Shown here one piece after another: positions 1 to 64,000 of a stretch of 64,000 bases of DNA. Made by a program: the position numbers and the translations under genes. How positions within the stretch are numbered: position 1 is the first letter of the stretch; every line of letters starts with the position of its first letter. The stretch comes from Agrobacterium vitis (lineage in GTDB: Bacteria; Pseudomonadota; Alphaproteobacteria; Rhizobiales; Rhizobiaceae). Under the pieces are notes generated by a model, which was not told the DNA's origin, ran no database searches, and was given only the letters and a program-made list of their open reading frames with translations. The DNA is taken from the NCBI RefSeq assembly GCF_013337045.2, contig NZ_CP118261.1, positions 558,001-622,000 of the forward strand, in the 5' to 3' direction.

Positions 1-346
1 GATTGCACAGCGCAAGAGAACCACCATTCTGGCAATGCTCGACACCAAGACCGTACGCGCCAGATGACACAAGCGAAAATTCCGCCGCTTTATAGCGTGC
101 GGTAGTCTGGCGATTGCCTTTGCAGACAAGGCCCGCCGACAGCAGCCGTTGAAGAATGCCGGTAATGGCAGGCTCGGTGAGCTTAAGCCTTGCCGCAAGC
201 TCCTGACGCGTCATCGGCCCTTCGCGTAGCAAAAGCGCCGAAACGGTGCGTCCGTTATGATCTGCGATATCTTCAGGACTGAGGCCCTGAGCATCGCGAT
301 CCTCCAAGGGCCGAACCGTCTGATGCCTTACAAGTCGTCGTCCCAC
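1..346 (-). CDS. ROK-family transcriptional regulator, N-terminal part (runs off window start)
   Basis: Read by hand on the minus strand. The translation contains a winged helix-turn-helix of the NagC/XylR (ROK) or MarR type: HNGRTVSALLLREGPMTRQE, then ELAARLKLTEPAITGILQRL and a wing-like stretch GLVCKGNRQTTARYK. ROK repressors carry this head followed by a sugar-kinase-like domain; the frame is still open at base 1, so that domain would lie outside the window. No ATG exists upstream in this frame before a stop. A GTG at 344-346 (or a TTG a few bases further up) is the likeliest start. Family is fairly clear, ligand and targets are unknown. It is divergent from the isoaspartyl peptidase gene and could regulate it. 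Confidence 0.6.
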   Translation of the reverse strand, partial: MGRRLVRHQTVRPLEDRDAQGLSPEDIADHNGRTVSALLLREGPMTRQELAARLKLTEPAITGILQRLLSAGLVCKGNRQTTARYKAAEFSLVSSGAYGLGVEHCQNGGSLALCN

Positions 347-640
347 ACTCAAATTTCCATCGGCGATTTCATTGCAATCTTTGCTATCAGCAAAAAAGAA
401 AGCAAACAGGCTTTGCTGCGTGCAGTCAATCACTCCCGTTCAAGTACCGACAGGCCCTACCTCAGTTTTTTACAATTCTAGGAAATCGCTGGTACAAAAT
501 GTGTGGAGCGAACCCGTCAAGCGAAGATAACTGAGCTCGAATGATGCATTCTCTGACCCTTTCTCATCTAAACGATCTGCGATAACCACTATGCTGCGGC
601 TAATAATAACCGATCTACCGTTGAACATTTCGAGGCATTG

Positions 641-1606
641 ATGAGCAACACCCAGCGAAATCCCATGGCCCTGGCCATCCATGGCGGCTGCGGCGTGATG
701 AACAAGGCAGACATGCCGGAAAGTGAATGGCAAGCAGCACGCGCCGATCTCAAGCGTTCCTTGCAGGCCGGATGGGCGCTGTTGCAGCGAGGGGCATCCG
801 CGCTGGACGCTGTCGAGGCTGCCGTGATGGTGATGGAAGATTCTGAGCATTTCAATGCGGGCCATGGTGCCGCCTTGAACACGCAGGGCGATCACGAGCT
901 GGATGCCTCGATTATGGATGGCAACACCCTTGAGGCCGGGGCCATTGCCATGGCACGCAGCATTCGCAACCCGATCTGTGCCGCGCGCAGGCTGATGCAC
1001 AGCGGTGAGACCGTGATGCTGGGGGCAAGTGCGGCCGATGCCTTTGCCAGACAATCTGGCTTGCCCATGGTAGATCAAAGCTATTTCACGACAGACCGCC
1101 GGGTAAAAGCACTGGTATCGTTAAAGGCCCATGCGAAAGCCGGAACCGCCGCCCAAGCAAGCGAAGCCGAAAAGCATGGAACAGTCGGTGCTGTGGCACT
1201 CGACAGCCACGGCCATCTGGCTGCCGCAACCTCCACCGGGGGCTTCAACAACAAGCCAGCCGGCCGCATTGGCGATACTGCTGTGATTGGAGCTGGAACC
1301 TATGCCCGGGATGGGGTCGTGGCAGTCTCTGGCACCGGCAAGGGCGAATTCTTCATTCGCCATGCCGTGGGTCACGAGATTGCCAGCCGCATGCGCTATC
1401 TCGGCGAAAATCTGGACGATGCCTGCCAGCACGTTATCTTCACCGATCTTGCCCCGCATCAGATCGGAGCCGGATTGGTGGCAGTTGGCGCAGATGGCTC
1501 CGTTACCGCACCATACAACACAGCGGGCATGTTTCGCGGCTGGATCGGCCCGGATGGGCGCATGGTTGTGGCTAGCCATGACACGCTATTTGAAATGCAT
1601 GTCTAA
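641..1606 (+). CDS. iaaA: Isoaspartyl peptidase / plant-type L-asparaginase (Ntn hydrolase)
   Basis: The enzyme hydrolyses beta-aspartyl dipeptides and L-asparagine. It is made as a proenzyme that cleaves itself before a threonine, which then becomes the N-terminal nucleophile. The 321-residue length is normal for the family. The N-terminal AIHGGCGV motif, the GHGAALN loop (about residues 74-80) and the cleavage site HGTVGAVA with Thr181 are all present, followed by the substrate loop STGGFNNKPAGRIGD. The ATG at 641 is chosen over an in-frame TTG one codon earlier because GAGG at 632-635 is well spaced from it. It stands alone, divergent from the ROK regulator. Cytoplasmic or periplasmic location is not settled: no clear signal peptide is seen. 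Confidence 0.93.
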   Translation: MSNTQRNPMALAIHGGCGVMNKADMPESEWQAARADLKRSLQAGWALLQRGASALDAVEAAVMVMEDSEHFNAGHGAALNTQGDHELDASIMDGNTLEAGAIAMARSIRNPICAARRLMHSGETVMLGASAADAFARQSGLPMVDQSYFTTDRRVKALVSLKAHAKAGTAAQASEAEKHGTVGAVALDSHGHLAAATSTGGFNNKPAGRIGDTAVIGAGTYARDGVVAVSGTGKGEFFIRHAVGHEIASRMRYLGENLDDACQHVIFTDLAPHQIGAGLVAVGADGSVTAPYNTAGMFRGWIGPDGRMVVASHDTLFEMHV

Positions 1607-1688
1607 TGACTTTGAACCCAAGGCAGGATTAGCTTCACTCGGTGTCTGAAAACCGGCAGCAGGCCAGGCTTCCTGAGCTGACCGCGAT

Positions 1689-1946
1689 TTATGCCCGGCG
1701 CACGAGCCTGAGGAGCAGCAGAAGGACGATCGCCCCGACCGTAGCGTTGACAATCGCTCTGACGATGCCCGTACCCAAGCTGAAACCGAGGCGGGGAAAG
1801 AGCCATCCGGCGATGAACGCACCGATGATACCGACAAGGATATCTCCGATCAGACCAAAACCGCCACCACGTACCACCAGGCCGGCAAGCCATCCAGCAA
1901 GGGCGCCAACAAGAAGAAATACAAGCAGGCTCTCATTCGACATCAT
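1689..1946 (-). CDS. GlsB/YeaQ/YmgE-family small membrane protein
   Basis: This is an 85-residue, almost wholly hydrophobic protein with three predicted membrane helices. It carries the glycine-rich pattern of the transglycosylase-associated family (PF04226): GALAGWLAGLVVRGGGFGL, then GDILVGIIGAFIAGWLF, and a last helix ending in LLLLRLVRRA. Members are small inner-membrane proteins often induced by stress; no enzymatic role is established. An AAGGA eight bases before the ATG supports the start. The gene is convergent with the isoaspartyl peptidase gene and 82 bp from it. Confidence 0.88.
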   Translation of the reverse strand: MMSNESLLVFLLVGALAGWLAGLVVRGGGFGLIGDILVGIIGAFIAGWLFPRLGFSLGTGIVRAIVNATVGAIVLLLLLRLVRRA

Positions 1947-2248
1947 AGGATATTTCCTTGGCTGGTGAGATTAGGCAATGCTTTGCATTGGCAGGATCGC
2001 CTTTCCTAATTTCTATAATGCCTATCGTGATCCTGCCCTTGCGTCAAACAGCCAAATAGCCCGACCGTGCTCTTGCTTGGCGGCGAGAGAACGGTTTGGA
2101 TCGAGGGTACTCAGAGACGTTACCTTCTGATCCACTTTATGGCCGCCATCCCTTTCTCAGTTTTTGATCGAAATGCCGGCCAGCTTCTTGCTGGAATCCA
2201 CGACATAATTGAGCGGTCACGGACGCCCACCACATTATCGTTCAGTGG
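1947..2248. other. Intergenic stretch without a supported gene
   Basis: No coding frame is convincing here. It holds the upstream region of the small membrane protein gene and the downstream region of the chemotaxis receptor gene. One widely spaced 8-bp inverted repeat is visible (GCAGGATC at 1991-1998 and GATCCTGC at 2029-2036), with a 30-base loop that makes a simple terminator unlikely. Confidence 0.5.
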
Positions 2249-4573
2249 TTATGCCCTTTCTTGAAAGTCGGAATCCTCAGCATCAGGCCCACCCATCGAC
2301 ATGTCGAGCACCCAGCCTTTTACGCGAGCCTGCTGGCCTGCAACGGAGTGGCCGGGTTTGGACATCTGGGCCATGGCTGCTGGTTTTGTTGGGATATTGC
2401 TCTTGGGCCGGGCCTTCGCCGGGTGGTTGCGTGACGCTTGCACTTTAACGTCAGCAGCATTGTCGACCTTAAAGAAGGCGATGGAGGTTTGAAGCTCCTC
2501 GGCTTGCGCTGCGAGTTCTTCTGAGGTGGCCGACATTTCTTCAGAGGCTCCAGCATTCTGCTGTGTCACCTTGTCGAGTTGCTGGATTGCCTCGTTGATC
2601 TGCGAAGCACCGATATCCTGTTCACGGCAAGCCGCGGAGATTTCCGAGACCAATTCGGCAGTCTTGCGGATGTCGGGAACCAGACGTGAGAGCATTCCAC
2701 CCGCTTCCGTGGCAACCTGCACCGTCTGTCCTGACAGGCCACTGATTTCAGCGGCGGCTGATTGGCTGCGTTCGGCAAGCTTTCGCACTTCAGAGGCGAC
2801 AACGGCAAAGCCCTTGCCATGTTCTCCCGCGCGGGCTGCTTCCACGGCGGCATTCAGAGCGAGAAGGTCGGTCTGTCGAGCAATTTCCTGCACGATGGAA
2901 ATTTTCTCGGCAATCGTTCGCATCGCAGCCACAGCCCGATTGACGGCCTCACCGGACGCTTCGGCATCCTTTGATGATTGACGGGCAATCTTTTCGGTTT
3001 GAGCAGCATTATCAGCGTTTTGCTTGATATTGGCCGCCATTTCCTCCATGGATGCAGAGGCTTCTTCTGCCGCCGCCGCCTGTTCGGTCGCACCTTGCGA
3101 AAGCTGCTCTGCACCGGCGGAGAGCTGCTGCGAACCCGCTGAAACATTTTGACTTGCGGATAATGCATCGGCAACAACGCCGCGGAGGCGCTCAACCATG
3201 GACACAAGAGCAATTCCCAGCGTGTCCTTGTCTGAAAGCGGCTCCGGCTCGACCGTCAAGTCGCCACTGGCAATCTGGTCGGCGATGGCTGCTGTGTTGC
3301 GCAGGTTGTCTACCATAGTGTTGATCGCATTCTTCATGCGCTCATGATCGCCTTCGCATTCGATGTCCACATGCTGCGTGAGATCACCGAAACTCACCTG
3401 ACGAAGGACGCGATTGCCCTCAGAGATCGGGAGAATGATGGCATCCAACATGCCGTTGATTCCGGAGACCAGTTTGGCGAAATCACCGACGAAATGATCG
3501 GCGGCGCCACGCTCAGAGAGCTTGCCGGCTGTAGACGCCCCAATCAAGCGCTGAAGTTCAGTGGTAATCGCCCGTAAATTTCCACGCAACGTCTCGATGG
3601 TCTGATTGATGAAAGCCTTCTTGCCGGGGAACTGCTCGAGCGGTGCTTCAAAATTGCCCTCGCCCAGTTCTTTGATGCAGGCCATGGCCTTCTTTTTGAC
3701 GGTGATGTGGCTGATGACCATATCGTTGACGCCCTTGGCCATTGCGGCAAAGTCGCCCTTGAATTTCTCAACCGGCACAAAGACGTCGATGTCGCCCTTA
3801 TCGTGCTCGATCGACATCGTATTCATTTCGGAAATCAGGCCTTTGAGATTGGCGCGCAATGTTTCGATTGTCTCATTGATGAAAGCCTTCTTGCCGGGGA
3901 ACTGCTCGAGCGATGCTGCGAAATTGCCCTCGCCGAGTTCCTTGATGCAGGCCATAGCCTTCTTTTTAACCGCGATGTGGCCTGCGACCATATCGTTGAC
4001 GCCCTTGGCCATCACGGCAAAATCGCCGTTGAATTTCTCAACCGGCACGAAGACATCAATATCGCCCTTATCGTGCTCGATCGACATCCTATTCATTTCA
4101 GAGATCAGGCCTTTGAGATTGGCACGCAATGTTTCGATTGTCTCATTGATGAAAACCTTCTTGCCGGGGAATTGCTCGAGCGGCGCTTCAAAATTGCCTA
4201 ACCCAAGTTCCTTGACGCAAGCCATGGCCTTTTTCTTGACCGCGATATGGCCATCGACCATGTCGTTAATGCCTTTGGCCATCACAGCGAAGTCGCCCTT
4301 GAAGACTTCTGAGGGTAATCTGACATCGATGTCACCCTTGTCATGCTCACCTGACATGCCTGCGATAGATGCTCCGAGCTTCTGCATCGGCTGCATACTG
4401 GCCTCAAGTAATTCATTGACAGCAATCAGCATCTCTCTGGCCTCGCCAGTGACGGCATCGAGATTTGCACGCTCGGCTAGTTTTCCGTCTGCGATACTAA
4501 CTTTGATGCGCTGTATCTCAGCCACAGCCGCATGAGATTTGGAAGATTTCTTCATTTGAGTGTAGAAAGACAT
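2249..4573 (-). CDS. Soluble methyl-accepting chemotaxis protein with tandem 90-residue repeats
   Basis: A 774-residue chemotaxis receptor that would control CheA kinase through CheW. There is no signal peptide or membrane helix, so it is cytoplasmic. Residues about 77-346 hold three near-identical 90-residue units, each reading EHDKGDIDV, then [23 protein letters not shown] and FPGKK.FIN.TIETLR. They are followed by two HAMP-like segments ([16 protein letters not shown] and [20 protein letters not shown]). The C-terminal half is a canonical signalling coiled coil with the hairpin tip [21 protein letters not shown]. The tail ends [17 protein letters not shown], not the NWETF-type CheR tether. 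AGAGGA lies six bases before the ATG. The ligand is unknown; a role in sensing an intracellular cue through the repeat array is inference. Confidence 0.92.
3536..4345 (-). repeat. Three tandem 270-bp repeats inside the chemotaxis receptor gene
   Basis: The same sequence block recurs every 270 bp. For example the block TCATTGATGAAAGCCTTCTT and its close variants start at about 3604, 3874 and 4144. The period is exactly 90 codons, so copy number can change without breaking the frame. Copies differ at scattered third-base and a few amino-acid positions, suggesting duplication followed by homogenisation. Confidence 0.9.
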
Positions 4574-5095
4574 TGTATATCCTCTATCCGAAGCTGTTTA
4601 GGATTTGCTGTAGCTGATAAGTCGTGGGCGCCCTGCGGCGACCGTCCTGTAAACAACAGACCGGCTAGGTATCTGCTGAAGCCCAAGTAAGTCATCAAAG
4701 CCACCAGGGTCGCGCACTTCATCCCTGCGACCAAGCCCGCTTCTTTTTTGATGGACCGCTTCATAAATGCGATAGCCAGTACACTGTTAGCAATGACGAA
4801 ACCGCGCGCGAATTCCTCTCACAGCTCGAAGCTTAAGAGAGTGTCTAGTCAACTCGGTCTCAAAACGTGATTTTGTGTCGCGTCATGCGAAGGAACATCG
4901 CAACTCGATGCTGTGCGATCTCAATTCTAAGATGTAATTGTTAATCATGCCCTAAAGTACCCCTTTTTTTAGTGGGAACTCATGTGGCGCTGATGATTCT
5001 GTCTCAGTTTTTTTAAGGGCTTCATAAATGTCTCTCGCTCTACGCATTTATGGGACAATATTGTGAGTTGGCTGGAGCCGCCTATTATTGCCCGA
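4574..5095. other. Intergenic region upstream of the chemotaxis receptor
   Basis: About 520 bp with no supported gene. A 70-codon minus-strand frame at 4552-4764 overlaps the receptor start and has no family signal. The stretch is AT-richer than its surroundings, with T-runs at 4963-4970 and 5010-5016, and lies next to the IS6/ammonia-lyase scar, so it may contain further degraded mobile DNA. The receptor promoter should be near its right-hand side start at 4573, but no clear boxes were identified. Confidence 0.4.
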
Positions 5096-5800
5096 TCATC
5101 TGCCCTGACGTTTGAGATCCTGGGCGAGGTGTGAAACAACTTCAGTGAAAGCGTTGGGACAGAGACCAAAAACGGGTTCAACGGTCCGGGTTTCTCCGCG
5201 GATGTCGCCGATCAGATTGAAAATTGCAGCTTCGCCCATGGATAAAGCTGGTATGAACTCGACGCCCTTGATCACGGCACAGGCCATATTCAACAGTGAA
5301 CTGCATTTCCACTTGGTGGCGATCCGGTCTGCCTTCAGTCGTGACTTGAAGCGGTTGAACGCCTCAACGTGGGCGAGGATTACGGCGGCCAGCGCATCAT
5401 AGAGCGGTTGCGAACCGCGACCGAGCTTGAAGCTGCCGAGTGCATGGCGGGTGAGGAAAGTCGCCTTGGTGGCCAGCAGGCATTCAACGCCAATGATCTT
5501 CGGCAGGTTATTCAGCACCTGCTGCGCTTTGCGGCACGAGCATGTGACCATGGAGGTATGGTCTTCCTGACTGCTCTTGGTGCGGATGGTGTGGACGACC
5601 GAAGGAACGGCTAATATCTTGTTTTGTGAAGCCATGGCGGTGGCAGTTGGGGAGATAATGCCGTAACCGTAGTTAAGCCCGATGGGCTTTCCGGCGAGGT
5701 TGGGCGACAGGCCATAATTCAGCGTGGTGTCGCACAGCGCAAACAAACGCCGCTTGGAAATATTGCTGATTTCAATCAGGGCATTGGCCAGAAGATCCAT
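5096..5800 (-). pseudogene. Chimera of histidine ammonia-lyase C-terminal half and IS6-type transposase tail
   Basis: The 234-codon frame has two unrelated halves. Residues 1 to about 148 match the C-terminal part of histidine/aromatic amino acid ammonia-lyases: EISNISKRR, NYGYGIISPTATAMASQNK, SSQEDHTSM, and LGRGSQPLYDAL near the end. The N-terminal half with the Ala-Ser-Gly MIO cofactor motif is missing, and a TAG lies in frame just upstream of the ATG, so no active lyase can be made. Residues about 150-232 instead resemble the C-terminus of IS6-family DDE transposases: RFKSRLKADR, ACAVIKGVEFIPALSMGEAA and IFNLIGDIRGETRTVEPVFG. The join is in frame and uninterrupted. It most likely marks an old insertion followed by deletion. 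Whether the frame is translated is unknown. Confidence 0.7.
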
Positions 5801-5933
5801 GGCAAAGCGTCGGTTCTATCTCGTCGAGATAAAGCGTCCGTTCGGCACCAAACAATTGATTAAGTCTCTGACACATTTGAGATATTTTCAATTTTTTTAA
5901 GTCGAGAATGCGTCAGCATCTTCGAGATTTGGT

Positions 5934-6103
5934 ATGAGAGGGTTCAAGACATTGAAAACGGCCTATGTGACGATCAATGGGTTCGAGGCCATGCGAGCAC
6001 GACGCAAAGGCCACGCTACGATTTTCAACCTGACAAAATGCATCCGTGGGCGGGTCCACATCGTTGAGTGCTCCTTCGCCCTTCAAAAGGTTTGCAACAG
6101 AGC
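5934..6103 (+). mobile_element. IS6-family insertion sequence remnant with terminal inverted repeat
   Basis: A plus-strand frame beginning at 5934 reads KTLKTAYVTINGFEAMRARR, then GHATIFNLTKCIRGRVHIVE, the typical end of an IS6/IS26-group transposase. Just behind it, at 6091-6103, stands TTTGCAACAGAGC, the standard outer end of IS6-family terminal inverted repeats (GGCTCTGTTGCAAA read on the other strand). The catalytic DDE core and the left end are absent. It lies opposite in orientation to the transposase tail in the neighbouring chimera, so at least two IS6 copies or one rearranged copy contributed to this scar. Confidence 0.65.
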
Positions 6104-6301
6104 TGGATCGGTATCCGTATTGTCAACCGGATAACAGAGCCAGAAATTGTGGTGCCGCGGCTGACCAAATCTGACGGTTTCTGCATGGGGTATTCGGGAA
6201 CGTGTCCGACGTCTCCCCTTGCGAAGATCTGAGCGGCTTTATACGAACATCGGCAGAAAATTGCATCGATCACCTGCTGCAAACACTGAAAGCTGCCAGA
6301 A

Positions 6302-7129
6302 ATGTCTCTTGGATGTTACGATATCGAGATGCGCAAGCGGAACGCCGCCGTTCTCGTGGTGCTGTTCTCCCATTCAACCAAGCATCATTTCAAGTCTGTC
6401 GATTTTCCGGCGGATGTTTTGAGCATTGCGGATAAGGAAGACACCTATTTCACAAACACGCCAGACATTCTGGCGAATTTCATAGAAAATGTCAGTGCCC
6501 CCTACGATCTGGTGATGACGATTGGTGGAAGCAAAGGGGGGCATGGGGCGCTGTATCACGGCACTCTTCTCGCACGCAGGATCGAAAAACCTGTTCGTGT
6601 TCTCGCCTTCAGCCCGGTTGTCATGCTCTCGGATAATCCGAATGACATACCATATGTGTCCTACCAAAAGCTGATGGAGCGCGCGCAGACGACACCAGAA
6701 CTGGCAGAAAACCTGCGCCAGTCAACCCAGGTGATAACAGCAGACCCGCCGCCCAATCTCACGGCCTTCTGCATCGTCGGGGCCGACAATCAATGCGACT
6801 GTATCGAGGCCAGCCGACTGATTGGCGCACATATCTTGACGCTGCCTATGCATCACCATGAAACGGTCATCCCGTTCCTTTGCGATACCAGCGATGCCAG
6901 AGCAGTGACGAAAACCGTGCTGGTGCTGTACGATAGAGCCGCAGAGGAGGCCGACGTTGCGCATCTGCTTGAAAAAGGCAGTGTTGACAAAATGATCGCG
7001 GACCTTTCCCGCGTTCCCAAACAGCCTCGCCTCGATGACCTGACGAATCTTGTCATAAAGGGTGATGCCAGTATTGTGAGGCAGGCTGTGACAACGGCAA
7101 GCGCCGGATCGTCCCCATCTGAATCCTGA
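6302..7129 (+). CDS. Uncharacterised protein with alpha/beta-hydrolase-like nucleophile motif
   Basis: 275 residues. I do not recognise a named family. The sequence looks like an alpha/beta fold: hydrophobic strands NAAVLVVLFSHSTKHHF and YDLVMTIGGSKGGHGALYHG, the latter resembling a G-x-S-x-G nucleophile elbow (GGSKGG), then VRVLAFSPVVML, TAFCIVGADNQ and a late histidine cluster LPMHHHETVIPFL that could supply the catalytic histidine. No signal peptide or membrane helix is seen. The start is uncertain: ATG at 6302 has no good ribosome site, and an ATG at 6329 is an alternative. The gene begins directly next to the IS6 scar, so its 5' end may be altered. It stands alone in its orientation up to the Rrf2 gene. 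Confidence 0.6.
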   Translation: MSLGCYDIEMRKRNAAVLVVLFSHSTKHHFKSVDFPADVLSIADKEDTYFTNTPDILANFIENVSAPYDLVMTIGGSKGGHGALYHGTLLARRIEKPVRVLAFSPVVMLSDNPNDIPYVSYQKLMERAQTTPELAENLRQSTQVITADPPPNLTAFCIVGADNQCDCIEASRLIGAHILTLPMHHHETVIPFLCDTSDARAVTKTVLVLYDRAAEEADVAHLLEKGSVDKMIADLSRVPKQPRLDDLTNLVIKGDASIVRQAVTTASAGSSPSES

Positions 7130-7343
7130 TAGGACGCTCTTCACACCTGATCGAATCGACCGAAAGCCTGCGCTTGCATCAATCGCTACCGTCACAGGCA
7201 TCTCACAAGGACCGAAGCCTTGTCTTGAACGACAAAGCTCCCACGCGGTCGAAAAAAATCTTACGCTATAGTCCCAAACCGAACCGGTTACACGTCTATC
7301 TCTCAGCAACCGGACGTGGTGACCCCTTGGGATGCACGTTTGT

Positions 7344-7430
7344 TATGCTGCATAATTTCTCAAGCCAGAGTTGGTTCATGGAGAAATTATGAAGCAAATA
7401 TAAGGCGTTACGGCTTATATTGTGCGTTTT
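7344..7430. repeat. Dispersed intergenic repeat with inverted arms (copy 1)
   Basis: TGCTGCATAATTTCTC at 7346-7361 is an inverted copy of GAGAAATTATGAAGCA at 7381-7396 (one mismatch, 19-base loop). The right arm continues into AAATATAAGGCGTTACGGC and a TTGTGCG. The same order of blocks recurs at 55888-55937. From memory it resembles intergenic repeats common in Brucella/Ochrobactrum genomes. It sits in the 344-bp gap before the first Rrf2 gene, in which no other gene is supported. Confidence 0.5.
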
Positions 7431-7473
7431 CACAGGACGTGCGTCGCGTAAGCAATGTGTTGGGGAGAGAGGG

Positions 7474-7881
7474 ATGATGCATTTCACACGCGAAACCATG
7501 ACCGTCCTTGCGGTCCTCACGGCCTGTGCGTGCAGACCCGGCCGTAAGCTTGCCTTCCGGGAACTGACCGATTTGCACAATGGCCCCACCGGAGAGGTCG
7601 TCAAAAGCATCTTGCTGTTGCTCCGGCATGAACTGTTGCACCGCGAGCCAGACGGCCGCGTGATGCTCGCCATCAATCCAGCCAGCGTCACACTGGGTGG
7701 CATTCTGCGGCTCACCCAACCCGATCTTCTCCAATGGGATAAACAACAAAGCCATAGGCAGCGGAATGTATTCTCGCTCGCCGTTGAAGCCGCCTCAGTG
7801 AATTTCGTGCGGATGGCTGACCAGTTCACGCTCGCCGATCTCATCGCGGACCACCCATCCGGGACATGCCACGCGGCATGA
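7474..7881 (+). CDS. Rrf2-family transcriptional regulator without the Fe-S cysteine triad
   Basis: 135 residues from the ATG at 7474, which follows a GAGAGAGGG ribosome site. The fold is that of Rrf2/IscR/RirA: an N-terminal winged helix (MMHFTRETMTVLAVLTACA, ELTDLHNGPTGEVVKSILLL) followed by the family signature GGILRLTQPDL and a C-terminal helix ending QFTLADLIAD. Iron-sulfur members have three cysteines just after the signature. Here that loop reads DLLQWDKQQSHRQRN with no cysteine, so a metal-free or ligand-sensing mode is likelier. It is convergent with a second Rrf2 gene, and the two proteins share TQPDL and the F-T-ADL ending, suggesting duplication. Targets are unknown; the adjoining siderophore island is an obvious candidate. 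Confidence 0.8.
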   Translation: MMHFTRETMTVLAVLTACACRPGRKLAFRELTDLHNGPTGEVVKSILLLLRHELLHREPDGRVMLAINPASVTLGGILRLTQPDLLQWDKQQSHRQRNVFSLAVEAASVNFVRMADQFTLADLIADHPSGTCHAA

Positions 7882-7953
7882 ACGCCGTATTCGCGTCTTG
7901 AATCCTACGGTATCGGGTCTGTTCACGGATATCCATCCGTTGCCTCAGGTCGA

Positions 7954-8472
7954 TCAGGCGTCGGTTTCCAGACTGTCGTCTGCGGGGGACAACTGGGGCA
8001 CGGGCAACCGCATCAAACGCTCGCGAGCCGGGCGGGCGGTCACGAGGCTACACTCGAGACAAGCGATAGCGGAGCTATCGGGCGAGGCCACGAGGTCCGC
8101 GACAGTGAAACGGTCGAGCAGCCTGACAAGAAAGGACGAGGCCGCTGCAACGATGCCGTCAAGCAAGGGCTGCCCTTTGAGAGTCCCGGGTTCAGGCTCT
8201 TGCGCGTTGCTGTCGAGGTCCGGCTGGGTGATCCGCAGCACGTCGGCGAGCTTGATGTCCTTGGGATCACGCGCAAGGCGAAGGCCACCGCCCGGCCCGC
8301 GATCGCTGGTGAGAAACCCGTTGCGGACCAGAAGAGCGACGACTTGATAGGCATGATCCCTCGTCGCGCCGACCTCTTGCGCCAGATGCTGGGCAGGGTG
8401 CTTCGTCAATGGACTTTGCGCGCAGGCTGTCAATATACCGATCGCAATTTCGGATTGCCGCTTCAGGCGCAT
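7954..8472 (-). CDS. Rrf2-family transcriptional regulator (second copy)
   Basis: 172 residues from the internal ATG giving MRLKRQSEIAIGILTACAQ, the standard Rrf2 opening (compare MRLT..TDYA). An upstream ATG at 8508 would add 12 residues but has no ribosome site. The wing RNGFLTSDRGPGGGLRLARD and signature LADVLRITQPDL are typical. The loop that in RirA/NsrR/IscR binds an iron-sulfur cluster (DSNAQEPEPGTLKG) lacks cysteine; the only cysteines are in ACAQ and a later ACLEC. It follows the MATE exporter gene by 87 bp in the same direction, so it may be the last gene of the leftward siderophore operon or be separately transcribed. Confidence 0.82.
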   Translation of the reverse strand: MRLKRQSEIAIGILTACAQSPLTKHPAQHLAQEVGATRDHAYQVVALLVRNGFLTSDRGPGGGLRLARDPKDIKLADVLRITQPDLDSNAQEPEPGTLKGQPLLDGIVAAASSFLVRLLDRFTVADLVASPDSSAIACLECSLVTARPARERLMRLPVPQLSPADDSLETDA

Positions 8473-8559
8473 GGATGGCACTATCAGGTGAGTTACTCGT
8501 TGAACCATAGTCGCATATTTGGATGATGGTGACCATGGGCTTCATTGTGCAAAACAATA

Positions 8560-9936
8560 TCAGGCAATGGCATTGCGCATCCATCCGCGCCCGTGCCAGC
8601 GCGAAAGCATGAAACCGGCCTTGAGTGTCTCCTCAATAATCAGCGCGTACCAGACACCTTCGACCCCATAGCCCGCCTCCACGCAAAACAGCCAGGCCAG
8701 TGGCAGACCGAGCCCCCAAGTCAACCCGATACTGACGAGGACCGGGACCCGTGCGTCGCCGACAGCCCTGAGCGAATGCAGCAGCACTGTATTGAAGGCG
8801 AAGCCGGGCTGGATGAAAATCGTCAGCAACAAAAGGTAGGTGGAAAGTTCCAGAACCTCACCGCCCTGTCCGAACAATCCGAGATATTGATCGGACAAGA
8901 GCCAGAACAGAAGCGCGATTGCCATCGTGACCACGGTTGCGGCAAGGCTGGAGCGCAGCGCCTGACGATAGGCGTCCTGCCGTCGGCCTTCGCCCCAGCG
9001 ATAGCCGACGAGCACCTCGTTTCCTTGGCTCACAGCCATGACGACAAGGATGAGGAACGTCATGGCCAGCATGACATAGGTGCGGCTCAAGACACTTGAG
9101 ACGCCGAAGCCCGCAACAAAGCCGAGCAGGACAAGCTGGTAAAAACCGTAGCCGATATAGTCCGAAACACTGGGAAAGGCGAGGACGAGCATCCGCCGCA
9201 CGAGCAAGAGCCGCGCCCTGATCGGCCCAGCCACGAAACGAAGACCGAGAGTGTAATAGACGGCAAGGCCGAACATCAGCGCCATTGCAATCCTTGAGCC
9301 GAGTGTTGCATAGGCCGCACCTGTCACTCCGAGCGGGGGAACCGGCCCGGCACCAAGCACAAGAACATAGGTCGCCCCAATGTAAATCACCGACAGGAGC
9401 AAGCCGGTCATCACAATCACCCGGCTGCTGCCGAAAGCCCTCAGGCTGGCAATCGCAGCCGTGGCAAGCGCATTGAAGGCCATGGCAGCGGCGGCGACGG
9501 AAAGATAAAGACTTGCATCGTGAACGATTGATGCCGGGACATCGAGAATCCGCAAGATCACCGGTCCACCCAGAAACAGCAGACCGCCTACCAAAAGGCC
9601 AAGGAGCGTATTGGTGAAGACCGCAAGCGCTGCGATCTGCCGCGCGCCCTCCTCGTCACCGCGCCCGAGACTGTGCGATATCAGGATGACCGCGCCGATC
9701 CCGACCATGCTCGAAATCTCGAAAACAACCTGAAGCACTTGCCGCACAATCGCCACCGCCGCTGCCGCATTGGCGGAATAGGCACTGACGATCAGCATTT
9801 CCGACAGCATGACCAGAAAGGTCAGCAGCGAATGCACGAACATCGGCAGGCTAAGCCGGAAAAGCGACTTTGTCGTTCGCGCGGATGGCGGGCGGCGCGG
9901 CAGGTCCGCATCGCCAAGGGTTTCAACTGTCTGCAT
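8560..9936 (-). CDS. MATE-family multidrug/siderophore efflux transporter
   Basis: A 458-residue inner-membrane protein with about twelve hydrophobic segments in two homologous halves, as in NorM/DinF-type MATE exporters driven by proton or sodium gradients. Characteristic segments include FRLSLPMFVHSLLTFLVMLSE at the start, GIGAVILISHSLGRGDEEGAR in the first half and the paired MAVSQGNEVLVGYRWGEGRR in the second. It starts 3 bp after the stop of the upstream NRPS gene, so it is co-transcribed with the assembly line. Export of the finished siderophore or a precursor is the natural role, by inference from context. Confidence 0.9.
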   Translation of the reverse strand: MQTVETLGDADLPRRPPSARTTKSLFRLSLPMFVHSLLTFLVMLSEMLIVSAYSANAAAAVAIVRQVLQVVFEISSMVGIGAVILISHSLGRGDEEGARQIAALAVFTNTLLGLLVGGLLFLGGPVILRILDVPASIVHDASLYLSVAAAAMAFNALATAAIASLRAFGSSRVIVMTGLLLSVIYIGATYVLVLGAGPVPPLGVTGAAYATLGSRIAMALMFGLAVYYTLGLRFVAGPIRARLLLVRRMLVLAFPSVSDYIGYGFYQLVLLGFVAGFGVSSVLSRTYVMLAMTFLILVVMAVSQGNEVLVGYRWGEGRRQDAYRQALRSSLAATVVTMAIALLFWLLSDQYLGLFGQGGEVLELSTYLLLLTIFIQPGFAFNTVLLHSLRAVGDARVPVLVSIGLTWGLGLPLAWLFCVEAGYGVEGVWYALIIEETLKAGFMLSRWHGRGWMRNAIA

Positions 9937-9939
9937 GCG

Positions 9940-12900
9940 TCAGGCACCTGTGCGTTCGGCCCGCAGGCCACGGCGACCTGCAAGGCGATCGCGACCCGTC
10001 TGGCGCAAGAGGGTTCGATCACCTCCAGACCATTCGCCTTCACGACCGGCTTGGAGCTGCGCGATATGGGCGGCCATTGTTTCCAGCGTCGGAAACTGGA
10101 AAAAGGCCGTAATATCAATCGATACTCCAAAACGCTTGTCGATCACACCCTGCAAAGAGACAACAAGCAGCGAATGGCCGCCGCATTCGAAGAAATTGTC
10201 CCCCGGATTGACGTGGTCGAGTTTAAGCGCCTCTCGCCAGATTGCGGCAAGCGTTGCCGCGGGTTCGCCGGAGATCGGCAGGTGCGTTTGCCGCTGTGCC
10301 GGTTTTGGTCGGCAGGCCGGAAGTGCGCGGCGATCAACCTTGCCGTTTGGCGTCAGCGGGAAGGCATCAAGCGCGACATAGGCCGATGGCAGCATGTAGA
10401 GCGGCAGGCTGTCGGCCATATGGGGTCCAAGCTCCGCGCTCGCCTCCCCGGCAAATGGCTCTCGCCAACGCAGATAGGCGACAAGCTGCTTGCCAGCACC
10501 GCCATCTTCGACAAGCACTGCCGCTTCGGCAACGCGAGGATGGGCCGCAAGCCTTGCCTCGACCTCCCCGAGTTCGATGCGATAGCCACGCAGCTTCACC
10601 TGATTGTCGATCCGTCCGAGAAAATCGAGCGCGCCATTCTCCGCCAAGCGCACAAGGTCGCCAGTGCGGTACAGATGGTAGCCGTCCTGCGGACCACGCC
10701 GGAAAGGGTTGGGGATGAACCTGTCTGCCGTCAGGCCGGGTTTGCCCCAGTAGCCCGGGCTCAATCCCGCACCGCCGATGTGCAATTCTCCCGGCGTGCC
10801 CGGTGGCACGGGTTCCCCGCGCCGGTCGAGAACATAGAGTTGGGTGTTCTGAATGGGGCCAGCAACCGTGACACTGTGGCCATTGAGGTCTTCACGCCGC
10901 ACCTCAGTGGCCGCAGACCAGATGGTTGTCTCGGTTGGACCGTAAAGATTCCACAGGCAATTGCCCCGATCCAGTAACTCGACTGCCAGACGGCTGTCCA
11001 GCGCCTCGCCGCCGCACAGCATGCGAAGCCCCCTCGCTCCGCGCCACCCCGTCTCGATCAGCATGCGCCACCCGGCGGGCGTTGCCTGCATGACACTCGG
11101 CTGCACACGATCGATCAGCGCGGCAAGACGCCGACCATCGCGGGCAATGGCGCTCTCAGTAAGCAGCACTGTTGCGCCTTGCGAAAGAGGGGCGAACAAT
11201 TCCAGCCCCGCAATGTCGAAGCCAATCGTGGTCAGCGCCAGCAGGCGGTCGCTCGCATCGATCCCGGGCCTGTCGGCCATGGACGCGATGAAATTGGCAA
11301 GGGCACCATGGGTAATTGCCACGCCCTTGGGCTGGCCGGTGCTGCCGCTGGTATAAAGAATGTAGGCGAGATCATCGGCCTGAACCGCAGCAGGTTTGAA
11401 GGATGCCGACGCACCGCCGAATATCTGGGTCGGGTCCATCACCGGAACATCTTGCGGCATCTCCGCCCGCTCACTGTCCGCAAGATCCGTTAGCACCAGC
11501 GCTGCACCGGAATCGGCCAGCATGTAGGCAATGCGCTCTGCCGGATAGTCGGGATCAACAGGCAGATAGGCAGCACCCGACCGCATGACGGCCAGCAGTG
11601 AGGGCAGCAATGCGCTTCCACGCCGCTGATAGACCGCAACGACCGCGCCCCGGCCAATGCCTTGCTGGTAAATGTGATGGGCAAGAGCATCCGCGTGAAG
11701 GACGAGATCGCCATAGGACATGGCGCTGTCGCGGCCCTCACCCACCTGAACGACGGCGGCTTTGCCCGGTTTGCTTTGCGCCCGCGCGATGATCTGGTCG
11801 TGAACCGCCACACTTGGCTGCGTCTGCGGACCTCGGCCCGTCTGGAGCAGGATGTCTCGCTCATCGGGATGAAGCATCTCGATTGTGCCAAGGCAGGCTT
11901 GCGGATCATCAGCGATGGATGAGAGCAAAGTCTCGTAATGGCGCAGCAGACGATCCGCTCTTGTGGATGACAGACGGGATGGGTCCGCGGCAAGCGCAAT
12001 CTCAATCTCGGTCCCGGGAAAGACCCGGAGCGACAGCGGATAATGCGTACGCTCATAGCTGCCGGGATCGGTGAGGGTGAGCGTGTGTGTTCCTTCCGCG
12101 AAAGCAGCCTGCATCGAAAGCGGTAGATTCTCGATGATAAGCAACGTGTCAAAAAGCGGCTGATCGGCGGTCTTGCCAGCCCAGCGCTGAATATCGGCAA
12201 GCGCTGCATGCCCGTGCTTTTCCCGCTGGCGATGCGCAGACTGGAGGCCTTGAAGCCATTCGGCCACCCTCTCATCCGGTCGCGTGCGGGCGCGGAACGG
12301 CACCGTGTTCAGGAACAGGCCAATCATTCGGTCTGCATCTGGCAGGTCCGGCGGGCGGCCCGACAAAACCGTTCCGAAGATCACATCGTCCTCGGCCCCA
12401 TAGCGCGATAGAAGCAGCGCCCAGGCCCCCTGTAACACGGTCGCCAGCGTCAGCCGCTCCCGCCGCGCCATCACGGTCAGCCGCGTTGCGAGGCTGGCAT
12501 CAAGGCTGCGCCGGATCTCGACAATGGCCTCCTGTGCCGCCTCGCCCGTTTTCGTCTCCCCGAACAGGCCGCCTTGCGGCAGATCGGCAAGAGCGTGCGA
12601 CCAATAGGCCTGCGCAGAAGAGATATCCTGCCGGTCGCGCCACGCGACGTATTGCCGATAAGACGGGGGAGGCGCTGGCAGGCTTTCGCCGGCATAAGCC
12701 TTCAACATTTCGCCGACAAGCAGCGAGCCGCACCAGCCATCCATCAACAGGTGGTGGAAAGTCCAGACGAAGCGATGGCGGCCAGTTCCGAGCCGTATCA
12801 GCGCAAACCGCAAAAGGGGTGCCGCATCCAGCGTAAAGCCACGGCGGCGATCCGCCTCCAGCCATGCCGCAAAGGCTGTCTCCTGCCCTGCCGCGTCTTC

Positions 12901-15900
12901 GCCCGACCAATCCGCTTCGCGCCATTCGGGCACAACATCTTCCGCAATGACCATGACTGGCCGCTCGACATCCAACCAGCGGCAGGCACCACGCAAAACC
13001 TCATGGCGGGCGATCACCCTCCCCCACGCCGATTTGAAAGCATCGGTATCCAGCGGGCCTTCCAGCACGCACCAGCATTGCTCGATATAGGTGCCTGAGG
13101 CTGGGGCCATCAGACTGTGGAACAGCATGCCCGCCTGCACGGGCGTCATCTCGAAGCTAGGTCCGCTTTCGGCAACCTCACTTATCTGAACCTCAATTGC
13201 CTGAACCGCGTTTTCGGCAACGGCAACTGCGGCCTGTGCTGCAATTGTCTGCAACTCGAAAATCTGGGTCGGTTCGAGCTTCAGCCCCTTGGCTTGTGCC
13301 TTCGCGACGATCTGGACGCCGATAATGGAGTCACCACCGAGATCGAAGAAATTATCCTCGATGCCAAAATCCTCGCGCCGCAGCACGGCCTTCCATATTT
13401 CCAGCAGCGTCGCCTCAATGGCATTGCGGGCTGGAACCGGCTCCGTACGCGTTGTGGAAAGTTGGGGGATCGGAAGCTGTTTGCGATCCACCTTACCGTT
13501 CGGGTTGAGAGGAAATTCATCCATCAGCACGAAGGCCGTCGGCACCATATAGCGCGGCAATTGCGCAGACAACGACTGGCGTAGCTTACGCTCAATCTCA
13601 CCATCGTTCGTCGTCGGCCAATCGCGAACGAGCACATAGGCAATCAGCCGCTCGTTTTCCGCGTCGAGCGTGACGATGGCCTGCTCAACGACGCTTTCGC
13701 GCAGCAATTTGTCTTCGATCTCGCCGATCTCGATGCGGTAGCCGCGCAGCTTGACCTGAAAATCCGTGCGTCCGATAAATTCGATCTCACTATTTGCCAG
13801 ACGAACAACCGCATCGCCGGTGCGATAGAGCCTAAGCGCAGGGCTGTTTTCATCGTAGAACGGGTTCGGCACGAAGCGCGCGGCTGTGAGAGCCGGGCGG
13901 TTCCAGTAACCGGGGCTGAGGCACGGCCCACCGATATAGAGTTCGCCGCCAATGCCGCGCGGCAAGGGCTGCATATAGGCGTCGAGAACGTGGAGGTGGG
14001 TATTGTCGAGAAGGCCACCAACGGGCACTTTGCCGCTTTCCGCGTGGGCGTGGGTGACCTTCAGCGCGCTTGCCCAGATTGTCGCCTCCGTTGGCCCATA
14101 AACGTTCCACAACTCTTTCGTGCGGTCGATCAGCTTGCGGGCAAGCGGCGCATCCAGCGCCTCGCCGCCGCAAAGGGCGATGAGATGCGGCAATCCCTCC
14201 CAGCCACTGTCGATCAACATGCGCCAATAGGCGGGCGTTGCCTGCAAATGCGAGATACGATCCGTGACAAGCACGTCGGCAAGCCGCTGTGGCGCAAGCA
14301 GCAGGTCTTGGCCGTAAAGCACGGTGGTCGCGCCGACGCTGAGCGGCAGAAGCATTTCCAGAATGGAAATGTCGAAGGTGGGCGTGGTGATTGCCAAAAG
14401 CCGATCACCGGGCGCAAGCCCCGGCGAGACGGCCATGGAGCGCAGATGATTGAGCAGGCTTGCATGGCCAATCGGCACGCCGTTCGGTCGGCCCGTACTG
14501 CCGCTGGTGTAGAGAAGATAGGCGATGCGCGCGGGATCAGAGGGCGGCAGCGCGGCAGGGGTGTCGCTCACCGGCATTGGGCGGGTCGGATCAAGGGAGC
14601 GATGGGCCGGATAGAGGTCTGCCCTGTCCGTCAAAACCAGACTGACACCGGAATCCTCAAGCACATAGGCAACCCGATCCGCCGGATGATCGGGATCGAG
14701 CGGAACATAGACCGCACCCGCTTTCAGAATGGCAAGGAAGGCGATGACGGATTGCCCCCTGCCCGGCAGCGAAACGGCGACCCTATCGCCGGGGTGAACC
14801 GAAAGGCTGACAAGCGTGTCAGTAAGTGCGTCCACATCTGTCTGTAGTTCGCCATAGGTCCAACTGCGGCCCTGACTTTCAAGTGCAATCGCATCGGGTT
14901 GGTGCCGGGCCACGTGTGCGATTGCGTCGTGCATGGTGATGTCAGGCACGGGCCGCGCGGTTGGCGTTCCAAGCGCAACCACGGCGGCATGCTCTTCCTT
15001 TGATAGATAGGCGAGCGTTGGCAGCAAAGCATTAGGAGCTTGCAGGATGGAGCCGAGCAAAACCTCGAAATGGGCGGCCATGCGCTCGATCCGCCATGAA
15101 TCAAAGATCGCCATGCGATATTCGATGTTCAGCAGATAGCCGGATTCCCGCTCCATCACATACCAACTGAGATCGACCTTTGTTTCACTCAGCCTTGCTG
15201 GCTGTTGGCGAACCTTGAGACCGTCGATGCCGAAATCGATCTGCTCGGCATTCTGTGCGCGGTAATCTTGCGACTGCAACTGGAACATAACCTGCGAGAG
15301 CGGGTTCTGCCGTTGGTCGCGGCTCATGCCAAGTGCCTCAGCAATCAGCGGAAAGGGAAATGCCTGATGGTCGAGCGCATCCGAGAACCGCTCCTGAACC
15401 GCCCCGACCCACTGCGAAAACGTCATCCGCGGATCAAGTTGCGCGCGCAGCACCAGCGTGTTGGTAAACAGACCAATCAGCCCTGCGGCATCCGGATCGT
15501 CCCGCCCGGCGACGGGCACGCAGACCGACAGGTCCCGCTCGCCACTGTAGCGATGAAGCAGCAGCGAGAAGGCCGCAGCCATCACCACAAAAGGTGTGGT
15601 TCCAAGCTGGCTGGCAAGCGAGGCGACCTGCGACGACACCGAGACGGGAATAACCCGTGTCACGGTGGCCGCCGTCATCTCAACGCTGCTGCTGCGGGAT
15701 CGGTCGCTTGGCAATTCCAGCGGCTTGAGATCGGCGAGGGTTTGTTTCCAGTAGTCGCGAGCGCGTTCGCAATCCGGGCGCTGAAGCCATGCGTGTTGAT
15801 CAAGAACCAGATCACCAAAATCACGGTTGATGGGCGAAAGCGCGGGCGCGGCACCCATACGATAGGCGCGGTAGCAGGCCGTCAGCTCGCGCATCAGCAC

Positions 15901-16485
15901 GCCGCGTGACCAGCCATCCGCGACAATGTGATGAAGGGTGATCGCCAGCAGATGGTCGCTCTCATTCTGCCGGAAGAGATGCGCCCGGATCAGCGGTGCC
16001 TTTGAGAGATCGAAAGGGTCAGTCGCAACAGCCAGCGCCAGCGCCTCACCATCCTCGCCTGTCGCCTCCAGATCGGTAAAGCCCAGAGCAAAAGCGTGGT
16101 TCGGATCAACCTCCTGCCAAGGCTCACCTGCCTCCACGGGAAAGGCGGTTCTGAGCGGCGCATGCCGGGAGACAATTGTTGCAAGGCTGCGCTCAAGGGC
16201 TGCGCGATCAAGCGGCCCCTCAAACCGCCAGCGATAGGCAACGTGATACGCAGAACTCTCGGGATAGAGGCTCTGCTGGAGCCAGAAATGCTTCTGGCCG
16301 GGTGTCAACGGCAGGCGCCCGGTGCGCGTTGACACCCTTGGCGTCTCTTGTGGCGTCTCTTCCGGGGCCACCCGTTCCCAGGCGATCCCACGGGCTTCGA
16401 GCTGGCGGCGGAAGGCCTCGCGTTCCGCAAGACTGAGCGCCGCAACGCGGGCGCGCAGCGCCACAATAGGATCGACAGAGTTCAC
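9940..16485 (-). CDS. Two-module nonribosomal peptide synthetase (C-A-T-C-A-T), NRPS1
   Basis: 2181 residues from a GTG at 16485, which has GGGAG seven bases upstream; longer frames lack a ribosome site. The order is a short N-terminal docking-like helix (LSLAEREAFRRQLEARGI), condensation (about 55-490, HHIVADGWS), adenylation (510-1000, LLYTSGSTGRP, NVYGPTEATIW), carrier (DNFFDLGGDSI), condensation (1125-1560, HHLLMDGWC), adenylation (1580-2060, ILYTSGSTGQPKG, NLYGPTETTIW) and carrier (DNFFECGGHSL). No thioesterase or reductase follows, so the chain must pass to another protein. By-eye specificity residues are D-I-L-A-A-C-V-I-W and D-I-L-A-M-C-L-I-W, nearly alike, so both modules may load the same or similar amino acids; the identity is not called. 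It is preceded by the monooxygenase gene and followed by the exporter gene with very short gaps. Confidence 0.96.
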   Translation of the reverse strand: MNSVDPIVALRARVAALSLAEREAFRRQLEARGIAWERVAPEETPQETPRVSTRTGRLPLTPGQKHFWLQQSLYPESSAYHVAYRWRFEGPLDRAALERSLATIVSRHAPLRTAFPVEAGEPWQEVDPNHAFALGFTDLEATGEDGEALALAVATDPFDLSKAPLIRAHLFRQNESDHLLAITLHHIVADGWSRGVLMRELTACYRAYRMGAAPALSPINRDFGDLVLDQHAWLQRPDCERARDYWKQTLADLKPLELPSDRSRSSSVEMTAATVTRVIPVSVSSQVASLASQLGTTPFVVMAAAFSLLLHRYSGERDLSVCVPVAGRDDPDAAGLIGLFTNTLVLRAQLDPRMTFSQWVGAVQERFSDALDHQAFPFPLIAEALGMSRDQRQNPLSQVMFQLQSQDYRAQNAEQIDFGIDGLKVRQQPARLSETKVDLSWYVMERESGYLLNIEYRMAIFDSWRIERMAAHFEVLLGSILQAPNALLPTLAYLSKEEHAAVVALGTPTARPVPDITMHDAIAHVARHQPDAIALESQGRSWTYGELQTDVDALTDTLVSLSVHPGDRVAVSLPGRGQSVIAFLAILKAGAVYVPLDPDHPADRVAYVLEDSGVSLVLTDRADLYPAHRSLDPTRPMPVSDTPAALPPSDPARIAYLLYTSGSTGRPNGVPIGHASLLNHLRSMAVSPGLAPGDRLLAITTPTFDISILEMLLPLSVGATTVLYGQDLLLAPQRLADVLVTDRISHLQATPAYWRMLIDSGWEGLPHLIALCGGEALDAPLARKLIDRTKELWNVYGPTEATIWASALKVTHAHAESGKVPVGGLLDNTHLHVLDAYMQPLPRGIGGELYIGGPCLSPGYWNRPALTAARFVPNPFYDENSPALRLYRTGDAVVRLANSEIEFIGRTDFQVKLRGYRIEIGEIEDKLLRESVVEQAIVTLDAENERLIAYVLVRDWPTTNDGEIERKLRQSLSAQLPRYMVPTAFVLMDEFPLNPNGKVDRKQLPIPQLSTTRTEPVPARNAIEATLLEIWKAVLRREDFGIEDNFFDLGGDSIIGVQIVAKAQAKGLKLEPTQIFELQTIAAQAAVAVAENAVQAIEVQISEVAESGPSFEMTPVQAGMLFHSLMAPASGTYIEQCWCVLEGPLDTDAFKSAWGRVIARHEVLRGACRWLDVERPVMVIAEDVVPEWREADWSGEDAAGQETAFAAWLEADRRRGFTLDAAPLLRFALIRLGTGRHRFVWTFHHLLMDGWCGSLLVGEMLKAYAGESLPAPPPSYRQYVAWRDRQDISSAQAYWSHALADLPQGGLFGETKTGEAAQEAIVEIRRSLDASLATRLTVMARRERLTLATVLQGAWALLLSRYGAEDDVIFGTVLSGRPPDLPDADRMIGLFLNTVPFRARTRPDERVAEWLQGLQSAHRQREKHGHAALADIQRWAGKTADQPLFDTLLIIENLPLSMQAAFAEGTHTLTLTDPGSYERTHYPLSLRVFPGTEIEIALAADPSRLSSTRADRLLRHYETLLSSIADDPQACLGTIEMLHPDERDILLQTGRGPQTQPSVAVHDQIIARAQSKPGKAAVVQVGEGRDSAMSYGDLVLHADALAHHIYQQGIGRGAVVAVYQRRGSALLPSLLAVMRSGAAYLPVDPDYPAERIAYMLADSGAALVLTDLADSERAEMPQDVPVMDPTQIFGGASASFKPAAVQADDLAYILYTSGSTGQPKGVAITHGALANFIASMADRPGIDASDRLLALTTIGFDIAGLELFAPLSQGATVLLTESAIARDGRRLAALIDRVQPSVMQATPAGWRMLIETGWRGARGLRMLCGGEALDSRLAVELLDRGNCLWNLYGPTETTIWSAATEVRREDLNGHSVTVAGPIQNTQLYVLDRRGEPVPPGTPGELHIGGAGLSPGYWGKPGLTADRFIPNPFRRGPQDGYHLYRTGDLVRLAENGALDFLGRIDNQVKLRGYRIELGEVEARLAAHPRVAEAAVLVEDGGAGKQLVAYLRWREPFAGEASAELGPHMADSLPLYMLPSAYVALDAFPLTPNGKVDRRALPACRPKPAQRQTHLPISGEPAATLAAIWREALKLDHVNPGDNFFECGGHSLLVVSLQGVIDKRFGVSIDITAFFQFPTLETMAAHIAQLQAGREGEWSGGDRTLLRQTGRDRLAGRRGLRAERTGA

Positions 16486-16496
16486 GGGCAGTCTCC

Positions 16497-17564
16497 CTAT
16501 ACGGCTTCGGCGATGGTCGGCTGCGGCGCATGCTGGCGCGCAAGCCGCGCGAGATGCGGCAGACCGCCCATGACGAGATCGTAATCCTGCACGAAGTCGA
16601 TCAGGCATGCGATTTCATCGATCCCCGCCGCAGCCAGCGCCTGCACTGTCTCTGCGGTGCTTTCCGGCGTGCCGATGAGCGAGCGGCCCTTGATGAAGCC
16701 CTCAACCCCGAACTCGATCAGGCTGTCGAGATCGTCCCGGCTGAAATTCTCGAGCGCGATATCAAGACCCATGCTGCGGGCCAGCCCTTCGAGCAGATGA
16801 TAATGGGTTCTGAGATAATCGCTGAAGGGGCCTTTGACATTGGCTTTCACGGTTTCGACATCACCGCCGAGATAGGTGTGCACCATAATGCTCACGGTGC
16901 CCGCAGCCGGATCAAAACCGTTCTTTTCCAGCGACCGGCGGTAGGCGGCGATCTTGGGTGTCAGGCTTTCCAATGTCTCACCGAGCAGCGCCGTCAGCAC
17001 GTTGATGCCGCGACGGCCCGCTTCCACAAAGGTTTCCATGGACTGGCACGCCACCCAGAAAGGCACGCGCGGTTGCACCGGGCGCGGCAGTGTCTTTGCC
17101 TCAACGGCATTGCCTTCCGCATCCTCAAAGGTCAGCGTCTCGCCAGCAAGCAGCTTGGTGACCTGATCATAGCTCCGCCACATCAGGCTGCGGCGGCTGC
17201 CATGCGGCTCACGCGACAGCACGAATTCGTTGCGCGTCCAGCCCGACGCAATCGCCACACCCACACGGCCTTGCGAGAGATTGTCCACGACGGCAATTTC
17301 TTCTGCCACGCGCACGGGATGATGGAGCGGCAGAACAATGCTGCCGGAGCGCAATTGCACCTTCTTCGTCACCATGGCCAGTGCGGCATGGATCATCGAC
17401 GGATTGGGATAGAGGCCGCCGAAGGCATGGAAATGGCGCTCCGGCACCCAGAGTGCGCTCAGGCCATTGTCATCGGCAAACCGTGCGCTGTCCATCAGCA
17501 GCCGATAGCTGTCACCGTTCGTAGCGGAGCCATCGCCATCGAAATAGAAGAGGCTGAATTTCAT
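16497..17564 (-). CDS. fbnE: FMN-dependent luciferase-like monooxygenase, MupA/Atu3671 (FbnE) type
   Basis: 355 residues forming a single bacterial-luciferase TIM barrel. MKFSLFYFDGDGSA, WVPERHFHAFGGLYPNPSM and VRVAEEIAVVDNLSQGRVGVAIASGW are hallmarks of the natural-product LLM subfamily, which acts on chains tethered to carrier domains. It belongs by sequence style to the group named after MupA and Agrobacterium Atu3671, which I recall as FbnE of the fabrubactin pathway, proposed to oxidise the PKS-derived beta-keto backbone and set off a Favorskii-like rearrangement. AAGGA nine bases upstream supports the ATG. It is free-standing here and lies between PKS1 and NRPS1 (44 bp and 11 bp gaps), which fits action on the PKS1/NRPS1 intermediate. 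Confidence 0.88.
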   Translation of the reverse strand: MKFSLFYFDGDGSATNGDSYRLLMDSARFADDNGLSALWVPERHFHAFGGLYPNPSMIHAALAMVTKKVQLRSGSIVLPLHHPVRVAEEIAVVDNLSQGRVGVAIASGWTRNEFVLSREPHGSRRSLMWRSYDQVTKLLAGETLTFEDAEGNAVEAKTLPRPVQPRVPFWVACQSMETFVEAGRRGINVLTALLGETLESLTPKIAAYRRSLEKNGFDPAAGTVSIMVHTYLGGDVETVKANVKGPFSDYLRTHYHLLEGLARSMGLDIALENFSRDDLDSLIEFGVEGFIKGRSLIGTPESTAETVQALAAAGIDEIACLIDFVQDYDLVMGGLPHLARLARQHAPQPTIAEAV

Positions 17565-17608
17565 CGTCGTCGTTCCTTTACGTATTACTGATGGAAGGCA
17601 GGTGACAA

Positions 17609-20600
17609 TCAGGCTTCCTTGCGGAGCGCCTCTGCCTCAATGTCGTCCAGGAGGGCGGCAAGCTCTGCCTGTTCTTTCCGTGCGGCCTCGAGGCGCTCAC
17701 GGATAACGGCCGCGATGCCCCCTACGGTCGGTGCATCAAACAGCAGGGCGCGCATGGGCAGCTCGATTGAGAATTGCTTGCGCAACCGTGTCACGACCTG
17801 CACGGCAAGCAGGGAATGCCCACCAAGCTCGAAGAAATTGTCATCGATTCCGACACGCGAAATGCCAAGAAGTTCCCCGATAACAGCCGCCACATCGGTC
17901 TCAATGGGATCGCGCGGGGCGATGAACGCTGCCTGCACACGCTCGCGCCCGGTGTTTTCCTTCTGATCCACGGCCACACCGGCCCTTGGTTCCTGCCGTG
18001 CTGCGGCCATGCGATGCCGCAGATCAACCGGCGTCACGGCGAGCTGGGAGACTTGGCGGTGGGCGAGAACCGCTCGGGTTGCCCGCCAGACCTCGTCGAC
18101 GTCAATCGCGTCGTTAAGAAAGCCTGTTGCCTCCTCTCGCGTGGTGCCAAAAGGAAGGCATGTATCCCAGGCGATTGCCTGCCAGACCGGACGCTGTGCG
18201 CCGCGCCGCGCATCAACGAAGGCATCAAGAAAGCTGTTGGCCCCCGCATAGGCGGCAAGGCCCGCGCCGCCGACCAGCGTTGAGAGGGAGGACTGGACGA
18301 GGACGAAGTCGGGGGTGTGATCGGCAAGCGCCGCTGATAGAGCGTTCAGGCCGTCAACCTTGGTTGCGAACAATGCAGCATTGCGCTCCGCTGTGGCCTC
18401 CGTGAGCGGGCAGTGGTAAACCTCGCCCATGCCCGCTGTCTGGAAAACCCCACGGATCGGGCCAAACGGTGCGCCAAGCGAATTGAGGCATGCAGCAAGC
18501 CAAGCGGGGTCAGCGAGATCACCGCTGAACAGAATATAATCCTCGCCCGGAGTGCCAATGCCGCGCAAAGCCCGGATCAACGCACTAACCGGATGCTTCG
18601 GCCCATGCGATGCAAGCCAGTGTTCCCAATCCGCAGCATTCGGAAGCCCGCTTGGTCCAACAAGGACGACCTTCGCGCCCAATGTTTGAACGAGCGCCCG
18701 GGCATAGACGAGGGCGAGACCATCGAGGAGATCGCCTGCGATGAGGTAAGTGGCCCCCGCCGTGAGAGCCGGAACATCGGCTGGCTCCGGCAAGGGCGTC
18801 GGCACATGGCTCTCGACCCAGCAATAGCCATTGCGCAGCGCCATCACGGTCCTGTCGTCGCGCCAAGGGTGTGATAGCGCCTCAGCGAGGCCGTGCACAG
18901 TGGCACCTTCTGCCGATGGAAGATCGATGCTTCGGCAGGAAATGCCGGGAATGTCCTGCGGCAAGACGCGGAGCATGCCAAGCACCTTGGCCGCCTGCGC
19001 ATCAACAACCTCCGCGCCAGTCACACCATGCAGGCCACATGCCAGAACGGTCAGAAGCGGCGGGCGGCTCTCGGTCGTGGTCAGGGCTTTCGCGAGCGCA
19101 AAACTGCTGGTGAAAGCTGTGTCCGGGGCCGCATTGGCATCAAGGGAGAAGCCATTGACGATCTGGGTCAGTGTTGCACCGTTCGCTGCAAGATCGGCAA
19201 GAACTGCGCTGTAGTGCTGCGGCTCAGCGGGGTCGATGTGATACGCCCCCCCGGCATTCTCATAGGCTATCCCAGACCGTACCCGTGTGACCTTGATCTG
19301 ATCCGAAACCGGACCGATTGCCGCAAGGGTCTCATCGCCGCCAAGAATCAGCCAATGCTCGTGGCCGCTCGTTGTGAGATGCTCAAACGGCGCACGTTGC
19401 CAGACCGGCTGGTTGAACCAGTTCTCGATTGACGTGCGCCGGGCGGCTTTGTCGGGCATGGATTCGGTGGGTGCAATCCGCGCAATCGCGTAGGAACTGC
19501 GCTGGAAAGGGTAGGTTGGAAGTGGCACGCGGCGACGCGGACCTGCCTCTTTTTCGGCAACAAGCTCGACATCGATACCCGCAATCCAAAGCTCCGCCAA
19601 TGCCAGCAGCGCGTGGTCGCAGGCATCCAGCGGTGCCTTCGCATCGGGCAGCGAAGTGGCAACGCGAAGCAGCGCTTTTCCCTGTTGGCGTGCAAGCCGG
19701 GTCAGTGTCGAGCCGGGTCCAACTTCGAGAAGAAACGGGGCCGGCAATTCAAGCGCCCGCGCAAGGCAGGGGCCAAACAGAACTGTTTGGCGCAGATGGG
19801 CCACCCAATAGGCCGGGTCGGTTGCCTCCTGCGCCGTCAGCCAATTGCCTGTCAGGTTCGAGACAATGTCAATCTGCGGCGGGTTGAGTGTCACCGTGGC
19901 GAGCACCTGCGCAAACGCTTCAAGCGCAGGCTCCATCATGAAACTGTGAAAGGCATGGGAGGTTTTAAGCTCATGCCTGCCGATACCGCTGCGATCAAAC
20001 CGCTCCGCGAGTTCTGCAATCGCCTCTGCCGTGCCCGCCAGAACCGTGCTGCGCGGACCGTTGACGGCGGCAAGTTCCACGTATGGCGAAAGCGAAGCGC
20101 GCGCCTCCTGTTCCGAGAGCATAACGGAGAGCATGGCACCGGGAGGGCAGGCCTGCATCAGCCGCCCGCGGGCAACAACCAGCTTCACCGCGTCTTGCAG
20201 CGAGAAGACCCCGGCAAGGCAGGCCGCAACATATTCCCCGAGACTGTGACCGACCATGGCCCGTGGCTTGATGCCCTTGGCAAGCCACATCTGCGCCAGC
20301 GCGAATTCGACGGCGAACAGTGCTGGCTGCGTTATCTCTGTGCGGGAAAGTTGCTCTGTCGTTGTGCCATCGCCAAAGATGATGGCCGCGAGGTCAAGTT
20401 CGGTCGGCATCAAGCGCAGGCAGGCATCGAAGGCGGCGCGGAACGTGGCATCCGTCTCGTACAGCGCCCGCGCCATTCCCGGATATTGTGCACCCTGTCC
20501 GGGAAACAGCAGGATCAAACTTGCATCGCCAGCCAGCGGCTCACCCGCGACACAATCGGGGCCTTCACCGCTGCGGATGATATGCGCGGCCGCGTCTCGC

Positions 20601-22198
20601 TCCCTTGCGAGGGCGACAAAGCGATGCTCCATCTTTCGGCGGCCCTGCCGGAGGGTGTAGGCAATATCGGCAAGCTGTGCGCCATCATCGGTGCCAAGAT
20701 GATCGGCCAGCGCGTTTCGCATCGCCGCCAGCGCGTCCGGCGTCTTGGCCGAGAGTGGCAAAAGATAAGGCCCGGTGGTGTCCACTTCGCGGTCCCGAAC
20801 CGGAGGCTCCTCAAGGATCACATGCGCATTCATCCCGCCCATGCCAAAGGCGCTTATGGCCGCGCGACGCTTGCGCAACTCTGTCACCGGCCATGCCCGC
20901 TGCTGTGCCACGATGTCGAAAGGGCTTGACGCCAGATCAAGGGCCGGGTTCGCGCTGGTAAAATTGATGCTGGCGGGCAGAATCTGGTGCTTCAGCGCAA
21001 GAATGGTCTTGATCAGCCCTCCCATTCCGGCGGCCACATCCATATGCCCGAGATTGCCCTTCACAGAACCCAGACCGCAGCGGCGGCCCTGCTGTTTCAG
21101 CGCATCGCCATACACACTGGACAGGGCACGGATTTCGATGGGATCGCCGAGAGCCGTGGCGGTTCCATGTGCTTCGACATAGTCCACCTCAGAGGCTTCA
21201 AGGCGGGCGTCGGCAAGGGCTGCCTGAAGCACCGCCGTTTGCCCGGCAACGCTGGGTGCCGTCAGCCCGACCTTGGCGGAACCATCGTTGCCGATGGCCG
21301 ATCCGCTGAGAACCGCATGAATTGTATCGCCGTCAGCAATCGCGTCGCTCAACCGTTTGAGAACGAGGACGCCGACGCCATTGGTGAAGACGGTGCCCTT
21401 GGCATTGGCATCAAACGGACGGCATGCCCCGTCCGGGGAGGCGATGCCTTCGCTCTTGTAGAGATAGCCTTCCGGGCGCGGCTGCCCGATGGCAACGGCA
21501 CCGGCCAGCGCCATATCCGCCTCGCGTGCCAGAAGGCCGCGTGCTGCGAGATGAAGTGCCACGAGCGCCGTGGCACAAGTCGCCTGTACCCCAACCGTTG
21601 GCCCGGTGAGATCGAGGTGATAAGCGACACGCGAAGCAATCATGCCAAGCACATTGCCAAGGCCAGCATGGATCGGGTCCGTTGCCTCCCGGAGCGCCGG
21701 ATTGGCCTGTATCTGGCTGAAATGATAGTTCAGTGCACCACCGGCATAGACGCCGATACGACCACCATACGTGGCGCTGTTATAGCCCGCATGGTCGAGA
21801 GCATTCGCTGCGCATTCGAGGAAGACACGATGTTGGGGATCAAGCAATTCCGCATCGCGCGGCGAATAGCCGAAGAAACCGGCATCGAAAGCCGTTGGAT
21901 CATCGAAGCCACCCCAGACCCGGACATAATCCGACCGGGCCGCCATCTTGGGATCGACGCCAGCCTGTTGCAGTTCGTCATCCGTGACAGAGCGAAGGCC
22001 ACTTTGACCTTGCTTCAGAAGGCCCCAGAACGCGTCGAGATCATTGGCTCCGGGAAAGCGCCCGGCCATGCCGACGATTGCCACGCGCTCGTCCTTCTCC
22101 CTTTGCGCCGCCTCCAGACGCGCGCGCGCGTCCTTCAAAATCGAGAGGATTTCATCCTGTTCAACGATGTCCGGTGTCGGGGTTTCAACGTCAGTCAT
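17609..22198 (-). CDS. Type I polyketide synthase, KS-AT-degenerate KR-ACP (PKS1)
   Basis: 1529 residues from the ATG at 22198, preceded by GAGAG; an in-frame TTG six codons earlier is less likely. The ketosynthase (about 37-465) has the catalytic Cys208 in an unusual QATCATALVA context instead of TACSSS, plus EAHGTATALGDP and KGNLGHMDVAAG. The acyltransferase has GHSLGEYVAAC and HAFHS, the malonyl-CoA pattern. A ketoreductase-like region follows, but its NADPH loop reads IAGDLLDGLAL instead of TGGLGGLG, so beta-keto reduction is doubtful even though the QSSLSTLVGGAGLAAYAGAN strand keeps Ser, Tyr and Asn. The ACP reads DNFFELGGHSLLAVQ. The C-terminal acidic helix (LAALLDDIEAEALRKEA) looks like a PKS-to-NRPS docking tail. 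It most likely extends the acyl chain from the acyl-AMP ligase by one malonate. Confidence 0.95.
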   Translation of the reverse strand: MTDVETPTPDIVEQDEILSILKDARARLEAAQREKDERVAIVGMAGRFPGANDLDAFWGLLKQGQSGLRSVTDDELQQAGVDPKMAARSDYVRVWGGFDDPTAFDAGFFGYSPRDAELLDPQHRVFLECAANALDHAGYNSATYGGRIGVYAGGALNYHFSQIQANPALREATDPIHAGLGNVLGMIASRVAYHLDLTGPTVGVQATCATALVALHLAARGLLAREADMALAGAVAIGQPRPEGYLYKSEGIASPDGACRPFDANAKGTVFTNGVGVLVLKRLSDAIADGDTIHAVLSGSAIGNDGSAKVGLTAPSVAGQTAVLQAALADARLEASEVDYVEAHGTATALGDPIEIRALSSVYGDALKQQGRRCGLGSVKGNLGHMDVAAGMGGLIKTILALKHQILPASINFTSANPALDLASSPFDIVAQQRAWPVTELRKRRAAISAFGMGGMNAHVILEEPPVRDREVDTTGPYLLPLSAKTPDALAAMRNALADHLGTDDGAQLADIAYTLRQGRRKMEHRFVALARERDAAAHIIRSGEGPDCVAGEPLAGDASLILLFPGQGAQYPGMARALYETDATFRAAFDACLRLMPTELDLAAIIFGDGTTTEQLSRTEITQPALFAVEFALAQMWLAKGIKPRAMVGHSLGEYVAACLAGVFSLQDAVKLVVARGRLMQACPPGAMLSVMLSEQEARASLSPYVELAAVNGPRSTVLAGTAEAIAELAERFDRSGIGRHELKTSHAFHSFMMEPALEAFAQVLATVTLNPPQIDIVSNLTGNWLTAQEATDPAYWVAHLRQTVLFGPCLARALELPAPFLLEVGPGSTLTRLARQQGKALLRVATSLPDAKAPLDACDHALLALAELWIAGIDVELVAEKEAGPRRRVPLPTYPFQRSSYAIARIAPTESMPDKAARRTSIENWFNQPVWQRAPFEHLTTSGHEHWLILGGDETLAAIGPVSDQIKVTRVRSGIAYENAGGAYHIDPAEPQHYSAVLADLAANGATLTQIVNGFSLDANAAPDTAFTSSFALAKALTTTESRPPLLTVLACGLHGVTGAEVVDAQAAKVLGMLRVLPQDIPGISCRSIDLPSAEGATVHGLAEALSHPWRDDRTVMALRNGYCWVESHVPTPLPEPADVPALTAGATYLIAGDLLDGLALVYARALVQTLGAKVVLVGPSGLPNAADWEHWLASHGPKHPVSALIRALRGIGTPGEDYILFSGDLADPAWLAACLNSLGAPFGPIRGVFQTAGMGEVYHCPLTEATAERNAALFATKVDGLNALSAALADHTPDFVLVQSSLSTLVGGAGLAAYAGANSFLDAFVDARRGAQRPVWQAIAWDTCLPFGTTREEATGFLNDAIDVDEVWRATRAVLAHRQVSQLAVTPVDLRHRMAAARQEPRAGVAVDQKENTGRERVQAAFIAPRDPIETDVAAVIGELLGISRVGIDDNFFELGGHSLLAVQVVTRLRKQFSIELPMRALLFDAPTVGGIAAVIRERLEAARKEQAELAALLDDIEAEALRKEA

Positions 22199-22232
22199 AG
22201 GGTTTCTCTCGTTCAAATTGCGGATGCTGTGC

Positions 22233-24488
22233 TCAACGAAGCAATGCCTTCAGGGCAGCAAGTTCCGAGGTAATAGTGGAGCTGGCGACAGAGGAAGACG
22301 CGGGCGGGTTCTGAACCACAGGCCCATTGCTCTGGAGCTTTGCGTCCTCAAGAGACACGGTCTCCGATTGATCGTCTTCAATGAGGCCATAGAGATGGTC
22401 CGAAAGGGCCAGGATGGTGGGATGTTCGAAAATCAGTGTTGGGCGGACCGGCACGCCGAGTTCCCGCTCAACCGTCGCGCCGATATTGACGAGCGCCACA
22501 GAATCGAGACCAAGATCGAAGAAGCCAGCGGAATTTCCGGGCAAGTCGCCTTCGCCCAGCCGGGCAAGCATAGCCACTTCCTGCCGCAGCAGATGCCGGA
22601 GCGCTTCCTTGCGAAGCGCTTTGGGCGATTGCTGAAGCTGGTCGCGCCAGCTTCGTTGCTCGACAATTGCCGGGGCATTGAGCACGCTCTCCGGCTTTGC
22701 ATCCCAGCGGGCAACGATGCGCAGATCACCCGTTGCGATCCCCTGTCGGCAAGCGAACCGGCGGACTTTTCCGCTCGGCGTGCGTGGCAGGCTGCTTGGC
22801 CGCAACAGCGCGATGACGGCGGCCCTGACATGGTGATTGCGCGAGACGGCACCGCGCACGGCGCGGATGACATCATCGCTATCAAGATCGCGCAGGCCCT
22901 CGCGGGTCAGCTCACAGACCACGCCCAATTGCTCCTCGCCATCGACCTCGATGGCAAAGACCCCTGCCCGGCCTTGTGCAAGCGCCGGATGGCTGGAGAA
23001 AACGGATTGCTCAATATCTTCCGGGTGATGGTTCTGCCCACGGATGATCACCAGATCTTTCAGCCGACCCGTGATATAGAGCTGCCCGTCACGGCGAAAG
23101 CCCAGATCGCCGGTCCGGCGCCAGCCGCGCGATCCATCCAGCATCTGATCAAAAGTCTCTGCGTTCAGCTTGGTGCGGCCCCAATAACCGGGCGTGACAT
23201 TCGGACCCCGGATCCAGATTTCGCCGACCGTGCCATCATCCACACGCCTGCCCGCTTCGGGATCAACAAGCGCAAGGTCAAGCCCCTCCGCAGGGCGGCC
23301 GCAGGCGGCGAGGGCGAGCCTATCATGCTCGTCGCTAGCATCTGCTTCAACAGCGGCCCCGGCTTCGACAAGCGCCTTGCGGCTGACGGACAGGATCAAC
23401 GGTGGATCGTCGGGACTGTTGCCCGTCTGGAACAGCGTGGCTTCTGCCTGCCCATAGCAACAATAAAAGGCCTTGCCACGGAAACCATGGGGAGCAAAGG
23501 CGGCTGTGAAGCGCTCGAGCGTTTTCGGGCGGATCGGCTCTGCCCCGTTATAGGCGATGCGGACGTTGGAGAGATCAAGTCCGGCGGCAGCCTCTGGTGA
23601 ATATTTATCGACGCAGTGCTCGTAGGAAAAATTCGGACCGCCAATAACCGTAGCACGCACATGGCTTGCCAGCTCCAGAAAACGCAGGGGCCGACGCAGG
23701 AACGAGGCAGGTGCCATCAGCGCCACTGGAAAGCCGTTGAACACAGGCGACAGGATGCCGTCGATCAGCCCCATATCGTGATAGTGCGGCAGCCAGCAGG
23801 CGGATATGTCGGATGGGCCGTATTCGAAGGCAGTGCTGATCTGCCGCAGATTGACGATCAGGTTGCCGTGCGTGACCATCACGCCCTTCGGATCGCTCGT
23901 CGAACCCGACGTATATTGCAAGAAAGCGACATGCTTTGCCTCCGGCGCATGGAATGGCGCACCGTCATCTTCAAAGACAACCGGGGTTGCCGGATCGGCG
24001 GCCTTCGGGGCAAGCGCAAAGCCATGGCCGACCGCCTGTTGCAGAGGGCGAAGAACATCCAGAAGCTCAACAGCGCAGAGAATTCCGCTTATCCCGGCGT
24101 CTCGCGCAATATGCAACGATCGATTGATTCCATCGTTCCGCCGTGGGGCCGGGACAGGGACGGGAACGGCACCTGCGTAAAGGCATCCAAGGAAAGCCGC
24201 GATGAAGCCAAGGCCTGGCGGATAGACCACGAGAATGCGCGCGCCGGGGGTGATAGACCCCGTCTGCGCAATCTCGCCACCAACAAGCCGCGCCCGATCA
24301 CGAAGCATGCGCCAGGTCCAGCAATCCGGCTTTGCCTTTGCCGTTGAGACGGCATCATCATGAAAGAAGCGCATGGCAACATCATCCGCCATATTCCGAG
24401 AACGATTCTCAAGCATATGAATTATTGACGTAAATTCCGTCACTCTTTCCGAGATTCGTTGCGTCCGTGACGTATCGTGCACTGCCAT
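22233..24488 (-). CDS. Fatty acyl-AMP ligase fused to acyl carrier protein (chain starter)
   Basis: 751 residues from the ATG giving MAVHDTSR; AAGGAG stands close in front. A longer frame to 24593 lacks a ribosome site. The N-terminal 600 residues are an acyl-adenylating enzyme: LQYTSGSTSDPKGVMVTHGN, WLPHYHDMGLIDGIL, CYGQAEATL and TGDLGFRRDGQLYITGRLKDLVI. The HYHDMGL motif and overall pattern are those of FAAL enzymes, which hand acyl-AMP to a carrier protein and not to CoA. The C-terminal carrier has the attachment serine in LGLDSVALVNI. It is the first gene of the leftward operon, 34 bp before PKS1, and should load a fatty acid to begin the assembly line. The chain length cannot be read from sequence. 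Confidence 0.94.
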   Translation of the reverse strand: MAVHDTSRTQRISERVTEFTSIIHMLENRSRNMADDVAMRFFHDDAVSTAKAKPDCWTWRMLRDRARLVGGEIAQTGSITPGARILVVYPPGLGFIAAFLGCLYAGAVPVPVPAPRRNDGINRSLHIARDAGISGILCAVELLDVLRPLQQAVGHGFALAPKAADPATPVVFEDDGAPFHAPEAKHVAFLQYTSGSTSDPKGVMVTHGNLIVNLRQISTAFEYGPSDISACWLPHYHDMGLIDGILSPVFNGFPVALMAPASFLRRPLRFLELASHVRATVIGGPNFSYEHCVDKYSPEAAAGLDLSNVRIAYNGAEPIRPKTLERFTAAFAPHGFRGKAFYCCYGQAEATLFQTGNSPDDPPLILSVSRKALVEAGAAVEADASDEHDRLALAACGRPAEGLDLALVDPEAGRRVDDGTVGEIWIRGPNVTPGYWGRTKLNAETFDQMLDGSRGWRRTGDLGFRRDGQLYITGRLKDLVIIRGQNHHPEDIEQSVFSSHPALAQGRAGVFAIEVDGEEQLGVVCELTREGLRDLDSDDVIRAVRGAVSRNHHVRAAVIALLRPSSLPRTPSGKVRRFACRQGIATGDLRIVARWDAKPESVLNAPAIVEQRSWRDQLQQSPKALRKEALRHLLRQEVAMLARLGEGDLPGNSAGFFDLGLDSVALVNIGATVERELGVPVRPTLIFEHPTILALSDHLYGLIEDDQSETVSLEDAKLQSNGPVVQNPPASSSVASSTITSELAALKALLR

Positions 24489-24619
24489 CCACTCCTTGCT
24501 GAAGAGCGCCGCGGAAAATCCGCCCATTGCCGAACCACACCCTTTTGCGTTCACCAAAGGGCATTCAGCCGCTTGAAATTTCGGTGATGGCAATCTGCGT
24601 TCGCCATCGAATTGGCACT

Positions 24620-24648
24620 TGCATATAATTCTTGAATATCTTAGTCAA
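24620..24648 (-). promoter_or_regulatory. Candidate sigma-70 promoter of the leftward operon
   Basis: On the minus strand TTGACT (24648-24643) is followed after 17 bases by TATGCA (24625-24620). The -35 box is close to consensus; the -10 box is fair. It lies about 135 bp before the acyl-AMP ligase start. The iron box overlaps the -35 box, so a bound repressor would block polymerase. Confidence 0.4.
24632..24648. promoter_or_regulatory. Iron-responsive operator (TGA-N9-TCA), likely RirA site
   Basis: The palindrome TTGAATATCTTAGTCAA keeps the rhizobial IRO pattern TGA-N9-TCA (24633-24647) and extends it by a matching T and A on either side. RirA, an Rrf2-type iron regulator of rhizobia and relatives, represses iron-uptake genes through such boxes when iron is plentiful. 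Only one box is seen in this control region, positioned to affect both operons. Confidence 0.55.
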
Positions 24649-24813
24649 CAATATAAACACCCTTTTGACGACTGCTTAATCAAAATTCACAATCCAATCT
24701 GAGGTTGTAATGACTCTCAAAATAGCTCCGGACAAAGTCTTCCCAAAGACGGCCGTTTCCACACAGAAATCGTGTGGGCAACAGGTCCGGTGCGCGCTGC
24801 CGGAGGCATGCCG

Positions 24814-27800
24814 ATGACTGCTCCCGAAACGGTGGAAGCGCTGCTGTCGCGCCTGTCGGAAAAAGGCATCCGCATCACATGCGTGGATGGGCGTCTGCGA
24901 CTGTCCGGCTCCGAGAGCGTGCTCACGCAGGATATCACCGACGCGATCCGCGCCCGCAAGGCGGAGATTATTGCGAACCTCTCCCTGGACGCAGCGAGCC
25001 AAGACGCGACACATAACGAGACGATCCCGGCCCGTCATGCGGACGCACCGCCACTTTCTTTTGCCCAGCAGCGCTTGTGGTTTGTGGAACAGATGATGCC
25101 GGATGCTGGCCTTCACCACATATCGCTCGCTGTTGAGGCGCTCGGCAGCATCGATCTTTCCGCATTGCAGGCAGCGCTTCAGGCCGTCGCAGAGCGCCAT
25201 GCAATCCTGCGCACCCGCATCAATATGCGGGATGGCATGCCCTCTCAACGCATCATCGCCGACAGCGATATTCCGCTGCAATTGATCGATCGGCAGGACG
25301 ATATGCCCGATGAGGCGGAAATCGACAGGATACGGCAAGAGGAAGCGCGGCGACCCTTCGATCTTGCCTGCGAGCCACCGCTGCGTCTCACGGCAATCCG
25401 CCTTGGCTCCGAGCGAACCCTTTTGCTGCTGACGCTGCACCACATTGCCGGGGACGGTTGGTCGATGGATGTGCTGCTTGGCGATCTCTCAGTGATCTAT
25501 CAGGCCAAGGTGTCGGGCGTTGATCTTGATTTGCCAGCGCTTCCCATCCAGTACGGCGACTTCGCTGCATGGCAGAGCGACCATCTGGCAGGCCCGGCGC
25601 TTGAGCGGTCCCTCGCCTTCTGGACCGATCATCTCGAAGCTCCGCTTCCCGCCACGCAATTGCCGGGGGATTTCACCCGGCCACCTGTTCAGGCCAATGC
25701 CGGAGCCTTGCATTCTATCGCTTTCGATGCTGGCACGACGGCCCGGTTGAAAGCGCTTGCGAAAGCGGAAGGTGCCACGCTGTTCGCCACGCTGTTTACG
25801 GCCTTCAACACCCTCGTCTATCGCTATACCGGGCAAAGAGATCTGGTGATTGGCACACCCGTCGCCAACCGCCGTCAACGGGAAACGGAAGGGTTGATTG
25901 GCCTCTTCGTCAATCCGCTGCCGGTCCGCTCACGGCTTACGCCCGCAGCGAGTTTCCGCGAGACGCTGCGCCAAAGCCAAGCGACCCTCTGGTCGGTGCT
26001 TGACCATCAAGACCTGCCTTTTGAGCAATTGGTGGAAGCACTGAAGCCGGAGCGCGATCCCAGCGTCCATCCGCTTTTCCAGCTGAAATTCCAGCTCGAT
26101 ACTGAGCCGCAGCAGAGGGTCGGACTTTCGGGCCTCACGCTGACCCGCCTGCCACGGCGCGACGGTGTTGCGAAACTCGATCTCAGCCTCAACCTGATCG
26201 ATGCCGGAAGCACGATCCATGGCACTTTCGAATATGACACAGCCCTTTCCCGCCCTGAGACAATCGCGTCTCTTGCCGCCCATTTCGGTGTGCTGATCGA
26301 GGCGATTGCCATTGAGCCGGACACGGCCCTCGCTGTTCTCCCCTTGCTGGAAGCCGAGGAGCGTCAGCGCCAGATCGTCAGCTGGAATGCAACGGCAACG
26401 CCTTTTGATGAGAAGGCCTTTTTCCACACGGTTTTCGAGGCTCATGCGGCCCGCACACCAGACGCAATCGCGCTTGTTCATATCATTGATGGCGAGCGAC
26501 ACACACTGACCTATGACGACCTGAACCGACGCGCCAACCAGATCGCACACCACTTGCGTGGACTCGGTGCGGGTCCAGAGACCATTGTTGCCATCGCGCT
26601 TGAGCGTGGCTTCGATATGATTGCCGCATGGTTCGGCGTGCTCAAGTCTGGTGCTGCCTATCTGCCGCTTGATCCGGCCTATCCGCCGGAACGCCTCGCC
26701 ATGATGCTCTCAGATTCGCAAGCCCGTTTGGTTCTCACCGAGAGCCGCCGGACATTGCCGGAGACGGTAACCCGCATTGATCTCGATACAGATTGGCCAC
26801 GGGATGCGGCGACGGACAATCCTGATCTCGTCAACAGGCCCGATCACCTTGCCTATATCATCTACACCTCAGGATCGACCGGGCGGCCAAAAGGCGTGCT
26901 CGTCGAGCACAGGGGTCTCGTCAACCTGACGCAACACAAGATCCGTATTGGCGGGGTGAAGCCGGGCGATTGTGTGCTCCAGTTCTTCTCCTTCTCGTTT
27001 GATGCCTCGATTCCAGAACTCGTCATGGCCCTCGGCGCGGGCGCGTCACTGCTGCTGCTGCCCGCCAGCGAGCTTCTGCCCGGACCGGCGCTTGCCGAAC
27101 ACCTGAAAACGCAAGCCGTGACGCATGTGACAATGACACCCTCCGCGCTTATCGCGCTGCCAGCGGGCGATTATCCAGCACTGCGCATGGTGCTGACCGG
27201 CGGCGAAGCGCCAACGCCCGAATTGATCGAACGTTGGGGAACGGGGCGGCTGTTTATCAACGCCTATGGCCCGACGGAAACCACGGTTAATGCGAGCATG
27301 GTTCCCTGCGGCAACGGTCATCCCATTGAGGCGACCTTGCTGCCCGCTGCCAACAAGCAACTCTATGTGCTCGACGCCAACCTAGAGCCGGTTCCAGTCG
27401 GTCAACCGGGTGAACTCCATATCGGCGGGCTTGGCATTGCCCGTGGCTATCACGGTCGCCCGGCATTGACAGCCGAGCGCTTCGTGCCCGATCCATTTTC
27501 GCCAACAGGCGGCGTGCTCTATCGAACAGGCGACCGTGCCTGCCAACTCGTGGATGGCCGCATCCGGGTGCTTGGCCGCCTCGACGATCAGGTGAAAATC
27601 CGCGGCTATCGCATTGAGCCGGGTGAAATCGAAGCCATGGTGCTGGCGCATCCCACCATAGTGGCTGCGGCAGTGGCAATCCACGAGATTGATGGTGAAA
27701 AGCGCGTCATTGCCTACGGCGTCGCCAAGGATGCAACCCCTATCAGCGCCGTGGACATGAAGGCATTCCTCGCCGCACGTCTGCCCCGCTACCTCGTGCC

Positions 27801-29334
27801 GGATGCCTTTGTCTGGCTTGATCGCTTGCCACTCACCGTCAATGGAAAGATCGACACCAAAGCACTTCCGCTTCCGGATCTGGCGCAACAGGCTGGCCGT
27901 CCGCCGGAAGGAGAGACGGAAAAAGCAATTGCTGCGATTTTTGCGCAAATCCTCGGGTGCGCGCCTGTTTCTGCCACGGATGATTTCTTCGCAATCGGCG
28001 GTCACTCGCTGCTGGCCACGCGGCTATCGGCGCTTGCCAAATCGGCCTTCGGCCTCGACATCGCCATTATCGATCTCTTCGAGGCCCCGACGGTCGAAGC
28101 ACTGGCGGCAAGAGTGAGCAACCGAAACCAGAGCCTCATGACGGAAGAGGAGATGTGCCGGGCCGATACCGAGCTTGATGCGGCCCTCCGCATTCCGGCG
28201 CGGATTGTGTCTACTCATCCTTTGAGCCATGTGTTTCTCACCGGAGCGACAGGCTTTCTGGGCGCGTATCTGCTCAGCGAATTGCTCAAGGACACGTCTC
28301 GCACAGTCTCGTGCCTCGTCCGGGGCGTGACTGGGGCGGATCGCCTGCGCCAATCGCTTCAATCCTACGGTCTGTGGCGGGATGAATTTGCGGAACGTAT
28401 CAGAGCTCTGCCGGGCGATCTCTCACAACAGAGGTTCGGGCTTTCTGATGCTACGTACACTGCACTTGTCGAAAGCGTAGACGCCATCATCCACAATGGT
28501 GCGGAGGTTCATCACCTGCATCCTTATGAACGCCTCCGCGCTCCCAATGTTGGCGGCACGGTCGAGGCGATCCGGCTGGCGGCGGCAGGCCGGGGACGGC
28601 CCCTGCATCTTATCTCCTCGCTCAGCGCCCTGACACGGCGAGGCGCTGGCGAGGCCATTGCCGAAAGTGCTACGATCCGGGACTTTCCCTTGCCTTCTGG
28701 CGGATACAACCAGACCAAATGGGTTGCGGAGCATCTTGTGGAGGCCGCCAAAGAGCGCGGTCTTCCGGTGACGATCTACCGCCCCGGCGCGATTTCGGGC
28801 GACAGCCGCACCGGCACCTTTAACAAAGCCGACATCCTGTGCAGGCTCATGCAGGGCTATCTGCGCTCAGGCCTTGCGCCGGAGGGTGACACCCCGCTGG
28901 AAATGCTTCCGGTCGATACCGTTGCGCACGCGATCATCGCCCTTGCGGACAGGCCGTCATCGCTCAGTCAAACCTTCCATCTGGTCCATTCCTCTCCGGT
29001 CTCGTCTGCGCTGCTGTTTGAGGCGGCAGCCGCCGAAGGGCTCCATCTGCGACGCATTCCCCGGCTGGAATGGCGTGCCGAACTTGATCGCATTGCGCGG
29101 GAAGAGACCGATCATCCGCTTTACCCGCTGATGGGCCTTTTCGAACAACGACCTGCCAGTTCATCGCAGGGCGCAATCCGCACCGTTGAGCGCAGTGAAA
29201 CACATCGCGCGCTGGCGGCTGTATCGATTGTCGAGCCCGCGCTCGATCTTCGCCTTTTTCGCTCCTATCTGCGCGCTTTCATTGTCAATGGCGCGCTCAA
29301 CCCTTCCAAAGAAAATGAGCAGAGATATGCTTGA
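24814..29334 (+). CDS. NRPS module with terminal thioester reductase (docking-C-A-T-Red), NRPS2
   Basis: 1506 residues from the ATG at 24814, with GGAGG seven bases upstream; earlier ATGs fit that site less well. An N-terminal TubC-type docking domain (VEALLSRLSEKGIRITCVDG, residues 5-55) precedes condensation (HHIAGDGWS), adenylation (IIYTSGSTGRPKG, NAYGPTETTVN), carrier (DDFFAIGGHSL) and a reductase with the nucleotide loop FLTGATGFLGAYLL and catalytic Y-x3-K (YNQTKW). Such reductases release the chain as an aldehyde. By-eye adenylation residues D-A-P-S-V-T-A-V-N resemble aromatic (Tyr/Phe) codes, fitting tyrosine or DOPA as last residue. Although first in the operon, it should act last. 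The methyltransferase and aminotransferase immediately downstream would modify the aldehyde end. Confidence 0.95.
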   Translation: MTAPETVEALLSRLSEKGIRITCVDGRLRLSGSESVLTQDITDAIRARKAEIIANLSLDAASQDATHNETIPARHADAPPLSFAQQRLWFVEQMMPDAGLHHISLAVEALGSIDLSALQAALQAVAERHAILRTRINMRDGMPSQRIIADSDIPLQLIDRQDDMPDEAEIDRIRQEEARRPFDLACEPPLRLTAIRLGSERTLLLLTLHHIAGDGWSMDVLLGDLSVIYQAKVSGVDLDLPALPIQYGDFAAWQSDHLAGPALERSLAFWTDHLEAPLPATQLPGDFTRPPVQANAGALHSIAFDAGTTARLKALAKAEGATLFATLFTAFNTLVYRYTGQRDLVIGTPVANRRQRETEGLIGLFVNPLPVRSRLTPAASFRETLRQSQATLWSVLDHQDLPFEQLVEALKPERDPSVHPLFQLKFQLDTEPQQRVGLSGLTLTRLPRRDGVAKLDLSLNLIDAGSTIHGTFEYDTALSRPETIASLAAHFGVLIEAIAIEPDTALAVLPLLEAEERQRQIVSWNATATPFDEKAFFHTVFEAHAARTPDAIALVHIIDGERHTLTYDDLNRRANQIAHHLRGLGAGPETIVAIALERGFDMIAAWFGVLKSGAAYLPLDPAYPPERLAMMLSDSQARLVLTESRRTLPETVTRIDLDTDWPRDAATDNPDLVNRPDHLAYIIYTSGSTGRPKGVLVEHRGLVNLTQHKIRIGGVKPGDCVLQFFSFSFDASIPELVMALGAGASLLLLPASELLPGPALAEHLKTQAVTHVTMTPSALIALPAGDYPALRMVLTGGEAPTPELIERWGTGRLFINAYGPTETTVNASMVPCGNGHPIEATLLPAANKQLYVLDANLEPVPVGQPGELHIGGLGIARGYHGRPALTAERFVPDPFSPTGGVLYRTGDRACQLVDGRIRVLGRLDDQVKIRGYRIEPGEIEAMVLAHPTIVAAAVAIHEIDGEKRVIAYGVAKDATPISAVDMKAFLAARLPRYLVPDAFVWLDRLPLTVNGKIDTKALPLPDLAQQAGRPPEGETEKAIAAIFAQILGCAPVSATDDFFAIGGHSLLATRLSALAKSAFGLDIAIIDLFEAPTVEALAARVSNRNQSLMTEEEMCRADTELDAALRIPARIVSTHPLSHVFLTGATGFLGAYLLSELLKDTSRTVSCLVRGVTGADRLRQSLQSYGLWRDEFAERIRALPGDLSQQRFGLSDATYTALVESVDAIIHNGAEVHHLHPYERLRAPNVGGTVEAIRLAAAGRGRPLHLISSLSALTRRGAGEAIAESATIRDFPLPSGGYNQTKWVAEHLVEAAKERGLPVTIYRPGAISGDSRTGTFNKADILCRLMQGYLRSGLAPEGDTPLEMLPVDTVAHAIIALADRPSSLSQTFHLVHSSPVSSALLFEAAAAEGLHLRRIPRLEWRAELDRIAREETDHPLYPLMGLFEQRPASSSQGAIRTVERSETHRALAAVSIVEPALDLRLFRSYLRAFIVNGALNPSKENEQRYA

Positions 29335-30205
29335 ACAAGCAAGCAAATACGATCACTGGGCGTGGCTTTACAACCGCACACTTGGCCCCCGCTACGGCGC
29401 ATACAAGATCGGTCCGATTGAGCGTGTGGTGCTGCCCCATGTGCCAACTGGTGGTGCTATTCTGGATCTGTGCTGCGGCACCGGCCAGCTCGCGGCGGCT
29501 CTCGCTGAGCGCGGTTTTAACGTGACTGGCCTCGACGGCTCCGCCGACATGCTCCGCCATGCCCGCGAAAACGCCCCGTCGGTGACCTTCACGGAGGGCG
29601 ATGCCTGCAATTTCACCTTTGACACCCCCTTTGACGCCGTGCTCTGCACCAGCGCCTCGCTCAATCACATGCAAAGCGTCGATGATCTGGCCGCCGTGTT
29701 TTCGAGCGTCAGCCGCGCATTGACGCCGGGCGGCATCTTCGTCTTCGACGTCAACCATCCGGCCCAGATGTCGCGCTACTGGCGCGGCCATCCAACGGAG
29801 GGCGAGATCAACACCGACTTCGCGTGGTTGATTACCCCGCAATATGACCCGGCAGCAAACCGGGGTGCCTTCACCGTGGAGATTTACCGCCGTCCCGATG
29901 CGCATCCCGTTTCCGTGCTGGATCGGCTGTTCGTCCGATTGGCGCGGTTCAGGCGTATCCGCCTAGCGCTCCTCTCCCGCTTCAGCCGCTTGCGGACCCG
30001 GTGGGAGCATCATTCGGTCGTCAACCGAATCTGGGGTCACGATCTCAACGCCATGTCACGCGCCCTGCATGAAAGCGGCTTTTCCACCGAACTGCGCAGC
30101 ACGCAAGGCGGGCCGGTCGATGACAGCCATGCCGCCTATTTCTTCTGCCGGAAAGCGCCCTCGGCCGAAATGCAGGCTGAGACTGCAAAGGAGACCGCCC
30201 TATGA
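29315..30205 (+). CDS. Class I SAM-dependent methyltransferase
   Basis: 296 residues from ATG 29315 (ATG 29327 is an equal alternative); both overlap the end of the reductase NRPS gene, indicating translational coupling. Motif I for S-adenosylmethionine reads ILDLCCGTGQLAAALAERG, with the acidic GLDGSADML after it and EGDACNF further on. The rest is helical with a basic patch (VRLARFRRIRLALLSRFSRL). In the anachelin/fabrubactin scheme a nitrogen of the terminal diamine carries two methyl groups, so N,N-dimethylation is the proposed job; this is inference from context. It overlaps the aminotransferase gene by four bases (ATGA). Confidence 0.88.
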   Translation: MSRDMLEQASKYDHWAWLYNRTLGPRYGAYKIGPIERVVLPHVPTGGAILDLCCGTGQLAAALAERGFNVTGLDGSADMLRHARENAPSVTFTEGDACNFTFDTPFDAVLCTSASLNHMQSVDDLAAVFSSVSRALTPGGIFVFDVNHPAQMSRYWRGHPTEGEINTDFAWLITPQYDPAANRGAFTVEIYRRPDAHPVSVLDRLFVRLARFRRIRLALLSRFSRLRTRWEHHSVVNRIWGHDLNAMSRALHESGFSTELRSTQGGPVDDSHAAYFFCRKAPSAEMQAETAKETAL

Positions 30206-31602
30206 ATGCGTTGACGAGCAACCCAACGCCCGCCCAAGCGGCAGCCGCCATCATAGCCGCGTTCAACAGGAAGACAGAAAAGTCCAAGGCCGCAAGTGCG
30301 CAAAATCGGCACGTCCTCGCTGATAAATCAGCAATCGGCGTTCCCTTCTCGCTGATGGCCAAGGAGGCGCTCTACCCGATTGTGGTAGACCGGGCGGAGG
30401 GAACAGTACTGCACGATATAGACGGCAATCGCTATATCGATGTGCTGATGGGGATGGGCATCAACCTCTTTGGCCACAATCCGCCCTTTATCCGCGACGC
30501 GATTGAGGCACAGCTTGCCAAGGGATTTGCGCTTGGGCCGCAATCTGATCTGGCAGGCGAGACTGCTGCACTCTTTTGCAAGCTGACGGGCAAGGAAAGA
30601 GTAACCTTTACCAATACCGGGACCGAAGCCGTGATGACCGCCCTGCGGCTGGCGCGGGCGGCCACCGGGCGGCGGAAGATTGCGATGTTCGAGGGGTCTT
30701 ATCACGGCCATTCGGATCAGGTTCTGAACCGCATTGCTGGTCCCGATGATGCCCGGACCGTGCCCGCCTTTCCCGGCATTTCGCCCGCGACGGCCGAGGA
30801 TGTCGTTTTGCTCCCCTATAACGATCCGCGTGCACTGGAAATTCTGGAGCGGGATGGCGAAACCTTTGCCGCCGTGCTGGTTGAGCCGGTGCAAAGCCGC
30901 AATATCGACGTCCAGCCCCGTGCCTTTCTGCACGCGCTGCGCGACGTGACGCAGCGAACAGGTGCTGTCCTCATCTTCGACGAAATGATCAGCGGTTTTC
31001 GCGTGGCACCCGGCGGCGCGCAGGACCATTTCGAAGTTGAGGCGGATCTGGCGACCTATGGCAAGATTGCCGGTGGCGGCTTGCCGCTGGCGCTGATTGC
31101 GGGCAGCAACCGTTTGATGAACCATATCGACGGCGGCCCCTGGTCTTTCGGGGATGAATCTGTTCCCCCAGCCCAGCCGACCTTTTTTGCCGGAACCTAT
31201 TGCCGTCATCCTCTGGCACTTGCGGCAGCGCGCGCAGCCGCGACGTACATGCTCCAGCAGGGCCGGTCTTTGCAGGATGGCCTCAACGCACGCACGCGCA
31301 GCCTTGTCGAGCGCCTCAATACATCGCTTGCGGCAGCGCGGCTTCCCGTTGTCTTCACGCAGTTCGGCTCCTTCTTCTCGATTGCGGTCAACCGCAGCCG
31401 CATTCCGCCGCTTGCACTGGGATTGCTGTCGCTCGAACTCCTCACCGCTGGCATTCACCTGCGCAGCGGCGACAAGGGCGGCTTCCTTTCCACCGCCCAT
31501 TCGGATGGCGACATCACAGCCATCCACGATGCCTTCCTGAACGGCCTGCAATCGCTTGCAGGTTTCGGCCTCATCCCCCTATCCGATGGAACAACACCAT
31601 GA
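30202..31602 (+). CDS. Class III PLP aminotransferase (glutamate-1-semialdehyde aminomutase-like)
   Basis: 466 residues. This is a fold-type I, class III enzyme of the GSA-aminomutase-like set found as domains or free enzymes in hybrid PKS/NRPS clusters. Visible motifs are [46 protein letters not shown] (Asp260 to the pyridine nitrogen) and YGKIAGGG with the PLP lysine at 288. The first 45 residues are an extra Ala-rich extension. It is coupled by ATGA overlaps to the methyltransferase before it and the MbtH gene after it. The likely reaction is transamination of the reductase-released amino aldehyde to a 1,2-diamine. A role on a beta-keto chain is the alternative. Confidence 0.92.
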
Positions 31603-31826
31603 GCAACCAGGACCAAACCATTGATTTTCCACACCGCGTCGTCATCAGCGACGAGGAGCGATACTCGATCTGGCCGACCTACAAGACCATCCCCCTTGGC
31701 TGGCGCGATGGCGGCTTCGAGGGGTCGAAACAAGCCTGCCTAGACCACATTGCTGCGGTTTGGACCGATATGCGCCCGCTTTCACTTCGTCGCCAGATGG
31801 ACGGCGACATGTCCGTCAACCAATAA
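31599..31826 (+). CDS. mbtH: MbtH-like NRPS accessory protein
   Basis: 75 residues. MbtH proteins bind adenylation domains and are needed for folding or activity of many of them. The invariant tryptophans and core are present: [35 protein letters not shown]. The start ATG overlaps the aminotransferase stop (ATGA). It is the only MbtH in the window and may serve several of the five adenylation domains. Confidence 0.96.
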
Positions 31827-31838
31827 GGAGGTGCCGCC

Positions 31839-32417
31839 TTGAGCCAGTATCAACGCGCCCTCGACCCGGATGCCGCGCGCGAGGAGAGCCGTCCTGTCGA
31901 AAGCCCGGTTCGCGGCCAGATCACCCTGAAAGAGGTCAAGGCATCTGGTCCAATGGAGGCACCAGCCGATGATGGCTGGCTCGACCTTCCGCTTCCTGAC
32001 GGACTGCCCGCTGAAACCCCGCTCAGCGAGATCGAGAAACGCCGTATGCATGACGTGCTTTCCGGTCTGCTTGAGGCGATGAAGCTTGACCATCCGCAGA
32101 TCACCGCACAGTTGGACGCGCTGCTGACTGAGCTGGGCAAGGCGGCAGGCGAAAGGCCGGAAATCGAAACCACGGGGCTGCCGCTCACGCCCTTTCAGGC
32201 AACGGACTATGATCGCTATTTCCGCGTCAACCGTCAGTCTGCGGAAGAACCCGCCGTCGCCATGGTGCGGAGCCTCATTCAGACGGTGCGCGCCGTCACG
32301 CAGCTCTTTGCCCGCAGCCCGGACCTTCCCGTCGTCCACGTCCGCCACCAGATGGAAGGCTTTGAAAGCCACGCACATTTGCTCGCCCGGACCTTCGGTC
32401 TGGAGCCGCTTCGATGA
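31839..32417 (+). CDS. Uncharacterised protein coupled to the putative haem oxygenase-like protein
   Basis: 192 residues, starting at a TTG that is strongly supported by AAGGAGG seven bases upstream; no ATG fits. I do not recognise a family. The first 60 residues are charged and proline-rich, probably disordered. The rest is helical: EIEKRRMHDVLSGLLEAMKL, QLDALLTELGKAAGER, then LPLTPFQATDYDRYFRVNRQ and a C-terminal helix rich in histidines (VHVRHQMEGFESHAHLLARTF). Its stop overlaps the next ATG (ATGA). The two proteins together have the length (about 378 residues) of single-chain haem-dependent tyrosine hydroxylases, so this could be a partner subunit or the N-terminal portion of a split enzyme. 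That is a hypothesis. Confidence 0.6.
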   Translation: MSQYQRALDPDAAREESRPVESPVRGQITLKEVKASGPMEAPADDGWLDLPLPDGLPAETPLSEIEKRRMHDVLSGLLEAMKLDHPQITAQLDALLTELGKAAGERPEIETTGLPLTPFQATDYDRYFRVNRQSAEEPAVAMVRSLIQTVRAVTQLFARSPDLPVVHVRHQMEGFESHAHLLARTFGLEPLR

Positions 32418-32974
32418 TCGCTCTCAGCCCTCCCTCTCCCTATGCGATCTGGCGGGAGTTTCACTGGGCATTCTTTTTGAACGTTCAGGGGCTCATTGTT
32501 TCGCTGCGCCGGTTCCAGCTGCTGGTGGAGCGCGGTCAGCTCACGTCTGCCGAGCAGGAGCTTAATACCGCCTCGACGCTGCTTGTCTCCTCGGCTGCGT
32601 CCATGGAACTCGCCGCGAGTTTTCCGAAAGACGTCTATGAGGCGACGGTGCGCGCCTCCATGACCCAGCCGCATGTGGAATCGGACGATTTTAGCGGCCT
32701 GATGTCGTGGGATCATGCCGTCCTCATCAGCATCTGGCGGGATCTCCGCCCGATTTTTGAAACGCTGCCGAATGAGCTCGTCAGCGCCCATTCCAAGTTT
32801 ATTGCGGCCTATAAATATCTCGCCGAGAGCCATGCGGGCGTCTGCTCGCGCTTCGTGGATAGCGGAAGCCTGCGCTTCGAGGACCGCAATGCCGTCGATA
32901 CGCTGCGCCGCTTTGAGCGCGGCCGGCTCGGCCTCATCGACCCCAAGGGCAAAGGTTGCCCGTTTCATTCCTGA
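32414..32974 (+). CDS. Putative haem-dependent aromatic oxygenase-like protein (possible tyrosine hydroxylase)
   Basis: 186 residues, all helical, without signal peptide. The layout recalls the tryptophan dioxygenase superfamily: an aromatic first helix (YAIWREFHWAFFLNVQGLI), a middle helix bundle, then VRASMTQPHVESDDFSGLMSWDH. Near the C-terminus stands His126 and then SHAGVC, giving His140-x3-Cys144. SfmD, a haem-dependent tyrosine hydroxylase, binds haem through an HXnHXXXC motif. Making L-DOPA from tyrosine is exactly the step a Dmaq-type siderophore needs, and no other tyrosine hydroxylase gene is seen in the island. Family assignment is by motif and context only and could be wrong. It is coupled to the previous gene and lies 67 bp before PKS2. 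Confidence 0.5.
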   Translation: MIALSPPSPYAIWREFHWAFFLNVQGLIVSLRRFQLLVERGQLTSAEQELNTASTLLVSSAASMELAASFPKDVYEATVRASMTQPHVESDDFSGLMSWDHAVLISIWRDLRPIFETLPNELVSAHSKFIAAYKYLAESHAGVCSRFVDSGSLRFEDRNAVDTLRRFERGRLGLIDPKGKGCPFHS

Positions 32975-33041
32975 GCGACCCCAATTCTTGAGTGACCCCA
33001 ATTTTTGAGCGCCCCAAGAGAACAGATCAAGGAACCTTGTT

Positions 33042-36000
33042 ATGAATGACCTGTCCGCCGCCCCTCTCTCTGATGACAACAGGCATCATATTGCCGTGAT
33101 CGGCATGGCTGGCCGCTTTCCCGGAGCACCGGATGTCGAACGCTTCTGGCAAAACCTTGTAGATGGTGTGGAATCCATCGAGCGCCTCTCGCCGGAGGTT
33201 TTGAAGCAACGCGGCATCTCTGCGGAAATGGCGGCATTCCCGGATTTTGTCGCCGCCAGCACACCGCTGCCGGGTGCGGATCGCTTCGATGCGGGGTTTT
33301 TCGGCTATAGCCCTGCCGAGGCTGAAATTCTCGATCCGCAGCAGCGTGTCTTCCTCGAATGCGCCTGGCAGTCGTTGGAAGCCGCCGGTTATGTGGGTGA
33401 TCGTCACAAGGGACCGATTGGCGTTTTCGCTGCCGCTGGCATCAACACCTATGTCTTCAACCTGCATGACAATAGCCGCATCCGCGAGACCGTCAGCCCC
33501 TATGAGCTGTTCGTCGGCAATGACAAGGACTTTCTGGCCACCCGTACAGCCTTCAAGCTGAACCTGCGAGGCCCGGCCATCACCGTGCAAACCGCCTGCT
33601 CCTCCTCGCTCGTTGCCGTCCACATGGCCGCGCAAAGCCTGCTATCCGGCGATTGCGACATGGCGCTGGCGGGCGGCATTGCACTGTCGCAATCCTCCGG
33701 CTACCGCGCTCGCGAGGGCGGAATCCTGTCTCCTGATGGCCATTGCCGCGCTTTTGATGCGGCCTCAAGCGGCACGGTCCCCGGCAGCGGGGTGGGCATC
33801 GTGGTTCTGAAACGGCTGGAAGATGCGCTTGCCGATGGCGATACGATAGACGCCGTCATCCTTGGCTCTGCGATCAACAATGACGGTGCGTTGAAGGCAA
33901 GCTTCACCGCGCCACAGGTCGATAGTCAGGCGGCGGTGATCGCCGATGCGCAGGCCATGGCAGGCGTGCGCGCTGACACCATTGGCTATATCGAGGCCCA
34001 TGGAACGGGCACCAAACTCGGCGACCCGATAGAGGTTGCAGCACTGACCAAGGCGTTTCGTCGCGATACGCAGCGTCAGGGCTTCTGCGCGCTCGGCTCC
34101 GTCAAAACCAATATCGGCCATCTCGACACCGCCGCCGGTATTGCAGGCTTCATCAAGGCGGTGTTGGCCCTGAAAAACCGGCGGATTCCGGCAAGCCTCC
34201 ACTACGAGAATGCGAATCCGCAAATTGATTTCGCAGCCAGCCCCTTCTTCGTCAATCAACGTCTGCGCGATTGGGACAACCAGATCGGCACGCGCCGCGC
34301 AGGCGTAAGTTCCTTCGGCATTGGCGGGACCAATGCCCATGTTGTGCTGGAAGAGGCCCCACCCAGCCCGGCATCAAAGGCAGGCAGCGGCCCGGAACTG
34401 TTGCTTTTGTCGGCACGAACCGAGGAGCAGCTTGCAGCCAGCAGCGAGGCCCTCGCAGCACACCTTACCGCAGGCTCAGATCATACAGCCGCCCCGACGC
34501 TTGCGGATGTTGCCCACACTCTGCGTCATGGCCGTCGTGATTTTGCCAAGCGCCGCTTCGTCATCGCACGCGATGCCAAAGAGGCTGTCAACAACCTGCG
34601 CAACCTCTCTCAAATCGGCACCGCCGCAGGCGAGATAGCGCAAGCTGTTTTCCTGTTTCCCGGTCAGGGCAGCCCGTATACGGCGATGGGCAAGGCGCTT
34701 TACGCCGACCTGCCAGCCTTTCGTACCCCCTTTGACGCCTGCGCATCTGAATTGGATCGGCTGATGGGGATCAACTTCAAAGCCTGCCTGTTTTCCAATG
34801 CGGATGACCTTGCCAGCACGGCATTTGCCCAACCGGCGCTGTTTGCCGTTGAATATGCGCTTGCGCAAGCCTTGATGAGCAACGGCGTAAAACCCGTGGC
34901 CTTGCATGGCCACAGCATTGGCGAATATGTCGCCGCCTGCCTTGGAGGTGTCTTCGACCACGAAACAGCGCTTCAACTCGTTGTTGCACGCGGGCGGTTG
35001 ATGCAGGCGCAAGCACCCGGTGCCATGCTCGCGGTGATGCATGCGGATGAACCGATCTCGCCATGGCTTGACGGGGTCATTACGCTGGCCGCTGCCAATG
35101 CACCCGGTGTCAGCGTTGTCTCCGGCCCGGTGGAAGCAATCGCAAGCCTACAAGTGCGCCTGAAAGACAAGGGCATTGCCGCACGCCTGCTGAAAACCTC
35201 CCACGCCTTCCATTCGCCGATGATGACGAATGCTGCGGCACAGTTCCGCGATGTCGTTGCAGGCGTTCGCCTGTCGGCGCCGCAAATTCCTGTGATTTCC
35301 AATGTCACGGGAACATGGATGACGGCACAGGATGCCACCGACCCGGACTATTGGGCGCGTCACCTGTTGCAGCCCGTCCGCTTCGAGGACGGAACACGCA
35401 CGCTGCAATCCCTTGCAGCACCTGTTTTCATAGAAATCGGCCCCGGTCGCGCACTCGGCACGTTGAGCGCTGCGGCGGGCGTGGATGCAAGCCGGATTGT
35501 GGCGACGCTTGCAGAAGGCAAGGATGAATCAGGGCAGGTTTTGTCTGCTGTCGGTCAGTTCTGGCAATTGAACGGCGTTCTGGATTCAGCCGAAGTGGCT
35601 GGTCGGCGGCGCGTACGGCTTCCGACCTATCCGTTCCAAAGTGAGCGTTACTGGGTCGATGCGGATAGCGAGCCTGCCACGCCCAAGAGGACGGCCGCGA
35701 AGGTTGAAGGCCCCGGCCTCTACCGCACCAATTGGCGGCGTGCGCAATTGAGCCACAGCCCTAATCGATTGAAGGGCCGCGTGCTTGTTTTTGACGATGG
35801 TCAGCTTGGCTCCATCCTTGCCTCTGAGCTTGAGCGGAGCGGTGCTGAACCCTATCGCGCAATGATCGGCACCGGTTTCAGTGAACCAGACTTCCGCTGC
35901 TTCAGCCTCCGCCCCACGATGAGCGAAGACTACGCCAGCCTTTTTGATAGCCTTGATGAGCGGGGAGCAAGCCCGGACCATATCGTCTTCGGCTGGCCTC

Positions 36001-37454
36001 TCACACCTAACGCACAAGAAGCGCCGGAAACTGCTGCACAAGCCCTTCTGGCGCTGGTGCGGGAACTGGCAAAGAACGACCGCGCGGTCACTCTGACGCT
36101 TCTGACTCGGTCGGCAGCCGATGTCACGGGTCTGGAAGACCTCGACATTCCGCAGGCTCTGACTGCGGGCACTCTTCAGGTGATCGCCCAAGAATATCCA
36201 TCGCTCCATTGCCGTCATATCGACATCGACGCTGCACGGCCTGTTGATATCGCGAGGCGCATTCGCGACGCCCTGTCGGGGAAAGACGATGTGCTCGCCT
36301 TGCGCGGCGCGCATCGCTGGCTGCCGGAAACGGAACGGTTTGACGTGCCGCAAGGCGGCCCGGATTTCAAGCGGAACGGCGTCTATGTGGTGATCGGCGA
36401 TATCGTTGATGGCGTTGGCAAGACCTGGGTTGATGCTCTGTCTGGGCTCGGCGCAGCCGTCGCTCTGCTTCAAGACTCTACGGCACCGGCTTTCGAACAC
36501 CCGGCTCGTCTCAAACGGCAGCTCGATTGCGGCGATGCCGCCGCCTTGAAAGGCGCTCTGGACGATGTTTTGGCAGAACTGGGCCGGATCGACGGCATCT
36601 TTCTGAGCCTGCCGCAGTCGAACCATCAATCCGCCGCGCTGATTGGTGAGCTGGCGGATGCCCATTGGGCCTATAATATCGCGAGCAAACTGCGCCCGGT
36701 TCATGCGCTCAGTGAAGCTGTGGCGAAGCGGAAAATCGGCTTTTGCTGCGTTCAGTCCTCGCTCTCAACCCTCGTTGGCGGGCTTGGCCTTGGTGCCTAT
36801 GCCGCCACGCACCACGCCATCGACCGGATTGTCGCCGAAGAGAACAAGAACGGCACCACGCCATGGTTCGCGATTGGCTATCCACTGATCGAGGCAAATC
36901 CCGGCACCACCTTGCAGGCAACGGGCCGTGCGAACGCCTTCGCGATATCGACGGAGGCCGCATGGGATCTGACGCGATGCCTGATTGAAAACGGCGCAAC
37001 CGGACAGACCATGCTTTCGGGTGGGGCCATTCCCCCGGTCGCGTCCGACATCGACGCGCAAGAACCAGCCGCCAATGATGGCGGGCGTGGACGCCCCGCA
37101 CTCAGTGTCGCCTACCGCAAGCCGGGCAATGACACCGAAGCGAGGATCATCGGCATTTTCGAAGAGATCCTTGGCCTGTCACCCATCGGGGCCGATGACG
37201 GCTTTTATGAACTCGGCGGCCATTCCCTGCTCGCCATCCGCGCCGTTGCCAAACTTCGGGAGGCCTTCCCCGTCGATATTGCCATGCGCGAGCTGCTTTT
37301 TGACAATCCGACAGCTGCGGCCATCGCCCAATCGATTTTGGAGCGCATGACGCAGAAGACCGACCTTTCTGCCCTCGCCGATCTTCTCAACGAGGTTGAC
37401 ACCCTGTCCGACGCCGATGTGAGCAGGCTTCTCGCCGGAGGAAATGCACAATGA
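33042..37454 (+). CDS. Type I polyketide synthase, KS-AT-degenerate KR-ACP (PKS2)
   Basis: 1470 residues, with AAGGAA a few bases before the ATG. The ketosynthase has the normal TACSSSLVA (Cys186), EAHGTGTKLGDP and KTNIGHLDTAAG. The acyltransferase has GHSIGEYVAAC and HAFHS, implying malonyl-CoA. The ketoreductase-like region is clearly degenerate: the NADPH loop reads VIGDIVDGVGKTW, and the catalytic Tyr is followed by ATHHAID where active enzymes have Asn. The beta-keto group is therefore probably kept. The ACP reads DGFYELGGHSLLAIR. The C-terminal tail LADLLNEVDTLSDADVSRLL is a docking helix, and the gene overlaps NRPS3 by four bases, so the product passes to NRPS3. Confidence 0.95.
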   Translation: MNDLSAAPLSDDNRHHIAVIGMAGRFPGAPDVERFWQNLVDGVESIERLSPEVLKQRGISAEMAAFPDFVAASTPLPGADRFDAGFFGYSPAEAEILDPQQRVFLECAWQSLEAAGYVGDRHKGPIGVFAAAGINTYVFNLHDNSRIRETVSPYELFVGNDKDFLATRTAFKLNLRGPAITVQTACSSSLVAVHMAAQSLLSGDCDMALAGGIALSQSSGYRAREGGILSPDGHCRAFDAASSGTVPGSGVGIVVLKRLEDALADGDTIDAVILGSAINNDGALKASFTAPQVDSQAAVIADAQAMAGVRADTIGYIEAHGTGTKLGDPIEVAALTKAFRRDTQRQGFCALGSVKTNIGHLDTAAGIAGFIKAVLALKNRRIPASLHYENANPQIDFAASPFFVNQRLRDWDNQIGTRRAGVSSFGIGGTNAHVVLEEAPPSPASKAGSGPELLLLSARTEEQLAASSEALAAHLTAGSDHTAAPTLADVAHTLRHGRRDFAKRRFVIARDAKEAVNNLRNLSQIGTAAGEIAQAVFLFPGQGSPYTAMGKALYADLPAFRTPFDACASELDRLMGINFKACLFSNADDLASTAFAQPALFAVEYALAQALMSNGVKPVALHGHSIGEYVAACLGGVFDHETALQLVVARGRLMQAQAPGAMLAVMHADEPISPWLDGVITLAAANAPGVSVVSGPVEAIASLQVRLKDKGIAARLLKTSHAFHSPMMTNAAAQFRDVVAGVRLSAPQIPVISNVTGTWMTAQDATDPDYWARHLLQPVRFEDGTRTLQSLAAPVFIEIGPGRALGTLSAAAGVDASRIVATLAEGKDESGQVLSAVGQFWQLNGVLDSAEVAGRRRVRLPTYPFQSERYWVDADSEPATPKRTAAKVEGPGLYRTNWRRAQLSHSPNRLKGRVLVFDDGQLGSILASELERSGAEPYRAMIGTGFSEPDFRCFSLRPTMSEDYASLFDSLDERGASPDHIVFGWPLTPNAQEAPETAAQALLALVRELAKNDRAVTLTLLTRSAADVTGLEDLDIPQALTAGTLQVIAQEYPSLHCRHIDIDAARPVDIARRIRDALSGKDDVLALRGAHRWLPETERFDVPQGGPDFKRNGVYVVIGDIVDGVGKTWVDALSGLGAAVALLQDSTAPAFEHPARLKRQLDCGDAAALKGALDDVLAELGRIDGIFLSLPQSNHQSAALIGELADAHWAYNIASKLRPVHALSEAVAKRKIGFCCVQSSLSTLVGGLGLGAYAATHHAIDRIVAEENKNGTTPWFAIGYPLIEANPGTTLQATGRANAFAISTEAAWDLTRCLIENGATGQTMLSGGAIPPVASDIDAQEPAANDGGRGRPALSVAYRKPGNDTEARIIGIFEEILGLSPIGADDGFYELGGHSLLAIRAVAKLREAFPVDIAMRELLFDNPTAAAIAQSILERMTQKTDLSALADLLNEVDTLSDADVSRLLAGGNAQ

Positions 37455-40400
37455 ACGAACTTTTCGCAAAGATCGCCGGGCTTTCGCCAGAGCGGCGGGC
37501 GCTGCTGGAACAGAAGCTGAAAGCACAGGGCATCACGGTTCCCGCCCCCTCCGGCATCCAGCCTCGGGCGGATCGTGAGGCTGCGGTTCCGCTGTCATCG
37601 GCGCAAAAACGCCTCTGGTTCATGCAGCAGCTGGAACCCGGCACCGTTGCCTATAACATGAACCTCGCACTTCGGCTGAAAGGCCCGCTCGATCGCGCAG
37701 CCCTGTCTCGCGCCTATGCCGCCCTGATTGCTCGGCACGAACCCCTGCGAACGCGATTTACGATGGGCGAGGATGGCCAGCCGCAGCAAATCGTCGAGGC
37801 ATCCGGCGCGGCTGATATTGGCTATCACGATTGCCGACAGCATCCAGAGCCGGAAAAGGAAGCCCGTCTTCAGCTCAAAGCATTTGTCGAGACGCCCTAT
37901 GATCTCACCCGCCCGCCGATCCGCGCGACGCTGGTTGCAATAAACGATGACGAGCATGTGCTGGCGCTCGGCATGCATCATATCATCAGCGACCGCTGGT
38001 CGATGGGTGTCTTTGCCCGTGATCTCTCAACGCTCTACCATGCCGAAGCCACAGGAACAGCAGCAACACTCGCGCCCCTTCCGGTGCAGTTTGCCGATTG
38101 GACGCTCTGGCAGCGCGATTTACTGGACGGACCCGCCCTTGCCAACCAGCTCGCCTACTGGACAGAAAGCCTTGCGGGCGAGCTGCCCGTACTGGAATTG
38201 CCATTGGATCGGCCACACAGCTTGAGCGCGAGCTTTAGCGGCGCGCATCTTCCCGTTCTGATCGACCGGGCATTGTCGCTCAGGCTGCGCGCACTTGCTG
38301 CCGAGCAGAATGTCAGCCTGTTCACATTGCTGCTTGCCGCCTTCAACGTGCTCTTGCATCTCTATACCGACAGCGACGATATCATCCTTGGCAGCGAGGT
38401 TGCCAACCGAGACCGGCCCGAGACACAAACCATGATGGGGCCGCTGGTCAATACGCTCGTCTTCCGCAACGACCTGTCCGGCGATCCGGCCTTCACGGGC
38501 CTGCTCCAGAAGGTAGCCGATGCTGTGCGCCGTGGCCTTGCCCATCAAGATATTCCGTTCGAGCGCCTTGTCGAAGCGATCAATCCAGAGCGCTCGCTCT
38601 CGGACCTGAACCCGCTCTTCAACGTGAAATTCGACATTCAGCACAGCATTGCCCCGCCGCCGGGCCTGCATGGACTGACGATTGAACCCTATCCGCTACG
38701 CGAAGTGGCAACAAAATATGACTTGCGCTTCAACCTCGAAGACGACCAGCCGGACATCAAGGGCAAGATCGAATATTCGAGCCAGATTTTCAATGAGAGC
38801 ACCATCGCCTCTATGCTTGCCCGTTTTGAGCGCCTGCTGGAGCTTGTGGTGCGCGACCCCTCGCGGCGGCTCTCCACACTTTCTCTGCTGAAACCTGAGG
38901 AAGAAGCGGCCATCATCGCTTCCGGTTCCGGTCCAGTGCGGGATTATCCGGTGGACGAATGCCTGCATGATCTCTTCCTGAAACAGGTCGAGCAAACGCC
39001 GGATGCGGACGCGGTGACCGATGGCGACCTCACCTGGTCCTACCGCGACCTCGAAGCGCAGTCTTCGCGCATTGCCGCAAGTCTGGTGGCCGCTGGTGTG
39101 AAACCCGGCGACCGGGTGGGCATTTGCATGCGCCGCTCACCCCGGATGATCGCAGGTATCCTTGGCATCATGCGTGCAGGTGCGGCCTATGTGCCGCTCG
39201 AGGCCGATTATCCACCAAGCCGCCTCGCCTTCATTGCCGAGGATAGCGGGATTACCATCCTGCTCACTGATCACCGCCCATCCTTTGTCACGCAGGCGCA
39301 AACCCTCGTTGACGTCACGACATTGCCGGACATCCGACTGGAGGTGCCGCCCACAGTTTCACCGAACCATCTCGCCTACATCATCTACACATCCGGCTCG
39401 ACGGGCAGACCCAAGGGTGTCGCGATAGAACATCGCTCTGTCGTCACCTTCATGTATTGGGCGCGGGAGCGGTTCACCCGCGAAGAGGTGGCGCGCATGC
39501 TGGTGCCAACCTCGATCAGCTTCGACCTGTCGATTTTTGAGCTTTATGCGCCCCTCGTCCTCGGCGGCACGCTCGTTGTCGCAGATCATTTTCTGGCACT
39601 GCCGCAGCTTGCCGCCAAGGTTGATGTGACTTTCATCAATACGGTCCCCAGCCTCCTGCAAGAACTGTTGCAAGAACACAGATTGCCAAACAGCGTGCAG
39701 ACTGCAACCTTCTGCGGCGAGCCATTGCCAGCAGCGCTTGTCGCCATCCTGAAACGCGATTATCCGAACCTGCGTATCCTCAATCTCTACGGCCCTTCCG
39801 AGGATACCTGCTTTTCAACGGAAGTCCCGTTACAGGGCGATCATTATCAGGGCGGCGTCGTACCCATCGGCAAGCCATTGCCAAACACGCAAGCCTATAT
39901 TCTCGACCGCACTGGCCGCCTTCGCCCGCCGGGTCTTTCCGGCGAGCTTTATCTCGGCGGTACGGGCCTTGCACGCGGCTATTTTGGCCGACCTGAGCAA
40001 ACCGCTGAGCGGTTCATTGCCAACCCGTTCTCGAGTGAACCCGGCTCCCGTCTTTACCGGACCGGGGATCGCATCCGCCGCCGGGCCGATGGCAATCTGG
40101 AATTTTGCGGGCGGCTTGACCATCAGGTCAAAGTGCGCGGCTTGCGCATTGAAACAGGCGAGATCGAGCACAATCTCGAACAGATTACCGGCGTCGAAAA
40201 GGCGGTTGTGGCTGTCACGCAAGGCACTGATCGGCAGCTTGCCGCCTTCATCGAACCCCAAGACGGCGTAAGACTTGACGAAACCGAGCTGCGCCGGGCG
40301 CTGTCCGATATCCTCCCTGTGCATATGGTGCCGACGCTCTGGTGCTTCTTGCCGCGCCTGCCACAGCAGCCGAACGGCAAGATTGATCGCGCAGCACTGC

Positions 40401-43400
40401 CATCGCTGGCCGCAACAGTCGCCACCGGGTCCAGCCCGCCAGAGACCGAAACGGAACAGCGTGTCGCTGATGCATGGGCCGATGTGCTGGCCATCGATTC
40501 GATCAGCCGGGATGACAATTTCTTCCGGCTTGGCGGTCACTCGCTGCTGGCCATGCGCATGATTGCCCGGCTGTCGTCATCGCTTCCGACAAATGCCGTG
40601 TTGCGAAAACTGTTTGAGTTTCCCCGCCTCAGGGATTTCGCCGCCGCCCTTGCGCGTGACGAGACACCGATGGCGGCACCTTTAAGCGCCATCGATGCCC
40701 TCCCGGATGGTGCGCCGATACCTCTGTCCTTTGCCCAGCAACGGCTTTGGACATTGGCCGAGCTGGAGCCAGACAGTGCCGCCTACACGGTTCCCGCCGC
40801 AATCCGCTTTCATGGCGCGCTTGATCTGGAAGTGCTGCAACACGCGTTCACAGCCCTTACCGCACGCCATCCGGCATTGCGCACGCGGATCGTCAATCGC
40901 GATGGCCAACCTGCTGTCGAGATCGGTGCGACCGACATTCCAGACATCGCAATCGTAGATGTGAATGAGGCCACCCTGCCAGAGGCGCTTGCCGCTGCAT
41001 GCAGGCAGCCGTTCGACATGGCGACGGGTCCGCTCTTCCGCGCCCGGATTTTCCGTCTCTCCACTGACGAGCATGTTGTTTTCGTAGCACTCCACCACAT
41101 TGTCTCGGATGCGCAATCGCTTCAGCTGATGCTGCGGGATCTGACGCGGTTCTATGATGCTGGCCGACAGGGCAAAGTGGCAGACCTTCCACCGCTTACC
41201 CTGACCTATGGTGATTTTGCCGCTTGGCAGCGAAAGCAGCCGCTGGGCGAGCAGATCGACTATTGGCGCCGCCTGCTGGAACATGCCCCCCCGCTTCTGG
41301 AACTGCCGACGGATTTTCCACGCGGTGCGCGCCAAGAGTTCAAGGGCGGGAGCATTCCATTCCATCTCGATCATGCGCTCACGGCCCGTCTGGTCAATTT
41401 TGCCCATGAACGGGACGCCACACCTTTCATGGTGCTTCTCTCGGCCTTTTCGACCCTGCTATCGCGTTATTCCGGCGCGTCCGATGTCGTCATCGGAACC
41501 CCGGTATCCGAGCGGCCAAACCGCGCGCTGGAGGATGTCATCGGGCTGTTCGTCAACACGCTGGCGCTGAAACTGACGCATGATGCTGCAACAAGCTTCG
41601 AACAGCAAGTCGCGGCCACACGTTTGCTCGTTCTGGATGCCTTCCGCCATCAGGACGCGCCGTTTGAATGCGTGGTCGATGCCCTCTCAGTCGAGCGAAG
41701 CTGGAGCCACAATCCCGTGTTCCAAGTGATGGTCACCTGGCAAGCCGACGAGCCGCATAGCCCATGCCCCGATGGCCTGACGGTTACCCCGGTGGTGCTC
41801 GCACAGGAAACGTCGAAGGTCGATCTGACGCTGGATCTGCGCCATCGCGGCGATCAGTTTTCCGGCACCTTGATCTATCGCAGCGATCTCTTCCGCCAAG
41901 AGACGATCCACCACATGGCAGAGGCTTTCACGGCCTTGGTCGAGGCTCTTCTATCGGCCCCTGAGCGAGCACAGGTCGAAATAGACGGACTGCCCGAGCG
42001 CCAGCGCCAGCAGATCGCCGCTTGGAACGCGACGGCAAAGACCTATGATGCGGTGCCAGCAAGCCTGCATGGTTTCTTTGCGCGTTCAACCGAGCGCACA
42101 CCAGATGCCATTGCCGTGACTGATCGGAACAGGAGCGCCACCTATGCAGAGCTTGATCGGCAAGCGGAGGCGCTCGCCCGGCATCTCGCCTCCCTTGGCA
42201 TCGGACGCGGCAGTGCCGTCGGTATTTGCCTTGAACGTACCATCGACCTCATTGCTTCGATTCTTGCCGTCTTGAAGACGGGCGCTGCCTATGTGCCGCT
42301 CGATCCCAAATATCCGGCGGAACGGATCGCCTTTGTCGCAAAGGACGCAAGCCTCTCCCTGCTTTTGACGCAGGAGGAGCGCGATGACTTCGCCGACATC
42401 CGAACGCTCGATCCGACCACCATCTGGAACGGAACGCAGGCCGTCTCCGGGGCCCCTCTCCCCCATACGACCGAAGGCAGCGACCTCGCCTATCTCATCT
42501 ACACCTCCGGCTCAACAGGGCTGCCAAAGGGGGTTGCAATCGAACATCGCAATGCAGTTGCCTTCACACACTGGGCGCTCGACACGTTCCCGGCGGAAAG
42601 CTTTGTCGGAATGCTGGCGTCAACATCGGTCTGCTTCGACCTCTCCATCTTCGAAATTTTTGTGACGCTCGCCGCCGGTGGGCGAATCTTCATCGTTGAC
42701 GATCTTTTCGAACTGCCGGACGCAGAATTCGCAAACGAGGTCACGTTCATCAACACCGTGCCGACCCCGATGACCGAACTCATGCGGTTTGGCCCGTTGC
42801 CCGCTAAGGCAAAGACGGTCTGCCTTGCGGGCGAACCGCTGCCACCGAGCCTAGCACGCGCGATTCTGGACACTGGACAGGTCGAGGCGCTTTACAATCT
42901 CTATGGTCCCTCCGAGGACACAACCTATTCCACGGGATGCCGGATCGATGACGCGGGGCTGCCCATCCATATCGGCAAGCCCATCACCAACACCACCGCC
43001 CATGTTCTTGACGCAGCGCTCAATGAAGTGCCAATCGGTATGCCGGGCGAGCTTTATCTGGCGGGCGAGGGTATCGCACGCGGCTATCACAATCGCCCGG
43101 ATCTGACGGCGGAGCGCTTCTTGCCGAACCCGTTTGACAGGGCTGGCCAAGCCCCTGTGCTCTACAAGACCGGCGACCGCGTTCGTCGGCTGGCCGACGG
43201 CAATATCGATTATCTCGGCCGCGCCGACCGCCAGATGAAGATCAGCGGTTTTCGGATCGAACCGGGCGAGGTCGAGGCCGTGCTGATGCGCTATCCGGGC
43301 GTGACAGGTGCTGCCGTCGATGCCTGGCGGGACAATACCGGCTATGCCCGCCTCGCCGCCTGGATTGAGGTGGCGGCACCTGTCGGTAAGGCGGCGCTCT

Positions 43401-45172
43401 CTGCCCATCTGAGCCGAGAACTGCCGCGCCATCTGGTGCCGACGTTTTTTGCGATGCTGGACAAGCTCCCGCGCCTGCCGAACGGCAAGCTCGACCGCAA
43501 GGCGCTGCCCGACCCATCGGATGAATCCACGACGGTCGCAGAAGACCAGACACCGCACCACGGCTATGAAGAGAAAATCGCCGCGATCTGGGCGAAACTT
43601 CTTGGACGCGAAGCGATTGGACGCAACGACAACTTCTTCGCGCTCGGCGGAGATTCAATCCTCGCTATTCAGGTCGTGGCTGCCGCCCGCCGCGTTGGCA
43701 TTGCCATCAAGCCACGCGATATTTTCCAATATTCAACGCTTGCAGCCCTTGCCGCATCCGTCTCCGATCTGGCGACAGAATTGCCCGAGGCGAGACCGAT
43801 GCGCGGAGACATTCCGCTTGGCCCGGCACAGCACTGGTTTTTTGAGCAGAATTACCCTGATATGGCCCATTGGAATCAGGCATTGGTGCTGAAACCCGGC
43901 AGAGTGATCAATGAGAAGACGCTTCAAAACGCCATGGACCTTCTCCACCAGACCCATGATGCGCTGCGCGGTCGTTTCTTCCAGCAAAACGGACAGTGGC
44001 GTCAGGTCGTGACGGAAGCCGAAGGAGCGCCGCCGCTGCGTTCCACCCGTTGTACGGCAACCGAAGCCGATGCCGTGCTTTCTCGCGAAGCGAATGCGCT
44101 GCAACGCCGCTTCAATCTCGCCGAAGGCCCGCTCTGGGGTGCCACGCTTGTGACCATCGACGGGTGTGAGCAACGGCTGCTGATCGCAGCGCATCATCTC
44201 GTGATCGACGGCGTCTCATGGCGCATCCTGCTTGATGACCTTCAAACATGCCTCGCAGCTGGCGAAGCCGGCCTTGAGATGAACTTGCCGCCCAGAACAA
44301 CAGGCATTGATAGCTGGGTGCGCAGGCTGAAAGACAGCGCGGTGTTCGATGGTGAAAAGGACCATTGGCGCACGATGACCGAGGCCAAGACCGCAGCGAT
44401 CCCCACGGACCGTTCGGGCAGCAATTGCGCTGGCGACACTGAGATCATTGATCTGACAATCGATCCTGACCTCACCGGACGCCTTCTCCGGGACGTGCCG
44501 TCCTGCTATCCAATCGATGCCGAAGAAGTCATGCTTGCGGCACTTTATAATGCAATCCGCGATTGGACCGGACACGACAGGCTCCGGCTGATCCTTGAAA
44601 GTCATGGCCGGGCAGACCTGTTCGAAGGCGTCGATCTGAGCCGCACCGTCGGCTGGTTCACAGGCCTTTATCCCGTTCTCTTCGATGTCACCGGGCGCGA
44701 CACCCGAACCACTTTGCTCTCGGTCAAGGAAAGCCTCCGCCGTGTTGCGAACGATGGCATCGGCTATGGCGTCCTGAAATATCTGAAGGGCGTGGCATTG
44801 CCACGGCTGGAGGATATCGCCGAGATCCGCTTCAACTATCTTGGTCAGACGGACACGCTGTTTTCCGGCGATGCGTTGCTGTCACGCGCAACTGAACCGG
44901 CGGGTGATCCGCGAGGTGCTGGCAATCCGCGCGGGGTGCTGCTTGACATCAATGCAATCATCAGCGGCGGGCATTTGCGCATTCGCCTTGCCTATTCCCG
45001 GCAGGTTCACGATCGGCAGACAATCGAAACACTCGCAGCGGGGCTGCAAAACCATCTCGAAAGCCTAGTCGATTTCTGCCTGACTTCAACCGAAGCCGGC
45101 TATACACCTGCGGACTTCAAGCACATGACACTTGATCAGGATGACCTCGAAGCCATCCTGCGCAATCTCTGA
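37451..45172 (+). CDS. Two-module NRPS with terminal epimerase (C-A-T-C-A-T-E), NRPS3
   Basis: 2573 residues, the largest protein here. A short docking start (LSPERRALLEQKLKAQGI) precedes condensation (HHIISDRWS), adenylation (IIYTSGSTGRPKG, NLYGPSEDTCF), carrier (DNFFRLGGHSL), condensation (HHIVSDAQS, where the usual G after D is A), adenylation (LIYTSGSTGLPKG, NLYGPSEDTTY), carrier (DNFFALGGDSI) and an epimerisation domain (HHLVIDGVSWRIL). By-eye specificity residues are D-L-F-S-T-C-L-C-F and D-L-F-T-C-A-L-T-Y; the second resembles alanine-type codes (DLFNNALTY), only a loose hint. The second residue should be turned to the D form. The carrier before the E domain has LGGDS, usual for that setting. 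There is no release domain, so the peptide passes to the C-T protein encoded 7 bp downstream. Confidence 0.96.
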   Translation: MNELFAKIAGLSPERRALLEQKLKAQGITVPAPSGIQPRADREAAVPLSSAQKRLWFMQQLEPGTVAYNMNLALRLKGPLDRAALSRAYAALIARHEPLRTRFTMGEDGQPQQIVEASGAADIGYHDCRQHPEPEKEARLQLKAFVETPYDLTRPPIRATLVAINDDEHVLALGMHHIISDRWSMGVFARDLSTLYHAEATGTAATLAPLPVQFADWTLWQRDLLDGPALANQLAYWTESLAGELPVLELPLDRPHSLSASFSGAHLPVLIDRALSLRLRALAAEQNVSLFTLLLAAFNVLLHLYTDSDDIILGSEVANRDRPETQTMMGPLVNTLVFRNDLSGDPAFTGLLQKVADAVRRGLAHQDIPFERLVEAINPERSLSDLNPLFNVKFDIQHSIAPPPGLHGLTIEPYPLREVATKYDLRFNLEDDQPDIKGKIEYSSQIFNESTIASMLARFERLLELVVRDPSRRLSTLSLLKPEEEAAIIASGSGPVRDYPVDECLHDLFLKQVEQTPDADAVTDGDLTWSYRDLEAQSSRIAASLVAAGVKPGDRVGICMRRSPRMIAGILGIMRAGAAYVPLEADYPPSRLAFIAEDSGITILLTDHRPSFVTQAQTLVDVTTLPDIRLEVPPTVSPNHLAYIIYTSGSTGRPKGVAIEHRSVVTFMYWARERFTREEVARMLVPTSISFDLSIFELYAPLVLGGTLVVADHFLALPQLAAKVDVTFINTVPSLLQELLQEHRLPNSVQTATFCGEPLPAALVAILKRDYPNLRILNLYGPSEDTCFSTEVPLQGDHYQGGVVPIGKPLPNTQAYILDRTGRLRPPGLSGELYLGGTGLARGYFGRPEQTAERFIANPFSSEPGSRLYRTGDRIRRRADGNLEFCGRLDHQVKVRGLRIETGEIEHNLEQITGVEKAVVAVTQGTDRQLAAFIEPQDGVRLDETELRRALSDILPVHMVPTLWCFLPRLPQQPNGKIDRAALPSLAATVATGSSPPETETEQRVADAWADVLAIDSISRDDNFFRLGGHSLLAMRMIARLSSSLPTNAVLRKLFEFPRLRDFAAALARDETPMAAPLSAIDALPDGAPIPLSFAQQRLWTLAELEPDSAAYTVPAAIRFHGALDLEVLQHAFTALTARHPALRTRIVNRDGQPAVEIGATDIPDIAIVDVNEATLPEALAAACRQPFDMATGPLFRARIFRLSTDEHVVFVALHHIVSDAQSLQLMLRDLTRFYDAGRQGKVADLPPLTLTYGDFAAWQRKQPLGEQIDYWRRLLEHAPPLLELPTDFPRGARQEFKGGSIPFHLDHALTARLVNFAHERDATPFMVLLSAFSTLLSRYSGASDVVIGTPVSERPNRALEDVIGLFVNTLALKLTHDAATSFEQQVAATRLLVLDAFRHQDAPFECVVDALSVERSWSHNPVFQVMVTWQADEPHSPCPDGLTVTPVVLAQETSKVDLTLDLRHRGDQFSGTLIYRSDLFRQETIHHMAEAFTALVEALLSAPERAQVEIDGLPERQRQQIAAWNATAKTYDAVPASLHGFFARSTERTPDAIAVTDRNRSATYAELDRQAEALARHLASLGIGRGSAVGICLERTIDLIASILAVLKTGAAYVPLDPKYPAERIAFVAKDASLSLLLTQEERDDFADIRTLDPTTIWNGTQAVSGAPLPHTTEGSDLAYLIYTSGSTGLPKGVAIEHRNAVAFTHWALDTFPAESFVGMLASTSVCFDLSIFEIFVTLAAGGRIFIVDDLFELPDAEFANEVTFINTVPTPMTELMRFGPLPAKAKTVCLAGEPLPPSLARAILDTGQVEALYNLYGPSEDTTYSTGCRIDDAGLPIHIGKPITNTTAHVLDAALNEVPIGMPGELYLAGEGIARGYHNRPDLTAERFLPNPFDRAGQAPVLYKTGDRVRRLADGNIDYLGRADRQMKISGFRIEPGEVEAVLMRYPGVTGAAVDAWRDNTGYARLAAWIEVAAPVGKAALSAHLSRELPRHLVPTFFAMLDKLPRLPNGKLDRKALPDPSDESTTVAEDQTPHHGYEEKIAAIWAKLLGREAIGRNDNFFALGGDSILAIQVVAAARRVGIAIKPRDIFQYSTLAALAASVSDLATELPEARPMRGDIPLGPAQHWFFEQNYPDMAHWNQALVLKPGRVINEKTLQNAMDLLHQTHDALRGRFFQQNGQWRQVVTEAEGAPPLRSTRCTATEADAVLSREANALQRRFNLAEGPLWGATLVTIDGCEQRLLIAAHHLVIDGVSWRILLDDLQTCLAAGEAGLEMNLPPRTTGIDSWVRRLKDSAVFDGEKDHWRTMTEAKTAAIPTDRSGSNCAGDTEIIDLTIDPDLTGRLLRDVPSCYPIDAEEVMLAALYNAIRDWTGHDRLRLILESHGRADLFEGVDLSRTVGWFTGLYPVLFDVTGRDTRTTLLSVKESLRRVANDGIGYGVLKYLKGVALPRLEDIAEIRFNYLGQTDTLFSGDALLSRATEPAGDPRGAGNPRGVLLDINAIISGGHLRIRLAYSRQVHDRQTIETLAAGLQNHLESLVDFCLTSTEAGYTPADFKHMTLDQDDLEAILRNL

Positions 45173-45179
45173 GGACACC

Positions 45180-46871
45180 ATGCAGAATGCGAGCCAGCGC
45201 TTTGAGCGCAACAACATTGCCGACATCTATCCGCTTGCCCCGATGCAGGAGGGCATCCTTTTTCATTCGGTGTCTTCCCCCGGCGACGGCCTCTACATGC
45301 CGCAAACGGCGCTGCGCATCACCGGACACGTCGATGCGGACGCTCTGAAGGCGGCGTGGCAAGGCGCAATCGACCGCCATCCGATCCTGCGTTCGGGGTT
45401 CTTCTGGGAGGAGCGCGACGAGCCATTCCAGATCGCCTTCCGCAGCCTTGCGGTGACATTCAATAGGCTCGACTGGACCGGCAGCGATGCTGCTAGTGAG
45501 CGTGAACGGCTGCAAGCGCTGTTTTCCGCCAACAGGGCCGAGCCGTTTGACCTGCGCCGTCCGCCTCTGATCCGGGTCCAATGGATTCGAACCGGACAAG
45601 ACCAGTCGATCATGGTTGTCTGCTACCATCATATCATCCTCGACGGCTGGTCGATCCGTCAATTGCTCGACGAAGTGCTCTCGCTCTACCGACGCGCAAC
45701 AGGCAAGGCCGAGCCAGCCCTTCCGCCCGCCCGCCCTTACGGCGATTACATCGGTTGGCTTAAAAAACGCGAGCGGGCCGTGTCGCTTCGCTTCTTGCAG
45801 GATCGACTTCAGGGTTTTGCGGGCACAACCCGGCTTCTGGCAGGGGAAGCGACAGGCCAGTTCGAGCGGCTCTGCCGGGAAGTCCCAAAGCCACTGCATG
45901 AGGCCGTGCTGGCCTATGGTGCCGCCCATGGGCTGACGCTCAACACACTGCTGCAAGGCGCGTTGAGTTTGCTGATTGCACGCCAGACCGGCAGCCGTGA
46001 TCTGATTTTCGGCACAACGACAGCCGGGCGCCCGGCGACGCTGGAGGGCGCGACGACGATGATCGGCCTCTTCATCAACACGCTGCCCGTGCGTGTCCGC
46101 CTCGATGAGGGCCAATCCGTCTCGGACTGGCTTGCGACCATTCAGAAAGCCCATGCCGAAACGGGCGAGCACGACCATGTACCCCTCGCCGCTATCCAAG
46201 GCCCAGGCGTTTCGCTTTTCGACACGCTGCTCGTTGTTGAGAATTTCCCGGCGCAGGCGAAGCGGACGGATGCGCCTGCACTGCTCAAAACTGAAGGCAT
46301 CGACTTTGACGAGCGAACCCATTTTCCGCTCACGCTCTGGGCAACACCGCACCCGACGGGCCTGACGCTGATGGCCGGTTTCAGCCGCGACATGCTCGCA
46401 TCTGAGACCGCAGCAGATCTGCTTGAACGACTGGTTGATATTATCTCCATCATGATCCGCTCATCCACCACAGATGTGTGCGCAATTCTGGATGAACTGC
46501 CTTCGGCGATGGCGGTCGGCGGTCTCTCTGAAGGCGGTTCTGGGGACAGCACCCATTTGATGCCACTGAAACAGGCAGTATCGGGCATCCCGACATCCGC
46601 AACGCCTTCCGCGACTGAAATCACACTGGCGCAAATCTGGACGGAGGTGCTCAAATGTGGTCCCCTTGATGGGCAGGCTAACTTCTTTGAGCTTGGCGGC
46701 CATTCGCTGCTGGCCGTGCGCGTCGCCAGCCGACTTCGCGGCGCGTTTTGCGTTCCGGTGCCAATGCGCGTCCTGTTTGAGCACCCCGTCCTTGCGGAAC
46801 TTGCGGCCTATATCGACAGCCTTCGCCCGCAGGAATCCCAGACCACAGACCATATCGAGATTGACATATGA
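45180..46871 (+). CDS. Condensation-carrier didomain NRPS protein without adenylation domain (NRPS4)
   Basis: 563 residues from the ATG at 45180, which has GAGG five bases upstream. The condensation domain (about 10-440) opens DIYPLAPMQEGILFHS, the signature of domains that follow an epimerase, and keeps HHIILDGWS. A linker leads to a carrier domain with NFFELGGHSLLAVR. No adenylation domain exists, so the carrier must be loaded in trans, or the protein merely relays or condenses the chain. It follows NRPS3 directly, consistent with accepting the D-configured chain. The thioesterase gene overlaps its end by four bases. Confidence 0.93.
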   Translation: MQNASQRFERNNIADIYPLAPMQEGILFHSVSSPGDGLYMPQTALRITGHVDADALKAAWQGAIDRHPILRSGFFWEERDEPFQIAFRSLAVTFNRLDWTGSDAASERERLQALFSANRAEPFDLRRPPLIRVQWIRTGQDQSIMVVCYHHIILDGWSIRQLLDEVLSLYRRATGKAEPALPPARPYGDYIGWLKKRERAVSLRFLQDRLQGFAGTTRLLAGEATGQFERLCREVPKPLHEAVLAYGAAHGLTLNTLLQGALSLLIARQTGSRDLIFGTTTAGRPATLEGATTMIGLFINTLPVRVRLDEGQSVSDWLATIQKAHAETGEHDHVPLAAIQGPGVSLFDTLLVVENFPAQAKRTDAPALLKTEGIDFDERTHFPLTLWATPHPTGLTLMAGFSRDMLASETAADLLERLVDIISIMIRSSTTDVCAILDELPSAMAVGGLSEGGSGDSTHLMPLKQAVSGIPTSATPSATEITLAQIWTEVLKCGPLDGQANFFELGGHSLLAVRVASRLRGAFCVPVPMRVLFEHPVLAELAAYIDSLRPQESQTTDHIEIDI

Positions 46872-47620
46872 CTATAACGCCATCACGCCCCGTGCTTCTT
46901 TGCCTGCCGCCAGCAGGCACCGGGGCCGGGCTTTTCCGCAACTGGGTACAAACCGCGCCGAGCACGATGACGGTGCATCCGGTCGCACTGCCGGGCCGCG
47001 AAGCGCGCTATAGCGAACCGGCACCGAGGTCAATTGATGCGCTTGCCGATCAGCTGGCCGTTGAGCTTGAGCCATATATCGGCGGGCGGTATGCGATTTT
47101 CGGCTATTCGATGGGTGCTCTCCTCGGCTATGAAATCGCCCGGCGCTTCTTGGGAGCGGGTTTGCGGATGCCGGAAGTGTTTTTCGCGCTCGGCTGCAAT
47201 GCGCCGGACCGTATGGTCTATGAGCGAGAGCCGTTCCACACGATGGAAGCCGCTGCCTTTCGACAAGCGCTCATTGATCTCGGCGGAACAGACGCTGAAA
47301 TCCTCAATAATCCCGACGCCATGGAGCTTTTCGAACCCGTGCTGCGCAATGATTTCAGAATATGCGAGACCTATACCCATGACGCGACGCGCGGCACGCT
47401 CGATTGTCCCGCCCATATTTTCCTCTCTGATGGAGACGCCTTTGTAAACCGGCAGGCCGCCGCAGCCTGGTGTGATTTCGTGACAGGCGGCACGCGCCTG
47501 CATCAGGTCGCGGGCGCGCATATGCTGGAGCGCCCGGTACTTGACACGCTGCCCGCACGACTGGCAACTCTCTGGTTAGAAACTGGGGTTCGGAACTGGC
47601 GAAAATCGCCTAAGGCGTGA
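46868..47620 (+). CDS. Type II thioesterase (editing)
   Basis: 250 residues of the GrsT/SrfAD-like alpha/beta-hydrolase family that clears misloaded carrier domains. LLCLPPAGTGAGLFRNW at the start, the nucleophile elbow FGYSMGALLGYE (Ser81), an aspartate in IFLSDGDAFV and the histidine in AGAHMLERP form the expected triad. The start overlaps the previous stop (ATGA). Since chain release should be reductive, this enzyme is for proofreading and not for final release. Confidence 0.94.
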   Translation: MTITPSRPVLLCLPPAGTGAGLFRNWVQTAPSTMTVHPVALPGREARYSEPAPRSIDALADQLAVELEPYIGGRYAIFGYSMGALLGYEIARRFLGAGLRMPEVFFALGCNAPDRMVYEREPFHTMEAAAFRQALIDLGGTDAEILNNPDAMELFEPVLRNDFRICETYTHDATRGTLDCPAHIFLSDGDAFVNRQAAAAWCDFVTGGTRLHQVAGAHMLERPVLDTLPARLATLWLETGVRNWRKSPKA

Positions 47621-47630
47621 GGGTTAAGCG

Positions 47631-48503
47631 ATGACGGCCGCGATCGACATACCAACATCGGAGGAGGCATTGGTCCGCCGCGCCCTTGATGCGCAGGCCG
47701 CCTATATGCCGGATGTCCGTGCGGATATCGGTCCGGCTGGCGCAGAATGGACGACGACCGAGGCATTCTTTTCCGACGATGCGGCGCTTGGCGAATTTCT
47801 CGCCTTCGAACAATCGCTGAACGAAGGCACCGACATCAAGACGGCTGCGGCGCTGTTGATGACCGACTACGGCTACATTCTGGCCGCCGCTACTGTGCCG
47901 ATCTTCGCTGGTTTTGGCCTCATTCCTAACCTATCACCGGCCTGCGTCGCTCTTTCATTCTACACGACGCAAGAGCAACATGAGGGGGAGACGCACCGGG
48001 TGCGACGCGCCCATGTCCGTTTCCTCGAAGAGACATTCTGGCAGGGCCAATTGGGCGACACCGCTGCCGAAGAACGGTTCCGGGCCGAAATAGAGCGGCA
48101 TTTTCGCCCCGTCATCGACGCGATCCACGCGCGCACGCGCCTTTCTCGCTCGGCGCTCTGGCGGCTCGCCGCTGATGCGATTGCCGGTCGCTTTCTCGAT
48201 TCCGGCCGCCGTTTCGCCAGAGTCGAGGCGGCCAAGGCATCTGCAATGCAGATCCTCAAAGTGCCCGGTTCGCCGCTTGCCAACCGTCAGCTCCACTATT
48301 TCGATCTGAGTGTACTCGACAAAAACCAGCAGGAATTTTCATACACCTTCCGTCAACGCGGCGGCTGCTGTCGATTTTACCTCGTGAAGGGCGGAGAATA
48401 CTGTCCGACCTGCGTCCTGAAGGCACCTGCAGAACGGGACGAAGAGTTGCGCCTGGCCATGCGTCAACATCTCGGCGTCGCTGATGAGAGTCTGTCAGGC
48501 TAA
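47631..48503 (+). CDS. fhuF: FhuF-type ferric siderophore reductase ([2Fe-2S])
   Basis: 290 residues, cytoplasmic. Near the C-terminus Cys246-Cys247-x10-Cys258-x2-Cys261 (GGCCRFYLVKGGEYCPTCVL) is the uncommon cluster-binding pattern of FhuF reductases, which free iron from imported ferric siderophores. The N-terminal 240 residues are less conserved and helical, with YGYILAAATVPIFAGFGLIP typical of the family. It is the last gene of the rightward operon, 10 bp after the thioesterase gene, and a hairpin terminator overlaps its stop codon. Confidence 0.9.
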   Translation: MTAAIDIPTSEEALVRRALDAQAAYMPDVRADIGPAGAEWTTTEAFFSDDAALGEFLAFEQSLNEGTDIKTAAALLMTDYGYILAAATVPIFAGFGLIPNLSPACVALSFYTTQEQHEGETHRVRRAHVRFLEETFWQGQLGDTAAEERFRAEIERHFRPVIDAIHARTRLSRSALWRLAADAIAGRFLDSGRRFARVEAAKASAMQILKVPGSPLANRQLHYFDLSVLDKNQQEFSYTFRQRGGCCRFYLVKGGEYCPTCVLKAPAERDEELRLAMRQHLGVADESLSG

Positions 48504-48535
48504 AATTGAACCTGACTGCCTTATCGATTTTTTTT
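48494..48535 (+). terminator. Rho-independent terminator of the rightward operon
   Basis: GTCAGG (48494-48499) pairs with CCTGAC (48511-48516), with further partial pairing around the AAATT centre. A run of eight T bases follows at 48528-48535. The hairpin begins inside the last codons of the reductase gene. It shares much of its sequence with the terminator at 55660. Confidence 0.7.
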
Positions 48536-48648
48536 AACGATCGGAGTCCCAAACCGGGAAAAGCAATCGTCTACCTCCCGAGCACAATGTGGAGTTGCTC
48601 CTTACGGTGGGCTGAAAAGCCTTGAGTACCGGAGAGTTTGGGGGTTCT

Positions 48649-51042
48649 ATGACGAAGATTTTTTCCACTACACGCGAGGCCCGGGCGAGCCTCAGAGCCG
48701 TCCTTTTAGCAGGATCGGCGCTTGTGATGTTGACACCGCCCGTGCCGGCAATGGTGCGTGAGGCGCAGGCTCAAATGTCGCAGCACGCGATTTCCGTACC
48801 GGCCGGTCCGCTTACGCCGGCGCTCAACAGCCTTGCTGCACAGACGGGCCTCCAGATTCTGTTCGACGCGTCGGTTGCCCAAAACAAATCAACCCGCGGC
48901 GTGAATGGGACGTTGACACCCGAACAGGCCTTGAAGGCCGTGCTTGCAGGGACCGGCGTCGATGCGCGCTTTGCCGGCGAAAACCGCGTCACCTTGCAGA
49001 ATGCGACTTCTGCCTCAGGAAACCCGGAGCAGGACGGGACCCTGCTCGAACCCATCGTGATCTACGGTGCCCGCAATGCGACCACCCTCGGCGGTACGAC
49101 AAGCAGTGTCGCTATTCTCAAGGCCGAAAGCCTGGCGAACAGCCAGATCCGCACCACGCAGGAAACGTTTCGTCGCATGGCGAATACGATGGACAGCGCC
49201 ACAGTCAACGCTGGTTTCGTGATCCGCGGCATGAGTTCCGAGGGTCTGGTATCGTCCGGTGGGCCAGCAGGCTCCATCTATATCGATGGCATCCTTCAGA
49301 CGCGCTACAATGCCCGCTTCGGCGCACGCAATCTCTGGGACGTTGAGCAGGTCGAGGTCTATCGCGGCCCGCAATCGACGCTCTCCGGCCGCGCCGCCAT
49401 GACCGGAGCCGTCTATATCAAATCGAAGGATCCGACCTTCGAGAAAGAAGTCGAGGTTTCCACCACCGTTGGTACCGATAATCTCGTGGGCACCGCCATC
49501 ACGGTCAATACGCCTATCGTCGAGGATCAAGTCGCGCTACGGCTCTCCGGGTCCTATGAACGTTCGAAGGCCCAGCCTAGCTACTCCGATTTCAAGTCAT
49601 ACGACAATTACGACGATTTGATCACCGATATCAGCGGCATAGCGCGCGCCAAGCTGCTGTTGACGCCGTCAGAGCTGCCGGATACCCGCGCAGTGCTCAC
49701 CTATTCCTATTCGAAGGACCGGCCGAACGACGCACTCGTCGGGCTCTATTCGGGACGGGGCGATTTCAATAACGCGCCTGTCACGTACACCGAATATCGC
49801 TGGACCGAGGCCCATAATCTCGGACTTGAGGTCACCCACGACATTTCTGAAACCCTGCGCTTCACATCGCAGACCGGCTATCAATATGGCATCAACAACC
49901 GGCGCTCCATTGATTATGGCACCGAAAATGTCGTCAACGGTATCACCGGCGAAGATGACAACTCCATCCTCACCCAGGAATTCCGCCTGAACTACGAAGG
50001 CGATCGCTGGAAATGGGTGACCGGCATCTATGGCAGCTACGAAAAGTGGGATGGTGCCACGGATATCGTTGCGTTCGATTATTACCAGCAGAATGACACG
50101 CAGCACCGCACAACCGCGAACCTGGCCATCTTCGGTGAAGCGACCTACGAATTTGCGCCGACCTGGTTTGCGACGCTGGGCGGACGCCTGGATTACCTGA
50201 GAGACAAGGACCACCAGCAGAATTATTCCGGTCTGATCGATGACTCCCCTGTCCTGACTGGTGACCCGACGTCCCTCACCGAGTATAATTTCGTTCCTAA
50301 AATCGGCATATCCAAGGAGTTCGGCAGCAACCAGAAGGTGGGGCTCACCTATACTGAAGGCTTCCGCTCGGGTGGGTCCTATCTCGACCGCGTGACGGGT
50401 GAACTCGGCACCTATGATCCCGAATACTCCAAGAACATCGAACTCTCGTACAAGGGAACGCTGCTGGACGACCGCCTGACGTTGAATGCCAATCTGTTCT
50501 ACACCAAGTATTCGGATCAGCAGGTCGAGATCCGGCCTGACCCCTCGATCCCCGGTTATCGCATCATTTCGAACGCCGCCACATCTCGGTCCTGGGGTTT
50601 CGAAATCGAACCGTCCATGCAGGTCACGGACCAGTTAACGACCTTTGCATCGATCGGTTACCTCAACACCAAGTTCATCGACTTCAACCATGCCGCACTC
50701 AGCGAACCGCAGGACGGCAAATCCTTTCCCGAAGCACCGGAATGGAGCCTGGGCTTTGGCGGACGTTACGAGTTCCAAAATGGAGTTTTTGTCGGTGCCG
50801 ATGCCAAATACACGACCAGCTATAATTCGCGCTTCGGTACGAATGGCATGTACAAGATCGATGCGCGCTTCATCGTCAACGCGCAGGTGGGCTTCAAGAA
50901 GAACAACTGGGAAGTGACGCTGTTTTCGGAGAACCTGACGGATGAAAAATACTTCACGTTGATTGATCCGGATTACTCTCTGCCTTACGGCCAGGCTGGC
51001 AAGCGTCGATCATTCGGATTGAACCTCCGGGCGAAGTTCTGA
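48649..51042 (+). CDS. TonB-dependent siderophore receptor with N-terminal signalling (STN) domain
   Basis: 797 residues from the ATG at 48649, with GGGGG upstream; a TTG nine codons earlier is rejected. A signal peptide (basic start, LRAVLLAGSALVML, then about AQAQ) leads to an STN signalling domain (HAISVPAGPLTPALNSLAAQTG to about residue 115), found in receptors that signal through a FecR/FecI pair. Then come a TonB-box-like EPIVIYG, a plug (FVIRGMSSEGL, EVYRGPQSTLSGRAAMTGAV) and a 22-strand-type barrel ending in phenylalanine (NLRAKF). It should import the ferric siderophore made by this island. The ABC importer genes follow within 57 bp, and the sigma/FecR genes lie downstream. Confidence 0.95.
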   Translation: MTKIFSTTREARASLRAVLLAGSALVMLTPPVPAMVREAQAQMSQHAISVPAGPLTPALNSLAAQTGLQILFDASVAQNKSTRGVNGTLTPEQALKAVLAGTGVDARFAGENRVTLQNATSASGNPEQDGTLLEPIVIYGARNATTLGGTTSSVAILKAESLANSQIRTTQETFRRMANTMDSATVNAGFVIRGMSSEGLVSSGGPAGSIYIDGILQTRYNARFGARNLWDVEQVEVYRGPQSTLSGRAAMTGAVYIKSKDPTFEKEVEVSTTVGTDNLVGTAITVNTPIVEDQVALRLSGSYERSKAQPSYSDFKSYDNYDDLITDISGIARAKLLLTPSELPDTRAVLTYSYSKDRPNDALVGLYSGRGDFNNAPVTYTEYRWTEAHNLGLEVTHDISETLRFTSQTGYQYGINNRRSIDYGTENVVNGITGEDDNSILTQEFRLNYEGDRWKWVTGIYGSYEKWDGATDIVAFDYYQQNDTQHRTTANLAIFGEATYEFAPTWFATLGGRLDYLRDKDHQQNYSGLIDDSPVLTGDPTSLTEYNFVPKIGISKEFGSNQKVGLTYTEGFRSGGSYLDRVTGELGTYDPEYSKNIELSYKGTLLDDRLTLNANLFYTKYSDQQVEIRPDPSIPGYRIISNAATSRSWGFEIEPSMQVTDQLTTFASIGYLNTKFIDFNHAALSEPQDGKSFPEAPEWSLGFGGRYEFQNGVFVGADAKYTTSYNSRFGTNGMYKIDARFIVNAQVGFKKNNWEVTLFSENLTDEKYFTLIDPDYSLPYGQAGKRRSFGLNLRAKF

Positions 51043-51098
51043 TTATCTCGGGCTGCGGGGGCATTACCCCGCAGCCGTTTTCGATTTCCGGCGACAAA

Positions 51099-52034
51099 AT
51101 GGTGGCCCTCTTGCGTTTCTGTCTGTTTCTCCTCGCGTTTCTTATGACCGGTTCACTGGCGCAGGCCGCCTGCCAGGGGACCTTTCTGACCGAGGACGTC
51201 TACAATCCGCCCCTCTGCATTCCGGCTGCGCCAAAACGGATCGTCACGCTCGACCCGCTGATCACACTTGGAATGCTGATCGAACTCAAGGCGCCTGTCA
51301 TCGCCACCCCCTATATGGCAATCACGGAAAGCGAAGTGCTCGAGGTGGTCAGGGCCGAAAAAATGGTCGATCTCGGCAATCCCAGGGAGCCAAGCCTGGA
51401 ACGTGTCGCAGCCTTGAAGCCGGATCTTATCATCGGTTCTGCGGAGGCTCATTCAGGCATCTTTGAGCAGGCTGCCAAGATTGCACCAACGGTGCTTTTC
51501 AAGCACATGGACTGGAAGGTCTATCTCCAGCGCCTTTCCGAAGTGACCGGTCGTGAAGGTGTGGCAAGGAGTGCCTTGACGGCCTATAATGACCGTGTCT
51601 CGGCCATTCGTGAACGCGTGAAAGACAAGAAACTCACGGTCTCCACCGTCCGTTTGGCCCCTGATCGGTTTGTCGTGTTTGTCGACGGACCGAACGCCTA
51701 CGCCCCCTTTGCGGTGCTGCATGAAGCAGGCGTGAAGCGCACGGCCTATGAGACCGTGACCGACGGCACGATCGTGAAGCGGCCAGACTGGGAGGAACTG
51801 GCAAATCTTGATGGCGACGTGCTGCTCTATGTTTCCGCCAGCGGTTTCGAAAGCGGGCCGGATGACGCGTTGGAAAAGCAGGTAACGGAAAATCCCCTCT
51901 GGCAATTGCTGCCCGCTGTTCGCGAAGGTCGCGCCCATCGGGTCGATCGCGGCCCCTGGCAGAGCTTCTACGGCATCAGTTCGGCAAACCGTATCCTCGA
52001 CGATGTCGAACGCTTCATCCTGACGGCCCCATGA
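51099..52034 (+). CDS. Periplasmic ferric-siderophore-binding protein (FecB-like)
   Basis: 311 residues with a signal peptide (LLRFCLFLLAFLMTGSLAQA, cleavage likely after AQA). The fold is the two-lobed class III binding protein: PKRIVTLDPLITLGMLIEL, RVAALKPDLIIGSAEAH, AVLHEAGVKRTAYE and a C-terminal helix after GPWQSFYGISSANRILDDV. It would deliver the ferric siderophore from the receptor to the inner-membrane importer. It is coupled by an ATGA overlap to the first permease gene. Confidence 0.93.
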   Translation: MVALLRFCLFLLAFLMTGSLAQAACQGTFLTEDVYNPPLCIPAAPKRIVTLDPLITLGMLIELKAPVIATPYMAITESEVLEVVRAEKMVDLGNPREPSLERVAALKPDLIIGSAEAHSGIFEQAAKIAPTVLFKHMDWKVYLQRLSEVTGREGVARSALTAYNDRVSAIRERVKDKKLTVSTVRLAPDRFVVFVDGPNAYAPFAVLHEAGVKRTAYETVTDGTIVKRPDWEELANLDGDVLLYVSASGFESGPDDALEKQVTENPLWQLLPAVREGRAHRVDRGPWQSFYGISSANRILDDVERFILTAP

Positions 52035-53059
52035 CCGACCGCACGGCTGGCTATATTGCAGAAACCGATGCTGGACGGATGCTTGCGCTTGCCGCATTGC
52101 TCTGTCTGCTCATGCTCGCCACCGTGTTCGCCATCTCGCTGGGCGCGGCGATGATGCCGCCCGCCAAAGTCATCTCTGCACTCTTCGCATCCGAGACGTC
52201 GCGGGATCACCTGATCGTCATGACCATTCGCCTGCCACGTGCCCTTGCGGCATTGCTTGCAGGCAGCGCACTGGCTGTCTCCGGTACCATCATGCAGGCA
52301 GTGACAAACAATCCCCTCGCCTCACCGGACCTGCTGGGCATCAACGCAGGCGCGGCCTTTGCAGTGGTCTCCATCATGGCCATTTTCGGCTCCGGTATCG
52401 GCGACATCTACGTTTGGTTTGCTTTTCTCGGCGCGGCCATCGCGGCGACCATTGTCTATGTGCTGGGCTTGTTGGGAAGGGTGGGGCAATCCCCGCTCAG
52501 GCTCGTGCTGGCGGGCGCCATCGTTGCGACCTTCCTGACCTCTGTGACTACAGTTATGTTGATCTTCGATCAGAGCACTCTTGATGCCGTGCGCCTCTGG
52601 ACCGCAGGCTCTGTCACGGGGCGAAACATCGAGCAAGTCAAGACCGTTGCACCCTATATCATTGCCGGGCTCATCGCTGCCCTGCCCTTTGGCCGTCATC
52701 TGACAACAATCAGCCTTGGCGCGGATACGTCGCGCGCGCTCGGCCAAAACCAAATCCTCTGGCGCGGCCTATCGGTCGCCGTGGTCATTTTGCTTGCCGG
52801 TGGTGCCGTCGCACTTGCCGGACCGATTGGCTTCGTCGGGCTTGTCGTGCCCCATGTGGCCAGGATGTGCATCGGCGTTGACTATCGCTGGATCATTCCT
52901 TTTTCTGCACTTGGCGGTGCCTTGCTGGTGATCGTGGCAGATACGGCCGGACGATTGGTGTTTGGCAGCCAGAGCTTTCCGGTCGGTGTCACCATTGCGT
53001 TGATCGGCGCGCCGTTTTTCCTCTATCTCGCCCGCACACGGCTAAGGGACGGAGCATGA
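52031..53059 (+). CDS. FecCD-type iron-siderophore ABC permease, subunit 1
   Basis: 342 residues with about ten membrane helices. The family motifs are clear: TIRLPRALAALLAGSALAVSGTIMQ, NPLASPDLLGINAGAAFAV, and GPIGFVGLVVPHVARM, the loop that contacts the ATPase. It overlaps both neighbours by four bases and should form a heterodimer with the next permease. Confidence 0.95.
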   Translation: MTDRTAGYIAETDAGRMLALAALLCLLMLATVFAISLGAAMMPPAKVISALFASETSRDHLIVMTIRLPRALAALLAGSALAVSGTIMQAVTNNPLASPDLLGINAGAAFAVVSIMAIFGSGIGDIYVWFAFLGAAIAATIVYVLGLLGRVGQSPLRLVLAGAIVATFLTSVTTVMLIFDQSTLDAVRLWTAGSVTGRNIEQVKTVAPYIIAGLIAALPFGRHLTTISLGADTSRALGQNQILWRGLSVAVVILLAGGAVALAGPIGFVGLVVPHVARMCIGVDYRWIIPFSALGGALLVIVADTAGRLVFGSQSFPVGVTIALIGAPFFLYLARTRLRDGA

Positions 53060-54028
53060 TCCGGCTTGTCTTCGTCCTGATACTTCTGCTCTCAGTTCTC
53101 GTCGCAGCAAGTCTCGCCTTTGGCGACGTGTCCTTGGGTTGGCGTGAACTCTACGACGTGTTGATGGGCACGGGCCGTGCCCAGTTGCAGAGCGAAATGA
53201 TTGTTTGGGATCTGCGCCTTCCGCGCGTTCTTTTGGCGCTCCTCGTTGGCGTAGCACTCGCGCTCGCCGGAACGGTCAGCATTGCCATCATGCGCAATCC
53301 GCTTGCTGATCCGGGCGTTCTGGGCATCAACAGCGGTGCGGCTGCCGCGGCCATGGCTGTCATTGTGTTGATCAATGATCCGCCTGTGGCGCTTCTGCAA
53401 GTGGCGGGCTTTTTGGGTGCCAGCGCCATGGCCCTTGCCGTCTTTGCGCTCGCCTGGCGCAGCGGCACGTCTTCGCTGCGCATCATCCTGATCGGCATCG
53501 GTCTTTCCGCCCTCGCTTCCGCCGGCACCACCTTCCTGTCAGCCTTCGGCGACATTGGCGACGTTCAGCGGGCGCTGGTATGGTTAGCTGGCAGCGTCTA
53601 TGACGCCAACATGGTCAAGGTCCGGTTGCTTGCGCTCTGGCTCATCGTGCCAATCGCACTCACCCTTCTCGCCGCGCGGGAACTCGACCTCATCCGCTTC
53701 GGTGACAATAGTGCAAGGAGCCTCGGCCAGCCCGTCGATCGCATACGGGGCCTGATGATCCTGCTAGTGACCGTACTCTCTGGTGCCGCCATTGCCGTGT
53801 CCGGTCTCATCGGCTTTGTCGGCCTTGTCGCGCCACATATCGCGCGTCGGCTGGCAGGAGTGTCCCACGCTCGGATGCTTCCTGTCGCTGCCCTTGTTGG
53901 TGCCTGTCTGGTTGTCGCCGCAGATCTCATCGGTCGTGTCATCCTGCCTCCGGTGCAGATCCCCGCCGGAATCGTAACCGGGTTCGTGGGTGCTCCCTTC
54001 TTTGGCTATATTCTCTGGAGACGTCGCC

Positions 54029-54039
<11 letters not shown>
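53056..54039 (+). CDS. FecCD-type iron-siderophore ABC permease, subunit 2
   Basis: 327 residues, homologous to the preceding subunit: DLRLPRVLLALLVGVALALAGT, NPLADPGVLGINSGAAAA and GLIGFVGLVAPHIARRL are in the same positions. About nine to ten membrane helices. The start overlaps the previous stop (ATGA), and the ATPase gene begins inside its last codons. Confidence 0.95.
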
Positions 54040-54823
<784 letters not shown>

Positions 54824-55111
54824 AGCAGCCTTCTCTGAGGCCGCAAGGAATGTCACCAAAATATCACACTTCTTGCTATTTTTGATAAGACCCGGTTTGC
54901 TTTGCCACCAGCAGGTGAAGGCGATCAGACGGATTCAGACAAGGAAATCAGACACAAAGATGAGTTTTAAAGTCTTCTTTTATCTCGCCGTAATAGAATG
55001 AAGCCCCATATTTCTAAAGCATTGCACTTGCACGTCTTTTCGGGATTGTCTAGCCATTCCCCATGACGGTTCAGCCGCGTCTATTCTGACCTACCGTCCG
55101 CTGGGAACCAT
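54824..55111. other. Intergenic region between importer and sigma factor genes
   Basis: About 290 bp, AT-rich, no supported gene and no obvious terminator hairpin. It should contain the sigma factor promoter. No TGA-N9-TCA box was found; the nearest match (TGA-N9-TCT around 54961-54975) misses one base. Confidence 0.4.
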
Positions 55112-55660
55112 GTGCAGATGTCGAGATCTTCCTCCTCGTCCCTTGTCTGGGACACCGTTGACAGCAGCGAGTTGCTCAATCGAGCCATGGAAGCACACTA
55201 TGCTGATATCACCAATGCGGTGCGCCGACGGGGACACCCAAGCTCAACGGCCCGCGACGTCGTGCACGATCTTTATGTGAAGCTCGCCGCCAAACCAGAG
55301 GTTCTGCTGAACAAGCGGTCGATCAAGGCCTTTCTCTGCCGCGCCGCCATCAATCTCGGCATTGACCGCCAACGCCGGGAAACGAAGGAAACCCGGCTGT
55401 TCTCAGGATCGGAGCGGGAGGCCCTCTCGGCGCCAAGTACCGGGCACGCGCCGGACCACGGTCTGGAAATAGAAGCGCGGCTTGCAGCCCTTCGCGAAGC
55501 GATTGCGGAACTGCCAGAGAGGCGACGTGTCGTCTTCATTCTTCATCGCCTCCATCATCTGACACCAGACCAGATCAGCACCAGGCTCAACATCTCAAGG
55601 AACATGGTCGACCGGCACCTACGGCGTGCGTTTGCCCATTGCCTTGACCGGATTCTTTAG
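55112..55660 (+). CDS. fecI: ECF sigma factor of the FecI type
   Basis: 182 residues from a GTG at 55112 (GGGA six bases upstream); an ATG two codons later is an alternative. Region 2 spans about residues 22-95 (YADITNAVRRRGHPSSTARDVVHDLYVKL, with KAFLCRAAINLGIDRQRR typical of iron-starvation sigma factors), and region 4 about 125-182 (EAIAELPERRRVVFILHRLHHLTPDQISTRLNISRNMVDRHL). The helix LNISRNMVDRHLRRA should read the -35 box. Likely targets are the receptor gene upstream and itself. It is followed by a strong terminator and then by fecR. Confidence 0.93.
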   Translation: MQMSRSSSSSLVWDTVDSSELLNRAMEAHYADITNAVRRRGHPSSTARDVVHDLYVKLAAKPEVLLNKRSIKAFLCRAAINLGIDRQRRETKETRLFSGSEREALSAPSTGHAPDHGLEIEARLAALREAIAELPERRRVVFILHRLHHLTPDQISTRLNISRNMVDRHLRRAFAHCLDRIL

Positions 55661-55711
55661 AGTCAGTCAGGTTCAAATTGAACCAGACAGACTCTCGTTT
55701 CTTTTGTTTTG
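55660..55711 (+). terminator. Long hairpin terminator after the sigma factor gene
   Basis: Bases 55660-55676 and 55678-55694 form a 17-bp stem around a single A, with only two A-A mismatches (core GGTTCAA-A-TTGAACC). It is followed by a T-rich tail to 55711. It begins at the last base of the sigma stop codon. The core closely matches the terminator at 48494. It separates the sigma gene from fecR. Confidence 0.7.
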
Positions 55712-55864
55712 GTTTGTCTTTTCGGGAAGACCGGTGACCACCTGTCCCTGACAAACTCTTGATCCCCAAAGAATCCCGTATCATGAACGCAGAACGGTCA
55801 CATCCTTGCGATTGGACAGTTGTCAGTGTCCTAAACCGTGGATGTCAAACGTCTACTGTATACT

Positions 55865-55950
55865 GCCTTAAAGCGGAATCGATTTAAGGCGAAAATTATG
55901 CAGCGGATATAAAGCGCTACAGCGAACCTTTGTGCGCCATATATGGCGTA
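55865..55950. repeat. Dispersed intergenic repeat (copy 2) with palindromes
   Basis: An inverted pair CTTAAA / TTTAAG (55867-55887) is followed by AAAATTATGCAGCGGATATAA, AGCGCTACAGCG and TTGTGCG, which follow the order and much of the sequence of the repeat at 7380-7427. At its end CGCCATATATGGCG (55935-55948) is a perfect 14-bp palindrome that could be an operator for fecR or part of the repeat. No gene lies in the 329-bp gap 55661-55989. Confidence 0.5.
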
Positions 55951-55989
55951 TGACACTGTAGAGGTCGTAGGATGCGTCCGGAGTAAACT

Positions 55990-56949
55990 ATGTCGGTCAA
56001 GGAATCGAGTGACAGTCAGAAAAGACGAAACCGCGAGGCGGCCGACTGGCTTTTGCGCAACGGTGACCCAAACCAATCGCCGGACGACCGGGCTCTCTTT
56101 GAGACATGGCTGAAGCGCGACCCGGAAAACTGTCGGACCTACAGGGCAGCCGAGTTTCTGATGGGCGACGCCAGCCGCGCGATTCAGTCCGATCCTGCTC
56201 TGGCCAATATCGACATGCGCCCCCGCAACCTGGCCAAGCCGATCATCGCAACACTGTTGGTGGCAGCCCTTGCAACCGGCGCCTTCTTCGCACTCGATGG
56301 GCCGCTGCGCATTCAAGCGGACATGATCGCCGGTACCGACGAAACCCCCGTTCGTACACTGGAGGATGGTTCCATTGTCCAGCTCAATGCCTCCTCGGCA
56401 ATTGCCGTGGATTTTACCGAGGGTCACCGCATCATCCGCCTCCTGCGGGGCCAAGCGTTCTTTCAGGTCGCTCATGCGCCTGAACGACCTTTCACGGTTG
56501 TGGCTGGTGAGACAAAGGTGGTCGCACTCGGCACAGCGTTCGATGTTCGCTACGGCAAAGAGGATACCGAGGTGACAGTCACGGAGAATGCGGTGCAGCT
56601 TGAGCGCGATGGCGCGCACGCAGCCTCTCTGCGGGTGAACGAAGGCGAGCAGGCGGTCTACGATTACGCCAGGAAAACGACAGACGTGACACCAGTCGAC
56701 GGCCTCGTCGCTCTCGCATGGAGGCGCGGACAAATCGCCGTGGACAACGCGCCTCTTTCCTATGTCGTTGAGGAAATGAACCGGCATTTCCGAGGCCGCA
56801 TCGTCATTGCGAGCTCAGCGCTGGCACGTCGTCGTGTCAGCGGCACGATCAAGATTGCGGATACCAAAGACGCGCTTGCCTTCCTTAAAAAGGCGCTTGG
56901 CTTGGACGCCACACGTTTAGGTCCCTTGATCGTTATCCATCAGTCATAA
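55990..56949 (+). CDS. fecR: FecR-type transmembrane sigma regulator
   Basis: 319 residues. The cytoplasmic N-terminal part (about 1-80) has the sigma-binding DUF4880 pattern REAADWLLRNGDPNQSPDD, then FETWLKRDPENCRTYRAAE. One membrane helix follows (PIIATLLVAALATGAFFAL, about 84-102). The periplasmic FecR domain has TLEDGSIVQLNASSAIAVDF, RGQAFFQVAHAPERPFTV and VVALGTAFDVRY. The C-terminus resembles the domain that meets the receptor STN domain (SYVVEEMNRHFRGRIVI, KALGLDA). It should relay ferric-siderophore binding at the receptor to the sigma factor. It is 329 bp from the sigma gene and separated from it by a terminator, so it probably has its own promoter. Confidence 0.93.
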   Translation: MSVKESSDSQKRRNREAADWLLRNGDPNQSPDDRALFETWLKRDPENCRTYRAAEFLMGDASRAIQSDPALANIDMRPRNLAKPIIATLLVAALATGAFFALDGPLRIQADMIAGTDETPVRTLEDGSIVQLNASSAIAVDFTEGHRIIRLLRGQAFFQVAHAPERPFTVVAGETKVVALGTAFDVRYGKEDTEVTVTENAVQLERDGAHAASLRVNEGEQAVYDYARKTTDVTPVDGLVALAWRRGQIAVDNAPLSYVVEEMNRHFRGRIVIASSALARRRVSGTIKIADTKDALAFLKKALGLDATRLGPLIVIHQS

Positions 56950-57064
56950 TATCCGCAGAACTCTGTTCATCACTGCTGTTCATAAACACTCTGGTTGACT
57001 TGCCTCCGCTTTGACATGGGGCCGCGGAACGCCTGTTCCCATTTTCCGGTCAGATGTTGCAAGT

Positions 57065-60000
57065 CTACGAACTCAGTCCGAACCTCGCTTTAAGCCAGAC
57101 GAGAAGGTCATCTAAAAATGTGAACACCACTGGGATGACCAGGAGGCTCAAGAAGGTTGAGGTCAACAACCCGCCAATCACGACAATGCCCATCGGCTGA
57201 CGAAAGCTCGAATCGCCAGCGACGAGGCTGAGCGCTGCTGGTGCCATGCCGCCAGCCATGGCGATTGTGGTCATAATGATCGGACGCGCACGTTTGTGAC
57301 ACGCATCGACAAGGGCATCGTAGCGAGACATGCCTCCTCGGCGTGCCTCAATCGCATACTCCACGAGCAGAATGGAGTTTTTGGAGACGATTCCGATCAA
57401 AAGGAGCAGACCAATCACCGCAGGCATCGAGAAGCTGGTGCCGGTGAGCACAAGCGGCAGCATAGCCCCGCCAAGCGCCAGCGGAATTGCCATCAGGATT
57501 GTGACCGGCTGCAGGAAATCATGGAAGAGGAGAACAAGAACGGCGTAGATGCAGAAGATGCCAACGGCTATCGCTGTCGCAAAACTGTTGAACAACTCAG
57601 TTTGGCGCTTCAATTCGCCCTGTTCGACAAATTTTACGCCTTGTGGCAAGTTTCTATAGCCTGGCAATTGGGCGGCCTCAGCGGTGACTTCGGACAGGCT
57701 CCTGCCATTCAGCTCAATGGTGAGTGTGACATTGCGTGATCGGTCGAGCCGATTGATTTCGCTTGGGCTGGACCCAATTGAAATATCAGCAATTGCCCCA
57801 AGGGCAACATTGCCAGCGCTGCCCTCAACCGGGATAAGAGATATTGCGTCCAGTGACTGGCGATTTGTTGTGTCCAGCATGACCCGGATATTGATCTGAC
57901 GTTCTGGAAGATTAAGCTTGGACAGCGCGGTATCATACGCTCCTGCCGTCGCCACGCGAATAGCCTGAGCAATCGCCTTGGACGTCACGCCCAAGGACGC
58001 GGCTTTCGCCAAATCCGGTTTGATGATGATCTCTGGCGACTGCATGGCAGCAGAGGATGTCACGTTGCCAATGCCTGACAATGTGCGCAGACCCGTCTCG
58101 AGGCTAGCGGCTGCCTTTTCCAAAATTTCGGAATCATCCCCTGACAAGGTGAGCGTGAGCTCCGTGCCATTGCCACCAGTGCCTGTTTCGAGGCGCAGGC
58201 CCGGCACTTTTTCCAAAGCTTTTCGTAAATCGGCTTCGATTTGTGACTGCTTGACATCGCGCTCGCCAATCGGTGTCAGGTTGACAACAATCGTGGCACT
58301 GTTGGTGCTGGATGTTGTGGTGCTGCTTGCACCTCCTCCGGTGGAGGCTGTCCCTGTTGCTTGAAACACCGAGGTAACATGATCAACCTTGGCGATGATC
58401 TCGGACGCCTTTCGAGACGCTTCGTCCGTTGTCTCAATCGTCGATCCCGTCGGCGTCGTGATGGTGACCTTGGTTTGCGCATCATCAGATGCCGGAAAAA
58501 AGCCGGTCGACAAATGGCTCAGAAGCAGAAGCGTGAATGCCAAAAATCCGACAGTCCCCAGCACCGGTATCCAGCGACGCCGGAGCGCCCCTTTTACGAG
58601 CCAGAGATAGGACCGCATCAAACGACCGTCTTCTTTTTCTTCTGTACTGCCTGGCTTTAATATGTAAGCCGCCATCATCGGCGTGACCAATCGCGCGACC
58701 AGAAGAGAAGCAAGAACAGCCACTGAGGCCGTGATGCCGAATTGCTTGAAGATGATGCCAACCACCCCGCCCATGAAGGCGGTCGGCAAAAACACGGCGA
58801 CCAATGTGAAGGTTGTGGCGATAACCGCCAAGCCGATCTCGTTTGCCGCTTCCATGGCAGCATCGAAGGGGCTTTTTCCCATTCTCAGGTGTCGCTCGAT
58901 ATTCTCGATTTCGACGATCGCATCATCGACAAGAATACCGACGACCAGGGACAGCGCCAACAGCGTGATCGTGTTCAGCGTGTAGCCACAAAAATACATG
59001 GCAAGGAATGTCGGTATAATCGACAGCGGCAGAGCGACCGCCGCCAGAAGTGTTGCACGCCAATCGCGCAGGAACATCCAGACCACCAAGACTGCGATGA
59101 CCGCACCCTCGTAGATCATGTCCATGGACGATTCATAATTTTGCTCGGTCGGAACAATGGTGTTGTAGGCTTCCTCGATCGTCACCTGCGGATTGGCCGC
59201 AGCAAAGGCCTTCATTGCTGTACGGACATCATCGGTGACGGCGATATCGGAATAGCCCTTCGACCTTTTAATCTGCGCGGCAATGACGGGTTTGCCATTG
59301 AGATAGGCAAGCGAGGTCAAATCGCTTTGGGAATCGGTTACTGTGCCGAGTTCGTCCAGCCTGACCCAACTGCCCTTTGGCAGTGGGACAGGCATTGCGC
59401 GCAGTTCATCGGCAGTTTCTGCCGCAACCACGGTACGCACAGACTGGCTTTCACCGCCAATTCGTCCTTTGCCGCCAGACAGATAGGTTTGCACGGCTTC
59501 AAGCTGGGTGTTCACGTCATTGGCGGTCAATCCCAGGCTGTCGAGCATGTTAGAGTTGAGTTCTACCCTGATCTCCCGATCGATGCCGCCCAAACGGCCA
59601 ACTTCACCCACGCCTTTGACAGCCATCAGTGCTTTTGACATGTCGTTATCGATAAACCACGACAGTTCTGCATCGTCCAGTTTGTCGGAATGCACCACGA
59701 AGGTAATCAGCGGAGAAGAATTCAACGATTGCTTTGAGACCGTTGGATCATCCATATCTTGTGGCAGGTCGCTTTTTGCTTGATCGACAGCGCTTTTGAC
59801 CTCGTCCAATGCGGCTTGCGTGTCTTTCCCAACCTCAAAAGCGACTGAAATGCTTACTGAGCCGTCCGTGATCGTCGTGGTCACTGAATCCAGCTTGCTC
59901 AGGCCGGTCAGTTTGTCCTCGATCTTCCGGGCGACTTCCGTTTCAAGCTGGGCTGCTGCCGCCCCGTCCAGCGTCGCGCTGATATTGATGGTTGGAAGAT

Positions 60001-60121
60001 CCATATCCGGGAAGTTTTGGATGTCGAGACGATTGAACGCCCAAAGGCCGCAGGCCGTCAACAATGCAAAAAGCAGCAACGGCGGGACGGGGTTGCGAAT
60101 AGACCAAGAGGAGAAATTCAC
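57065..60121 (-). CDS. RND-family efflux pump, inner-membrane subunit
   Basis: 1018 residues with the AcrB/MexB-type plan: an N-terminal helix, a porter domain, six membrane helices, and the repeat of both. The proton relay appears as VGILVDDAIVEIENIERH. The DNPP-type first helix is NFSSWSIRNPVPPLLLFALL. An unusual low-complexity insert (GTASTGGGASSTTTSSTNS) lies in the second porter domain. It starts with GTG, overlapping the adaptor stop (GTGA). The substrate is unknown; possible roles are drug export or, because of its position, siderophore recycling. No outer-membrane channel gene is next to it. It is convergent with fecR. Confidence 0.93.
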   Translation of the reverse strand: MNFSSWSIRNPVPPLLLFALLTACGLWAFNRLDIQNFPDMDLPTINISATLDGAAAAQLETEVARKIEDKLTGLSKLDSVTTTITDGSVSISVAFEVGKDTQAALDEVKSAVDQAKSDLPQDMDDPTVSKQSLNSSPLITFVVHSDKLDDAELSWFIDNDMSKALMAVKGVGEVGRLGGIDREIRVELNSNMLDSLGLTANDVNTQLEAVQTYLSGGKGRIGGESQSVRTVVAAETADELRAMPVPLPKGSWVRLDELGTVTDSQSDLTSLAYLNGKPVIAAQIKRSKGYSDIAVTDDVRTAMKAFAAANPQVTIEEAYNTIVPTEQNYESSMDMIYEGAVIAVLVVWMFLRDWRATLLAAVALPLSIIPTFLAMYFCGYTLNTITLLALSLVVGILVDDAIVEIENIERHLRMGKSPFDAAMEAANEIGLAVIATTFTLVAVFLPTAFMGGVVGIIFKQFGITASVAVLASLLVARLVTPMMAAYILKPGSTEEKEDGRLMRSYLWLVKGALRRRWIPVLGTVGFLAFTLLLLSHLSTGFFPASDDAQTKVTITTPTGSTIETTDEASRKASEIIAKVDHVTSVFQATGTASTGGGASSTTTSSTNSATIVVNLTPIGERDVKQSQIEADLRKALEKVPGLRLETGTGGNGTELTLTLSGDDSEILEKAAASLETGLRTLSGIGNVTSSAAMQSPEIIIKPDLAKAASLGVTSKAIAQAIRVATAGAYDTALSKLNLPERQINIRVMLDTTNRQSLDAISLIPVEGSAGNVALGAIADISIGSSPSEINRLDRSRNVTLTIELNGRSLSEVTAEAAQLPGYRNLPQGVKFVEQGELKRQTELFNSFATAIAVGIFCIYAVLVLLFHDFLQPVTILMAIPLALGGAMLPLVLTGTSFSMPAVIGLLLLIGIVSKNSILLVEYAIEARRGGMSRYDALVDACHKRARPIIMTTIAMAGGMAPAALSLVAGDSSFRQPMGIVVIGGLLTSTFLSLLVIPVVFTFLDDLLVWLKARFGLSS

Positions 60122-61248
60122 TTCGATTCCTCCTTCGTCACGGCATCATTGTTGTCTACAACGTGGACAATAGAGCCGTCTGCCAGGAATACACCGCCTG
60201 ACGCCACAACGTCTTCGGTCTTCTCAATTCCTGAAGTTATTTCGACGCGATCATCCTGCCGCCGTCCAAGCTTTACCCGCTTGCGTGTCACCGTTTTTTT
60301 GTCTGCCGAGTTCAAAACGAACACATATGAGAAGCCGTCCTTGAGAATGACGGCCGCGGCGGGCACGGTGAGCGCATCCATGTGGTTGAATTCAAAGTAA
60401 CCGCTGGCCAGAACGCCGATTTTTGGTGCTTCAATCCCTTGAGTGGGTTGCAGCGTCACATAGACGATCACGCGACCATTGTCGGTTGACATCGAAGGTG
60501 CCACCATCCTGACCTCACCGTGCGCATCGCCACGCGGCGTTGGGATGACGGCTTTTGTTCCGACCTTGACATCAGCCAGCCGATTAAATGGCAATTCTGC
60601 CTTCCATTCGATACGATTTTGCCGGATCAGCTTGAACAACTCGCCACCGGCGGTGACGACATCTCCAAGAGATGCGGAGCGTTCGGATATAACCCCGTCG
60701 TCCACTGCGTAAACCTTGGTCCTGTCCAAGGTGAGTTGGGACGATGCCAACGCAGCCCGCGCCGAAAAGAGGGAGGCTTTGGCTTTACGCTCGGTAATCA
60801 GATATTCTTTTATTTGTTGGCTTGATAATGCGCCAGAACTCGTCAATCCTCGGGCGCGGTCACCATTCGCTATTGCTTGATCAAGATCGGCTTCCGCTTT
60901 TTCAACATTCGCCTGTTGTTGCTCCAGGTCAGCTTGGGCAGATTCCGGCGCAAACTGCACCAGCAAATCGCCCTTTTTCACGTATGAACCAACATCTGCT
61001 TTAACATCGGTGACCTTCATACCGCTGGTTTCTGCTGCGATTGTCGCTTCATGCCAGGCGGCAAGACGACCACTTGCGGGGATAATCACGGGCCAAAGCA
61101 AAACCTCCGGCTTGACCAAGCTCACGCTCAGTGCGGCTGCTTGATCCGTCTTTTGTTCACTATCCTGGCTTCGGGCAGCGAAGGTGACCATGACAAAGGA
61201 CCCCATGGCGAGGATCGCCGCGAGAGAGCGGATAGAAAATTTGCTCAT
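60118..61248 (-). CDS. RND efflux periplasmic adaptor (membrane fusion protein)
   Basis: 376 residues from the internal ATG at 61248 (GGGAA seven bases upstream), giving a signal peptide MSKFSIRSLAAILAMGSFVM and cleavage near ARS. A longer frame lacks these. The split lipoyl domain (WHEATIAAETSGMKVTDVKADVGSYVKKGDLLVQF), a coiled-coil hairpin (LEQQQANVEKAEADLDQAI, AKASLFSARAALASSQLTL) and a beta-barrel (VVTAGGELFKLI) follow in family order. It joins the RND pump to an outer-membrane channel. Coupled to the pump gene by overlap. Confidence 0.92.
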   Translation of the reverse strand: MSKFSIRSLAAILAMGSFVMVTFAARSQDSEQKTDQAAALSVSLVKPEVLLWPVIIPASGRLAAWHEATIAAETSGMKVTDVKADVGSYVKKGDLLVQFAPESAQADLEQQQANVEKAEADLDQAIANGDRARGLTSSGALSSQQIKEYLITERKAKASLFSARAALASSQLTLDRTKVYAVDDGVISERSASLGDVVTAGGELFKLIRQNRIEWKAELPFNRLADVKVGTKAVIPTPRGDAHGEVRMVAPSMSTDNGRVIVYVTLQPTQGIEAPKIGVLASGYFEFNHMDALTVPAAAVILKDGFSYVFVLNSADKKTVTRKRVKLGRRQDDRVEITSGIEKTEDVVASGGVFLADGSIVHVVDNNDAVTKEESK

Positions 61249-61604
61249 CAATAAATTCCCATTGCAGAGGTCGGCGTACCCACAAGGGCGATGCATTCGC
61301 CTCCCGGAGACGTGCGGGGTGCGACCCAAGAGCGGACGATGTCGCGCTTGATTTCAATGAAGGTGATAGCAGGAGGGCACGCATCGCTATGTGGTGCGTT
61401 CACTCGAAAGCACGCCGTATTAACGTCGATAGCAGTCGCCCAAAAATCAGGCGTTATCGCAATATCAGAATCCACAATAGCGTCGTCACTCAACTGCTTG
61501 TCCGAAAGACTTTCGCGTCCCTTCAAACTTAGCAATGCCGTGGTGGCGAAGATCGATATGGACTTGATAATGGTACTCCGCTTGAATTGGTGGTGCCCTA
61601 GCAT
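61248..61604 (-). CDS. Small hypothetical protein coupled to the RND adaptor
   Basis: 118 residues, no family recognised. Support is positional: its TGA shares a base with the adaptor start (TGATG), a classic coupling arrangement. The N-terminal part KSISIFATTALLSL could be a weak export signal. A plus-strand frame covers nearly the same bases (61291-61644), so coding is not certain. Confidence 0.3.
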   Translation of the reverse strand: MLGHHQFKRSTIIKSISIFATTALLSLKGRESLSDKQLSDDAIVDSDIAITPDFWATAIDVNTACFRVNAPHSDACPPAITFIEIKRDIVRSWVAPRTSPGGECIALVGTPTSAMGIY

Positions 61605-62177
61605 TCGGGCGCACTATAAGCATCTTCGTGTTAATGTCAGTTAAGAATATGTAAAAATATGTAAAGATGCCCGATCTGGTGTCTGCACACCTAGTAATGT
61701 AGCTGTGTTGCTCCTGTTGCCCAGTTGCCAGGTTTAGCAGTGATGGTACCTATGCCAGGAGTATCATCTCCCGGCCTTCTGGAAATATGCGTTTGCGAGA
61801 TCGTTGCAGTCATTATTCCATCGCTCTATCAGGCAGCCAACCTTAAAATTCCTCGGTCTTCATAAACTCTAGCTGTACCGAAAACCGTCTGCGATCACGC
61901 GACTGCATGTCGCCACAAATATGGCGCCATTCGCCCAAGGCGTCGGTCTGAACTTCCCGCCTGTCTGCTGGAGGTTTCCAACCCCGCAACGGTGCCACAG
62001 CGGCATACGATCCCAAAGTTTCCATTGGTAGTCCGCGTGATGATCGCTCGGTGCAAAAGGCCATCGCCGAAGCTGTTTTTCATCTCGAGAACGCAAAATA
62101 CAGAAATTGGAGCAAATGAGTTGGAACACTCAACGCTAGATCGTTGTTAGGTCAATACGACAATCATGGAGGTTCCA
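61605..62177. other. Intergenic region without a supported gene
   Basis: About 570 bp. Short minus-strand frames at 61843-62129 overlap one another and show no family signal; one contains PPADRREVQTDALGEWRHIC, which may be a relic of a hypothetical protein. The RND operon promoter should lie at the left side, and the DUF4142 gene promoter at the right. Confidence 0.4.
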
Positions 62178-62705
62178 ATGAAACATCTGGCTATAGCGTC
62201 GCTTGCTCTCATCCTTGCGGGACCCGCCCTGGCACAATCTGCAGCCGAGACGTCCGGCGTCAATTCCCTGATCGGCGTTGCCCCGAAGACAGAAGATTTC
62301 GTGAAGGAGGCAGCCACCAGCGACATGTTTGAGATCGCCTCAAGCAAGCTTGCAATCGAGCGCGGTGATGCCTCGACAAAGGCATTTGCGCAGAAGATGC
62401 TGTCCGATCACCAGAAAACCACTGACGAACTGAAGGCATTGATCGCCAGCGGAAAGGTCAAAGCCCCACTTCCTCAGGCGATGACATCAAGCCAGCAGAC
62501 CATGCTCGACAAGCTGAATGGCTTACAAGGTGAAGACTTCAACAAGCAGTACCACGCCGATCAGGAATCCGTCCATGAAGATGCGGTCGATCTTTTCAAG
62601 CGTTACGGTGAGGAAGGCGATAATGCCGATCTCAAGACCTGGGCCGCGACAACACGACCGGCACTGGACCATCATCTCATGATGGTGAAGGATCTCAACA
62701 CGTAA
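62178..62705 (+). CDS. DUF4142 periplasmic protein
   Basis: 175 residues from the ATG at 62178, which follows GGAGG by five bases. A signal peptide (KHLAIASLALILAGPALAQ) leads to a mature helical domain of the DUF4142 (ferritin-like) type: EAATSDMFEIASSKLAIER, KAFAQKMLSDHQKTTDEL, and a C-terminal TRPALDHHLMMVKDL. Function in this family is unknown; members are common in rhizobia and often stress-linked. Confidence 0.88.
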   Translation: MKHLAIASLALILAGPALAQSAAETSGVNSLIGVAPKTEDFVKEAATSDMFEIASSKLAIERGDASTKAFAQKMLSDHQKTTDELKALIASGKVKAPLPQAMTSSQQTMLDKLNGLQGEDFNKQYHADQESVHEDAVDLFKRYGEEGDNADLKTWAATTRPALDHHLMMVKDLNT

Positions 62706-62816
62706 GCGGTTTGACATGAACGCTGGCACGGCTGGCCGATGAAGAGGCCAGAGCGCTGATGCTTATCAGATCTGGGACCAGTGAAAATCCCGGCCAGCCA
62801 AATCAGGAGTGGTAAG

Positions 62817-63044
62817 ATGCAGACTAAAGATCAGAAATCGAAAGTCGAGCAGGATGCGCGCGGCCAATCCGAAAGCAACCATGCGGGTGGCTCGAACGAT
62901 GGAGTTAGCAGCGCAAAACCACGCGTCATTACCCATTCGGATGATGCCACCGTGAACAGCAAGCCCCCTGGTCGCAAGCAAGCCAAGGACTGGGATATCA
63001 ATTACGATGATCGCGACATGAACGACGGCGAGTTTCGAGGGTAA
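62817..63044 (+). CDS. Small hydrophilic hypothetical protein
   Basis: 75 residues from the ATG at 62817, with AGGAG seven bases upstream. It is highly charged and low in hydrophobic residues (KDQKSKVEQDARGQSESNHA, DWDINYDDRDMNDGEF), so probably disordered. No family recognised. It lies 111 bp after the DUF4142 gene in the same direction. Confidence 0.5.
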   Translation: MQTKDQKSKVEQDARGQSESNHAGGSNDGVSSAKPRVITHSDDATVNSKPPGRKQAKDWDINYDDRDMNDGEFRG

Positions 63045-63283
63045 CGCACCCCCCTGGTCCGCAAGGCGCAAAATTCTGGAACGGCGGTAAAACGCGATGC
63101 TATGCGCTACCGCCTGTCTTTCTGCGTGGCCATGATTGATCTCGCCATTGGCCGTTCAACCGTCCGATCAATAACCGCTGGCCAGTCTACATTATCGGGT
63201 TTTTGCTCTCATTTTGGCTGTCACCATTCGGATTTGCGCCGACTGGACCACCGCGATCCACTAATCATTCGAGGAGATATTTT

Positions 63284-64000
63284 ATGAAAGCACTGTGCTG
63301 GCATGGCAAGGGCGACATCCGCTGCGACAGCGTTCCAGATCCACAAATTGAAGACGGCCGTGACGTCATCATCAAGATGACCGCATGTGCAATTTGCGGC
63401 TCAGATCTGCATCTCATGGACGGCTACATTCCCTTTATGGAAAAGGGTGATATTCTTGGCCACGAGTTCATGGGCGAGGTCGTTGAAGTCGGTCGCGACA
63501 ACAAGAAACTGAAGGTCGGCGACAGGGTCGTCGTACCCTTCACTATCTGTTGTGGTGAATGCCAGCAGTGTCTTAAAGGCAACTGGTCTGTCTGCGAACG
63601 CACCAACCGCACTGCCGATAACGCAACCAAGGCATTCGGTTATCCGACCGCCGGTCTGTTCGGCTACTCGCACCTGACTGGCGCCTATGCCGGCGGTCAG
63701 GCTGAGTATGTTCGCGTTCCCTACGCCGATGTTTCCCCAATCGTCATTCCCAATGGGATGACCGATGAACAGGCACTGTTTCTGGGCGACATTTTCCCAA
63801 CCGGGTGGATGGCCGCAGCCAACTGTGAGATCGAACCGACGGATATCGTCGCCATCTGGGGCTGTGGCCCGGTTGGCCAGTTTTGTATCAAAAGTGCGTT
63901 TATGCAGGGGGCGGCACGCGTTATCGCGATCGATAACGTTCCTGAGCGTCTGGCGCTGGCGCAGCAAGCCGGAGCAGAGATCATCAATTTCGACGATGAG
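63284..64000 (+). CDS. Zinc-dependent alcohol dehydrogenase, N-terminal part (runs off window end)
   Basis: Read directly from the ATG at 63284, which has GAGGAG seven bases before it; the frame is open to the last base (239 residues). It is a medium-chain zinc dehydrogenase: [13 protein letters not shown], the catalytic zinc site [13 protein letters not shown] with GHEFMGEV, the structural zinc cysteines in [16 protein letters not shown], and the NAD-binding [12 protein letters not shown]. The pattern with a long central loop ([25 protein letters not shown]) is that of glutathione-independent formaldehyde/threonine-like dehydrogenases. The substrate is not established. Confidence 0.92.

Follow-up and report, generated by a model that had tools for sequence, protein, structure and literature searches.

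Gene organization of the locus

Two small open reading frames, referred to here as FbnL and FbnM, were found within an NRPS/PKS operon for a siderophore, in a genome of the Agrobacterium (Allorhizobium) vitis type (Table 1). Both lay in the window, that is, the whole 64,000-nucleotide stretch that was analyzed (contig C3, 558001-622000). The genes of the operon were arranged in the following order: an NRPS with C-A-PCP-reductase architecture, methyltransferase, aminotransferase, MbtH, FbnL, FbnM, PKS and a further NRPS. The context of a Dmaq-type cluster was thereby present around FbnL/FbnM, as represented by the reductase NRPS, the methyltransferase and the aminotransferase. The sequence AGGAGG was found seven bases 5' of the FbnL TTG start.

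Divergent from the operon was an AMP-binding gene that also encodes a carrier domain and that is FAAL-like by our own reading. A luciferase-like flavin monooxygenase, an NRPS, a MATE exporter and a PKS, the last identified from its translation only, were encoded on the same divergent side, and a TonB receptor and a periplasmic binding protein were located 3' of the cluster. The code of the terminal adenylation domain, read by hand from the translation at the GrsA positions, was D-A-P-T-L-G-A-V-N. This code would fit an aromatic residue, without being proof of one. Additionally, a 234-residue ORF at 5099-5800 of the minus strand matched an aromatic amino acid lyase at its C-terminal part only (profile positions 331-464 of 466), and it may be a truncated remnant.

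Table 1. Features of the FbnL/FbnM locus, in window coordinates.
Feature	Position	Strand	Evidence and remarks
Luciferase-like flavin monooxygenase	16497..17564	-	Pfam Bac_luciferase E 2.3e-47; class fits FbnE, putative identity
NRPS C-A-PCP with terminal reductase (NAD_binding_4)	24772..29334	+	Pfam; putative role in loading of an aromatic residue and aldehyde release
SAM methyltransferase, start uncertain, open frame from 29186	29297..30205	+	Pfam Methyltransf_25 E 9.8e-23; proposed Dmaq N,N-dimethylation, putative role
Class III aminotransferase	30202..31602	+	Pfam Aminotran_3 E 2.9e-50; proposed Dmaq aldehyde-to-amine step, putative role
MbtH-like protein	31599..31826	+	Pfam MbtH E 1.1e-17
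FbnL-like subunit, 192 aa, TTG start	31839..32417	+	Probable counterpart of SfmD N-terminal half
ATGA stop/start overlap of FbnL/FbnM, 4 bases	32414..32417	+	Translational coupling; four-base overlap possible in 24/26 loci
FbnM-like haem subunit (predicted), 186 aa, ATG start	32414..32974	+	Counterpart of SfmD C-terminal half; predicted TDO-superfamily fold
His101 codon, first His of H-x38-H-x3-C	32714..32716	+	Aligns with SfmD 274; invariant in 25/25 rows
His140-Ala-Gly-Val-Cys144 codons, HxxxC of haem motif	32831..32845	+	Align with SfmD 313 and 317; invariant in 25/25 rows
Type I PKS, same operon as FbnL/FbnM	33042..37454	+	Pfam
NRPS, same operon as FbnL/FbnM	37451..45172	+	Pfam

Haem motif and predicted fold of FbnM

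The motif HxnHxxxC, with n of about 38, characterizes the SfmD branch of haem-dependent aromatic oxygenases. SfmD has a proximal histidine and a labile sixth-ligand histidine, which together give bis-His ligation, and a single cysteine that anchors the haem by a thioether bond. The second of the two ORFs had been considered SfmD-like in the first-pass annotation of this DNA, and the searches bore this out: FbnM matched the C-terminal half of SfmD (PDB 6vdp) with an E value of 7.3e-8 as a single sequence and of 9.2e-22 as a profile. FbnM contained the motif H101-x38-H140-x3-C144 (n = 38), and the spaced motif was present in 70 of 71 database homologues. In the alignment of 25 FbnM rows, the window protein included, H126, H140 and C144 were all invariant, as was the W13-x3-H17 element. 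The H140-x3-C144 part of the haem motif proposed earlier was retained, whereas its first histidine was reassigned from H126 to H101. Although H126 was invariant in all 25 rows of the split family, it was rejected as the motif histidine, as a proline occupies the aligned position in SfmD.

Structure prediction of each protein had been put forward as a check on the original idea, and its outcome was in agreement with it. The model of FbnM adopted a tryptophan-dioxygenase-type fold, as in TDO, IDO, PrnB and MarE, which places the protein in the TDO superfamily by its predicted structure, and the predicted model of FbnL overlaid residues 18-165 of SfmD. SfmD was not among the 50 matches listed for the FbnM structure model; the sequence match to SfmD was clear all the same. 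Sequence comparison of FbnM with TDO, IDO, PrnB and MarE gave no match at an E value of 10 or better. The profile search with FbnM reached TyrH (PDB 7kqr) at an E value of only 1.6, and the profile of single-chain SfmD-like proteins matched the same structure with an E value of 0.00068.

FbnL as a probable counterpart of the SfmD N-terminal half

The sequence search of the PDB with FbnL gave no match. At a moderate score (hhalign E 2e-5, 76%), the FbnL profile gave a colinear alignment to single-chain SfmD-like proteins over their N-terminal half. The pair can be read as SfmD cut in two, because FbnM matches the C-terminal half of SfmD and FbnL, with moderate scores, the N-terminal half; judging from the alignments and models, the FbnL/FbnM boundary probably corresponds to the boundary between the two halves of SfmD.

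The two proteins differed in conservation. Identity to the window protein ranged from 19 to 95% for FbnL, with five invariant columns, and from 46 to 95% for FbnM, and the database contained 21 FbnL-like versus 71 FbnM-like homologues. This difference, together with the fact that FbnM contains the haem motif in full as well as the TDO-like core, would suit an arrangement in which FbnM is the tyrosine hydroxylase by itself and FbnL acts as a distinct accessory protein, for instance in loading the haem or in stabilization, and is no structural half of the enzyme. We regard this arrangement as improbable, as FbnL is colinear with the N-terminal half of the single-chain proteins, its model overlays SfmD and the two genes are adjacent at every locus (see below).

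Searches of NCBIfam and of a Pfam set lacking PF27188.1 gave no family name for FbnL or FbnM. The lone NCBIfam match, to a beta-lactamase, was dismissed as noise, since it scored 13.6 bits (E 0.03) where the cut-off is 620. The idea that FbnL and FbnM are duplicates of each other found no support (hhalign E 0.38). In precomputed tables, PF27188.1 was assigned to all 71 FbnM-like and to 19 of 21 FbnL-like homologues, despite the lack of profile similarity between the two proteins.

A natural FbnL-FbnM fusion was not found: among the 7997 candidates sharing most words that were scored, the joined 378-residue query matched only one protein, of 216 residues, over 46%. The single-chain relatives that were met belonged to the more distant SfmD type. 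One of these, a 425-residue SfmD-like protein from another genus of the same family (locus L038, 1456-2733, minus strand), adjoined a phosphopantetheinyl transferase-like ORF. Another, a 354-residue "hypothetical" protein on pAB510f of Azospirillum sp. B510 (locus L044, 5509-7423), had two NRPS genes, a methyltransferase gene and a P450 gene as neighbors, which may form a saframycin-like set. A shorter SfmD-like protein of 268 residues in Sulfitobacter sp. SK012 (locus L043, 5728-6534) showed a motif spacing of 34 as opposed to 38, and no NRPS was present among its annotated neighbors.

Distribution and conservation of the pair

The genome scan for FbnM relatives yielded 63 stretches that fitted a pattern, of which 26 were confirmed as loci. 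These included Rhizobiaceae, other alphaproteobacteria, Methyloversatilis, cyanobacteria, and planctomycete and verrucomicrobial bins. An FbnL-like ORF was located directly 5' of the FbnM-like gene at all 26 loci, and an FbnM start codon overlapped the FbnL stop codon by four bases at 24 of them; the pairing is therefore not a matter of chance. The description of two coupled ORFs of 192 and 186 residues in the operon was thus confirmed by the coordinates, the ATGA overlap and the constant adjacency, and the proposed check for conservation of the pair in related clusters came out positive.

FbnM was present in 10 of 63 genomes of the genus. Among 200 relatives, 11 matched FbnM, one of these being the single-chain protein, and in a draw of 385 genomes from the class FbnM was found in the window's own genome only. 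The public matches nearest to the window were A. vitis contigs and plasmids, with identities of 99% (FbnM in L001) and 98.9% (NZ_AP023270.1), a comparison from which the nearest records may be left out. The A. vitis plasmid records annotate the pair as "siderophore biosynthesis protein" and "hypothetical protein". Of the three annotated records in which gene order was compared, pAtS4e of Allorhizobium ampelinum S4 and pAt15955 of A. tumefaciens 15955 kept the order around the pair. The third, from Gloeocapsa sp. PCC 7428, kept it apart from some small additional genes, and a hypothetical protein was assigned to the FbnL position there by its location.

Other potential sources of L-DOPA

The first-pass annotation had stated that no other tyrosine hydroxylase was visible, and this held for the window, which contained no matches to Biopterin_H, tyrosinase or HpaB_N. 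Six-frame family searches of the whole source genome revealed one tyrosinase-family match (contig C1, 798336-798956) and one HpaB_N match (contig C3, 499270-500064), both outside the window, and no match to Biopterin_H or to the TDO family. Within the genus, tyrosinase was found in 9 of 10 FbnM-bearing genomes versus 5 of 53 genomes without FbnM (Fisher test, kinship ignored). Among the 26 wider FbnL/FbnM genomes, whose completeness is not given and two of which hold only 1.4 and 2.9 Mb, a tyrosinase-family match was present in 6 and absent from 20. Tyrosinase was rejected as a required partner, since the link within the genus fails across the 26 loci; this link is probably a clade effect, and the pair is seemingly independent of a tyrosinase.

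The two genomic matches and the association within the genus are the points in favor of a different route, in which L-DOPA is made by a tyrosinase or HpaB-family enzyme elsewhere in the genome and FbnL/FbnM act later, for example in oxidative closure of the Dmaq ring. Set against them are the 20 pair-bearing genomes in which tyrosinase was not matched, the fact that the nearest characterized relative, SfmD, hydroxylates a tyrosine ring, and the assignment of the tyrosine-to-DOPA step to FbnL/FbnM in PMC12971057. We consider this route very improbable.

Proposed function of FbnL/FbnM

The split tyrosine hydroxylase is not a new idea, as the FbnL/FbnM pair is already in the literature. In PMC12971057 (2026), which cites Vinnik et al. 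2021, FbnL and FbnM are described as a two-protein haem peroxidase that converts L-tyrosine to L-DOPA and starts Dmaq formation, and FbnE is described as a flavin-dependent monooxygenase. Our literature search found no paper on the pair beyond this one.

The sequence and profile comparisons, the predicted folds, the spacing of the motif and the surrounding genes all supported the reading as a split haem tyrosine hydroxylase. With a probability of about 0.88, based on sequence comparison and models, the window pair represents the A. vitis FbnL/FbnM, i.e., one SfmD-type haem aromatic oxygenase that is encoded by two coupled genes and converts tyrosine to L-DOPA for Dmaq. FbnM would be the haem subunit with a tryptophan-dioxygenase-type helical core. 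By analogy with SfmD, His140 would be the proximal haem ligand, Cys144 probably the single thioether anchor and His101 probably the labile sixth ligand. FbnL would supply the equivalent of the SfmD N-terminal domain and complete the enzyme, and the complex would act on L-tyrosine with peroxide, or with oxygen and a reductant. L-DOPA would be loaded by the reductase-terminated NRPS (24772-29334) and then released as an aldehyde, which neighboring enzymes would aminate and N,N-dimethylate before closure to the Dmaq iron-binding group. For A. vitis, we infer haem attachment, the complex, its activity and the order of the pathway from these comparisons.

A variant of this explanation, whose odds overlap with it, has the pair hydroxylate tyrosine bound to an NRPS carrier domain. 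The location of the pair between MbtH and the assembly-line genes would fit such a substrate, but we give it only a slight chance: LmbB2 acts on free tyrosine (PMC3851162), 3-methyltyrosine is named in the title of the SfmD work, and L-tyrosine is named as the FbnL/FbnM substrate in PMC12971057. More speculatively, FbnL/FbnM might be a stable natural split haem oxygenase with the covalent haem site wholly in one subunit and a partner that shapes the substrate pocket, in which the same complex hydroxylates tyrosine and later oxidizes the catechol for Dmaq ring closure, making a separate oxidase needless; we think this unlikely, though conceivable.

The SfmD-type reading gives an identity to a pair labeled "siderophore biosynthesis protein" and "hypothetical protein" in the A. 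vitis plasmid records. It also offers a testable anatomy, in which a probable covalent-haem oxygenase is divided between two polypeptides, and the split pair is convenient for asking what role the N-terminal half plays in the SfmD family.

Comparison with known systems

The window cluster resembled the fabrubactin cluster of Agrobacterium fabrum C58, as described in PMC12971057, in its two small proteins, its Dmaq-type siderophore context and its flavin monooxygenase. Compared with the A. tumefaciens/R. rhizogenes group (L008-L011, which does not include C58 itself), identities were 64-65% for FbnM and 39-41% for FbnL. The gene order was the same in A. tumefaciens 15955 (L041, pAt15955), but the NRPS modules were divided differently. 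In particular, the NRPS at 9940-16608 of the window comprised two modules (2222 residues), whereas its 15955 counterpart was a gene of 3387 bases, and in the region 3' of the PKS (37451-46871 of the window) there was one NRPS in the window and two in 15955. The product of the window cluster may be a fabrubactin variant. For the anachelin cluster, PMC4247773 assigns genes 11-15 to Dmaq, and its figure symbols include a reductase, a methyltransferase, an aminotransferase and "TyrH, putative tyrosine hydrolase".

SfmD (PDB 6vdp, 6vdq), which serves as 3-methyl-L-tyrosine peroxygenase in the biosynthesis of saframycin, shared with the pair the homology of its C-terminal half, a probable homology of its N-terminal half, HxnHxxxC with n = 38 and the TDO-type fold predicted for FbnM. 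The two systems differed in that SfmD is one chain and the window pair is encoded by two genes, and in their substrates, namely 3-methyltyrosine for SfmD and likely tyrosine for FbnL/FbnM. SfmD- and Orf13/LmbB2-related enzymes are described as histidine-ligated haem proteins (PMC13394420). Product is formed by TyrH and SfmD in their oxidized state when H2O2 is supplied, and in their reduced state when O2 and reducing agents are supplied (PMC11791213).

The LmbB2/Orf13-type tyrosine hydroxylase (TyrH, PDB 7kqr) carries out the same reaction as that proposed here, the conversion of free tyrosine into DOPA by LmbB2 being reported in PMC3851162, and its RWx3H element is reminiscent of W13-x3-H17 in FbnM. 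It differs in being a single chain with haem b, and its sequence match to FbnM reached an E value of only 1.6. TDO, IDO, PrnB and MarE share the fold predicted for FbnM; their substrates are of the tryptophan type, unlike the tyrosine proposed for FbnL/FbnM.
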